From the IMG/VR virus record IMGVR_UViG_3300025305_000055, positions 1 to 37,880 of that record: 37,880 bases of DNA; one strand, 5' to 3'. A program made the translations under genes and the position numbers. Source of the stretch: a virus. Shown here piece by piece: positions 1-37,880 of this stretch. A model generated the notes under the pieces. That model had not been told where the DNA came from and did not search any database. It worked only from the letters and a program-made list of their open reading frames with translations. Numbering within the stretch: position 1 is the first letter of the stretch; every line of letters begins with the position of its first letter.

Positions 1-649
1 GGAAATCTTCAAGAAATTCATCGGTGATCCCCGCCTGCTCAAGTAGACGCTGGCGTTCTTCTGGATCTGTTGCGTGCCCCAATATCTCCTCTAAAGGAAT
101 GACAGAAGGTGACCATTCCTTCCACCGGAAAGGCGGTGGTCGTTCTTCCTCACCCGCATCATCCGTTGATGCTCCAGCCTTGAGTACTCCACCTCCCTGC
201 GGTGTACCCGGCCTTTGCGGTGGTCCTATAATGACCTTCTGCTCCATCAATCGCCTGAAGACTTCAGATCTTTTCCTATCCGCCTCTGTTTCATCTAGCT
301 TTGGCGCTTTCAGAGGAGGATGGATTTTCTTATAATCCTCCAACTCTCGCTCCCGCCTCTCTCGATCCTCTTGAATTTTTTTGCGGATTGGTTCGAGTTC
401 CCGGTCTATTCTCCTCTGCTCCTCCTCATCCTTCCGTTTTTGCTGCGGCGTTCTCTGATCTCTCGGCTGCTCGGGTTGCTTACCCTTTACATCCTGCCCG
501 ATGCCGCCCGGTGGACCCGGACGAACGACAACAGGCGGAACTTCGTCAGGATCTTTTGGAATTCCGGTGGTGAATGGAGTAGTTGATGGCATCACCAGCC
601 AAGGAAATTGAAGCCGCAGTTTGAGAAGCTCTAAAAAGTCGATACTCAT
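1..649 (-). CDS. Proline-rich, charged phage protein (C-terminus cut by window edge)
   Basis: The reading frame starts at ATG 649 and runs off the left edge (216 complete codons). I translated it by hand. It opens with MSIDFLELLKLRL, followed by a proline/glycine stretch and then a long Arg/Glu/Lys-rich segment (about residues 60-115, with repeated QKRKDEEE and RERRERELEDY-like pieces) that should form a charged helix or coiled coil. It begins 11 bases after the stop of the metallopeptidase-LysM gene, so the two are probably co-transcribed. I recognise no domain. Its low-complexity style resembles the virion-type proteins at the right end of the window. A structural or internal virion role is an inference only. 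Confidence 0.7.
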   Translation of the reverse strand, partial: MSIDFLELLKLRLQFPWLVMPSTTPFTTGIPKDPDEVPPVVVRPGPPGGIGQDVKGKQPEQPRDQRTPQQKRKDEEEQRRIDRELEPIRKKIQEDRERRERELEDYKKIHPPLKAPKLDETEADRKRSEVFRRLMEQKVIIGPPQRPGTPQGGGVLKAGASTDDAGEEERPPPFRWKEWSPSVIPLEEILGHATDPEERQRLLEQAGITDEFLEDF

Positions 650-660
650 CTAGAAATATC

Positions 661-1992
661 CTAGCGCCATGGATCAATTGGTGATTGAATCTCACCAAAC
701 TCACCGATGACGGACGGATCGCTCTTGTCCAAATTCCAGCTTTGCTCGCTTTCCGGAGGAAACACAATTATGTCACCCTCGTAAATTTTATCTGGATTAT
801 TCGGATCTCGCTGACGTTCCAGTGTATACCCACCTAGCCTACCCTGCATGATGTTCGTTTTTAGATCGCCTACACTTATATTAAATCGCTCGGAAAGCTT
901 GCTCAAGGTATCGTTCGGTTTAATCGTGTAGTGACCCCGATCCAGTATCTTTGCATCTTCCCTCTTCCGCTCTTCGTATTCAATAAATCTCTTAATACCC
1001 TTCTCTGATAACGCTTTCCGTTCCCCCTCCAATCCCGTGTCCGGTGATTCATAATACCTTTCTGACGCTGCCTCATGTGCAACATCAAGAGATTCTTTAG
1101 GAATTACTCTTTCAAATATTTCCCGCATCCACGGGTTTTCGTCTAGCGACCTTCGCGCCTCTTCGGTGAGCAAACCTTTTTTTGAATCCATCACCGCCTC
1201 CTCAAACACTGTAGCGACATGCTCCATCGGATTCGCCCACTTGTAGAAACTTTTGTGGTCCTTCGGATCGGCGCCGTACGCAAGAGCTGTGTATTTCGAA
1301 ACATCGAAATCAGTCACGGGAGGTCTATAATCCGTAGCAACTTCCTCTGGATCCCTCCACCTCTCGTCGGCCTCCGTATTCATCATCTGCATACTCGTCG
1401 ATGGAGATTGACTGTAAATTCCCCCGCCCACGCCAGTCGGAATATGACCCTTCATCCCCCCGCCTTCAGGGTTCCAGTCCAAGTAATGGCCGAATTCGTG
1501 CAAAATTATTGCTACCAGTTCTTCTACTCCAGTCGAGCGATACCTATGCTCCATAGCTGCTTCGTCTCCTACTTGATCCAGCCATGTCTCGTCGGGTCCG
1601 GACTGTACGTTTTTCTCTGCTGCTGCTCCAGCGTAGATGGCGTTGATTGGGTTCTCAAAGTACGCAAGTGCGCTGTTAGGGGACTGCCACTTTTGAAACG
1701 GACCCTCAAAATTAGCTACCGCCTCTTCAAGCGCAGCATACCCTTCATCAGTTAAAAGCCCCTGATCCTTGATAGATTGCATCGCAAGCTTGCGAAGTTC
1801 AATCATTTTATTCCAGTCACCCGGCTCAGTTCCGGGTCCACCTATGGGAGTACGTTCGATAGTAGTGCGTATTGCATCTGCAAAGCTGGTGTCGGAGAGC
1901 GCACTTATGGCCTTAGGTATGATCTTAGGAATGAAACTTCCAAGGCCGCCGACGTCCCGGGGAGGCGGGTATGATGGTTGGTTGTCAGCCAT
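661..1992 (-). CDS. Zinc metallopeptidase with C-terminal LysM domain
   Basis: This 443-residue protein has a zinc-binding HEFGH motif at residues 165-169 followed by xxD (HEFGHYLD), the HExxH signature of zincin peptidases. A conserved-looking acidic helix (EHVATVFEEA, about 257-266) could supply the third zinc ligand. Residues about 354-412 form a LysM-like module (HYTIKPNDTLSKLSERF, then EGDIIVFP), a fold that binds peptidoglycan. The N-terminus is proline-rich with no signal peptide. Together these suggest a virion-associated or lytic peptidase that acts on the cell wall or on virion proteins during entry or exit. An extended -10 lies 30 bases upstream of ATG 1992. A GAGG sits rather far (about 13 bases) from the start. 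The HExxH and LysM are visible directly; the substrate is unknown. Confidence 0.75.
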   Translation of the reverse strand: MADNQPSYPPPRDVGGLGSFIPKIIPKAISALSDTSFADAIRTTIERTPIGGPGTEPGDWNKMIELRKLAMQSIKDQGLLTDEGYAALEEAVANFEGPFQKWQSPNSALAYFENPINAIYAGAAAEKNVQSGPDETWLDQVGDEAAMEHRYRSTGVEELVAIILHEFGHYLDWNPEGGGMKGHIPTGVGGGIYSQSPSTSMQMMNTEADERWRDPEEVATDYRPPVTDFDVSKYTALAYGADPKDHKSFYKWANPMEHVATVFEEAVMDSKKGLLTEEARRSLDENPWMREIFERVIPKESLDVAHEAASERYYESPDTGLEGERKALSEKGIKRFIEYEERKREDAKILDRGHYTIKPNDTLSKLSERFNISVGDLKTNIMQGRLGGYTLERQRDPNNPDKIYEGDIIVFPPESEQSWNLDKSDPSVIGEFGEIQSPIDPWR

Positions 1993-2021
1993 TTGTGTTG
2001 ATGTTCCTCATTTGCTGTGTG

Positions 2022-2030
2022 AGTATAGCA
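2022..2030 (-). promoter_or_regulatory. Extended -10 promoter for metallopeptidase-LysM gene
   Basis: Read on the minus strand this is TGC-TATACT, a TGN extended -10 with a 5/6 match to TATAAT. Transcription would start near 2015, giving a leader of about 23 bases before ATG 1992. No convincing -35 is seen, as is usual for extended -10 promoters. The same TGN-TATAAT form recurs at other transcription-unit starts in this window. Confidence 0.55.
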
Positions 2031-2056
2031 TATGAATCGGCCTGTGTGCCGCTTGG

Positions 2057-2083
2057 ACCTCTCCCCCCTATAGGGGGGGAGGT
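2057..2083 (-). terminator. GC-rich hairpin without U-tract
   Basis: A nearly perfect hairpin with an 11-bp stem (ACCTC then six C, pairing with six G then GAGGT), one bulged base at 2062 and a TATA loop. It lies between the end of the small-terminase-like gene and the promoter at 2022-2030. No run of T follows on either strand, so it may be a weak terminator, an RNA-processing site or a transcript-end stabiliser. The rest of the 1993-2234 gap holds only the promoter and no gene that I can support. Confidence 0.45.
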
Positions 2084-2234
2084 TCCGGCCACTGGGAACA
2101 GGCGGGAGAACGTCATATCGCGTGGTACAAGGACTGGAGGCGCATATTTTTACCTGTTTTCATTATTTTTCCCCGGAATCCACCCTCTTTTAATCCTGTA
2201 TGACGCTGTTTTGTAGGATTTGTAGTTATATTCG

Positions 2235-2864
2235 TTATTTTGGCAGGGGAAGCGGTGTTTCGTCAATGTTTTTTGGGGATTGAGAGGGATGTTCCTCTGC
2301 TTTAGCCGACGCAGCGGTCCACACTGGCGAGATATTGTCTGCGAATGGGGGTGGGGGTAGTGGTGGGGCTGGTGTAGTGGTAGTGGTAGGGTTGAGTGTA
2401 GGTCTTGTCTTACGTGGGTTATGAATCGCAATATGATGCACATCGTTAGAGGTGGATGGCGTACCAATAGATCTCGAACCGAGGCGGAGTACCTCCTTCG
2501 CTGCGGTGATCGAACCAGCATCGCTGGCCGCTACCAGTGTGCGAATAGCACTGGGAATCGCCTCGGTTAAAGACTCAGACGCTCCATCTAACGTGTGTGC
2601 ATAATATAGCTTTTGCAGCTCCGAAACGACCACAGCCAGAGGGTGGCGATATCTATCGATTGAGCGTGAGGACACGTTCGCCTCGGCAGCGGCTTCATCA
2701 ATAGAGCATCCTTTCGACAAAGCTATCGCCACAGCAGCGTGCGTCGTCGTCAACTGCCTTGGCAGACCCTCCAAAACCCCAGCACTCTGAGCGGCCTTGA
2801 GCATCCCAAGCACACGCTGCAAAGCGTCCAGTCTAGAATTGCCGTCCATCCGAAAAATATCCAT
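2235..2864 (-). CDS. HTH protein, possible terminase small subunit
   Basis: This 209-residue protein has a helix-turn-helix-like segment at residues 53-75 (GCSIDEAAAEANVSSRSIDR), where an alanine-rich helix is followed by a recognition helix. A predicted all-helical core follows (to about 135), then a long Pro/Thr-rich low-complexity tail. This architecture (N-terminal HTH, helical middle, disordered tail, about 200 residues) fits phage small terminases and other phage HTH proteins. An extended -10 ends only five bases before ATG 2864, so the mRNA would be leaderless or nearly so. A second in-frame ATG (2849) also lacks an SD. No large terminase is next to it in the window, so the terminase call is a guess from architecture. 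A transcription regulator is the main alternative. Confidence 0.5.
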   Translation of the reverse strand: MDIFRMDGNSRLDALQRVLGMLKAAQSAGVLEGLPRQLTTTHAAVAIALSKGCSIDEAAAEANVSSRSIDRYRHPLAVVVSELQKLYYAHTLDGASESLTEAIPSAIRTLVAASDAGSITAAKEVLRLGSRSIGTPSTSNDVHHIAIHNPRKTRPTLNPTTTTTPAPPLPPPPFADNISPVWTAASAKAEEHPSQSPKNIDETPLPLPK

Positions 2865-2869
2865 TCACC

Positions 2870-2878
2870 ATTATACCA
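2870..2878 (-). promoter_or_regulatory. Extended -10 promoter, leaderless start
   Basis: Read on the minus strand this is TGG-TATAAT, a perfect -10 hexamer with the TGN extension. The hexamer ends five bases before ATG 2864, so transcription should begin at or next to the start codon. That would explain the absence of an SD sequence. Confidence 0.6.
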
Positions 2879-2948
2879 GCACAAAAGAAAGACAAAGCTT
2901 CCAGAGGTGCACTTCAGTCCAAAGCTTTTATACCCACAACGCTAAATC

Positions 2949-3007
2949 CGGTGCGCGGGCAGAAACTGCCCATCAAACCCAGACGGGTTTGATAGAAGAG
3001 CGCACCG
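2949..3007. other. Perfect three-way-junction inverted-repeat element
   Basis: Three perfectly complementary stems tile 59 bases with almost nothing unpaired. The outer stem CGGTGCGC (2949-2956) pairs with GCGCACCG (3000-3007). The first inner hairpin is GGGCAG/CTGCCC (2957-2962 with 2966-2971, loop AAA). The second is ATCAAACCC/GGGTTTGAT (2972-2980 with 2985-2993, loop AGAC). The only junction bases are the six at 2994-2999 (AGAAGA). As RNA it would be a compact three-way junction; as DNA, a cruciform. It sits between the divergent HTH gene and zinc-ribbon gene. It has no tRNA T-arm and no hammerhead core. Function unknown: a structured RNA, replication origin or packaging site are all possible. 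Confidence 0.7.
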
Positions 3008-3030
3008 CCTCATATCATTCCTACCTCTCT

Positions 3031-3093
3031 CCTGTGCCTCTGACGCTAGCACATCCCCAGAAGCTGGGGAAGTGCGCTTACAACCGGCACAGG
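3031..3093. other. Second structured inverted-repeat element
   Basis: An 8-bp perfect outer stem, CCTGTGCC (3031-3038) with GGCACAGG (3086-3093), closes over an inner hairpin. The inner hairpin is GCAC-A-TCCCCAG (3049-3060), loop AAG, CTGGGGA-A-GTGC (3064-3075), which is 11 pairs with one A/A mismatch. It extends by two more pairs (3045-3046 with 3076-3077) across a TA bulge. It follows the three-way junction by 23 bases and ends 33 bases before the zinc-ribbon gene, so it may form part of that gene's leader or one larger DNA/RNA structure. No U-tract follows, so it is not a standard terminator. Confidence 0.6.
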
Positions 3094-3126
3094 CGCGAGT
3101 TAGGCGCTTGGCATGGAGAATAGATC

Positions 3127-3858
3127 ATGGCTAGAAAGCCGCTTCAACCGTTCACCGCAGTCCACACGCTCCAGTTCGAGTGGGCCAGAATCGGAAACTT
3201 GCAATGGGCAACGAGATGTGCAGATCCAGTATGCGACGATGGCACAGGTCAGCCCGTATATCTCGATCAAACCACCGATGAGTACTCACACGGCGAAATG
3301 GTCGTAGTGGTTCCACACGCTACCAACCGATATGCGCCGTGGACAGTATTTTGCATCAAGTGTGCCTCACAGTGGGATAACTTCCACCAATTAGCCTTTA
3401 CTCGCAATTACAAGTTTGCAAGCCCATGGGCTAAGCAGATGACACGACTAGATCCGAGATTCAATCACACAGCCGAGATCATTGAGACCGAGATCCGCGA
3501 GCCTCGCGCATGTCGACAACACGGATACACCAGCTTCTATAGCCCTGCACACGACGAACACCTGTGCTCTCAGTGTGAGAACCATTCCATGGTCGGGAGA
3601 GCCCTTTACGACTACTACGCACATCAAAGTGTGGAAGTCCATAAGGACACCGAGGTCACTAGGAAGCGCGGAGTAGGCGACACACCAACGAGTATACCCA
3701 ATAATACAGAGGAGGATGCCGACACACCTACGGTTGAACAAACTGAGGAGTACAAGTCCCAACTCATGCTTTCGAAGCGTGCTGAACAATCACGACCTTC
3801 CACCAGCAGGGAGCGAGGAAAACGCAAGCCTCGCAGATCTAGCAAAGCTGGCAAGTAA
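3127..3858 (+). CDS. Zinc-ribbon-like hypothetical protein
   Basis: This 243-residue protein of unknown function starts at ATG 3127 behind GGAGA (8-base spacing). It carries several Cys pairs: CADPVC near residue 31, FCIKC near 77 and HLCSQC near 140, with an additional Cys/His group (CRQHG) near 127. These suggest one or two structural zinc sites. The N-terminal two thirds looks globular. The C-terminal third is acidic, then strongly basic and Ser-rich (ending in RGKRKPRRSSKAGK), typical of a nucleic-acid-binding tail. It stands alone between two structured intergenic regions and ends at a strong terminator, so it is a separate transcription unit. A DNA- or RNA-binding early regulator is plausible but unproven. 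Confidence 0.65.
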   Translation: MARKPLQPFTAVHTLQFEWARIGNLQWATRCADPVCDDGTGQPVYLDQTTDEYSHGEMVVVVPHATNRYAPWTVFCIKCASQWDNFHQLAFTRNYKFASPWAKQMTRLDPRFNHTAEIIETEIREPRACRQHGYTSFYSPAHDEHLCSQCENHSMVGRALYDYYAHQSVEVHKDTEVTRKRGVGDTPTSIPNNTEEDADTPTVEQTEEYKSQLMLSKRAEQSRPSTSRERGKRKPRRSSKAGK

Positions 3859-3863
3859 AGCAT

Positions 3864-3905
3864 GGAGGGGAGGGGGAGAAATCCCCTTCCTCTCCAAGTT
3901 TTTTT
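3864..3905 (+). terminator. Rho-independent terminator after zinc-ribbon gene
   Basis: A 14-bp stem (3864-3877 with 3882-3895) contains two G.U pairs valid in the plus-strand RNA. It has a GAAA tetraloop (3878-3881) and a tail of seven T (3899-3905). This is a textbook intrinsic terminator and the strongest in the window. It isolates the 3127-3858 gene from the small-gene operon downstream. Confidence 0.9.
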
Positions 3906-3982
3906 AGTCGAACACAACAAGACCTAAGAAATACAAGAAAATATAGATGAGGGTCAGTAACATACCAATCTACATCAATCTT

Positions 3983-4177
3983 ACGACTCCTTGTAACAAT
4001 ATCAATAAAAATAATCAATACTCATAAACATAGACCGAATCCGTGCCCGCAGCCGAACCGGAGTCGTCACCTTTTACTCGTTTTCAACTCTGGCACGGCC
4101 AGCGTACCACACGCTCCTCGTTCCTCGTCGCTGTGTGGTAATGCTGGTGGTGCCCGAGATTGAAACGGGTAAAAGGT
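3983..4177 (+). ncRNA. Candidate structured RNA / leader of the small-gene operon
   Basis: This is the core of a 311-base gap (3906-4216) without a gene. Bases 4069-4114 pair with 4130-4177 in a long imperfect hairpin: about 40 pairs, four mismatches, one or two bulges. The 15-base loop (4115-4129) contains TCCTCGT twice in tandem. Four pairs (4078/4168, 4084/4162, 4098/4148, 4104/4142) are G.U in a plus-strand transcript but would be A/C clashes in the opposite strand, so selection appears to act on plus-strand RNA. Just upstream, ACGACTCC (3983-3990) pairs with GGAGTCGT (4060-4067) and encloses an A-rich segment. It ends 39 bases before the first gene of the operon. No homology to a known RNA class is recognised. 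The remainder (3906-3982, 4178-4216) is A/T-rich with nothing I can name. Confidence 0.6.
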
Positions 4178-4216
4178 TAATTTATTGTGCTTAGTGTGTT
4201 GAAAGGAATGAGTTGA

Positions 4217-4519
4217 ATGAATCCAATTCAAAAGTTCATAGTACTCAATCTATTTGAGAATACAAATGAAGTATTCAAATTTATACACAGAATGAATATG
4301 ATGAGAGCTAAAAATAATGTAGAGAATTTAGCATTCAAATATAAAGCTGCAAAAGTAGAGTTAGTTGAATTAAATGAGACAAATCAAGAACATTTCGTTC
4401 CAATGATACACGCATTTATAAAAGAAACAGATGAACAAATTGCTGGATCTGAGTATTTAACAGATGAAGAATTCCATCTAGAAATGAAAGAAATAAACGA
4501 TTGGAAGGAGACCAAATAA
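4217..4519 (+). CDS. Small early hypothetical protein (100 aa)
   Basis: First gene of the A/C-rich small-gene block. The 100-residue product is predicted helical and rich in Lys, Glu and Asn (NENTNEVFKF early, KETDEQIAGSEYL late), soluble, with no membrane segment or recognised motif. AAAGGA lies about ten bases upstream of ATG 4217. The upstream structured leader suggests this gene heads the operon. The function is unknown; a host-takeover or accessory role is only suggested by position and size. Confidence 0.65.
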   Translation: MNPIQKFIVLNLFENTNEVFKFIHRMNMMRAKNNVENLAFKYKAAKVELVELNETNQEHFVPMIHAFIKETDEQIAGSEYLTDEEFHLEMKEINDWKETK

Positions 4520-4584
4520 ACTGGTAAACATGAGCTACACCGCAATAAATGAAATCATAGATATGATTTTAGAAAGTAAATATT

Positions 4585-5106
4585 ATGTCAGAAAGTCTAG
4601 ACGAGTACATAAACAACAAGATTTTATCCGAAGGACAAGACGGCAGATGCGAATTGCTAGCAGCATGGACATCAATCATCATGCACCAAATCATAAACAT
4701 ACCCGATGACATGGAAATAACAAAAGAACTCATTGAACCATGGGGCATGACACTCATACACGCACTTGAGATCTCTGGATTTGATCCAGATGAAATCAAA
4801 CCAGTATCAGAAGAAATCTTACGATTGCTTAGAGTTGACTACGACGAGATAACAGTAAATAAGCTTCTAGACCAACTCGATGATGATCCAGAACCATTCG
4901 ACAACGTTACTGAAATACTAAAAGTTTTAGATCAATTTGCAACAGCCCCTGACATCGATGAATTGCTTGAAGCTCTAAAAATACATTTCGATAACCCGAC
5001 ACTAACGAAAACTTGGGTAATCAATACAGTTAAAAAGAATAAGGTACTAAACGAATTACTCTACACTAACCCAACGTTCAATCCAGAGGAAAACAATACT
5101 GCCTGA
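4585..5106 (+). CDS. Acidic early hypothetical protein (173 aa)
   Basis: A 173-residue, strongly acidic, predicted all-helical protein with Asp/Glu-rich segments such as LLDQLDDDPEPFDN near the middle and short Leu-rich helices. An in-frame stop at 4570 fixes ATG 4585 as the earliest start, though the spacer shows no clear SD. It overlaps the next frame, which has no canonical start. No family recognised. Very acidic phage early proteins sometimes mimic DNA or bind host enzymes, but nothing here shows that directly. Confidence 0.65.
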   Translation: MSESLDEYINNKILSEGQDGRCELLAAWTSIIMHQIINIPDDMEITKELIEPWGMTLIHALEISGFDPDEIKPVSEEILRLLRVDYDEITVNKLLDQLDDDPEPFDNVTEILKVLDQFATAPDIDELLEALKIHFDNPTLTKTWVINTVKKNKVLNELLYTNPTFNPEENNTA

Positions 5107-5338
5107 CGATAAGAACCAATTCACCATTGAAACCGATGCACTGGTCACACATAGAGTATGGGGACGATTCATCGTTCGAGCACACACAAGTGAACAAGCA
5201 GAGGAGCTATTCACTGAAACTATAACTAATGGACGCGATCCAATAGTCATATACGAAATGGAGGTAGAACCAGAAATACTCGACCAGATAGATGATCATG
5301 AATGGAATACTGAAAATCTCGTTATAGAAAGAGGATAA
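5099..5338 (+). CDS. 79-aa protein lacking a canonical start codon
   Basis: An open frame of about 79 codons ends at TAA 5336-5338, directly before the next ATG. It reads as a normal protein (NQFTIETDALVTHRVWGRF, then EQAEELFTETI) and fills a space otherwise empty in the operon. The frame contains no ATG, GTG or TTG until well inside it (about residue 52). A good SD (AGAGG, 5085-5089) sits 6 bases before ATA 5096 and 9 before CTG 5099, so initiation at CTG, ATA or a nearby codon is the simplest reading. It lies +1 relative to the upstream 173-aa gene, whose stop context is GCC TGA C, so a +1 frameshift fusion is a less likely alternative. The start given here is tentative. Confidence 0.55.
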   Translation: MPDDKNQFTIETDALVTHRVWGRFIVRAHTSEQAEELFTETITNGRDPIVIYEMEVEPEILDQIDDHEWNTENLVIERG

Positions 5339-5339
5339 G

Positions 5340-5594
5340 ATGCACACATCTACAATTAGACCTGATACTAGTTCTGACAAAATCGAAGTACAACAAGCTA
5401 GTTATTATGGTCGAAGACAAGACTTTGAAAAATCAGTAATCGTTAGAATTAAGGAACACAAATCACAAAAATGGGACACACTAGAGGATGCAATGGTCCA
5501 TCAACAACGAAATTGTCAAATCACTCTGGACAAAATCTCAATCGCTACATTAATCTCATCACTCATAGCTATTCGAGACAATCAAAATGAGTAA
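5340..5594 (+). CDS. Small early hypothetical protein (84 aa)
   Basis: An 84-residue protein starting at ATG 5340 with GAGG six bases upstream, immediately after the preceding stop. Residues about 28-38 (FEKSVIVRIKEHK) look like a beta strand, followed by a helical C-terminus (LDKISIATLISSLIAI). Its last codons overlap the next gene. The compact form could be an antirepressor or host-factor inhibitor, but no family is recognised. Confidence 0.65.
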   Translation: MHTSTIRPDTSSDKIEVQQASYYGRRQDFEKSVIVRIKEHKSQKWDTLEDAMVHQQRNCQITLDKISIATLISSLIAIRDNQNE

Positions 5595-5763
5595 CAAATT
5601 CCCAATCATTGCTGATTATGTGCCAGTACTTCAATCAATCCTTGAAAACTATCACAAGGCAGATTTCAAAACTCAAAAGATGGCAATGGAACTAATGGCA
5701 AATGTAGGACACCACATGAATATAGCTAGAGATAAAGCAATGGAATCTGATGACAACGAATGA
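5587..5763 (+). CDS. Small early hypothetical protein (58 aa)
   Basis: A 58-residue product read by hand. ATG 5587 overlaps the stop of the previous gene by 8 bases, and its TGA (5761-5763) lies inside the next gene's start region. The protein is helical and Met/Lys-rich (KTQKMAMELMANV), without Cys or membrane segment. The tight overlaps on both sides and the same base composition support it as a real gene. Function unknown. Confidence 0.6.
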   Translation: MSNKFPIIADYVPVLQSILENYHKADFKTQKMAMELMANVGHHMNIARDKAMESDDNE

Positions 5764-5941
5764 GAAATTAACAGTCATCCAAAATACCCTTAAAGAATGT
5801 GCATCATTCGCAGATGACTATGGATATGGTGATTATGATTCGATGATAGAAGCCGTTGCATTAATACAAGAAGTCAAAAACGAATACCAAGAAATCCTGA
5901 AGTGTATGAATCTAACAGTAAAACTTTTAGGAGACGATTAG
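5750..5941 (+). CDS. Small early hypothetical protein (63 aa)
   Basis: A 63-residue helical, acidic protein. ATG 5750 overlaps the previous gene by 14 bases with GGAA just upstream, and the stop TAG directly abuts the next ATG at 5942. It has a Tyr/Gly/Asp patch (DDYGYGDYDS) between two helices. No recognised domain. Confidence 0.6.
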   Translation: MTTNEKLTVIQNTLKECASFADDYGYGDYDSMIEAVALIQEVKNEYQEILKCMNLTVKLLGDD

Positions 5942-6511
5942 ATGCCATTCAACGAAACCTATAACACATCATTCGCACCCTACACACATGATCCAACGGA
6001 TATGGAATTCTGGAACAACAAACGACGTACATTACTAACATTATACTGGTTCCCAGAAGATGCTGTCAGAGCTATTGATCCAGACAAAGCTCTACGAAAC
6101 TACTCAACCTGCTGGGAAGAAAGAAAACTAAAATGCCCACTAGGTCAAGCATGTAATCAAATGGTCACAGAAATGGGAGGCAGTGCCCTACCAATAAGCG
6201 AACAATATAGAGCAACCGTATCCGAAATCATGGACTCAGACAAACCTCCACCAACAGCCATTCAAACAGTCCTCAACACCTACTACAACGAATTCAGTCA
6301 AACAGAATATATCCCTCGCACACACTCCCTAGCAGGCAAATACTTACTAGGCGAAGAACTCCCAGAAGGACTTAGTAAAGAACGATACGACGACATCGAA
6401 GCTTTCACAATATATTGGGATGATGGTAAGATTACTAGGAAAGAACTTGCAACCGCTATTAGAAAGCGACTTGAAAATGAAACAACCTACAAATTTACCG
6501 TTGGACTTTGA
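5942..6511 (+). CDS. Early hypothetical protein (189 aa)
   Basis: The largest of the small-gene block. ATG 5942 follows AGGAGA at 9-base spacing. The globular 189-residue protein has a conserved-looking Trp/Tyr-rich N-terminal half (LYWFPEDAVRAIDPDKAL) and two Cys pairs (a lone Cys near 57, then CPLGQAC near 65) that could bind a metal. The C-terminal half is helical and charged. On the coding strand this gene is extremely C-rich relative to G (23 C against 4 G in 6241-6300), the reverse of what is usual in coding DNA. No family recognised. Confidence 0.65.
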   Translation: MPFNETYNTSFAPYTHDPTDMEFWNNKRRTLLTLYWFPEDAVRAIDPDKALRNYSTCWEERKLKCPLGQACNQMVTEMGGSALPISEQYRATVSEIMDSDKPPPTAIQTVLNTYYNEFSQTEYIPRTHSLAGKYLLGEELPEGLSKERYDDIEAFTIYWDDGKITRKELATAIRKRLENETTYKFTVGL

Positions 6512-6683
6512 GCCTACACCCAGAACTTTACCCAACAGAAATACAACAAACTACATCATTGAACATTTCAATGAACAAACTGAGAAATGGGAGTTCTTAC
6601 TAAAAACTAAAAAGGGTAGAATAGCTGAAGATGAGTTGTACTATCCTTACAGCAAACGTCGAATGCGCGTAGAGAAATCATAA
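6477..6683 (+). CDS. Small early basic hypothetical protein (68 aa)
   Basis: A longer frame opens at 6420, but ATG 6477 gives a plausible 68-residue protein that overlaps the previous gene by 35 bases rather than 92. The N-terminus is proline-rich (LPLDFEPTPRTLP), followed by a beta-like core (YIIEHFNEQTEKWEFLLK) and a basic C-terminus (KRRMRVEKS). It ends in a TAATG junction with the next gene. Function unknown. Confidence 0.55.
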   Translation: MKQPTNLPLDFEPTPRTLPNRNTTNYIIEHFNEQTEKWEFLLKTKKGRIAEDELYYPYSKRRMRVEKS

Positions 6684-6913
6684 TGGCTATCAAGATTAAA
6701 GGCATTAAAACTGCCAGAGATCTTCCTAGCCTTATTGATAAATATATCGGTAACATGATCGAACCAGCCGATAAATGCGAGCAATTCAACTTATACAAAG
6801 GCGATAACTATTACCGGGCACGCTGGTACATCGTCAAAGGCAAACTACCCAATGGAGGTGAATGGTATGGAAGTGTAAAGATCAAAAAAGGCATTGTACA
6901 AAAAGTAACATAA
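6683..6913 (+). CDS. Small early basic hypothetical protein (76 aa)
   Basis: A 76-residue, Lys-rich small beta-type protein (YYRARWYIVKGKLPNGGEWY near residues 43-62) that may form an SH3- or OB-like barrel. TAATG junctions couple it on both sides, with no need for an SD. Size, charge and strand pattern would suit a nucleic-acid binder, but that is inference. Confidence 0.6.
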   Translation: MAIKIKGIKTARDLPSLIDKYIGNMIEPADKCEQFNLYKGDNYYRARWYIVKGKLPNGGEWYGSVKIKKGIVQKVT

Positions 6914-7317
6914 TGATTACAGGATATCCAATGACACTCGAACGTTATGTCAATCCACATAAAGCATTCATACGATGGAATGAACTGTTCTATACAGCTA
7001 CGAAACGAGGTGCTATTGAAGTATTCATAGATGAAAGCATGTTAGGCACCGTTAGCCTTTTAATATTTGATGGAAAGGATTACTGGTCACCAAATAGAGC
7101 TATAGCAAATGACGCAATACTTAATCAATTCATAAGCGTCACAGGACGCGAACCAAAATTAGTAGAAGAAACCAATCTATACGAAGAACTGGACTTATAT
7201 GACTTTGATACAGACTTATGGCAAGAAGAAATGGCAGATGCTATTGAAGACAATCAAGAACAATACGCAACTAGACATTGGATTAATCACGGAACAAAGA
7301 TTCCTAATATTCTGTAA
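6913..7317 (+). CDS. Early hypothetical protein (134 aa)
   Basis: ATG 6913 is preferred over the upstream ATG 6862 because it forms a TAATG junction with the preceding stop. The 134-residue product starts MITGYPMTLERYV. It has an alpha/beta look in the first half (AIEVFIDESMLGTVSLLIFD) and a strongly acidic C-terminal half (NLYEELDLYDFDTDLWQEEM). No domain recognised. Confidence 0.6.
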   Translation: MITGYPMTLERYVNPHKAFIRWNELFYTATKRGAIEVFIDESMLGTVSLLIFDGKDYWSPNRAIANDAILNQFISVTGREPKLVEETNLYEELDLYDFDTDLWQEEMADAIEDNQEQYATRHWINHGTKIPNIL

Positions 7318-7331
7318 CACAAGGACATACA

Positions 7332-7643
7332 ATGTCTGAACTCGTATTCCATCCTGAAGATCATCGAAACGGACAAGCAATTGATATCACACCAGCATGG
7401 AAAGATCTCCTTCCAACCATCGTACAAATGTACGGCATAGTTGAAACAAACAAGGCTCAAAACGATCTACTCGATGAAGTTAAACGAGCCGGTGAAATAC
7501 TCGATGCCATGATCCCATTCATGAAAGCCATTCATCCACTAATAGAGGACGGACGCCAAGGTGACTTTAACATGGCAGAAGTAACAGATCTATACGAAAA
7601 TATAGTCAAAATATCCAAAAAGGACAAGTTCAATGGCAGTTAG
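7332..7643 (+). CDS. Early helical hypothetical protein (103 aa)
   Basis: A 103-residue protein, mostly helical, with AAGGA about 9 bases before ATG 7332. It contains amphipathic stretches (AQNDLLDEVKRAGEILDAMI) that could make a coiled coil. It overlaps the next gene by 11 bases. Function unknown. Confidence 0.6.
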   Translation: MSELVFHPEDHRNGQAIDITPAWKDLLPTIVQMYGIVETNKAQNDLLDEVKRAGEILDAMIPFMKAIHPLIEDGRQGDFNMAEVTDLYENIVKISKKDKFNGS

Positions 7644-7896
7644 GAACTGGTGGATCGAAGCCGATATTGATGGTCGTCAAACAACACTCACAGGAGGACC
7701 ACGAAGCAAAGATGGAGGATTTCAACTCAACCTCTATCAACGAGTGAAAGGAGAAATTAAGAAACCATATCGAATTGCTGCATTCATTGATCGTAATGGT
7801 GCCCTACGATGTCAGATTATAGACACCTACCTCGAAACTGGAAATACATGGGGTCAAGGCAAACTCATCCACGAATTCACCTCAGAAAGAGACTGA
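7633..7896 (+). CDS. Small phage protein with DGR.T.L.GGPRSKDGGF signature (87 aa)
   Basis: An 87-residue beta-rich protein. The opening NWWIEADIDGRQTTLTGGP followed by RSKDGGFQLNLYQR resembles a small hypothetical family found widely in phages, with Asp-Gly-Arg and Gly-Gly-Pro-Arg turns between strands. That resemblance is from memory and no function is established for it. ATG 7633 overlaps the preceding gene. Confidence 0.65.
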   Translation: MAVRNWWIEADIDGRQTTLTGGPRSKDGGFQLNLYQRVKGEIKKPYRIAAFIDRNGALRCQIIDTYLETGNTWGQGKLIHEFTSERD

Positions 7897-7897
7897 C

Positions 7898-8149
7898 ATG
7901 AAAGAATTCGAAGTCGAGCTTTACAGAATGACACACTATTCACAATATGGAACATTCGTCATTGAAGCTGAATCAGAACTTGACGCTGAAAAGAAAATCA
8001 ACAAACTCATAGCCGAAGATGCTATTTCCAGTGATAACTATTACAACAACGAAGAAACAGGAGCATGGGAATACGAACCAGATGAACCCGGTGATGAAGA
8101 AGAATCAGATGAATGGGAAATACAAGTCATTAATGAGAAAGAAATCTAA
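7898..8149 (+). CDS. Very acidic early hypothetical protein (83 aa)
   Basis: An 83-residue protein with an N-terminal alpha/beta portion (EVELYRMTHYSQYGTFVIEA) and an extremely acidic C-terminus (EYEPDEPGDEEESDEWE). Such net charge is common in phage proteins that mimic DNA or inhibit host nucleases, but no specific family is recognised. It ends in a TAATG junction at 8149. Confidence 0.6.
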   Translation: MKEFEVELYRMTHYSQYGTFVIEAESELDAEKKINKLIAEDAISSDNYYNNEETGAWEYEPDEPGDEEESDEWEIQVINEKEI

Positions 8150-8304
8150 TGGATCAAACAGAAGAAGATCAAGAACATCTAACCCAAGAAGATCAAGAAC
8201 GTAGATGGAGAGAAAGGAAAAATATCGAACGTAAAAACGATGCTGAATCCTACAAAGGCTCATACTGGCTAGGAAGCATAAGAGAGTTAATTGAAGATGG
8301 ATGA
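8149..8304 (+). CDS. Small charged early protein (51 aa)
   Basis: A hand-read frame of 51 codons. ATG 8149 shares its A with the previous stop (TAATG), and TGA 8302-8304 lies inside the next gene. The protein is Glu/Gln/Arg-rich and probably a single helix (TEEDQEHLTQEDQERRWRER). Its DNA holds a direct repeat of AAGAAGATCAAGAAC at about 8163 and 8187. Function unknown. Confidence 0.5.
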   Translation: MDQTEEDQEHLTQEDQERRWRERKNIERKNDAESYKGSYWLGSIRELIEDG

Positions 8305-8578
8305 AATAGATCTGAGACTTAATGAAGCATTTCAAATCGTTATGGAAGGATTTTCAGATGAAGAATGGGACTTTGGAGACGATACAGGATTTGTTGATAT
8401 ATATAATCTGGTCACCCTCCACGATAATTCTCAGGTAATTGTCTACAATGACAACTTTGGATTTAGATATATCGTATCCGAAGGAAAAGACCTACCTAAA
8501 GATATTAAATATCTAAATAAATCTATGGAAGAATATGCCAACATAGAAGCACAAAGAGAACTCTATCATGCAAATTGA
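8297..8578 (+). CDS. Early acidic hypothetical protein (93 aa)
   Basis: ATG 8297 is chosen over TTG 8291. The 93-residue product is acidic, with an N-terminal helix (LRLNEAFQIVMEGF) and a beta-hairpin-like middle (NSQVIVYNDNFGFRYIVS). It overlaps both neighbours by a few bases (8 and 11). No family recognised. Confidence 0.6.
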   Translation: MDEIDLRLNEAFQIVMEGFSDEEWDFGDDTGFVDIYNLVTLHDNSQVIVYNDNFGFRYIVSEGKDLPKDIKYLNKSMEEYANIEAQRELYHAN

Positions 8579-8906
8579 TGACGAAATGAAGTCAATCATT
8601 GATAACGTACTATCTTCAGCACTCAGCGGTATAAGCAGTCAATGGATTAACATGGTCGTAGTCAAAGGAGGAAATCCCATTGAAAATACCATTGCAGAAA
8701 CACTCATCAAGAAACAACAAGTAGAATTTCAAGTAATAGAAGAATCAAGAAAATACGGACTCACTCTTGAAAATCTTATGGATGCAATTAAGAACTACGG
8801 AATAGAACACGACATGTGTAGAAATTGCTTAAACGATAACATAGATGATGAAATGGGTGATGTAATCCTACAAGAAGCTCTATTCGGAGAATATCGATAT
8901 GCATAA
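8568..8906 (+). CDS. Early helical hypothetical protein (112 aa)
   Basis: A 112-residue, mostly helical protein with a Cys pair in CRNCLN near residue 83, which could be a half-site for a metal or a disulfide. It overlaps the previous and next genes (11 and 8 bases), in keeping with tight operon packing. Function unknown. Confidence 0.6.
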   Translation: MQIDDEMKSIIDNVLSSALSGISSQWINMVVVKGGNPIENTIAETLIKKQQVEFQVIEESRKYGLTLENLMDAIKNYGIEHDMCRNCLNDNIDDEMGDVILQEALFGEYRYA

Positions 8907-9231
8907 AAACCTCAACATCTATGTATTCGGAGGCACATATACACCAAAATCAGATCTCATCTTCAAAATTAATGATCACATTAAAGAAGAGATCACTAAT
9001 CTAAAAGGTCAATGCTTCAGTGAATATGGTACACGATTAACAGCCCATACTAGATCAGGTAACGTATACATATATCAACTCGAAGCCGGTCAACTTGGAG
9101 CCTATGATAAAGACTTCCCTAATGATTTCAATAAATCAAATTGGGAAACATTCGTTCTTAATTGGCACACAGTTTTAGAAATAGCCGCTAATCTACCCTA
9201 CCGATGGAGAAATGCCAATACCGTATGTTAA
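8899..9231 (+). CDS. Early hypothetical protein (110 aa)
   Basis: A 110-residue alpha/beta protein beginning MHKNLNIYVFGGTYTPKSD, with a following central strand-rich part (RSGNVYIYQLEAGQLG). ATG 8899 overlaps the previous gene by 8 bases. No catalytic motif seen. Function unknown. Confidence 0.6.
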   Translation: MHKNLNIYVFGGTYTPKSDLIFKINDHIKEEITNLKGQCFSEYGTRLTAHTRSGNVYIYQLEAGQLGAYDKDFPNDFNKSNWETFVLNWHTVLEIAANLPYRWRNANTVC

Positions 9232-9350
9232 CCATATTACGAATACTCACATTCCACATCATCACCCTATCCATCGGCGCATTCCTACTCATGCGATACA
9301 TAGCCGAAGCCAGTCATAAAATCAACACAGGAATACCCATCCACACATAG
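9225..9350 (+). CDS. Single-pass small membrane protein (41 aa)
   Basis: A hand-read frame of 41 codons. ATG 9225 overlaps the preceding stop by 7 bases, and TAG 9348-9350 ends five bases before the GGGAGG of the sigma gene. Residues about 4-25 (ILRILTFHIITLSIGAFLLM) form one hydrophobic helix with a short polar tail. It could modify the host membrane or block superinfection, but only the membrane helix is actually visible. Confidence 0.5.
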   Translation: MLTILRILTFHIITLSIGAFLLMRYIAEASHKINTGIPIHT

Positions 9351-9366
9351 ATCCGGGAGGACACAC

Positions 9367-9885
9367 TTGACACACCAAGAAATAGAAGAGATATTCAAAA
9401 CCCAAGACAGCAAGTTGAAAGGATATCTATATAATAATTTCAACCGGATTCCAAAAGAAGAACGGGAGGATATATTACAGGAAACCTATATCACACTGTT
9501 ATCGAATCCGCACAGGTTCGACACTGAACGCGACACATTCCCCCTCATGTGCCAAATGGCAAAGATGCGAGCATTAGGACGAATCAGACACTTCAAAATG
9601 GCTGATACGAAACACGAATCAATCTATATCAAGTACACCGAACCACAAACTGAAATATCAGACCCCGCATACATACTCCGCATTGAAGATGAGTTGACAA
9701 ATAGACAAGCCGAGATCTTTCACCTATTCGTACAAGGATACTCATACTCAGAAATCATGGATATGTGCAACATCGCGAGACAAACTGTCAACACAACTCT
9801 CGCTAGGGCACGGGAGATTCTCCGTTCGATATTTTCGTTGCATATGCGTCCAAGTCACCCCACTCACCAATATCAAAATCAATAA
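9367..9885 (+). CDS. Sigma-70 family (ECF-like) RNA polymerase sigma factor
   Basis: A 172-residue two-domain sigma factor. Region 2 spans about residues 10-75 (EEREDILQETYITLL, then QMAKMRALGRIRHF). Region 4 spans about 105-155 with a clear HTH (LTNRQAEIFHLFVQGYSYSE, then IARQTVNTTLARAREIL). The start is TTG 9367 behind GGGAGG (9355-9360, 6-base spacing). It should bind host core RNA polymerase and redirect it, probably to middle or late phage promoters. Its last 83 bases overlap the 3' end of the minus-strand primase-helicase, which may allow antisense interference. Its target promoter is not identifiable here. The family call is firm; the regulon is unknown. Confidence 0.85.
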   Translation: MTHQEIEEIFKTQDSKLKGYLYNNFNRIPKEEREDILQETYITLLSNPHRFDTERDTFPLMCQMAKMRALGRIRHFKMADTKHESIYIKYTEPQTEISDPAYILRIEDELTNRQAEIFHLFVQGYSYSEIMDMCNIARQTVNTTLARAREILRSIFSLHMRPSHPTHQYQNQ

Positions 9886-11470
9886 CCAACTGACCGGGAA
9901 CCGAGGCACGTCGAAACTCACGTTGCACAATAACCTGTGCCTTTTTATCAGTAGGACGCTCAACATACAACCCGCACACAATCCAATTATGAAAATTGTT
10001 ACTCCCACTCAACCGTTGTCCCGCACGTGACGTATCCGACTTACCCTGTTTCTTACGCCAATGATGACACACCACCACAGCAGCACTAGAATCCTTACTC
10101 AACTTACGCAACCAATTAAGAATAGGACGCACCTCATGGGCCTTAGTCTCATCGACACCGCCCAACATCGAATACAACGGATCAAAAATTATCAATACCG
10201 GACGGATACGCTCAACCTCATCACGCACACGCTCCAAATGCTCAGGATCAGTGAGATTAAACCCACTCTGATTAAGAAAACGTATAGGAAGATTACGAGT
10301 CGGAGCCAGTTGTCGATCCCGTCCCTCAGTCCAAATCGCAGGGGAAGGAAACAATCCGCGCTCGCGCAACATTTTATACATAAGATCAGGCAAGTAATAA
10401 TCCGCATCATTCTCTTCCTGAATTATCAACACCGGACCATTACGATGCACTTCAAACTTGCCAAGGAACGGTTCACCACTGGCAACGGCAATAGCCATTT
10501 CCAACGTCAACATGGATTTATGACTCTTAGCCTCACCACCCACGATACCCCAAGCATCAGCGTGCCAGACATCTTTAATCAACCATCCCGCATCCATCGG
10601 CTGATTTGCCAGCAACTCAGACAACCATACGAATTCCGATTCAACCGGAGCCTCATCTAATGCAACCGCGCCAGCCACTGAACTACGCATTACACATTGA
10701 GAGAGACGCAACCCCTCATCTTCGCGACCACGGAACTTATTCCATGGGGACGCTTTCACAAGCGTATACGTTTCCGCAGGAGACAACCCGTCTTCCTGTA
10801 GTTGCGCTGACATCCGAAATAAGAAATCAGACCGATCCACACCATTCTCTAAAGGTCGATCAAGCAATTCACGAGATGTCACACCAAGCTTACTCATCAA
10901 CATACTTATTGGCACATCAACAGGCACCAGTTCCGTATCCATCGATTCAACCTGCACAGCCGGGTACGCAAAATGAAAGGTAGTCGTCGTATAGGTCGTG
11001 GGTTCACTCCACAACAATTCAACCACAGGAGCGCTTGGATACTTAAAGTTACGGGTGCCGGGAACGCGCAACACTTGCGTAATATCCCATCCGCCCTTAT
11101 CCGCACCTTCAGCATAGGCCATACGCTTACCACACTCAGCCGCCTCTGCCGCTTCTACAGGAGCATCCAACTCCCACAACGCTTGGAAGCGTCCGGGCGA
11201 TGATTGCCATGCAATGGTCGGGCGTATCTGGAGACGATCAGGATGTACAAAGTCTAGGTCTGCCCATACCCACGTTACGAATACGGCATTCTCACTACGA
11301 CGCAACCCACGAAAATGAACCGGAGCAAAATAAACATCACGCTTTCTCGATACAAGATCTTCAATGTCTGGCAGATCAAGCGGAACAGGGTGCTCTAACC
11401 ATGTATTCTCTTGGTCCGGGTCATTGGATGAGAAATGCGTTGGATGTAGTCGGCGAAGAAATTCTTTCAA
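9803..11470 (-). CDS. Primase-helicase (AEP-like primase plus RepA/AAA_25 ATPase)
   Basis: This frame is open to an ATG at 11509, but AAGGAGGG (11475-11482) sits five bases before TTG 11470, which I take as the start (555 residues). The N-terminal part carries an archaeo-eukaryotic-primase pattern: a DxD in VWADLDF (about residues 71-73), SSPGRFQALWEL, then RVPGTRNFKYP. The C-terminal part is a RecA-like ATPase with Walker A GGEAKSHKS (about 311-319), Walker B LIIFD (about 426-430) and VVCHHW downstream, as in RepA/AAA_25 helicases. It should prime and unwind DNA at the fork. It diverges from the SNF2/polymerase operon through a shared promoter, and its 3' end overlaps the sigma gene. Confidence 0.8.
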   Translation of the reverse strand: MKEFLRRLHPTHFSSNDPDQENTWLEHPVPLDLPDIEDLVSRKRDVYFAPVHFRGLRRSENAVFVTWVWADLDFVHPDRLQIRPTIAWQSSPGRFQALWELDAPVEAAEAAECGKRMAYAEGADKGGWDITQVLRVPGTRNFKYPSAPVVELLWSEPTTYTTTTFHFAYPAVQVESMDTELVPVDVPISMLMSKLGVTSRELLDRPLENGVDRSDFLFRMSAQLQEDGLSPAETYTLVKASPWNKFRGREDEGLRLSQCVMRSSVAGAVALDEAPVESEFVWLSELLANQPMDAGWLIKDVWHADAWGIVGGEAKSHKSMLTLEMAIAVASGEPFLGKFEVHRNGPVLIIQEENDADYYLPDLMYKMLRERGLFPSPAIWTEGRDRQLAPTRNLPIRFLNQSGFNLTDPEHLERVRDEVERIRPVLIIFDPLYSMLGGVDETKAHEVRPILNWLRKLSKDSSAAVVVCHHWRKKQGKSDTSRAGQRLSGSNNFHNWIVCGLYVERPTDKKAQVIVQREFRRASVPGQLVIDFDIGEWGDLDAYATKISNGESPVP

Positions 11471-11493
11471 GTTGCCCTCCTTACTGGTGCGGC

Positions 11494-11502
11494 TGCTATA
11501 AT
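11494..11502 (+). promoter_or_regulatory. Extended -10 promoter for replication operon
   Basis: TGC-TATAAT, perfect hexamer with TGN extension. The start would be near 11509, directly before the GGGAGGG (11509-11515) of the helicase GTG start. It overlaps the opposing -10 at 11498-11506. Confidence 0.65.
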
Positions 11503-11506
11503 AGCA
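11498..11506 (-). promoter_or_regulatory. Extended -10 promoter for primase-helicase
   Basis: Read on the minus strand this is TGC-TATTAT (5/6 match). It lies within the near-palindrome GCTATAATAGC shared with the plus-strand promoter. The start would be near 11491, nine bases before AAGGAGGG and the TTG start of the primase-helicase. Confidence 0.5.
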
Positions 11507-11519
11507 CATGGGAGGGACA

Positions 11520-12965
11520 GTGAAACGATATTACGCACCGATTCCGCTCTATAAGCATCAGGTTGATGCAGCGCGACAGGTTATGGGGCAGGGAGGAATT
11601 GGACTTCTACATATGGAGATGGGCACAGGGAAAACCCTGTCCGCACTCTCAGTAGCCGGTGCATTAACCATTCGGGACAAGATCGATAACGTATGGATTT
11701 TCTGTACAAAGTCAGCCATATCCGTATGGGAAAACGAACTCAAGAACTTTGGCCTCGACTATAATCTCACCGTTCAAATGGAGCATAAAGAAACACGAGA
11801 AGCTCCTTTTTACCGTGAATATACGCCAATTGATACACCACTCAATATACACATCATCACCTATGATATGGCATGGCGGCGGACACAAATTCTCGACTCA
11901 TTAACACCGCGCACTCTAGCCATATGCGACGAGATACAAAAGATTAAAAGCCCTTCATCCAAACGCTCTCGATTTCTTTATCGTGTCGGACAGCGCGTTG
12001 ATTATCGAGTGGGACTAAGCGGGACACCCGCCCCGAAAGGACCATTTGATTACTATGCCATCTTCCGATTTATTAACCCGAAGGTCTTTGGCACAAACTA
12101 CGGTAAATTTAAAACGACTTATGGCGACTGGGCACCCTATCCACGGCACTGGCTCATGTACCATTTTAAGAACCTCGACGAACTCAAACGACTGGTACAA
12201 ACGCATACCTATAGTATTCAAAAAACTGAATGCTTAGATCTGCCAAAAAAGACACGTCAAATTATTAGTATTCCACTCTCTCAAATGGAGACAGAGATCT
12301 ATGAAAAACTGGAGAAAGAATTCGTGGCACTGGTTGAAGGTGAATCTGAACGAACTGGATTACCAGTGGAGCGGGTTGTTATGGCCGACCACGTACTCCC
12401 TCGCCTCATGCGGCTTGCCGAAGTCACCGCAGGATTCACACGAACTCCAGCGGGTGAAACCATTTGGGTGGGTGAGTCCAAGCTCAATACCTTGGTTGAA
12501 TACATCGAACCCCTACTGGATGCGGGTGAACGAGTCGTGGTCTTTGCGCGATTTCGACCTGAAATCGAGGCAATCTCGGAAGCGCTCAGGGATGCCCACC
12601 TCGATAGTGGGACGCATGTGGGCTTGGGATCGATCACAGGAAGTGACTCTACGGATGATCGTCGTAAAACAATCGAAACGTTTATCAAGGGAAAGTCTCA
12701 AGTCCTCGTCTGCTCACTCGCTGCTGCTTCGGAGTCCATAGATCTATCCGCTTCAGCCTACACATTCTTCTTCTCTATCGATTATGACCTATCACACGTG
12801 GAACAAGCTGATGCGAGAAATGATCGCATTGGACAAACACGACCCATGACCACATATTTTCTACAGGCAGGAGGAACGGTTGATGAATATATGTACAGAG
12901 CCGTCGTCGAAAAGCGTCAAATGCAAGATTGGATTGGAGGATTCATAAAGTCTCGCTATGAGTAA
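11520..12965 (+). CDS. SNF2/SF2-family DNA helicase
   Basis: The frame opens at ATG 11508, but GGGAGGG (11509-11515) points to GTG 11520 as the start (481 residues). Superfamily 2 motifs appear in order. Motif I is MGTGKT (about residues 34-39), preceded by a Q-motif-like LYKHQ. Motif II is DEIQ (about 137-140), and motif III is LSGTPAPKGP (about 166-175). C-terminal motifs V/VI are around SESIDLSAS and ARNDRIGQTRP. The DEIQ and RIGQ forms are typical of phage SNF2-like ATPases. It should remodel or unwind DNA in replication or recombination. It overlaps the polymerase gene by 8 bases, so the two are translationally coupled. Confidence 0.85.
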   Translation: MKRYYAPIPLYKHQVDAARQVMGQGGIGLLHMEMGTGKTLSALSVAGALTIRDKIDNVWIFCTKSAISVWENELKNFGLDYNLTVQMEHKETREAPFYREYTPIDTPLNIHIITYDMAWRRTQILDSLTPRTLAICDEIQKIKSPSSKRSRFLYRVGQRVDYRVGLSGTPAPKGPFDYYAIFRFINPKVFGTNYGKFKTTYGDWAPYPRHWLMYHFKNLDELKRLVQTHTYSIQKTECLDLPKKTRQIISIPLSQMETEIYEKLEKEFVALVEGESERTGLPVERVVMADHVLPRLMRLAEVTAGFTRTPAGETIWVGESKLNTLVEYIEPLLDAGERVVVFARFRPEIEAISEALRDAHLDSGTHVGLGSITGSDSTDDRRKTIETFIKGKSQVLVCSLAAASESIDLSASAYTFFFSIDYDLSHVEQADARNDRIGQTRPMTTYFLQAGGTVDEYMYRAVVEKRQMQDWIGGFIKSRYE

Positions 12966-14643
12966 TGAAATTGCACGAACTCAGCTATTCAATTTAGAGC
13001 GCATTCTGCATCACAATGGTCCTGTAGTGATTGATATTGAAACACCCGGACAGGTTGATCCATATGCACAGGGCGCACGTATTCTCATGATCGGTGTAGC
13101 CTTATCTGATACCGAAGCTCATGTTTTTAAAGATCCATATATCAAGCCCTTATTGAAGATCCTTGAATCTAAATCGCTAATCGCGCATAACGCAAAGTTT
13201 GAACGCAATTGGCTCCGTAAGGCATACGGGTTTGAAGGGCATTTCATTGTCGATACCATGCTCCTTGCTCACTATGTTGATGAAGGTCAACCGACAGGGT
13301 TAGAGGCGCTCGCACAGTTACTATTTGATGCTCCAGCATATGGAGAAGATATTGATTACGTGAATGAGCCATGGGAATCCTACTCTGAATACTGTGCATT
13401 AGACTGTACATACACCTATGCCCTCTATGAGCTTTGGCAGTACCGTGCCAATGAATCCTACTTCAAATTCATCATGGAATTTAGTAAGGCAGTAGGGGAT
13501 ATGGAGTATAATGGTATTGGCTTTGATCATCGTGTCAATACTGAATTGCATGAGTATCTGTTGGAGCTAGAAACCGCTTACAAGCCCTACGCACCCGGCG
13601 TTAATCTCAACTCGCCCCAACAAGTCGCGAAGTGGTTGGTTGAAGCCGGTGTGCCACTAACCGAACGAACAAAGACAGGAAAACTGTCGGTGAGTGAAGA
13701 TGCGACCCTGCATCTCCGCAATCAATACCCGCTGGTTGACCAGTACCGGAAGTGGAAAGATATTCGTTCGCTGATCGTAAAATACACTACCAAGTGGCCT
13801 GACTACGTGATGCCAGATGGCCGTATCCATGCAAGCTATTTTCCATTAACTGACACGGGGCGACACTCAGCTAAAAATCCCAACATGCAACAAGTCCCAC
13901 GTGATCCCGAACACAAGATGAAACGTGTGTTCACGCCACGTGAGGGCCATGAGATGGTTTCATGGGATGCTTCACAAGTTGAACTTCGGGTTGCAGCAAT
14001 CATCGCTCCTGATCAACACATGTGCCAACTCTTTCGCGACGGTGTGGATATTCATGCCGCTACCGCCGAAACTATTGTGGGAGGAAAGGTTACCAATGAA
14101 GAACGACAACGAGCTAAAGCCATCAACTTTGGATTCCTGTATGGTATGGGAGCAACTAAGTTTGCCCAACATGCTTTCAAAGAATACGGAACGGTCTTCT
14201 CAATCGACGATGCCTACGCCGCCCGAAACTCTTATTTTAACGCCTACCCCGGGCTTAGAGAATGGCATGAGCGTACTGAGTATCGTGTCCGACACGACCA
14301 ATCTCTCACCACGATATTCGGACGAACGCGACACTTAGAAGACGTTGATTCGAACGATTCAAAGATTGTGTACCACACCATACGACAGGGGATTAATTTT
14401 CTTGTTCAATCCCCGGCTGCTGACATTACACACGCAGCACTGGTAGCATTGCAAGATTATAACGATGTCCACGTCGTAGCATCGGTTCATGACTCGGTTA
14501 TATGGGAACAACCAATCGGAACAGGAGAGGATATTGTAGCTACATTAATGGATGATGCATTATCGGTTTTGGATCTACATTTCGGTTTTTCAGCGCCCAT
14601 TCCTCTTGAGGCAGAATGGACAATAGGAGATCACTGGACATGA
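12958..14643 (+). CDS. Family A DNA polymerase with 3'-5' exonuclease
   Basis: A 561-residue PolA without the N-terminal 5' nuclease, as in many phages. The exonuclease motifs are Exo I DIE (D26, E28), Exo II HNAKFE (77-82, with Glu at the usual Asp position) and Exo III Y145/D149. The polymerase motifs are RHSAKNPNMQQ (302-312), motif A WDASQVELR with D337, motif B R383/K387/F391 (the Pol I Phe762 equivalent) and motif C VHDSV with D512. Motif C normally reads HDE; here the Glu is Ser513. It should be the replicative polymerase, working with the primase-helicase. ATG 12958 overlaps the helicase gene, and TGA overlaps the next ATG (ATGA). Confidence 0.95.
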   Translation: MSNEIARTQLFNLERILHHNGPVVIDIETPGQVDPYAQGARILMIGVALSDTEAHVFKDPYIKPLLKILESKSLIAHNAKFERNWLRKAYGFEGHFIVDTMLLAHYVDEGQPTGLEALAQLLFDAPAYGEDIDYVNEPWESYSEYCALDCTYTYALYELWQYRANESYFKFIMEFSKAVGDMEYNGIGFDHRVNTELHEYLLELETAYKPYAPGVNLNSPQQVAKWLVEAGVPLTERTKTGKLSVSEDATLHLRNQYPLVDQYRKWKDIRSLIVKYTTKWPDYVMPDGRIHASYFPLTDTGRHSAKNPNMQQVPRDPEHKMKRVFTPREGHEMVSWDASQVELRVAAIIAPDQHMCQLFRDGVDIHAATAETIVGGKVTNEERQRAKAINFGFLYGMGATKFAQHAFKEYGTVFSIDDAYAARNSYFNAYPGLREWHERTEYRVRHDQSLTTIFGRTRHLEDVDSNDSKIVYHTIRQGINFLVQSPAADITHAALVALQDYNDVHVVASVHDSVIWEQPIGTGEDIVATLMDDALSVLDLHFGFSAPIPLEAEWTIGDHWT

Positions 14644-14816
14644 GTAATATGGACGGATTCGCCGACGCCAGAGAAAAAGCATTTGCAGACGAGAGTGTTG
14701 GAACTTTCACGGGTGTCCGTTGCCCGGACTGCGAGTCTTACATGGAACGAGACGTCGACTGGCTGTACTGTTTAGAGTGCGGGTACGACGAAGAAGAAGA
14801 ATCAACCAAAGAATAG
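14640..14816 (+). CDS. Small zinc-ribbon protein (58 aa)
   Basis: ATG 14640 forms an ATGA overlap with the polymerase stop and is preferred over the in-frame ATG 14616. The 58-residue protein contains a CxxC-x12-CxxC zinc ribbon (CPDC, then CLEC) and an acidic C-terminus (DEEEESTKE). Coupling to the polymerase suggests a replication or transcription accessory role, but it is otherwise unidentified. A promoter for the next gene begins directly after its stop. Confidence 0.7.
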   Translation: MSNMDGFADAREKAFADESVGTFTGVRCPDCESYMERDVDWLYCLECGYDEEEESTKE

Positions 14817-14818
14817 TG

Positions 14819-14827
14819 TGGTATAAT
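14819..14827 (+). promoter_or_regulatory. Extended -10 promoter for nuclease/recombination genes
   Basis: TGG-TATAAT, perfect hexamer with TGN extension, starting three bases after the zinc-ribbon stop. Initiation near 14834 gives a leader of about 16 bases carrying the GGAGGG of the nuclease gene. Confidence 0.65.
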
Positions 14828-14849
14828 TAGTCTTATGGAGGGCAGCTTT

Positions 14850-15923
14850 ATGATTGACAATCCAGTGGTTCGTCCCATTGCAATTTCACCTACACGGGCG
14901 TTCCAACGGTGTAATCTCGCGTATCGATTTGGTTACGTTGATAACCTTCGACCTGTGCATCTCACCGCGCCGCTTCGTATGGGTATTGAAGCCCATAAGT
15001 TCTTTGAGAACGCAGAGAGCATGGGAGATGAAAAGGCACTATCACTTGTCGAGGAGCGCTGGAACGCATTAACAGCCGACCAGCGTGCGATTTACCAGAA
15101 CCGTGGGAAAGGAGACAGGGTTCTCCCACCACTTCCCGATGATCTCCGCCGTATCGTTCGATCCTATCGTTTCCAATATCAAGACGATAACTGGGAAGTA
15201 GAGGGTGTTGAACATAAGTTGGACGTTGAAATCGATGGTCGGCGACACGTTGGTATTATGGACCTTCTCGTTCGTGATGAACGCTTTGGTGAGGGTCTAA
15301 CATTAATAGACCGCAAAACAACCGGACGCATCCCTGACGATAGTGTTCAACTCAATGATCCGCAGCTTGCGTTCTATGCGGGGTTGTGGAACCGTCAGAA
15401 CATAGAACAGATTGAGCAGGTAGTCTTTGACTATATCTTAACGAAAGCTCCAACTACTCCTTCAGTCGTTGGGTTGAAAGATAAGCCAAGATCAGACGGC
15501 ACATATGCTGATGGCAAAGGACCGCGCATATCGAGTCGTGCTATTGAGACCACAGTCTTTGAATACATCGATGCGGTTGAAAAGGCATCATGGGAACATC
15601 CAACAATAAACCTATCTGAATATGATAGGCAGATTACGGACTTAAATTTGAAGCCCAGTCCATTTTTTCGCAGGCGCGTCATCCGTATGACACCGAATAT
15701 TATTCAGACGGCGTTACGAGATATCAGGGCTACAAATTCGTTCATCAATGCCGCGACTAAAGCAAATGTTTTCCCGCGATCTGTGGGACCATTTACCTGC
15801 CCCTCATGTCAATTCAAGGGTATCTGTGGGGCTGAGTTACAGGGAGATGAAGATCTAGTTAAAGAGGAACTACGACAATTCGAGAAAAGCGACTATTGGG
15901 ATCGTTACCATGCGCCAGCCTAA
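14850..15923 (+). CDS. Cas4/RecB-like PD-(D/E)XK nuclease with Fe-S cysteines
   Basis: ATG 14850 is chosen because GGAGGG (14837-14842) sits 7 bases upstream; the frame extends to ATG 14835. The 357-residue protein has the RecB-nuclease pattern: H49 in GIEAHKFF, D138 in GIMDLL, D154/K156 in LIDRKT, and Q172/Y176 in the QLAFY box. One Cys near the N-terminus (C21, FQRCNLAYRF) plus C317, C320 and C326 (CPSCQFKGIC) match the four-Cys iron-sulfur cluster of Cas4/AddB-type exonucleases. It probably resects DNA ends for the adjacent annealing-type recombination genes. No CRISPR array or other cas gene is present, so Cas4-like refers to fold only. Confidence 0.85.
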   Translation: MIDNPVVRPIAISPTRAFQRCNLAYRFGYVDNLRPVHLTAPLRMGIEAHKFFENAESMGDEKALSLVEERWNALTADQRAIYQNRGKGDRVLPPLPDDLRRIVRSYRFQYQDDNWEVEGVEHKLDVEIDGRRHVGIMDLLVRDERFGEGLTLIDRKTTGRIPDDSVQLNDPQLAFYAGLWNRQNIEQIEQVVFDYILTKAPTTPSVVGLKDKPRSDGTYADGKGPRISSRAIETTVFEYIDAVEKASWEHPTINLSEYDRQITDLNLKPSPFFRRRVIRMTPNIIQTALRDIRATNSFINAATKANVFPRSVGPFTCPSCQFKGICGAELQGDEDLVKEELRQFEKSDYWDRYHAPA

Positions 15924-16122
15924 TGAGGGGGAGACACACACATATAGGGTCTATGGTGTAGAAGAAAGCGAGCCGTTTGAAATCGAGGGTCAACGATGTG
16001 TGATCAACGAGTACGGTGACGCAACGTTTGTAGAAGTGTTCAACGATGGTGTGCCTGTATTTACCATACAAGCAAATCTCGTTAAGTATATAAGGAGGGC
16101 AGATGCCAGTCCCACAGAGTGA
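15910..16122 (+). CDS. Small hypothetical protein (70 aa)
   Basis: A 70-residue acidic, beta-rich protein (THTYRVYGVEESEPFEIEG, later DGVPVFTIQANLV). It overlaps the nuclease gene by 14 bases and the ATPase gene by 20, consistent with coupled translation. No SD precedes ATG 15910. No family recognised. Confidence 0.55.
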   Translation: MRQPNEGETHTYRVYGVEESEPFEIEGQRCVINEYGDATFVEVFNDGVPVFTIQANLVKYIRRADASPTE

Positions 16123-16888
16123 AGTCGAGGCTGCTACGCCGGAAACTCCGGGAGCACCACGAGGAGAAGCCCCGACAATTACTAAGGCTAATAGTCAATC
16201 GTATCATCGGCTATTCGTCGTGTACTCACAACCGGGCGCGGGTAAAACACATTTAATTGGAACCGTACATAGCGCAGGTAAGAAAGTACTATTGATTGAT
16301 TGTGATTTCGGCGGTGCGGAAACTCTTGACCAGCTACCTATCGACACCGTTAGACTCAACACACTCGAAGAGTGGTATGGATTGTCTGAGTGGCTCGAAG
16401 CTGGAAACGCTGAGAACTATGATGTCATTGCGTACGATACAGGGTCCACCCTACAGGAGATGCTTGCTGGAGAGGCACTCGTGAAATTGGGTGCCCATGA
16501 GGATTTTGGCAACCATTATAAGGTTGTACGTGATATGATGGTTAGGCATTTTCAAGAGTTGAAAAAGCGTGACGTGACACTCATTGTCACTGCACATGAG
16601 CATATCGACTATCAGGGTGTCGGAGAAAACTGGTCACAGAAGACGATTTCAGAGGTCAGACCAGAATTTGTGAACTCTGTATGGCGTGGGATTAACCGAA
16701 TCACGTCTGTTATAGGCCGCTTGACGCTTGTGAAAGCTGAGGGCGGAGGTTGGGAGCGGCGATTGGACTTCCAAGAGAAGCCCGTCATCACCGCAAAAGA
16801 TAGATCAGGTCGTCTTCCCGCAAGGATGGATGACCCCACATGGACGAAGATCGTCCAAGCATTGGAGGGCACTCGTGCCAGCAAGTGA
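16103..16888 (+). CDS. Sak4-like RecA-fold ATPase (AAA_24 type)
   Basis: A 261-residue protein starting at ATG 16103 with AAGGAGGG nearby. Walker A is SQPGAGKT (42-49), followed by KKVLLIDCDFGG. Walker B is YDVIAYDTGS (D112), with a sensor-like LIVTAHEH near 163-170. These features match phage Sak4/AAA_24 single-domain RecA-like ATPases that promote single-strand annealing. The next gene is DUF669-like, its usual partner, which strengthens the call. The Ala/Pro-rich first 30 residues are likely disordered. Confidence 0.85.
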   Translation: MPVPQSEVEAATPETPGAPRGEAPTITKANSQSYHRLFVVYSQPGAGKTHLIGTVHSAGKKVLLIDCDFGGAETLDQLPIDTVRLNTLEEWYGLSEWLEAGNAENYDVIAYDTGSTLQEMLAGEALVKLGAHEDFGNHYKVVRDMMVRHFQELKKRDVTLIVTAHEHIDYQGVGENWSQKTISEVRPEFVNSVWRGINRITSVIGRLTLVKAEGGGWERRLDFQEKPVITAKDRSGRLPARMDDPTWTKIVQALEGTRASK

Positions 16889-17375
16889 TCGTAGTTTTCA
16901 GTCTAAGGATAGCCAGCGTGGGTCATCTGGATTCAGCAGACCTATCGTTCCTGATGGGAACTACCAGTTGGAAATTATTGATTCAGAGGAGCGCAAGTTT
17001 AACTCGGGCAATGAAGGCGTAATTGCCACGTTCGAGATTGTCGATGGTCCGGTAGGCGCTGAAGAGCATGTCGGAACGCAGCTTACTTCGGCGTTCGTAG
17101 ATTCTGAAGCATCGTACTGGTTCCAACGTAGTTTCGCTGAAGCGCTCAATGGTATGGAATACCCTGAAGGACAACAGGTAGCCGTTCCGTGGTCTTCCGC
17201 AAATGGAAAGCACGTTGGGGCTGTACTGACAGCAGAAGTTGGTCGTGACTGGGTGAACCGTCAGGGTGAGACTGTCAAGGGACAGTTAGAGTCTAAGATT
17301 AAGCGCTTCGTCGATCACCGCCCGTGGGGTAAGACAGAAGAGCTTATTGAAGAGTTCTCGTCACTGGGTGTCTAA
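16875..17375 (+). CDS. DUF669-like ssDNA-binding protein
   Basis: GGAGGG (16864-16869) lies five bases before GTG 16875, which gives a 166-residue protein; longer in-frame starts would overlap the ATPase gene more deeply. The sequence (PIVPDGNYQLEIIDSEERKF, then ATFEIVDGPVGAEEHVG) follows the DUF669 pattern of phage OB-fold single-stranded-DNA-binding proteins that accompany Sak4. It should coat ssDNA for annealing and replication. It overlaps the ATPase gene by 14 bases and the VRR-NUC gene at its own 3' end. Confidence 0.75.
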   Translation: MPASDRSFQSKDSQRGSSGFSRPIVPDGNYQLEIIDSEERKFNSGNEGVIATFEIVDGPVGAEEHVGTQLTSAFVDSEASYWFQRSFAEALNGMEYPEGQQVAVPWSSANGKHVGAVLTAEVGRDWVNRQGETVKGQLESKIKRFVDHRPWGKTEELIEEFSSLGV

Positions 17376-17679
17376 TCCAGAGACTCGTCTCCAACAATCC
17401 ATTATCCGCCACCTCCAATCGGAGGTGGGTGGATGGTGGGTTAAGTATCATGGGTCTGCTATCACACGAGCCGGAATACCGGATATTTTGGGCGGCTGTG
17501 AGGGACTTTTTTTCGCGTTCGAAGTAAAAACATCAACAGGAAAGACAACAAAGATTCAAGACTACACACTAAAGGAACTCAACGATAGCGGCGCAGGTGT
17601 CGCTCGTGTTGTCGATAACCCTAAAGATGCTGTAGCGATTGTACACACAGCCTTAACTAACAGGAGGCAACATGATTAA
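17368..17679 (+). CDS. VRR-NUC domain nuclease
   Basis: A compact nuclease of about 103 residues from GTG 17368 (TTG 17347 would add seven). The PD-(D/E)XK core is visible: an early Glu in ETRLQQSIIRHL, the Asp of GIPDILGG, and the E-x-K of FFAFEVKTSTGK. Stand-alone VRR-NUC proteins are common next to phage replication genes and are thought to cut Holliday or replication-fork structures. It overlaps both neighbours by 8 bases. Confidence 0.85.
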   Translation: MSNPETRLQQSIIRHLQSEVGGWWVKYHGSAITRAGIPDILGGCEGLFFAFEVKTSTGKTTKIQDYTLKELNDSGAGVARVVDNPKDAVAIVHTALTNRRQHD

Positions 17680-18295
17680 TGAGAGTGACCTTATCGCTGA
17701 ATTGCGTGGTGGCGGTGATACGCAAGTAACTGCGGAAGAATTTGCTGCACAGGTAAAAGGTATGACTGAGGAACAGGCTATGGAATCCTCAGAAACGAAA
17801 GTTCTTACGATGTTCTCTGAGATCGCTATGTCGCATGGATTCACTCCAACACTCGCAGTAAGTTTATTGGCTGAGGCCGGACGAAATTTTGAGATCGATG
17901 CCGAGTGGACACCAGAGGATTCCATTCATATTAGTGATTGGTTAAAGGAAGCACAGGCTAGAAAACGTCGCGCAGGATCAGAGCTTCCGTATGAACCAGA
18001 TACTGAAGGCGCATTAAAGCTTCCAGTGCCTGTGACAGATGGAATTACGCTCCCACAAGACCCGGAACCTATCGAACCTGAGATCGTACCCAGTAAATCC
18101 GCATCAACGCACACGGTAACCACAAAAGAGATTGTCGTCAATTTCAAGGATCGTGATGAAGCGGATGAGTTCCTTAAGATGTTCGAACTGGGAGAACCTG
18201 TTAGCTTAGGCAAACCGGGCAATGCGCGAATTGTTATGCAAGTCGCGAGTTATTCGGCACAAGAGGCTGCATGGGAAAACTTCTCCGTAGCTTAA
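17672..18295 (+). CDS. Hypothetical protein at end of replication operon (207 aa)
   Basis: A 207-residue acidic protein starting at ATG 17672 behind AGGAGG. It has a helical N-terminal half (TPTLAVSLLAEAGRNFEIDA), a Pro-rich linker (PVPVTDGITLPQDPEP) and a compact C-terminal alpha/beta segment (TTKEIVVNFKDRDEADEFL). No family recognised. Operon position suggests a replication or recombination accessory. Its TAA directly abuts the stop of the convergent metallophosphatase. Confidence 0.7.
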   Translation: MINESDLIAELRGGGDTQVTAEEFAAQVKGMTEEQAMESSETKVLTMFSEIAMSHGFTPTLAVSLLAEAGRNFEIDAEWTPEDSIHISDWLKEAQARKRRAGSELPYEPDTEGALKLPVPVTDGITLPQDPEPIEPEIVPSKSASTHTVTTKEIVVNFKDRDEADEFLKMFELGEPVSLGKPGNARIVMQVASYSAQEAAWENFSVA

Positions 18296-18976
18296 CTACC
18301 AGTCCGAATTCAAAGGATCGTACGGGACGTAAGTAACGCCTACACGCTTGTTGTTGTGTATGTCTAACAACACGCCACCTACGTTTGGATGGAGGTTCTT
18401 CCCCTTTTCATACGGTGTCTGAGATTGGAAACACGCAGCGTTAACGCCGGTGACTCCTTTCTCATACACCGAGTTGAAGAAGTGAAAGTGTCCGACAAGC
18501 AAGATGTCAGGGGTAATTTCGTTCCTCCAGATCTCTTGTTGTGCCCGATAGCTTTTAGCAAGCCCCGGACTTCCACCCGGATGGTATAGACGAATCTTTA
18601 CTCCGTGGATGGAGACGAACGCTTCGTCATTGCCCATGAATTTAAAGTCATCACGCTGCTTACAAACTGCTCGAACCGGATTGTATCCACTCTCTTTCAT
18701 GAGAGAGATGTCATGGTTCCCGGTAATGATTGAAGTCTTCAGTCCAGTGTCGGGATACTTGGCTACAGCATAATCGACCATTTCATCCGCAGAATCCAAG
18801 AACCGTAAAAATTCTGACCCTCTGTGGCTCATACGCCCTTCAAAAAGGTCACCGACGTGTAATATCTCCTCGGCACCTTCGCGTTTAGCGAACCGTAAGA
18901 ACTTACGGAGTGCGCTGAGTTGCTGGAACTTAGATCCTAGATGTGTGTCCGATACAACCGCAATGCGGAACGACAC
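18296..18976 (-). CDS. Calcineurin-like metallophosphoesterase
   Basis: A 226-residue protein starting at GTG 18976 with GGAGA seven bases upstream. The metallophosphoesterase motifs are complete: VVSDTHLGS (D, H), HVGDLFEG, ITGNHD and VGHFHFF. It could be an SbcD/Mre11-type nuclease or a nucleotide/phosphoprotein phosphatase. No ATPase partner of the SbcC/Rad50 type is seen in the window. It is the last gene of the late operon, directly after the holin-like gene, and meets the replication operon tail-to-tail with no gap. Confidence 0.85.
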   Translation of the reverse strand: MSFRIAVVSDTHLGSKFQQLSALRKFLRFAKREGAEEILHVGDLFEGRMSHRGSEFLRFLDSADEMVDYAVAKYPDTGLKTSIITGNHDISLMKESGYNPVRAVCKQRDDFKFMGNDEAFVSIHGVKIRLYHPGGSPGLAKSYRAQQEIWRNEITPDILLVGHFHFFNSVYEKGVTGVNAACFQSQTPYEKGKNLHPNVGGVLLDIHNNKRVGVTYVPYDPLNSDW

Positions 18977-19198
18977 TTATTGTCTCCAGCGGAACGCCTT
19001 ATCCGCTGCCAGTAAAATTCCCACAATGAGAGCCGACACGCTCGGCCCGACGAGGTTGCTAAAGTCTGCCGACTCCAAAGCGATCTGGATGGCCGGGATT
19101 GCGGCAACAAGCGCTGACGCAAAGGCTCCCTTAAACCATCGCTTAAGTAATACATTATTTTTACGGGCTGCTGCACTGCCACATGTACATTCTCGCAT
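18977..19198 (-). CDS. Holin-like membrane protein (73 aa)
   Basis: The ATG at 19198 has GGAGG four bases upstream and is preferred over a longer in-frame start at 19252. The 73-residue protein has two hydrophobic segments, about 23-41 (KGAFASALVAAIPAIQIAL) and 48-66 (LVGPSVSALIVGILLAADK), with a basic N-terminus. That topology, size and position beside an XhlA-like gene fit a holin or holin-like lysis protein. An unusual CTC pair lies near the N-terminus. No endolysin is recognised next to it. Confidence 0.65.
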   Translation of the reverse strand: MRECTCGSAAARKNNVLLKRWFKGAFASALVAAIPAIQIALESADFSNLVGPSVSALIVGILLAADKAFRWRQ

Positions 19199-19215
19199 AT
19201 GACCTCCTTTGTATA

Positions 19216-19446
19216 TTATTGTGAGGCTAACATCCATGCTAAGGATGCCCATCCGCCTAAGTTAAGGACTCCCAAACTGACGGCCCACCGCATGGCACGG
19301 TTTTCGCTTGATGATATTCTATCACGTAAATTGGATTCTCTTCGATCTATTTCCTCCCTCGGAACAATTATCTTGGTTACAGCGACTTGAAATTCCGCTA
19401 ATTGCTTAGTGAGCGCAATAATCTCCGTTCGTTCGTTACCGTTCAC
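19216..19446 (-). CDS. XhlA-like lysis-associated membrane protein
   Basis: A 76-residue protein read from GTG 19446. It has a charged coiled-coil N-terminal part (ALTKQLAEFQVAVTKI, then REEIDRRESNLRDRI) followed by one C-terminal membrane helix (about 53-74, AVSLGVLNLGGWASLAWML). This is the layout of the haemolysin XhlA family found beside phage holins. It may assist lysis or anchor a complex in the membrane. No SD is visible at the GTG. Confidence 0.6.
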   Translation of the reverse strand: MNGNERTEIIALTKQLAEFQVAVTKIIVPREEIDRRESNLRDRISSSENRAMRWAVSLGVLNLGGWASLAWMLASQ

Positions 19447-19448
19447 AA

Positions 19449-19931
19449 TTAATTATCGGATCGGTCTAAATCTTCAGGCCAGAGAACTGTTAGTTGTTCG
19501 GGTGTCGAGGCAGAGGAGAGGTCAAAAGTTTCTGGTATGTCACGCAGCGCTTGCTTTGCCGTACTTGCGGCGTCCTGTTCGTCGGTGTCACCGTCCTCGA
19601 CGGCTCGCATAAACGTGATGTCTAATTCTAACAATGCCTTGTCACGGTCAATACGAATGTCATCCATATGAATGCCACGGGCTTCAGCCATATCAACAAC
19701 AACATCATTCCCATCATCTGACCATGCGTTACGGAATAGTCGATGTGTGGGGATCTCGTTTGCTTCGATAATACGATATGCGACACCCGCTGGAACATTC
19801 CGCTCTACACAGGTGTCAAGAAGCTCTTCTTCATCTGCATAAAATCCCTGCTCAATGCTCTGATACACCGGACTAACAACATTAAGTATATTAGTGTCTG
19901 GGTTGATAAAAACAATACGCTTATCTGGCAT
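19449..19931 (-). CDS. Tail-fibre-associated protein (160 aa)
   Basis: A 160-residue acidic protein coupled to the fibre gene by a TAATG junction. Residues about 79-137 contain the pattern DMAEARGIHMDDIRIDRDK, then LLELDITFMRAVEDGD and KQALRDI. This helical motif is common in proteins encoded just after phage tail fibres (DMxxAR..H.D.iR..R...L..LD..f.rA.E.GD...KQ.LRD). A role in fibre assembly or as a chaperone is likely from position. The N-terminal half is unassigned. Confidence 0.6.
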   Translation of the reverse strand: MPDKRIVFINPDTNILNVVSPVYQSIEQGFYADEEELLDTCVERNVPAGVAYRIIEANEIPTHRLFRNAWSDDGNDVVVDMAEARGIHMDDIRIDRDKALLELDITFMRAVEDGDTDEQDAASTAKQALRDIPETFDLSSASTPEQLTVLWPEDLDRSDN

Positions 19932-21274
19932 TACTGATCTCCATGTCCCACGCAGTAAAAGTAGTCCCCATCACTCAACGTTCCATTATTATCCGTTACT
20001 CGGAAATCAACTGCTCCTGCGGCAACGCCCCCCGCCGTAGTATTAACCGTGCGTGTATATCCAGTGCCTGTAATTCCTGATACCACCCAATTCGCGCTAG
20101 AGAAGTCAGTGGCGATGGTGAACGTGATGAGACCCGTACCGCCATCCGTGGTGCTGGTTAAATTATAGGCCGTGCCTTGAACGGTTGCGGCATAATTACT
20201 TTTTCCGTAGAATTTCGCTACGCCCGGTGAGTGTTTAATCAAATCCGGCGGGGCGTAAGTGTCTTCATTGGTCTCGCCCTCTAGCGCGGCCTGATCAGCC
20301 TGTGATGGCCCTGCGGCAACTGAAGCCCATACCGGGTTGGCTGACGTACCCTGCGTCTTGAGGAAGTAGCCAGACGTTCCGGCGGCAAGTTCAGACGGCA
20401 CGCCTGACCCCGCATAGTACTGGATGCCCCCTTGTGTACCGTGAGCCGTCTTCGCTAGCGTTACGGCATTATCGGCTAAATGGGCCGAATCAATACTGCC
20501 ATCGGCATAATGTTCGCTATCAATCGCATCATCAGCGATATGGGCATTATCAATGCTTCCGTCAGCATAATGCTCGCTATCAATTGCGTCATCTGCGATA
20601 TGAGCATTATCAATGCTACCATCGGCGTAATGCTCAGAATCAATCGCATCGTCCGCAATTTTAGAAGCTGATATAACGTCCCCAGCGAGATGTGCCGCAT
20701 CAATCGATCCGTCCGTGTAGTGTTCGCTATCAATTGCGTCATCTGCGATTTTAGATCCCGAGATAACGTCCCCGGCTAGATGCACTGCATCTATGCTTCC
20801 GTCAGTATAATGCTCAGAATCAATCGCATCATCAGCGATCTTGGCCCCCGTGATAGCGTCTGCGTTAACCTTAGCTGTGGTGACAGCGCTCGATGCAATA
20901 TGAGCCGCATCAATTGAGGCGTCAGTGTAATGCTCAGAGTCAATTGCGTCGTCCGCTATCTTAGCTCCGGTAACGGCATCTGCGGATAAGTGAACGGTGT
21001 CTATCGAACCGTCTACATAATGATCACTGTCGATAGCGTTCGCAACATCGGGCATGAGTTGAACCCACGCAGAGCCATTATATTTAATAAACCGACTCGC
21101 ATCCGTGTCATAGAACGTATCGCCTTCGTCTGGAGATCCCGGCTTGGCGCTATTTGCACCAATACCAAACAGTGATGAATCAAGATCATCTAGAAATGCG
21201 TTGATGAAGGCATCTTGATCGATAGCAGTTGTATCGGAATCTTTTTGCCAAGCTTTATTTGTTGTAGTAGCCAT
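19931..21274 (-). CDS. Tail fibre with DAIDSEHYxDGSID repeats
   Basis: A 447-residue fibre. It has a short N-terminal attachment region (EGDTFYDTDASRFIKYNGSA). A central repeat region about 200 residues long holds seven AIDS(D/E)HY units alternating with GAKIADD-type units. A glycine/threonine-rich C-terminal beta domain ends in DYFYCVGHGDQ. Such hydrophilic repeats form trimeric fibrous shafts, and the C-terminus would be the receptor-binding tip. It links by TAATG to both the preceding and following genes. The target receptor is unknown. Confidence 0.8.
   Translation of the reverse strand: MATTTNKAWQKDSDTTAIDQDAFINAFLDDLDSSLFGIGANSAKPGSPDEGDTFYDTDASRFIKYNGSAWVQLMPDVANAIDSDHYVDGSIDTVHLSADAVTGAKIADDAIDSEHYTDASIDAAHIASSAVTTAKVNADAITGAKIADDAIDSEHYTDGSIDAVHLAGDVISGSKIADDAIDSEHYTDGSIDAAHLAGDVISASKIADDAIDSEHYADGSIDNAHIADDAIDSEHYADGSIDNAHIADDAIDSEHYADGSIDSAHLADNAVTLAKTAHGTQGGIQYYAGSGVPSELAAGTSGYFLKTQGTSANPVWASVAAGPSQADQAALEGETNEDTYAPPDLIKHSPGVAKFYGKSNYAATVQGTAYNLTSTTDGGTGLITFTIATDFSSANWVVSGITGTGYTRTVNTTAGGVAAGAVDFRVTDNNGTLSDGDYFYCVGHGDQ
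20478..21040 (-). repeat. Tandem coding repeats in tail fibre
   Basis: This block encodes the AIDS(D/E)HY repeat units, several nearly identical at the DNA level in the 20478-20740 part, where three ADGSIDxAH(I/L)AD units follow each other directly. Near-identical units could recombine and change shaft length. Confidence 0.75.
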
Positions 21275-21921
21275 TAGATTTGGATCGCCGTTGCTTTAAT
21301 TTGTTGACCTGCTAACGCTGCTGTCAGCGCAGCATCACGATTTGTAAGTACATCGTGGGCCAAAATATCTACAACTTCAAATCCTTTATCCTCCAATTTT
21401 ATTCGTTGTAACAAGTCATGAACCTGCTTTTCTGAGGTCGCGAGATGGAAATATTCACCCTGTACACGCCATACCATTGACGGGTTCCAATCCGGCGGCG
21501 AGAAGAGAAAGTCTGCAACTATACCACCCAGTTGTAATCGTCCCCCCATTATACTGCTTTGAAACTCCCAACCCCGTATTCTTTTGCGTGTTAACCATAA
21601 GTATACCTGCCACTCCGGTATTGTTCCAACAAAATATGATGGTGGATGCCAGTATTCATCTTTATTAAATTTCCTGAAGAATCCTCTTCGTCGTAGCGTG
21701 AATTTTCGTGGGAGCTTACGAACCTTGGTAAGTTTAGATCGGGACCGCGAGAGTAATATTTGCGGTCCCGGCTGATTCGGAACGCGAAATGATTGGTCCG
21801 TTGGTAATTTGGACGAAAAACTCGCCGTCTTCCGACTTCGACGGCCCCGGCGTGAACTTGATGTTACGCTCTCGCGACGACGCCTTGAGCGCTCGGAGCC
21901 ACGCGATAGTTTGCGAGGCAT
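21274..21921 (-). CDS. Nuclease-like protein with Arg/Ser-rich N-terminus, nested on tail gene
   Basis: A 215-residue protein whose first ~62 codons lie inside the 3' end of the upstream tail gene in another frame. The N-terminus is extremely basic (SRGSERSRRRRESVTSSSRR) and continues through RKFTLRRRGFF. The C-terminal domain reads LQLGGIVADFLFSP, then VWRVQGEYFHLA, then DLLQRIKLEDKGFEVVDI. This resembles the core of Vsr/DUF559-type PD-(D/E)XK nucleases, where the Asp of VADF and the QGE of the next strand would be the active site. ATG 21921 has AGG five bases upstream, and no good start is seen after the overlap. A virion or packaging-linked nuclease is an inference. It ends in TAATG with the fibre gene. 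Confidence 0.6.
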   Translation of the reverse strand: MPRKLSRGSERSRRRRESVTSSSRRGRRSRKTASFSSKLPTDQSFRVPNQPGPQILLSRSRSKLTKVRKLPRKFTLRRRGFFRKFNKDEYWHPPSYFVGTIPEWQVYLWLTRKRIRGWEFQSSIMGGRLQLGGIVADFLFSPPDWNPSMVWRVQGEYFHLATSEKQVHDLLQRIKLEDKGFEVVDILAHDVLTNRDAALTAALAGQQIKATAIQI

Positions 21922-23506
21922 TTTTACCTGTTAATGAATCTCGATACAATGGAATCGTTAATATCCAACTCAACCTGTCTTCCGGTTGTGGCAAGTACTT
22001 TAATATTATAGCATCACCTATCGGAGATTTGGATTTAATAGATCCTCGATACGCAGTAATTCGTAATCGACATGACGTAACCTGTAGTCCGGCCCCACCA
22101 TCAAAAAACATTTCATGTCGTGTATCAATCCCATTAGTACGCCCTAATGTAGACCATTCCTGTTCTTCATCTCTATAATCACTTTGATATTCAACCAGCA
22201 TATACTCATCATCAGTAAAATCTCGTCCCGAAATAACTATAGAGAAAATAGTCTTTGGAAATTCAGGAAATCCAAGCGTAATCCACGGAGTAACCAGTGT
22301 CCCACTCGCTTCAAATGTCTGCCCATTAAATGGAATTTTACGTTCAGATTGGTCATTAAATTCTTGGTATTTTGGTGCGCCGCTCCCATTCGCAAACCAT
22401 AATCGAGGACGCGAACCTGTGGTCGTTTCATGCAGTAAAAAATCTCCACCCGCATTTCCTGCGGCGTGAACATGCCACCCCGCACCGGGATTAATTAAAA
22501 TGGCAGATAAATCTGATCCGTTCGTATTACAGATCACGAGGAAATTCTGGAGCGTAATGATATTCGTAATGCGATCACCGTGATTCGCATTGATAATGCC
22601 ATCACCCCGGTCTGGACCCGTTGAGATCACGGAACCTTGAGGCGAGATAGCCAGCAATTCTTGCCCCATCGGGAAATGAAGCTGCCCATTGTATTCAATC
22701 ATATGCTTACCGTTATTAGCATACGGGGTTGAAGTGTAATCATAAATAAAATGAGACCGAGAGTTTGCATAATCAATCTGGAATAAACCCAATTCCGTCG
22801 CATACCAAATACTGGGCTGACCTTCTTGATCTCTAAAGATCGTCATCGCCCTAGCAGAACCCTGCGTATTCGTTACAACATTCGTAAATGAAGGAGAAGT
22901 AATACTCGCTGTGCTGCGGATCTGCTGTCCAACGTCGTCATATATGATCAATTTATTATCAAAAACCGCAAAAAACGTCGCGTCATCAGCCACGTCTGTC
23001 CATGATGTCCCGTTTGAGGAATACATGAAACCGGAGGTATAGGCGACAACAGCATACACAGTAGCGCCTTGCTCGTATATAATCATGTCCGTTGGAGCGG
23101 CTGGAGGTGTATCGACAGCCGTAAATGCGCCACCGGAGTATCGATAGACTTTATTGTCACTCCCGGCAACAAGTAAAGCTCCACTGAACTCCATAGCGAT
23201 ACTTGTTGGCGTTATGCCAGCAGCAAGGACTACAGCCGCTTGTTGCTCAGTCTCCAGCATAAATTCAGAGCCTTTGATCGTATTAATGCCGTCCTGATCA
23301 GCAAAACGATCACTCTGTCCAAGCTGTTCAACTACACGTTCGATCCCGAGACCCCCACTAAAACCTTCAAATGCGTAATGTCGCGCAAGGGAGAGATCGG
23401 AACGTTTCTGCTCGCCTGATCCGAAAATAGCTCCGAATGGCGTTTGGGGCTGTTCTAGTAACGGACCTTGAATGGTAACCCGTTCATTCTCAAGCAAGAC
23501 TTCCAT
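21734..23506 (-). CDS. Beta-propeller-like tail protein (590 aa)
   Basis: A 590-residue, nearly all-beta protein. It has repeated short strands with Tyr/Trp-Ser-Asn turns (NKVYRYSGGAFTAVD, GFMYSSNGTSWTDV, NKLIIYDDVGQQI, SIWYATELGLFQID) in residues about 90-330 that suggest propeller blades, then a mixed beta domain. By position after the adaptor and before the fibre, and in a podovirus-like gene order, it may be the tail nozzle or a tubular tail protein comparable to T7 gp12. No direct family match is claimed. It begins with a TAATG junction at 23506 and its last ~190 bases also encode the start of the next gene. Confidence 0.6.
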   Translation of the reverse strand: MEVLLENERVTIQGPLLEQPQTPFGAIFGSGEQKRSDLSLARHYAFEGFSGGLGIERVVEQLGQSDRFADQDGINTIKGSEFMLETEQQAAVVLAAGITPTSIAMEFSGALLVAGSDNKVYRYSGGAFTAVDTPPAAPTDMIIYEQGATVYAVVAYTSGFMYSSNGTSWTDVADDATFFAVFDNKLIIYDDVGQQIRSTASITSPSFTNVVTNTQGSARAMTIFRDQEGQPSIWYATELGLFQIDYANSRSHFIYDYTSTPYANNGKHMIEYNGQLHFPMGQELLAISPQGSVISTGPDRGDGIINANHGDRITNIITLQNFLVICNTNGSDLSAILINPGAGWHVHAAGNAGGDFLLHETTTGSRPRLWFANGSGAPKYQEFNDQSERKIPFNGQTFEASGTLVTPWITLGFPEFPKTIFSIVISGRDFTDDEYMLVEYQSDYRDEEQEWSTLGRTNGIDTRHEMFFDGGAGLQVTSCRLRITAYRGSIKSKSPIGDAIILKYLPQPEDRLSWILTIPLYRDSLTGKNASQTIAWLRALKASSRERNIKFTPGPSKSEDGEFFVQITNGPIISRSESAGTANITLAVPI

Positions 23507-24582
23507 TACTGGGCAATAGCGCCGCTAGGCAACACCATTTGCTGCTCAAGGCGAATTTCTGCTTCTTCAAGCGCTTCGCGTGCCCTGCGACGATCTTCAA
23601 GTGGATCAGATCGATCCCCAACTCTAGCTCGCATCGTACGGAGATAATATTCTACATAGGGGGCAATGACACTAAACGGGACTTCAACAAGATCGCGTTC
23701 AACGCTAATCTTACCCGCATACCGATAGCCATAAATCATTAAGGGCTGTCCAGAAATACCCAACCCTGAAGCGATTCGAAGCCTTGGGTATAAACCCGGA
23801 ACCACTAACCACGCATCTTCATTGTTAAAAGCGTTAAGTGGAACCCATTGATTAGTCGTGTCTTGATACTCAACCGTATGAATATACGAGAATGGGTACT
23901 TAATCAGTCGATAGGTTGTACCCGAGGAGGCGACTCCGGGAAGCGCGTGATCAAGCGTAAGGGTGTCCGTAGAGGCATCGAAATCTTTAATAATACGAAC
24001 TTCACCAACATTCCCCGCAACTCCAGTGTCAGCCGTAATAATTATATGCGATCCGTTCCAGTGATCATCAGCTTGCGTTAAATCACCGGAGGTATCAAGA
24101 ATCGTTGTTGTCGAACCGCTCGTCGCTGTAGCCGCAACAATTTCTAGGAAGGGAAGATCATATTCGTAGGTTGCAGCCGCAAGGTCAATACTATCTACAG
24201 AATGCGGAATAAGGAATCGCTCTCGCGCCCAGTCTACAGCCGCTGTAATCGCTTCGTCAAGTTCTGCTTTATTCCACGTACTTGGTCGGTATATCTCATA
24301 CGTAATGCCACTAGCGGGGGTACCACCAAACGCCGGATACACGTGCATTTCGCCGTTAGTAGGATGATTATGCCGAACAAAAGAAGTGCTACCCTCCAAC
24401 GATCCCGATGTGATGTGAATCTGTCCGCCAATCCAGTAATCTTCATCTTCGATTCGTGACGTGTCATTAACTTCCTCCGCATCACCCCCAATCGATGTCG
24501 CTGTGCTTGTTTCCCCGATACGAAGATATGTCAGTAATTTCTGACGTACCGTTCTTCGACTATCTGTGGATGCAGCAGCCAT
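23506..24582 (-). CDS. Head-tail adaptor-like protein
   Basis: ATG 24582 forms a TAATG junction with the previous gene; the longer in-frame start at 24594 is less likely. The 358-residue protein has a helical N-terminus (RRTVRQKLLTYL), a central beta insertion rich in Thr/Ser/Gly, and a helical C-terminus (SVIAPYVEYYLRTMRARVGD, then RAREALEEAEIRLEQQM). An all-helical core with inserted beta regions, between capsid and tail genes, suits an adaptor joining portal and tail. Function is inferred from position and architecture. Confidence 0.55.
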   Translation of the reverse strand: MAAASTDSRRTVRQKLLTYLRIGETSTATSIGGDAEEVNDTSRIEDEDYWIGGQIHITSGSLEGSTSFVRHNHPTNGEMHVYPAFGGTPASGITYEIYRPSTWNKAELDEAITAAVDWARERFLIPHSVDSIDLAAATYEYDLPFLEIVAATATSGSTTTILDTSGDLTQADDHWNGSHIIITADTGVAGNVGEVRIIKDFDASTDTLTLDHALPGVASSGTTYRLIKYPFSYIHTVEYQDTTNQWVPLNAFNNEDAWLVVPGLYPRLRIASGLGISGQPLMIYGYRYAGKISVERDLVEVPFSVIAPYVEYYLRTMRARVGDRSDPLEDRRRAREALEEAEIRLEQQMVLPSGAIAQ

Positions 24583-24905
24583 TACAGCACACACTCAATG
24601 ATAATATACGCCAACACTTTGTCTCCATCCGAGAACGTAGCCAGAACCTCTAATCGGTAATTGTGCCCTCGTTCGAGACTTTTAACTTCGCAGGTGCAGC
24701 TAGGTGAAGATACCGATACACTACCTGAAGAAGCAGTCGATGTAAAATCCTTCTCACGCTCGGTGAGATCATAAACCTTCTGTACTGCACTTGAGACCGT
24801 AATACCTGTACCCAAGACAGCCGAGAAATCAATCGTGTAGTCAATTTCTTCGTTATCTGTTTGCTGAACCGGAGAATTTGAAGCGTGATGAAGATCAAAA
24901 GGCAT
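24582..24905 (-). CDS. Phage fibre-tail adaptor-like protein (107 aa)
   Basis: A 107-residue beta protein with an immunoglobulin-like layout: TIDFSAVLGTGITVSSAV, later GHNYRLEVLATFSDGDK and a closing hydrophobic strand (AYIIIECVL). Small proteins of this form (DFS..L..G..I, then G..Y.l...a.fsDG) occur in phages as fibre-tail adaptors and virion Ig-like proteins. It is coupled to both neighbours by TAATG junctions. Confidence 0.65.
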   Translation of the reverse strand: MPFDLHHASNSPVQQTDNEEIDYTIDFSAVLGTGITVSSAVQKVYDLTEREKDFTSTASSGSVSVSSPSCTCEVKSLERGHNYRLEVLATFSDGDKVLAYIIIECVL

Positions 24906-25078
24906 TAATGCCTCCGCATAGCTACATGCCGGAAACTCCGAGACGGTGCTCTATGAATGGAACCCGAAGGACAAAAATGTGCCATTAATCCAGCCCATGA
25001 CATACTGAGACCTTTAATGTTCCCCCAGTCCCAACCAGCATCCTTCACGTTCTTCCACGTACTACACGGGGTAGCCAT
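24905..25078 (-). CDS. Small structural-region protein (57 aa)
   Basis: A hand-read frame of 57 codons. ATG 25078 lies three bases after the previous stop codon and TAA overlaps the next ATG (TAATG at 24905). The product begins MATPCSTWKNVKDAGWDWG and contains several Trp, His and Arg residues with a basic end (RSFRHVAMRRH). It fits exactly between its neighbours, which supports it as real. Small Trp-rich proteins occur among phage neck and adaptor genes, but no family is recognised. Confidence 0.6.
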   Translation of the reverse strand: MATPCSTWKNVKDAGWDWGNIKGLSMSWAGLMAHFCPSGSIHRAPSRSFRHVAMRRH

Positions 25079-25081
25079 CGT

Positions 25082-25609
25082 CTAAAGTTCTCGCCAGACA
25101 GCCATCGCTTCGTACTCATACGTCCCGCCATTGGTGCCTTCATCAAGAAGAACAATCAAGTCTCCGGCTCCCGCGCTCTTGTTCGTGGCTCGCTCTGAAT
25201 CCACAACATCACCAGCATCAGTCTGAAGAATCGTGTGATTTCCAGACACAGGCGCTCGGGCCAGTGTTAACGCGCCACTTACGATACGAAGATCTATTCC
25301 GTCGGGAAACTCAATCCATGCGGATTCATATTCTTCATTATACGCGATAAGATCGGATTCAGCAATAATAGCAAACGTACCGTCCGTGGCATCAGCCTCT
25401 TCAACTACACCAATTTGCAGGGTAGCATCTCCTGCGCTCCCGGCTGTACCCTTAACACGGAACTTAAGCGCATATAAAGCTACACCGCCCGTCGCATCGT
25501 GGGGATACGTTGTTGTATCGCTAACATCTACTATAAGTTGTACATTATCTGCTGTAATCCCAGTCGCTTTATTACGATGGAAGTACAAAGGACCGTATCC
25601 TGCACTCAT
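25082..25609 (-). CDS. Beta-rich structural-region protein (175 aa)
   Basis: A 175-residue all-beta protein with jelly-roll-like alternation (NVQLIVDVSDTTTYP, ALYALKFRVKGTAG, ESAWIEFPDGIDLRI). It starts at ATG 25609 with GAGG upstream and an ATGA overlap with the glycosyltransferase gene. It may be a decoration, collar or appendage protein. No family recognised. Confidence 0.6.
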   Translation of the reverse strand: MSAGYGPLYFHRNKATGITADNVQLIVDVSDTTTYPHDATGGVALYALKFRVKGTAGSAGDATLQIGVVEEADATDGTFAIIAESDLIAYNEEYESAWIEFPDGIDLRIVSGALTLARAPVSGNHTILQTDAGDVVDSERATNKSAGAGDLIVLLDEGTNGGTYEYEAMAVWREL

Positions 25610-26826
25610 GGTTTCCTCATTGCAATGGAGAGTTCACTTCCTCCGAAGTGAGTCATTTCTAATCCCTGAGCTTTTAACCTGTTCGGAAGATCAGGATGCT
25701 CGTTCCAATTCGGGGCATGATGACTCTTATTATGCATGTTAAAGTATACCACACCACCGGGCTTTAGCGCGTGTGATACCTTTCGAATTTGCGAGTCTAG
25801 CGTATTGGCGTCGGTCTTGGCAAATTCCTCAAGCACAATAATAACATCAAACTCCATACCGTCAGGTAATCCGGGTAGTGTTTTTACATTTGATCGTTGT
25901 TCTGCGAATTTTGGATCAACCTGCGGATCTTCCACAATCGTAATCGTATTACTTTCTCGCATCCCCTGTGCTATGGTTCCCAGCGGATCGCCCCAAATCA
26001 GGACGAATTTTTCATCCACTTCACCCAATCGAGCGATAAATTCTGCGAATCCCATGTTTGCGTCACGTGATAAGTAGTGGACAACGCCGGTGTCTTCGGT
26101 CCAGTCTTCCGGTTGATACGCTCGAACAGCCAGCGTATAATCCCGTTTAGTAAGTGCATTGTACTCCTTTAGAAGATCCGGGCCACTAATAGCGAAGGGG
26201 CTTTGACGATACATCTCCTGATACGCGAGCCAATGTCCCGCCGATACGCCATCAATACCCATATGAACACATTGAACAGCGGGATCTCCATACATCGTAT
26301 ACCCGGCATCGCGTACCTTACGCCAAAAACTGTGGTCTTCAGCGGCAGCATCTAATGTGAAGTGTGGATATTCCATTTTTTCAAGTACTTCGCGATGAAT
26401 AAGACTACACGCAAGCCCCGCGCTATGAATTTCGACTAATCGATCACTTGGGGGATTAAAAAACCCCTCGTACGTCCACGAATCTCGCGATTTGTCGTAA
26501 ATAGGGTTCAGATACCAGTTCGGGTTATAAGGCGGCTCCTTGAACGGTACAAGGCCGTTCACGACCTTCTCGTCATGTGCGAGCAATTGCCAGAGCGCAT
26601 CTTTGGGTGGAACGACATCATCATCGACCCAAAACAGCCATTGACAGTCCGATTTCAGGAATTGATCCACAAGATCCTGACGTGCGATGTGAACAATCGT
26701 TGGTGGACGATATCCCAGTAGATCGCCCTCGCGCCACGAGTGAGTTAAAAATTGTAAGAATCCATACACCCACCGGGAAAAAACCGAGTGCGTCATTGGA
26801 ACGGCATAGAAAACTGAGTCTCGCAT
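25606..26826 (-). CDS. Glycosyltransferase (GT-A) fused to methyltransferase-like domain
   Basis: A 406-residue two-domain protein starting at ATG 26826 behind GGAGGG. Residues about 1-215 form a GT-A glycosyltransferase: WLFWVDDDVVPP (DxD at 68-70), EIHSAGLACSLIHREVL, then AAEDHSFWRKVRDAGY (catalytic-type EDH at 163-165). Residues about 245-406 look like a Rossmann methyltransferase, with a degenerate motif I (IWGDPLGTIAQGM), an FDVIIVLEEF strand and the typical ALKPGGVVYFNM. It sits in the capsid operon just after the major capsid cluster and a GC-rich hairpin, so it may glycosylate capsid or tail proteins or modify host surface sugars. The methyltransferase part may be non-catalytic. Confidence 0.75.
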   Translation of the reverse strand: MRDSVFYAVPMTHSVFSRWVYGFLQFLTHSWREGDLLGYRPPTIVHIARQDLVDQFLKSDCQWLFWVDDDVVPPKDALWQLLAHDEKVVNGLVPFKEPPYNPNWYLNPIYDKSRDSWTYEGFFNPPSDRLVEIHSAGLACSLIHREVLEKMEYPHFTLDAAAEDHSFWRKVRDAGYTMYGDPAVQCVHMGIDGVSAGHWLAYQEMYRQSPFAISGPDLLKEYNALTKRDYTLAVRAYQPEDWTEDTGVVHYLSRDANMGFAEFIARLGEVDEKFVLIWGDPLGTIAQGMRESNTITIVEDPQVDPKFAEQRSNVKTLPGLPDGMEFDVIIVLEEFAKTDANTLDSQIRKVSHALKPGGVVYFNMHNKSHHAPNWNEHPDLPNRLKAQGLEMTHFGGSELSIAMRKP

Positions 26827-26846
26827 GAAGCCCTCCTATAAATAGG

Positions 26847-26868
26847 GGGTGGGGGTTTTCCCCCACCC
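26847..26868 (-). terminator. Hairpin after capsid genes
   Basis: Read on the minus strand: GGGTGGGGG, loop AAAA, CCCCCACCC, a perfect 9-bp stem just after the stop of the 149-aa gene. No U-tract follows; instead the SD of the glycosyltransferase gene comes 10-20 bases later. It probably reduces read-through or protects the abundant capsid mRNA, so that the glycosyltransferase is made at a lower level. Confidence 0.6.
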
Positions 26869-26879
26869 GCTAAAACTAC

Positions 26880-27329
26880 TTACGTAGCAATCGTTGGTGT
26901 CGTCGCAGCAGCGAAAGCGATGTTGAAAACTAACCATTTAGAATCATCGCCAACGATAAAGAAGCTTTGGCCGATTTTTTCATTTGACGTACTATGCGTC
27001 AAAGAATCAGCCGCCGCATCGTTCTTCACAACAAGGGTATCGGCAGGACCGGAAATAATTATATTCTGATCAACAGTGTTGAAAATCCAATAATTAATCC
27101 CAGAATTGTCCGAAACTGCTGGAAGAGTGAATGTTACAGCACCCGAAGCTCCGGTCGTTGTGAACAGGCCACCGGAATCCGCGACAGTCAGACTGTAGCT
27201 CGCTGTCTTGGCCGTAACCTTAAGACGTTGAACCTGCAAGTTCTGAGCAAACGCGAAATCCTTCTGACCACCTCCAAACGCACCCGGCTCACCTCCGGCG
27301 AGATATTCAACTGCATCCGTAGATGGCAT
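26880..27329 (-). CDS. Capsid-adjacent beta protein, possible head decoration
   Basis: A 149-residue beta protein with a very strong SD (AAGGAGG) at ATG 27329, directly after the major capsid gene. Its core reads VTAKTASYSLTVADSGGLFT, then GAVTFTLPA, then INYWIFN, a beta-sandwich pattern often seen in phage surface or fibre-stalk proteins. High expression signals and position suggest a capsid decoration or head-fibre protein. A hairpin closes the unit. Assignment is positional. Confidence 0.6.
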   Translation of the reverse strand: MPSTDAVEYLAGGEPGAFGGGQKDFAFAQNLQVQRLKVTAKTASYSLTVADSGGLFTTTGASGAVTFTLPAVSDNSGINYWIFNTVDQNIIISGPADTLVVKNDAAADSLTHSTSNEKIGQSFFIVGDDSKWLVFNIAFAAATTPTIAT

Positions 27330-27340
27330 TTAATACCTCC

Positions 27341-28471
27341 TTAAGAAGTGCTGAGGTTAGACATGTACCCGTGAGCTTTATCCCAGCGACAACTTAATGT
27401 GTAATCGCCGTAGAGATGCTCTTTAAAGTACGCGCCGTCCTCCGGCAAGGGTTCTGTGAAAAACGCCGAATTCTTAAACGAATGATAATCGATAAGACTC
27501 GGGTTGAGGAAATACGCATGATCTGTGGGGCAGTTAAAGACCATCGAGACATCAATTTCACCGAAATCGGTGTCGATGACATCTACAACGATTCCACCTT
27601 CTCGCGAACCACGGTCCATACGGGCCAGAGGTCGATAGAAGTCGGAGATCTTACGTTTCTGCCACTGACCTGTCACAATCCACGTTGCCATTGTCTCATG
27701 CCCCACGTCCGCAAAGATTAACGCCAACATGTTGTTAATCTTCTTCTCCGTGATAGCTTCAGACGTGGTGTCTGTGTTATCTGTGATGAAGGTCTTCAAA
27801 CCACCAAACGCGCCCGGTACGGACGACGTTCGCAAGACACGCTCGGAACCATACAGTGCCGCTCGTTCAAGCATTGAGAAAGCGTCGGTGAGAACCTTTT
27901 CCGCTTCGTAGTCAAGTCGGTCACTCAGACCATACTCGCCCGTGTTCTGCGCTCGATGTGAAACCTGATAGGCCACGTCGATAATCTGCGCGTAATTAAA
28001 CGGGAAAGAATGAGTCGTAGTACCGGCGACTACGGAGTCGGTGTTCTCAGCATACGCTTGTGAAATTCTACTAATTGTCGTGCCAGCAGCGTGAGATGCA
28101 CCCGACGTTGAACCCCATCCACGAGTAATCGTAAGGGAGTTGTCCGACGCGATAGCAGTCACACGAATCTGTTCATCCTCAACTAGAAGAATATCGCCAA
28201 CCCTAAAGTTGTACGCATCATTAGCTGCCAGCGTCACAGTAGTGTGAGCGCCGTCAGTCATGACCGTGGAACCGTGAACCGCTGCGGTTAACGCAAACAA
28301 TTCATCTTCGTGCCACTCGTACTTTGGGTTGGAGACGGTTTCGCCGTTAAATCCAATTCTTTTCAAGAATGGAACGGCTTTTGGCGAGAAGTTGACAATC
28401 TGATCTTCAACTTGCCGTCGTTGGACGGTAGTATCAGTTAGAGTATCTCTCGCACCTCGTACACCAGCCAT
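27341..28471 (-). CDS. Major capsid protein (SU10/DUF5309-like)
   Basis: A 376-residue HK97-fold-type capsid protein. The N-terminal DQIVNFSPKAVPFLKRIGFN followed by YEWHEDEL matches the SU10-like (DUF5309) capsid family. An inserted beta region (about 85-150, GDILLVEDEQIRVTA) precedes the helical spine and the long P-domain strands, and the protein ends in DKAHGYMSNLSTS. The gene order scaffold, capsid, decoration confirms the role. AAAGGAT lies upstream of ATG 28471. There is no sign of a protease fusion. Confidence 0.9.
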   Translation of the reverse strand: MAGVRGARDTLTDTTVQRRQVEDQIVNFSPKAVPFLKRIGFNGETVSNPKYEWHEDELFALTAAVHGSTVMTDGAHTTVTLAANDAYNFRVGDILLVEDEQIRVTAIASDNSLTITRGWGSTSGASHAAGTTISRISQAYAENTDSVVAGTTTHSFPFNYAQIIDVAYQVSHRAQNTGEYGLSDRLDYEAEKVLTDAFSMLERAALYGSERVLRTSSVPGAFGGLKTFITDNTDTTSEAITEKKINNMLALIFADVGHETMATWIVTGQWQKRKISDFYRPLARMDRGSREGGIVVDVIDTDFGEIDVSMVFNCPTDHAYFLNPSLIDYHSFKNSAFFTEPLPEDGAYFKEHLYGDYTLSCRWDKAHGYMSNLSTS

Positions 28472-28486
28472 AGGTTATTGTATCCT

Positions 28487-29155
28487 TTAACGAGATCCCA
28501 TCGCAGCGCGAGCGCGTTTAAGTCCTTCAGCAACTTTTCCGGTATGTGCAATATCACTGTTATCAGAGACACCTGCACCACCGCCACCTGTTCCGCTATC
28601 AACAGCGGGGGCGCCGGGACCATCTGTATTTACTGAGGACGTATCGCCACTATTCGCATTTGCGTGGACTTCTCGTTGAACTGAGTCGCGAAATAATTTC
28701 GCGGTTGTTTCCATTGATTCCATAGATGTGGACCCCTGTAACACGTCGGCAGGGACGCCATACTTAGCGGCAAGTTCTTGTGCGGCTAGATGCTTTCCTG
28801 CTCCTTCTGCCAGAGCCGTAGCAGCGTCAGCTTTAGCTTCCGCAGCGGCAACACGTTTCGCAGCATCCTGCTGCGAGTATTCCGACTGCAATCGGCTTTG
28901 CTCAGCCGGGTCTTCAACGTTCGCAAGAGCCGTTTGAAAGGCTTGCTTACGGGCAGCGTCAGCCGCTTGCTCCGCAGAGTGGGCGCGTTGATTCGCCTCA
29001 TTGATCTGCTTTGAAAGCGATGACTGAAGACCCTTAAACTGATCCTCGGTATAGGCCGGGGACGCAGTTGTCTCTACAGCTTGTCCAGTTTCTATTTCGT
29101 TGCTTGCTGAATCTTCGTTACCCGGTGGGGACTCAGATGCGTTAAGCTCTGCCAT
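28487..29155 (-). CDS. Capsid scaffolding protein
   Basis: ATG 29155 has GGAG six bases upstream and is preferred over ATG 29167. The 222-residue, Ala/Glu/Gln-rich protein has an acidic disordered N-terminus and a long coiled-coil region (about 40-135, AEQAADAARKQAFQTALANV and similar). A Gly/Ser-rich linker and a short basic C-terminal helix (AEGLKRARAAMGSR) follow; the latter would bind the capsid protein as scaffold C-termini do. It is placed directly before the capsid gene, and a likely promoter lies just upstream. Confidence 0.8.
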   Translation of the reverse strand: MAELNASESPPGNEDSASNEIETGQAVETTASPAYTEDQFKGLQSSLSKQINEANQRAHSAEQAADAARKQAFQTALANVEDPAEQSRLQSEYSQQDAAKRVAAAEAKADAATALAEGAGKHLAAQELAAKYGVPADVLQGSTSMESMETTAKLFRDSVQREVHANANSGDTSSVNTDGPGAPAVDSGTGGGGAGVSDNSDIAHTGKVAEGLKRARAAMGSR

Positions 29156-29218
29156 CGTGTACTCCATTGGTATTCTCGGTCCAGAGTGGATACCGCGAAA
29201 TCGTAGTGATACACATTC

Positions 29219-29227
29219 ATTCTAACA
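29219..29227 (-). promoter_or_regulatory. Extended -10 promoter for scaffold-capsid genes
   Basis: Read on the minus strand: TGT-TAGAAT (5/6 with TGN extension), in the short gap between the giant gene and the scaffold gene. It would give a leader of about 57 bases and boost capsid expression independently of the giant gene. No -35 seen. Confidence 0.45.
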
Positions 29228-29238
29228 CAAAAATTAGG

Positions 29239-32200
29239 TTATCGGGTTGGGGGAGCAAAGTCTCGGCCCCCACCCGCCACTGCAGCAGCTATTAGGCTAC
29301 TCGGGCCGCTTCTTTGTCTGGTACTTGTCCTTGTACTTGGCGAACGGGACGATGAAGGTTTGGGAGGAGCATATCCACGTGCAGCCCAATATTCACTGAA
29401 GCTCGGAAGATCAGCCTGAGAAATCAAAGTGAGATCCCATGCATTAAGATGGGGGAACTGAAGGAGAATCTCACCCATTACGTCGCGCACAAGCCTCGTT
29501 GATGGAGATGTCGCAGCCAGCGCATCATGCTGCGGACGGGTAATCAATCCATTTTGTTTTTCTTTAATGGCTGAACGTTGAGCCATGATCGGTTGAATCA
29601 CGGCCCTCTGCCAGTATCGCCACGCCGCTTCAGACGCTGTTAAATTCTTGTACAGATCGGCCCGGAACATTTCTTCTGTAATGTCAAACTCACGCCCAAA
29701 CTCTACGGCTTCATTGAACGCCGTTTCTTGGGCGTTATAGAATGCATCCCAATCAGGACCGCTCTCATCGTCAATAAACGAAGATTTCTCTACGCTATAG
29801 TACATATCACGCATGGCTGAGAGCGCTTCACTGTCACCCGAATCATCTTCATCAGCCTTACCAAACCATTCCTGTGCCCTCTCTGTCCACGGCGCAATAT
29901 CGCCACTCGCTATATGAGTTTCTTTTTTTAGGCGTGCCAATCCGATCAAACCTTTAGTACCCTTCTCTTCACTCCCATAATACTTCTCTCGAATAGGATC
30001 GTCGTTATTTGCCGCGAAATCCATAGGACGTAATCGAGACATTGCCAATCCATAATCACGTCTTAAGTCCCTAATGTCATTAGTAAGAAGAGTACGCAGC
30101 GGCTTATCTTTAAAATACGCATTAAGATCTGTATTGGCATCTTCAAACTCATCGACATTATCTTTGGTAACGATTCGACCCCCGGATGTTTGAAATGAGT
30201 ACGGATTCTCATTTGAACCCCGTCGAACGCGATTAATTTTCTCCTTTCGCGTTACATCAAGATAACCCCGGATTGAAAGGGTTGAACCAATCTTACTCAT
30301 AATCGCGTCTTGTTCCCAACGATCAGGGAACGCGGATTGAACTTCTCGCATAATACTCAGCGGTGCCGGAAGATTATTCTCTTTCAACCACGTATCTGTT
30401 TGATCAGGTGTCATATCTTTAGTCTTAATAAAGAAGTCTCGGGCAAAGATCTTTGAAAATACACGCAGAATCGCATCAGGCAGCGTAATATTTTTTGCCA
30501 GTTGTGCTTCAAAGAGCGGTAACATGCTTTCCGAAACATGTTCCTTAATCCAGTTTTCACGATCTTGAATAAACCGCTCCAACCCGTCTTGTTCAAGAAC
30601 GTTAACAACTCGTCCCCTGATTTCGTGCGTGGTCTCATAATCTTCGGCATTATTCATAGCAAAGTATGCACCCACAATATGTTTCATGGCCGCTTCACGA
30701 CCACCGGGGAACATCGGAGGTCCGGTCTCGGGTCCACGCATTCGCACGTCATCCGTAATCCCGATATCTTCGTCACTTAATTTAAACCGTTGCTGAAGAT
30801 TTTTTCTGCTCTGTCGCAGGGCTTCATCGATTTCATTACGAACGCGCAAGCCATGAACTACATCAGTACCTTCTTTTTGTTCCTCTGCAGCAGCATTCAG
30901 TGCCTCAACCTCAAAGAAATATCTACCAATATTAACCCTTCGCTTAATTTCTGCGGTATCTTTTCTTGTTAGCCAAGAGTACGGAAGCCACGGTTTCGAC
31001 TTTAAGAATTCTTTTGCTTCATCTACACGTCCGCTATCTACAAGGTCAAAATACGCCCGTTGAGCCTCGTCCCTTTCTTTATCGATTGCAGGATAGGAGC
31101 GAACACCGCCGAATGTGAAGTTAATTTCTCGATAGTCAGCCCGTTTACTATAATAGCGTTGCATCGCTTCAAGTGCTATTGGATTTGGATTCCCTTCCTT
31201 TATATCAATTATCGCTTGCTCTGCGTCAGACTCGTTAATCTCGCCGTTCTTGAACATTTCCGTTAATACTTTACCCGTACCGATTATATTTCCTTGAGTT
31301 AGTCCATGTTGAGATATCCACTCTGAAGCTCCTTCCCCAAAACTGCCCTGACCCGCCCATGCCTTGGTAAGACCCTGTATCGATCCACCAAGACCGTTGA
31401 GGGATTCTTCAATACCCGGAATAATCCCATCCCATCCAAACAGAGCATCGTCTACTTCAGGAGGAAGCGTATTTCGAATGTTCTCGTCGCCTATGGCATG
31501 TCGTAGACCTTGTATAATCATACTGATATGAGGATAGACTTGAGTTAGACCGATCATTTCAGTAACCTGAAATAAGGATTTCAGATTAAACCCGAACTCA
31601 GAGTCTTCGCCTTCATCGCCCCAACTCATGATTTCAAACATAGGCGTACCGTATCCACCAGTAAGGAATTGTTTCGGATCAAGACGTACTTCTGTCCCAT
31701 CTGGCAGGGTGACAATTCGCATCGTACCTCGAAGATGCAGGGGCAAATCTCGATCCATCTCATACCACGCACTCATAATACGCGAAAGGGCAATGAATTG
31801 ACCCGGATTATGCACGAGTTGTCGCATCTGGAACATAAAGAATTTCATGCTCCAATACGGATACGGCATGACTGTTTGTAGGGCAACTTCAGCACGGTTG
31901 TATTGATACGCGAAAAGCGTTTCGGCTGATGCTTCTTGTCCTCCCAATCCTGCTTTAGTCAGCGTTGAACGCACTGTTCGCGAAACATCATCTGCCGTTG
32001 CCGTTATAGGAACCTGTTCGGCAAGCTCGGATGCTGTATTACCCCACCCATAATTTAACTCATGAGCAGCACGATTCTGAATCGAGCGCGTTCGAGTTAT
32101 CATATCCCCTATAGGAGCGGTACCCCGATCCGGGAAGACAGCACGAGCAATCGTACCTTCAATCGACTCCCGAACTTTCTCTATCTCCCTCTGGCTTCCT

Positions 32201-35200
32201 CGCCTTAGCATACTATTTATCGAATCGTTAAGCAACGCATCTGTCAGCGTAGTATTCCCGAACTCTTTATCAACCATACGAACAAGTGTGACGAACAGTT
32301 CTTCAGGGACAACAAGAGTACTCTCATCGACTGGTGCTAACTCGATGCCATGTTTATAAGATACGTTACCATATAATGCCTTAATGCGTTCAACCCGCCT
32401 TGATTGGGCGTGTGCCATGAATTCGGCTCGTACTTCAGGCAACATCTTTTTCCCCTCATCGCGTGCGTATGCAATCGTTTTATTAATCTCCGTCATCCCC
32501 TCAGTTATATCTTTCATAAGGTTTTTACCGAGCGTTGGCGATGTTTTACCCGCACTTTTCATTCCCCGGTCTATCGCCGCATTCCATATCGACACCATTT
32601 CATCCCCGAGTAATCTATCACTGACCTCCCTGTATTGATACAAGACATCGACCATCAACTGGTCATGTTCTTTGCGGTATATCGCGCCAGCGGTAGCCGC
32701 AGTATTCTTTCTATCACGGCTATATCGTGCTCCGATCTCAGTGATTCGTTCGCCCTTATATTTACGAATTTCATCAAATGCTGCTTCAACTCGCTTCATC
32801 AATACTCGAACTGCACGTTGTCCCTCCTCATCGAGTCCGCTAGTCATTCGCTTACTAAGAGGATCGAGAATTCTCGTTTGTAATATACGGATGTCTTCTT
32901 CGTGCTTAAGATAGCGTCCTAACGTATCATACGTTCGCTCATTAATCTCACCCCCGGCATCACGGAAGAGACGTAACAGGTCATACGCTTGATGGCCGGG
33001 TTGTCCGGGGTACACTTCATAAAACCGCTTGATTGCGTCGTCTGTGTTTTTCTCAATATCAGTAATAGCCTGTTCCAAGGCAACCCGTATTTGCGAGCCT
33101 CTCGCTCCATCAGGAAGATTACGGAGTCGCGCTTCAACGATCTCTCGTGTTTGCGGATTAGAGAACGGTAACATGACATCTTCTACTCTACGGATAGCCT
33201 TACGAGCCGTTGGATCAATGACTTTTCCTGTGTTAATTTCAGCAAGTCGCATTAACCACCAAGCGCTAACGACGTCTGGTTTAAATACCCAATCCTCACC
33301 GCGATTGAACGCATTAATAAGTTGATGCTTCATTACATCGGGCATATCGAGTGACATCAGGTCTTCTGAAAATATATCTTTTGCCATTCGTTCAGTAACC
33401 ATCTTGTTCATCCCACGATGTTGACCAGTCTCTGTAATACTAACCCCACCCTTAATAAAATCCATCAGTCCAGTATTAATATCAAACTCTGGACGACCAA
33501 TCCAATGTTCTAAAGCGCTGCCGAATTTGAGTTCGATATCAGTTTTCGGAATCTTAACGTCACGCAGTTTCACCGTTCCCTTTCCGACAAAGGGTATAAG
33601 TTTCTCCCCGACAATAGGCAGAAATCCGGGTAGAGGAGGCGGTACATCCCCTCGACCTATACCACGTCCCGACAGTGCTGCGTCATCAACAATGTCGTCT
33701 GCTGATCTTAACGTAGCGCCTGTAGCCTGACCAATAACACCGGCCCCGGTTGTCGGACCCGAAAAAGCTTTTGGACCCATTAGCACATGTGGATCGACTC
33801 CCGCATCCACAACTTTTCCAATCCATGCAGACGCAGCCGGGTAACGAAATATGTTCAACCCCTGATGTTGCGATACCGTGACCATACCGCCCACAAGATT
33901 TAATACGACAAAACCGGGGCGCATTAATAACCACATCGAACCAAGCTGTGACTTAGCAACCATGGAGAGATACCGAAACGCATTTACATTGCCCTCCTTA
34001 ATCCACGGGAGCCAAACCCTCGGCCCATCCCATCCCAGCGATTCAGCGTATTCAACCAATATCTTGCGATAAAAAGTATCCAGTACATGTGTTGGTGAAG
34101 GATGCAATCCTGCTTCAACCATGTCTGAAGCCCACTTTAAATTCATATCGAATGGAAGCGGCGGACGGTTATCAACACTACCGTATGCTTTCAACGTGCT
34201 TTTATTTGCCTTTACTCCGTTTTCCAGTAAATCGAGTCGTTGATTTTTTACATGGGTATGTAGCTTATCAATATCTGGACTCCCGCGCATTGCGGCCAGT
34301 GTATCCAACAGCCGTTTATTCTGAAGCGCGGGATTTCTATCGTAATATTTCACCTGCATCATTCGCTGCCAATCTTTTTCATTCATAGCAAGATTGGTTA
34401 TATCCATAAGCACCTGCGAAATTTTTACTGCGTCACCCGTAGCTTCGGCTGCGTTAATAAGCGCTGGAATTGTCGTTTCTAGTTCATGACCAAAAACCTT
34501 CACCCGCTCATCGGCTGTTCGCGCAATCGCCTGCCAATTCCAGTCCGCCAAAATCTTTTTATCTAGCTTGTCAATCCACGGTTTCAACGGGCGGGACACA
34601 AACTTTAACGGTCCTTTTAGAGCAAACCCTATTCCCCTCGCCAACAAATTCATTCCGGGCATTGAGGGAAATAACGCAAATTCGATGGGCCACCTGATAT
34701 TTTGCGAAAGAGCCCCTTCAAGAACCGGGGGCCAGTCAGCCGTATTTACATCATAGAAATCCTGCGCGTCTTGCGGGTTTGGGCTATCCAATATTGCTTT
34801 CAATCGCTCCGGGGTTGCAGGATCTGCGTACAGTTCAGGATTCCTCATCCCTTGTTGTCCCGGCAAATGACCCCCGGCCCACGGCACGACTGACCAGTGA
34901 CCCGGCTTATCCTGCCCAATGTCACCGTGTAGAAGCTGAGTCGCCATGAATTTTCCAAGCCAGAATTTAGTTTCTGCCGCAGTAGATTCAGCACCACGTC
35001 CGAGCACTCCCATAACTAGTCCGGCAGTTGGTAATATACGCCCAAGGGCTGTGAGACCACTCGATTCTATATTCTCTGATTCTTGTTTTACCCAATCTTC
35101 AACATATTTACGTGCGGCGACTTTTTCTTGAACCGCAGCCGGGGCATTAGGATTTTCGGCGAACCCGGATAAAAGAATATCGTTAGCGGCGCTTCCAACA

Positions 35201-35754
35201 TCCGTAAGAACTTTGCCCAACCCGGATAAAAGTAATTCAGGGCCAGTTTTTCGTTCCAGTTTCGGTGGCGGGGGAGGGGGCGCTACTGGAAATGCAGCCT
35301 GACTGCCGGGTATGCCTCCAAATTGTTCTGATTCGAGTGCGCGGCTCATCCCGATTCCAGCCGCTTGTTGAAATCGCTTTGCGAATTCAGGGACTTCAAG
35401 CCCGGATGCTTCCTCCGCTAATGCATAGTCACCAACTTCTTGCGTGGTCTCCGTGTAATCGAGTCCACGTTGTCCCAGCGATGGAAACGCAGCACTTATT
35501 TTTTGTGCAGATTCAGCGTCAAAGATCTGAGCAAGCTGCTCTTGTGTCGCGCCCTCTGCCAACATAAAGTCAGCGATATCAGGCGCTGTCACTTCTTCAG
35601 GAGTTTTCCCGGCCCGTGCTGCGGCTTTCTCGTGTAAAGCCTTTACACTAAGATCTGTTAACCGTGTCGGATCGTGGGGTAAAAACGCATCTCTATCCTG
35701 CTCTTCAAGAGGATCAGGGAACCGTACACCCGGATCGGGGTAATTAAGACTCAC
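29239..35754 (-). CDS. Giant virion-type protein (2171 aa)
   Basis: A 2171-residue protein read from GTG 35754, which overlaps the preceding gene by 11 bases. No conserved catalytic motif is recognised. It has a Pro-rich linker (six Pro at about 159-164) followed by a long, mostly helical, charged body. Hydrophobic stretches include one near residues 603-625 (LGSMWLLMRPGFVVLNLVGG) and aromatic-rich parts (PYPYWSMKFFMFQM). The C-terminus is Ser/Arg-rich. Size, lack of enzyme motifs and position between portal-type and scaffold genes suggest an internal virion (ejection) protein of the podovirus kind. The absence of any other very large gene or tape measure also fits. It is not clearly homologous to N4 virion RNA polymerase from what can be seen. 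Confidence 0.7.
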   Translation of the reverse strand: MSLNYPDPGVRFPDPLEEQDRDAFLPHDPTRLTDLSVKALHEKAAARAGKTPEEVTAPDIADFMLAEGATQEQLAQIFDAESAQKISAAFPSLGQRGLDYTETTQEVGDYALAEEASGLEVPEFAKRFQQAAGIGMSRALESEQFGGIPGSQAAFPVAPPPPPPKLERKTGPELLLSGLGKVLTDVGSAANDILLSGFAENPNAPAAVQEKVAARKYVEDWVKQESENIESSGLTALGRILPTAGLVMGVLGRGAESTAAETKFWLGKFMATQLLHGDIGQDKPGHWSVVPWAGGHLPGQQGMRNPELYADPATPERLKAILDSPNPQDAQDFYDVNTADWPPVLEGALSQNIRWPIEFALFPSMPGMNLLARGIGFALKGPLKFVSRPLKPWIDKLDKKILADWNWQAIARTADERVKVFGHELETTIPALINAAEATGDAVKISQVLMDITNLAMNEKDWQRMMQVKYYDRNPALQNKRLLDTLAAMRGSPDIDKLHTHVKNQRLDLLENGVKANKSTLKAYGSVDNRPPLPFDMNLKWASDMVEAGLHPSPTHVLDTFYRKILVEYAESLGWDGPRVWLPWIKEGNVNAFRYLSMVAKSQLGSMWLLMRPGFVVLNLVGGMVTVSQHQGLNIFRYPAASAWIGKVVDAGVDPHVLMGPKAFSGPTTGAGVIGQATGATLRSADDIVDDAALSGRGIGRGDVPPPLPGFLPIVGEKLIPFVGKGTVKLRDVKIPKTDIELKFGSALEHWIGRPEFDINTGLMDFIKGGVSITETGQHRGMNKMVTERMAKDIFSEDLMSLDMPDVMKHQLINAFNRGEDWVFKPDVVSAWWLMRLAEINTGKVIDPTARKAIRRVEDVMLPFSNPQTREIVEARLRNLPDGARGSQIRVALEQAITDIEKNTDDAIKRFYEVYPGQPGHQAYDLLRLFRDAGGEINERTYDTLGRYLKHEEDIRILQTRILDPLSKRMTSGLDEEGQRAVRVLMKRVEAAFDEIRKYKGERITEIGARYSRDRKNTAATAGAIYRKEHDQLMVDVLYQYREVSDRLLGDEMVSIWNAAIDRGMKSAGKTSPTLGKNLMKDITEGMTEINKTIAYARDEGKKMLPEVRAEFMAHAQSRRVERIKALYGNVSYKHGIELAPVDESTLVVPEELFVTLVRMVDKEFGNTTLTDALLNDSINSMLRRGSQREIEKVRESIEGTIARAVFPDRGTAPIGDMITRTRSIQNRAAHELNYGWGNTASELAEQVPITATADDVSRTVRSTLTKAGLGGQEASAETLFAYQYNRAEVALQTVMPYPYWSMKFFMFQMRQLVHNPGQFIALSRIMSAWYEMDRDLPLHLRGTMRIVTLPDGTEVRLDPKQFLTGGYGTPMFEIMSWGDEGEDSEFGFNLKSLFQVTEMIGLTQVYPHISMIIQGLRHAIGDENIRNTLPPEVDDALFGWDGIIPGIEESLNGLGGSIQGLTKAWAGQGSFGEGASEWISQHGLTQGNIIGTGKVLTEMFKNGEINESDAEQAIIDIKEGNPNPIALEAMQRYYSKRADYREINFTFGGVRSYPAIDKERDEAQRAYFDLVDSGRVDEAKEFLKSKPWLPYSWLTRKDTAEIKRRVNIGRYFFEVEALNAAAEEQKEGTDVVHGLRVRNEIDEALRQSRKNLQQRFKLSDEDIGITDDVRMRGPETGPPMFPGGREAAMKHIVGAYFAMNNAEDYETTHEIRGRVVNVLEQDGLERFIQDRENWIKEHVSESMLPLFEAQLAKNITLPDAILRVFSKIFARDFFIKTKDMTPDQTDTWLKENNLPAPLSIMREVQSAFPDRWEQDAIMSKIGSTLSIRGYLDVTRKEKINRVRRGSNENPYSFQTSGGRIVTKDNVDEFEDANTDLNAYFKDKPLRTLLTNDIRDLRRDYGLAMSRLRPMDFAANNDDPIREKYYGSEEKGTKGLIGLARLKKETHIASGDIAPWTERAQEWFGKADEDDSGDSEALSAMRDMYYSVEKSSFIDDESGPDWDAFYNAQETAFNEAVEFGREFDITEEMFRADLYKNLTASEAAWRYWQRAVIQPIMAQRSAIKEKQNGLITRPQHDALAATSPSTRLVRDVMGEILLQFPHLNAWDLTLISQADLPSFSEYWAARGYAPPKPSSSRSPSTRTSTRQRSGPSSLIAAAVAGGGRDFAPPTR

Positions 35755-35932
35755 GCAGTTTCAGACCCATGTTTTCGAGTTCTCGTCTGCGAGGACTTCG
35801 AAACATGCCAGCAACCGAATGACCTAATTCTTTTGCTTCAACCATCGCCCCGGATACAAGAACTGAAGGGTGTTCTTCTTTTGATGAAGTCCGCTCAATT
35901 TTACGTGTCAGGTAGTCTGAAAATGTTCCCAT
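35744..35932 (-). CDS. Small basic virion-region protein (62 aa)
   Basis: A 62-residue basic protein joined to its neighbour by TAATG at 35932 and overlapping the giant gene start by 11 bases. Its N-terminus (MGTFSDYLTRKIER) resembles that of the next protein (MALSDYLTGDLFKR), hinting at a shared short signal or fold. The C-terminal part is Arg/Glu-rich (SPRRRELENMGLKL). Function unknown. Confidence 0.6.
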   Translation of the reverse strand: MGTFSDYLTRKIERTSSKEEHPSVLVSGAMVEAKELGHSVAGMFRSPRRRELENMGLKLRES

Positions 35933-36348
35933 TATCGAACTCGTTTCGTGACAGGCTGGAACCGCGCACCGAATACACCACGCGATGCAGGCGGAAGCCC
36001 GGAATAGAATTGATCAAGCCATTGTCCCGGCTGTTGGTTCTGATTGGTTTGACCGCCCCGTAAAAAGTCTACAAAGCTTGTTGGCGTTGCCATACCCTCG
36101 CGTCCGGGCATACGCGGACCAAACCCCTTCAATCCTGATGACGGACTCGCAGACAGAAGCTCGCCCAAATACTGAGACCAGATCGGATCAAACTGTGCGC
36201 CCATATGACGAGCTTGAGGACTCATCATACCGCCCCAATCTCGATACCGATTACCGAGATACGCATTGAAAAGCGCCCGTGACCCTTCCTGACCCGTCTC
36301 AGTAACCCGCTTAAAGAGGTCTCCTGTTAAATAATCAGATAATGCCAT
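35932..36348 (-). CDS. Virion-region hypothetical protein (138 aa)
   Basis: A 138-residue Gly/Pro/Gln-rich protein. It starts with MALSDYLTGDLFKR, has Tyr/Trp-rich loops (NAYLGNRYRDWGGMM) and ends in a basic tail (ARFQPVTKRVR). ATG 36348 directly follows the TAA of the previous gene. It is likely a minor virion protein by operon position. No family recognised. Confidence 0.6.
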   Translation of the reverse strand: MALSDYLTGDLFKRVTETGQEGSRALFNAYLGNRYRDWGGMMSPQARHMGAQFDPIWSQYLGELLSASPSSGLKGFGPRMPGREGMATPTSFVDFLRGGQTNQNQQPGQWLDQFYSGLPPASRGVFGARFQPVTKRVR

Positions 36349-37737
36349 TTAAACAATCCCCATCTTGCCAGCCGCAAATCGAAGGAAGTCAGCCTGACCT
36401 TTAACGTCTTCGATCTCGCCGCTCAACAGTTTTTGCTCGTATTCATTCCAATAATCTTGTCCCTGACTTGCTAGTGGATTTCTAATAGCCATAGGCGCAT
36501 TTGCAAGAGGAGATCCAGCAAGCGCCAGATTAAACGCTGTACCAGCTTGCTTTTGCTGATCCAACGCATCCAGCATGTTTGTAAACCCAGTCGGAAATTT
36601 TATATCCGCACCCGGTTGACCGGATATTAGCATACGTAAATCTTCCGGTGACATACTCGCCCCACCGTATGACTGCTGCAGAAAATCGCTAATACCCAGA
36701 GGAGTCTGATCACGTACAGACCGCATACCTCCTTGTGCGCTAAACTGTGGAATCTGACTCTTTAAATACGATTCGGCGGCAGCTTCAAAAGGCGAGCCTA
36801 TCATTCCAGTTCTCTGCAACTCTTCCCAGACAGAAAAATCAGTATCTCTACCCTGTTCAATACCTGAAAAGGTGTTACCGCCTTCGCGAATTGATCCAAG
36901 AATACCAGAACCAACACCGCCCTGTGCCGCAGCTTGTTGATCCGCAGCCATAGCTGTCTGAAAATCAGGCAGTTTATCTGTAGGAATCAACCGTCCGCCG
37001 CCTACCGATCCATCATCCTTCACACCTACAAATGCTCTACCCTTAGCTTGCTCTTGTATTTTCCACTGGTTGTAAGCACCAATCGCTTCTTCTGGACTCT
37101 TCGTCCACAAATCCATCGCGTTTGGATATTCTGCAATTGTTGCTTCAGTAAACCAGCGATACATCTCGTTGGGGTTTCCGCCACCCGTCGAGCTTCCCCA
37201 CGAAGAAAGTGGTAACTTATATTTCGCATCACCGAAAAATTGACCCTCCACGGCATTCGTTATAGGTCCGGTATTCGTAATATTTTGTTGAGTCGTAGGA
37301 ATTGCAGGTATTGGCGGTAATTCCTCCGGTTTCGGTGGCGGCGGAGCCTGCTGTGGTGGTGGCGTAGCCTGCTGCTGTGGCGCGGCTGGTGCCCGTCCTT
37401 TATCGTTTTCATCGACCCATATTTGCGCTGCTTGAGCAGGAGTGAGATTTTGAGAAATAACCCAATGATCCCAGTAAACCTTCTGGACGTGAGGTGGCTC
37501 CCGCGAAAGAGATCTGTTAGTGTCTACAGCCGAGAAAATCTCTGGAAACTGCGGCGCTCCCGGTGGTTGTAAACTACGTAATGGCGGCACTGTAGATTTC
37601 GCCTGTGTCGGTGTTTGATTGGGGATAAAACTCGCGGGACCCAAATAATCCGGGTCAATGTTAGCCCCCGGGTCAATGTTAGCCCCCGGTCTCCATGGAG
37701 CGTCTATTCCTCCCTCTATGTCCCACCATGTTGCCAT
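36349..37737 (-). CDS. Pro/Gln-rich virion-region protein (462 aa)
   Basis: A 462-residue protein with a low-complexity N-terminal third (QQQATPPPQQAPPPPKPEEL near residue 125) and a more ordered C-terminal part (EMYRWFTEATIAEYPNAMDL, later GISDFLQQSYGGAS and ADFLRFAAGKMGIV). The N-terminus contains a tandem GANIDP pair from an 18-base DNA duplication. It overlaps the portal-like stop as TAATG. An internal virion or scaffold-associated role is likely but unproven. Confidence 0.6.
   Translation of the reverse strand: MATWWDIEGGIDAPWRPGANIDPGANIDPDYLGPASFIPNQTPTQAKSTVPPLRSLQPPGAPQFPEIFSAVDTNRSLSREPPHVQKVYWDHWVISQNLTPAQAAQIWVDENDKGRAPAAPQQQATPPPQQAPPPPKPEELPPIPAIPTTQQNITNTGPITNAVEGQFFGDAKYKLPLSSWGSSTGGGNPNEMYRWFTEATIAEYPNAMDLWTKSPEEAIGAYNQWKIQEQAKGRAFVGVKDDGSVGGGRLIPTDKLPDFQTAMAADQQAAAQGGVGSGILGSIREGGNTFSGIEQGRDTDFSVWEELQRTGMIGSPFEAAAESYLKSQIPQFSAQGGMRSVRDQTPLGISDFLQQSYGGASMSPEDLRMLISGQPGADIKFPTGFTNMLDALDQQKQAGTAFNLALAGSPLANAPMAIRNPLASQGQDYWNEYEQKLLSGEIEDVKGQADFLRFAAGKMGIV
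37653..37688 (-). repeat. 18-base tandem duplication
   Basis: Two perfect adjacent copies of an 18-base unit (GGTCAATGTTAGCCCCCG on the plus strand) encode a duplicated GANIDP in the 462-aa protein. It is small and in-frame, probably a recent slippage event. Confidence 0.8.
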
Positions 37738-37880
37738 TACACACCACCAAACTGACTGGTATCAAAATTCGCCAAGTTCTGCCCCGGAGCTTGCATACCC
37801 GGACTTCCCATCATCCCGATGCCCGGAGGTGCGCCCGGAGGTGACCCCGGTTGTCCGCCCATCATAGGCGAAGGAGAGCC
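37737..37880 (-). CDS. Portal-like protein, C-terminal end only
   Basis: Only the last 47 codons are in the window. The end is Gly/Pro/Met-rich (SPMMGGQPGSPPGAPPG, then MMGSPGMQAPGQNLANF) and stops at TAA 37737-37739 in a TAATG junction. Such GPM-rich tails are typical of portal proteins of many aquatic phages, and the position upstream of the virion genes fits. With no core sequence visible the call rests on style and position. Confidence 0.45.
   Translation of the reverse strand, partial: GSPSPMMGGQPGSPPGAPPGIGMMGSPGMQAPGQNLANFDTSQFGGV

Follow-up and report, generated by a model that had tools for sequence, protein, structure and literature searches.

A perfect three-way junction occupies positions 2949 to 3007 of the genome record of an uncultivated phage, and its fold is real and not a chance pattern. 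The junction is best explained as a lineage-specific cis-acting control element, most likely the 5' part of a structured leader RNA read from the + strand, a reading that we hold tentatively and somewhat short of an even chance; we infer its transcription, the strand and the regulated target. As a leader RNA, it would give these uncultivated phages a small regulator of high stability that is easy to test and has no known relative; as an operator, it would show that palindromic control sites can mimic branched RNA. Under either of these two readings, the unit to which it belongs would mark an added gene at the early/late divide of the phage. The window is the whole stretch of DNA analysed, that is the whole record of 37,880 bases.

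Geometry and folding of the junction

The junction was delimited by folding both strands and by a motif scan, and is made of the following parts.

2949-3007, no strand assigned: three-way junction
2949-2956/3000-3007: outer stem P1, 8 bp
2957-2962/2966-2971: stem P2, 6 bp, loop AAA
2972-2980/2985-2993: stem P3, 9 bp, loop AGAC
2994-2999: junction strand AGAAGA

This geometry, with stems of 8, 6 and 9 bp, two small loops and the AGAAGA strand, is exactly the one claimed in the original prediction, and folding on both strands, proposed there as a check, recovered the three stems with RNA parameters on + and -. All 23 pairs are Watson-Crick with zero G-U, and P1 closes flush on the two abutting hairpins. 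The RNA minimum free energy of 2949-3007 is -36.7 kcal/mol for either strand (z -8.3 on +, -7.6 on -), and none of 200 shuffles per strand folded as well. DNA parameters gave the identical fold (-24.2/-24.3 kcal/mol, z -8.4/-8.9), and in longer contexts the pair probability was at least 0.997 on both strands for the one pair tested in each junction stem.

On the + strand the 13 unpaired bases are 9 A, 3 G and 1 C, hence 12/13 purines (P 0.0017, one-sided binomial with p = 0.5; purine fraction of the intergene 0.51). Purine-rich unpaired bases are typical of structured RNAs, and this bias was counted in favour of a structured + strand. The total lack of G-U among 23 pairs, on the other hand, was counted against a leader RNA.

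The junction is not a chance pattern

The motif scan required 6 or more perfect pairs in both outer and inner stems, with loops of 3-8 and at most 8 unpaired junction bases, and the 37,880-base window holds a single match, the junction itself. No match was obtained in 300 first-order Markov resamplings of the window, where the best summed stem length under the four settings tried was 18 vs 23 for the junction, and 100 bacterial genome pieces (728,852 bases) gave one weaker match with a sum of 19. Together with the z-scores, these counts bear out the earlier statement that such a design is unlikely by chance. In energy the junction ranks fourth among 60-base windows, after a hairpin at 2041, a terminator at 3846-3907 and a hairpin at 17386, all of which fold more strongly. 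That the outer stem fits flush on two adjoining hairpins speaks for selection of the fold itself.

Family searches gave no match to a known element. With Rfam, no match was found in the window at the gathering threshold, and a permissive search (E<=5) of 2000-4250 gave 8 weak matches, none of them over 2949-3007. The ARAGORN model returned no tRNA or tmRNA gene, in agreement with the prediction that the junction is not a tRNA, and no intrinsic terminator (GC stem and T run) was found at 2949-3007 on either strand. No match was obtained by blastn of the region against a phage collection of 50,697 records, where the phage group has only distant relatives, or against plasmids. The exact pattern of the P1 left arm and P3 was present in one viral contig, the near-identical L004. 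The P1 left arm and P2 pattern occurred in at least 100 stretches of bacterial genomes; among the matches listed, 2 had GCGCAC and none had GCGCACC in the next 98 bases, so that none of these is the full element. No description of such an element was found in the available portions of the literature on phage three-way junctions, N4 promoters, put RNA, cruciform operators and structured-RNA surveys.

Phage genome and flanking genes

The ends of the window are bridged by contig L007 (120-8640), with 119 bases at 100% and 3055 bases at 99.7%; as L007 joins the two ends, the genome map closes into a circle of about 46.4 kb. Genes for the large terminase (5138-6793) and an SLT lysozyme lie in the 8.5 kb missing from the window and carried by L007, along with a likely portal assigned from its position only. 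The junction is single-copy in the 37.9 of about 46.4 kb scanned, and no second junction was found in L004 and L007, which cover most of the remaining genome. The phage encodes a family A DNA polymerase. As separate observations, it also encodes a sigma-70-like factor at 9367-9885 (PF08281, phrog_1740), and a RepB-type primase and AAA_25 helicase gene at 9803-11509 is oriented against the replication genes around it.

The junction sits in a 262-base gap (2865-3126) between two divergent genes, in the following arrangement.

2235-2864, - strand: gene of an HTH-type DNA-binding protein, 209 aa, with homologues about 30% identical in phages G001 and L021
2870-2875, - strand: TGGTATAAT, extended -10 serving the HTH gene; the ATG is about 6 bases away, leaderless type
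2929-2938, + strand: TATACCCACA, possible weak -10/start region just upstream of the junction
2989-3018, + strand: sigma-70-like promoter candidate TTGATA-N18-TATCAT, 10/12 matches
3020-3104, no strand assigned: gapless imperfect palindrome of 85 bp, 28/42 half-positions complementary
3115-3120, + strand: GGAGAA, candidate ribosome-binding site of gene 3127-3858, read by eye
3127-3858, + strand: gene whose 243-aa product carries three pairs of cysteines (CADPVC, CIKC, CSQC)
3863-3907, + strand: predicted intrinsic terminator, 15-bp stem and T run, closing the unit
4069-4177, + strand: second long imperfect hairpin, of 45 pairs (3 of them G-U on the + strand), before the next early gene, at 4217

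The predicted intergenic placement therefore stands, with the HTH and cysteine-pair genes diverging on either side, but the description of the HTH gene as small-terminase-like is weakly supported. The window HTH protein has no PHROG family at E<=0.001, matches Pfam HTH_29 below the cut-off and gave no match in a fold search against the PDB (E<=0.001); the protein of a relative matches phrog_2538 (terminase small subunit) at E 0.0048, ranked below a transposase family. No PHROG or Pfam family was matched by the cysteine-pair protein, and tblastn of both flanking proteins against phages (E<=1) gave no match. Structure predictions were too poor to help, with a mean pLDDT of 57.9 for the HTH protein and 34.4 for the cysteine-pair protein.

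Together, the junction, gene 3127-3858 and the terminator at 3863-3907 appear to be a moron-like addition: the unit has a promoter and a terminator of its own, both predicted, and is absent at the same place in two relatives. A GC content of 0.53 in the intergene and 0.52 in the gene, against 0.37 in the early block (4217-9231), was counted for an added unit; the HTH gene itself has a GC content of 0.54, so that GC alone is no mark of a foreign unit.

Conservation in related phages

Relatives were sought via the flanking proteins, the polymerase, an exonuclease alignment, an HTH alignment and a conserved hairpin. The two flanking proteins led to the near-identical contig L004 alone; besides it, HTH homologues were found only in G001 and L021 by protein, alignment and hairpin searches. 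A test of 8 records with the HTH protein gave 1 match (G001), and the HTH alignment search in genomes gave none. The record of G001 has 44,185 bases, and its ends (start of L013, end of L018) have 98 bases in common, which makes it probably a complete circle.

L004 differs from window 1-6184 by 10 mismatches (of 6184 aligned bases), with an identical junction and, in the aligned stretch around it, a single difference at window 2924. The junction is thus known from one virus population only (2 contigs). In the more distant G001 and L021, which retain the HTH gene, it is absent from the corresponding place beside that gene, even though the polymerase, helicase and recombination proteins of G001 are 75-88% identical to those of the window phage. 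The cysteine-pair gene was not found in G001, and its protein had no match in L021, where the contig extends only 480 bases beyond the HTH start. The original prediction held that a region unconserved beside conserved flanking genes would speak against it, and this was found in part: the junction is missing where the HTH gene is kept, but the other flanking gene is missing too. The joint lack of gene and junction in G001 and L021, with the HTH gene kept, was counted for an added unit.

Confinement to one population and relatives that manage without the junction would agree with a structure of no current function, either a hairpin relic or perfect repeats left by templated mutation. Such an origin is nevertheless very unlikely, as it has to face three mutually fitted stems and a junction unchanged between contigs differing at 10/6184 bases, the latter a weak argument with one difference in the local alignment.

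L021 also carries a junction-like match of 6/6/6 pairs at 710-760, inside the HTH coding sequence. As a side observation, the same gene contains at 717-732 the exact sequence TGTTTCACGTGAAACA, which we take to be a ParB site from its consensus; it was not found in the window or in seven other loci scanned.

A second structured element in the intergene

The whole 262-bp intergene is structured (z -6.0 on +, -5.6 on -), compared with z-scores of -0.2 and -1.4 for the unstructured intergene of G001 and of -2.6 and -2.2 for the mildly structured stretch of L021. Palindrome 3020-3104, which the original prediction does not mention, forms a long hairpin that separates the junction from the ribosome-binding site (z -5.4 on +, -4.7 on -), and is alone at its score in the window, with none in 20 shuffles. 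Its fold is slightly stronger on the - strand (-46.9 vs -43.8 on +), and its mismatches are C.U, U.C and A.A on the + strand and G.A, A.G and U.U on the - strand. The mismatches suit a - strand RNA or a DNA symmetry better; they and the energy were counted against the leader.

The 3' strand of P1 (2999-3005) has an alternative partner at 3072-3078 in this second hairpin (inverted repeat I6), so that the two domains could trade a helix; the equilibrium fold strongly favours the junction over this pairing. The 109-base hairpin 4069-4177 precedes the early operon (4060-4190 has a + strand z of -9.3), and its + strand G-U pairs ahead of the next early gene were counted for the leader.

Predicted promoters and possible control at the DNA level

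The best promoter candidate, TTGATA-N18-TATCAT, is the only 10/12 candidate on the + strand of the intergene, with an expectation of 0.035 per intergene of equal size. Its -35 (2989-2994) lies in the right arm of P3, and transcription from it would start downstream of the junction, leaving the junction untranscribed, which was counted against the leader. Counted likewise was the lack of any + strand sigma-70-like promoter of at least 8/12 matches upstream of 2949 in the intergene. The weak TATACCCACA just upstream of the junction resembles TATACTCACA ahead of the LysM gene (2018-2027, - strand), and these two are the only exact sites of TATACYCRCA in the window, a motif defined post hoc and of weak weight; no -35 was found for TATACCCACA.

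Overlap of a palindrome with promoter hexamers, as expected of an operator, is observed here with a promoter that is a consensus match only. The early genes of G001 and L021 have a comparable layout, with the -35 TTGACA in the right arm of a TTGTCAA-N-TTGACAA palindrome in 4/4 palindromes, at promoters scoring 10-11/12 matches.

L018 19628-19655 (G001): palindrome promoter
L013 273-293 (G001): palindrome promoter
L013 527-555 (G001): palindrome promoter
L021 58-85: palindrome promoter

Control would then act on DNA, with P2, P3 and palindrome 3020-3104 as candidate two-fold symmetric regulator sites at divergent promoters, P3 being an operator over the -35 of promoter 2989-3018 and the branched fold a by-product. 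We regard this as rather unlikely, though a serious contender, since besides the rarity of such a promoter and the layout of the relatives it agrees with junction pairs that are all Watson-Crick and with an 85-bp palindrome free of gaps. It leaves the flush 8-bp outer stem unexplained, however, and would not lead one to expect the purine bias of the unpaired bases; the P3 site is single in the window even with 3 mismatches allowed, and the palindrome sequences are unlike those of the relatives. A perfect 8-bp outer stem is not needed by independent protein-binding palindromes, which favours the leader reading.

The compact and stable fold, and the RNA-like mismatches of 3020-3104 on the - strand, could also belong to a free-standing small RNA or to a - strand leader of the HTH gene, for which two promoter-like sites (9/12) exist on that strand beyond the next gene, at 3940-4005. 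We consider this highly unlikely: no terminator-like site stands beside the junction on either strand, no - strand promoter of at least 9/12 was found upstream of it in the intergene, and the HTH gene has its own extended -10 TGGTATAAT, to which the junction lies upstream in the direction of that gene.

Conserved non-coding DNA next to the junction

Better conserved non-coding elements adjoin the junction region at 2041-2206. A GC hairpin between the HTH and LysM genes recurs in the two relatives.

2041-2095 (window): conserved GC hairpin
About 18270-18335 (L018): same hairpin
About 1258-1315, - strand (L021): same hairpin

This hairpin, a candidate conserved RNA or packaging/terminase site, is flanked by GGCCTGTGTGCCG and GGCCACTGG with no T run after it. 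It is almost unchanged in relatives with an HTH protein of only about 30% identity; the L021 copy has changes on either side of the stem base. The inverted repeat GCGTSRTACAAG ... YYTGTATRACGC (window 2120-2131 and 2195-2206) is also present in L018 and L021, with an AT-rich core and a nearly constant start-to-start spacing (75, 74, 74) in the three phages.

For a DNA hairpin or cruciform serving replication or packaging (single-strand initiation site, origin or terminase site), the conserved hairpin and inverted repeat at 2041-2206 are better candidates than the junction, which does not occur in a relative that shares the replication genes (75-88% identical). Nothing origin-like was found to mark out the junction site, which leaves the suggested replication origin unsupported. 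Such a role is therefore unlikely, even with a fold that is perfect on both strands with DNA parameters, pairs free of wobble and a site at the turning point between two divergent blocks.

A model for a possible structured leader

In the leader reading, which takes up the regulatory leader suggested earlier, structured intergene 2949-3104, gene 3127-3858 and terminator 3863-3907 would form one unit; a second fold reaching up to the ribosome-binding site and a terminator-like site behind the gene argue for reading 2949-3907 in this way. Transcription would start just upstream of the junction, following TATACCCACA, at about 2941. Folding would begin with the three-way junction and continue with the long hairpin 3020-3104, and together the two may set the output of the downstream gene or whether the polymerase reads on, with the ribosome-binding site (3115-3120) remaining outside the main helices. 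More speculatively, and with a quite low probability in our view, the three-way junction and the long symmetric hairpin could jointly switch a moron, as a phage leader RNA of a new class.

Comparison with known systems

The packaging RNA of phi29 is a three-way junction pRNA in a phage intergene, and the junction resembles it in both respects. The window phage differs in having no phi29-like gene set and no Rfam match. A packaging RNA of the phi29 type was considered and rejected on gene content, the phage having a family A DNA polymerase, RepB_primase/AAA_25 and an ordinary large terminase; the packaging RNA suggested earlier thus finds no support.

The promoters of the N4 virion RNA polymerase are short DNA hairpins with perfect stems and a 3-base purine loop, acting as early promoters, and P2 is likewise a perfect short hairpin with the purine loop AAA. 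A difference may lie in the polymerase: the 2171-aa protein of the virion region (29239-35754) matches no solved structure (PDB, E<=1, where an N4-like RNA polymerase was looked for), no Pfam and no PHROG. Its G001 homologue, as a side observation, is only 28% identical.

The put RNA of HK022, an antiterminator leader of early operons through which RNA polymerase passes over terminators, consists of two stem-loops and comes in two similar copies (PMC9378689). The likeness is that of a structured element of about 60-70 nt opening an early-side unit, in which a gene comes next and a terminator last. The window phage differs by its closing third stem and by a single copy of both P3 and the junction, where put has one copy per early operon; put also lies downstream of an early promoter, whereas no good promoter but only the weak TATACCCACA precedes the junction.

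Within the phage group, the comparison is with the operator-like palindromes of G001 and L021, which share with the junction an inverted repeat holding the -35 in its right arm. They differ from it in sequence, are present in several copies in G001, and have neither the outer stem nor the second hairpin that accompany the junction in the window phage.

Follow-up and report, generated by a model that had tools for sequence, protein, structure and literature searches.

The put element of phage HK022 is a structured leader that acts in cis and is able to serve a whole operon whatever its first gene may be; it is built of two short stem-loops and works without any protein of the phage. Long duplexes are likewise found upstream of early genes in other phages, where the N leader of lambda is sensitive to RNase III and the early mRNA of T7 contains RNase III sites. 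In phage P22, the arginine-rich N peptide binds the boxB hairpin, an element of 15 nucleotides (PMC11480772).

The hairpin considered here was found in an uncultivated phage, in a virus record of 37,880 bases, which was analysed whole and is referred to below as the window. Its genes include those for a family A polymerase, an SNF2-like helicase, a primase-helicase, a sigma-like factor and an SU10-type capsid protein. Near-identical contigs of the window exist, and the more informative relatives are a contig of 16.6 kb (L010) and one of 44 kb (G007, a contig of L009), the latter of which repeats its opening 40 bases 99 nt before its end; polymerase and helicase identity among these relatives is approximately 73-77%. 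The sigma-70-like factor (9367-9885) is about 42% conserved in both G007 and L010, and a protein of 2171 residues with no Pfam match (29239-35754) is 28% identical in G007, as against 95% for the capsid protein. Neither a tRNA nor a tmRNA was found in the window; a tRNA-like segment with a T-arm-like stretch, GGGTTCGATTCCC, was noted at L009:1055-1120, and was not called by ARAGORN. A second strong hairpin was also observed at 17385-17440 of the window, in the opening part of a small ORF (17347-17679) that overlaps the end of the ORF upstream, and the DNA there shows high conservation across the window, L009 and L010.

The original prediction of a long hairpin between positions 3983 and 4177 of the plus strand was confirmed by folding, by shuffled controls and by a scan of the whole sequence. 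With an energy of -77.5 kcal/mol for the whole (z -8.0 against shuffles), that stretch folds into a hairpin at 4069-4177, and the hairpin folded by itself reaches -65.8 kcal/mol on the plus strand (z -10.1) and -57.1 kcal/mol on the minus strand. It ranks first for stability among the 1888 positions of a 120-nt sliding scan (GC-corrected z -5.8), is present in a single copy in the genome, and shows a stability of z -10 in the window and in L010 alike, with a folding advantage of the plus over the minus strand of 8.7 and 8.0 kcal/mol, respectively.

The stem comprises 42 pairs when aligned with its homologue, close to the number of about 40 first proposed; its interruptions, first counted as four mismatches, are a U bulge near 4084, a U x C mismatch (4091/4155), a G x G mismatch (4097/4149) and three single-base bulges (4132, 4141 and 4159). 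Its 5' arm (4069-4114) has a base that is variable yet paired and a core, from 4082 onward, that is nearly invariant; the core of the 3' arm (4130-4177) is nearly invariant up to 4164, and its base covaries with that of the 5' arm. Between the arms lies a pyrimidine-rich apical loop (4115-4129) that contains a TCCTCGT repeat, in place of which L010 has a longer, C/U-rich apex. Wobble pairs had been described as four in number and all G-U in plus-strand RNA: their direction holds, while the window itself contains three (4078/4168, 4098/4148 and 4104/4142), and the homologue adds the fourth, at alignment columns 46/89. On the plus strand each of the four is a G-U pair and none an A-C one, an outcome that orientation alone would give once in 16. 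A further 8-bp helix upstream, joining 3983-3990 to 4060-4067, forms in the window as anticipated and has no counterpart in L010.

One diverged homologue was identified, at approximately positions 148-270 of L010, and occupies the equivalent site ahead of a small-gene operon. Across the core arms, 62 of 65 positions are identical between the two phages, whose shared genes display synonymous differences of 0.49-0.82; if the hairpin is as old as the shared genes tested, such identity has a binomial probability near 4e-15, at an expected identity of 0.51 that reflects the lowest synonymous difference among those genes. That lowest value (pS 0.49) belongs to a gene for a 51-residue peptide within the operon, because of which some past exchange of the region is possible. 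Outside the core, five pairs in the basal and apical parts of the stem have changed on both sides with pairing preserved, as against zero to one when the partners are slid; that level of covariation was reached by 12 of 500 shuffles, which, with only two lineages compared, is near the limit that two sequences allow. The G x G mismatch and the single-base bulges sit at identical alignment columns in the two phages, and an indel of 8 nt in the loop leaves no reading frame common to both arms, so that a coding function in both phages was rejected. In the sole homologue found, pairing was not lost while sequence was kept, the outcome that the original prediction had named as evidence against it; and its proposal that the element is selected as plus-strand RNA is supported by the compensatory pairs, the near-invariant core, the plus-strand energetics and the lack of a shared coding frame.

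Among the records searched, a covariance model built from this pair matched only the same lineages, and pattern scans of IMG/VR returned the same two, with all other matches judged to be chance by fold or by covariance model; these scans demand exact short stretches, and distant homologues could escape them. One pattern scan of a genome collection gave two matches, both judged to be chance. A 23-nt match in a Curtobacterium plasmid does not fold alike, and weak phage matches with E values of 0.4-5 were dismissed. In Rfam 15, no family reached its gathering cutoff anywhere in the window, and a permissive search of the hairpin regions yielded only sub-threshold chance matches, so that a known Rfam RNA was rejected. 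Searches for relatives by way of the polymerase, the SNF2 helicase and the capsid protein recovered few contigs, most of which do not extend over the hairpin site, and a covariance model search found no hairpin in G007. Because L010 shares the hairpin with the window, and yet over much of its genome is closer to G007, the presence of the element is patchy: it was either lost in G007 or exchanged.

The surroundings of the hairpin bear directly upon its likely mode of action. The strong terminator said to precede it was located at 3863-3896 of the plus strand, in a segment (3863-3904) where a 15-bp stem and a T-run form an intrinsic terminator for the upstream gene; no convincing promoter was recognised between that terminator and the hairpin in a promoter search. 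Downstream, the small-gene operon opens with an ORF (4217-4519, plus strand, 100 residues) that begins 39 nt past the stem, and the distance from stem end to start codon is 36-42 nt in the window and in L010. No similarity was found between the first ORFs of the two operons. No U-run follows the stem, after which the window reads TAATTTATTG and L010 reads CAATTAAAG; an intrinsic terminator was rejected for this reason, and the terminator scan does not call the hairpin. Promoter-like sites show no excess over the small genes of the window or L010, in contrast to the several near-consensus sigma-70 promoters, three with a TTGTCAA/TTGACAA dyad, that lie among the small genes of G007, although that contrast is drawn across only three genomes. 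The three copies of the dyad, of the form TTGTCAA-N5/6-TTGACAA (L015:273 and 531, and L017:3817, in G007), overlap the -35 elements of such promoters ahead of successive small genes, and are possible operators.

Taken as a whole, these comparisons of sequence and predicted structure indicate that the hairpin is very probably a functioning RNA element of an unreported kind, and that its most likely role is that of a plus-strand RNA within the operon leader. Of the two placements originally offered, leader or independent RNA, the former fits better, given the missing U-run and the proximity of the start codon to the stem in both phages; and these same features, together with the co-directional operon and the differing first gene, argue that such a leader would serve the operon rather than a single gene. 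The best explanation, to which we assign a probability of roughly 0.45, is that of a plus-strand 5' leader element that is bound by a protein in cis and governs the whole small-gene operon. The hairpin would be transcribed within the 5' leader of the long rightward operon, and a protein would recognise the almost unchanging core of its duplex, G x G mismatch and bulges included, as the leader emerges; recognition by a protein is suggested because the core is so nearly invariant and its irregularities recur. The bound leader would then act in cis on the entire operon, either on the processivity of RNA polymerase or on the processing and stability of the transcript. Two observations count against this explanation: on its plus strand the operon contains few sites resembling terminators that an antiterminator would have to overcome, and the relative G007 manages without the hairpin.

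The best candidate for the binding partner would be an arginine-rich peptide of 51 residues encoded within the operon itself (8149-8304, plus strand), with a host protein as the alternative. The peptide is 76% identical in L010, where other small genes are 25-45% identical, and is thus the most conserved of the small genes; it was not detected in G007, and was found only alongside the hairpin. It is predicted to form one helix (mean pLDDT 83), has no family or structure match, and includes several acidic residues within its basic stretch. Inside its ORF, at 8154-8202, a unit of about 24 bp is imperfectly repeated in tandem. The co-occurrence of hairpin and peptide is weak evidence, because at least one more small gene (5340-5594) is likewise restricted to the two hairpin-bearing phages. 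That the two form a new, co-inherited regulatory module of phage, in which the small helical peptide would bind the long, mismatch-bearing leader stem and control all of the early operon, with no sequence kinship to N/boxB or to put, is an unlikely proposal.

Several other functions could be imagined for such a structure. A long duplex with asymmetric bulges, placed directly 5' of an ORF with a polycistronic operon behind it, might be expected of an RNase III processing site or a 5' stabilising stem, at which cutting of the duplex by host RNase III, or shielding of the 5' end, would determine how stable the operon mRNA is and how well it is translated, as at the sites of lambda N and T7, and its 42 pairs supply the length, some two helical turns at the least, by which such sites are judged; they depend, however, upon shape over sequence, and the near-invariance of the core sequence makes this role rather doubtful. 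It is somewhat harder still to credit an RNA that is freed from the leader and acts in trans, either upon other RNAs or by sequestering a host protein as a decoy or counter-defence, even though the patchy presence of the element ahead of variable small genes would suit it. The contact proposed for such an RNA, between its pyrimidine-rich loop and purine-rich Shine-Dalgarno sequences, draws upon an apex that is 81-83% pyrimidine in both phages, but pairing as good as that between the loop and downstream Shine-Dalgarno sequences arose in 1.4% of shuffles for the window and in 80% for L010, and neither a terminator nor a promoter of its own was recognised.

Conserved pairing alone cannot separate RNA from DNA, and the primase-helicase of the phage matches the RepB primase domain (PF16793, 3.1e-8), both of which lend some plausibility to a strand-specific single-stranded DNA hairpin for priming or origin function, comparable to the ssi sites of RepB-type primases. 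This reading is nonetheless improbable: the wobbles are without exception G-U on the plus strand, a position just 5' of an ORF is one that leaders typically occupy, and, contrary to what would be expected of a RepB-type ssi site, G007 retains a primase that is 77% identical in amino acid sequence to that of the window while lacking the hairpin. A neutral mobile palindrome, similar to a MITE, would account for the sharing of the hairpin by the window and L010 in spite of the latter's closer resemblance to G007, but the element is present once, no target duplication was seen by eye, no copies were found in the genome collection or elsewhere in IMG/VR, and its substitutions both preserve pairing and spare the core; that explanation is very improbable, as is an accident of assembly, given the occurrence of the hairpin in independent contigs.

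Strongly constrained in sequence as well as in pairing, and found in phages that have no close relatives in culture, the hairpin is a candidate for a new family of phage RNAs. Should it prove to be a protein-bound operon leader, a long-stem type would join the few phage leader RNAs that are known, and a small peptide-RNA pair would become directly testable.

Comparison with the systems already described reveals partial likeness to each of them. The RNase III sites of the lambda N leader and of T7 share with this locus a long duplex before early genes, and differ from it in that the sequence of the core, and not its shape alone, is conserved here. The put leader of HK022, compared by description rather than by sequence, is likewise structured, and acts in cis as the present leader would, but the element here is a single long stem. 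The RNA anti-CRISPRs (Racr; PMC10651486) are also structured RNAs that are encoded by phage near accessory genes, and a ATTGAAAC stretch in the 3' arm of the hairpin recalls the ends of some CRISPR repeats; the present stem is much longer, however, and that stretch reads ATTGAACC in L010. The lambdoid nut/boxB sites and their N proteins present a similar plan, in which the leader of an early operon contains an RNA hairpin and the operon itself encodes a small arginine-rich partner, here only a candidate one, and they differ in that a stem of about 42 pairs with a pyrimidine-rich loop takes the place of the short boxB hairpin and its purine-rich loop, and in that the operon downstream contains few terminator-like sites. 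The likeness between the 51-residue peptide and the N peptide is a resemblance of pattern only, and one that may serve as a lead.
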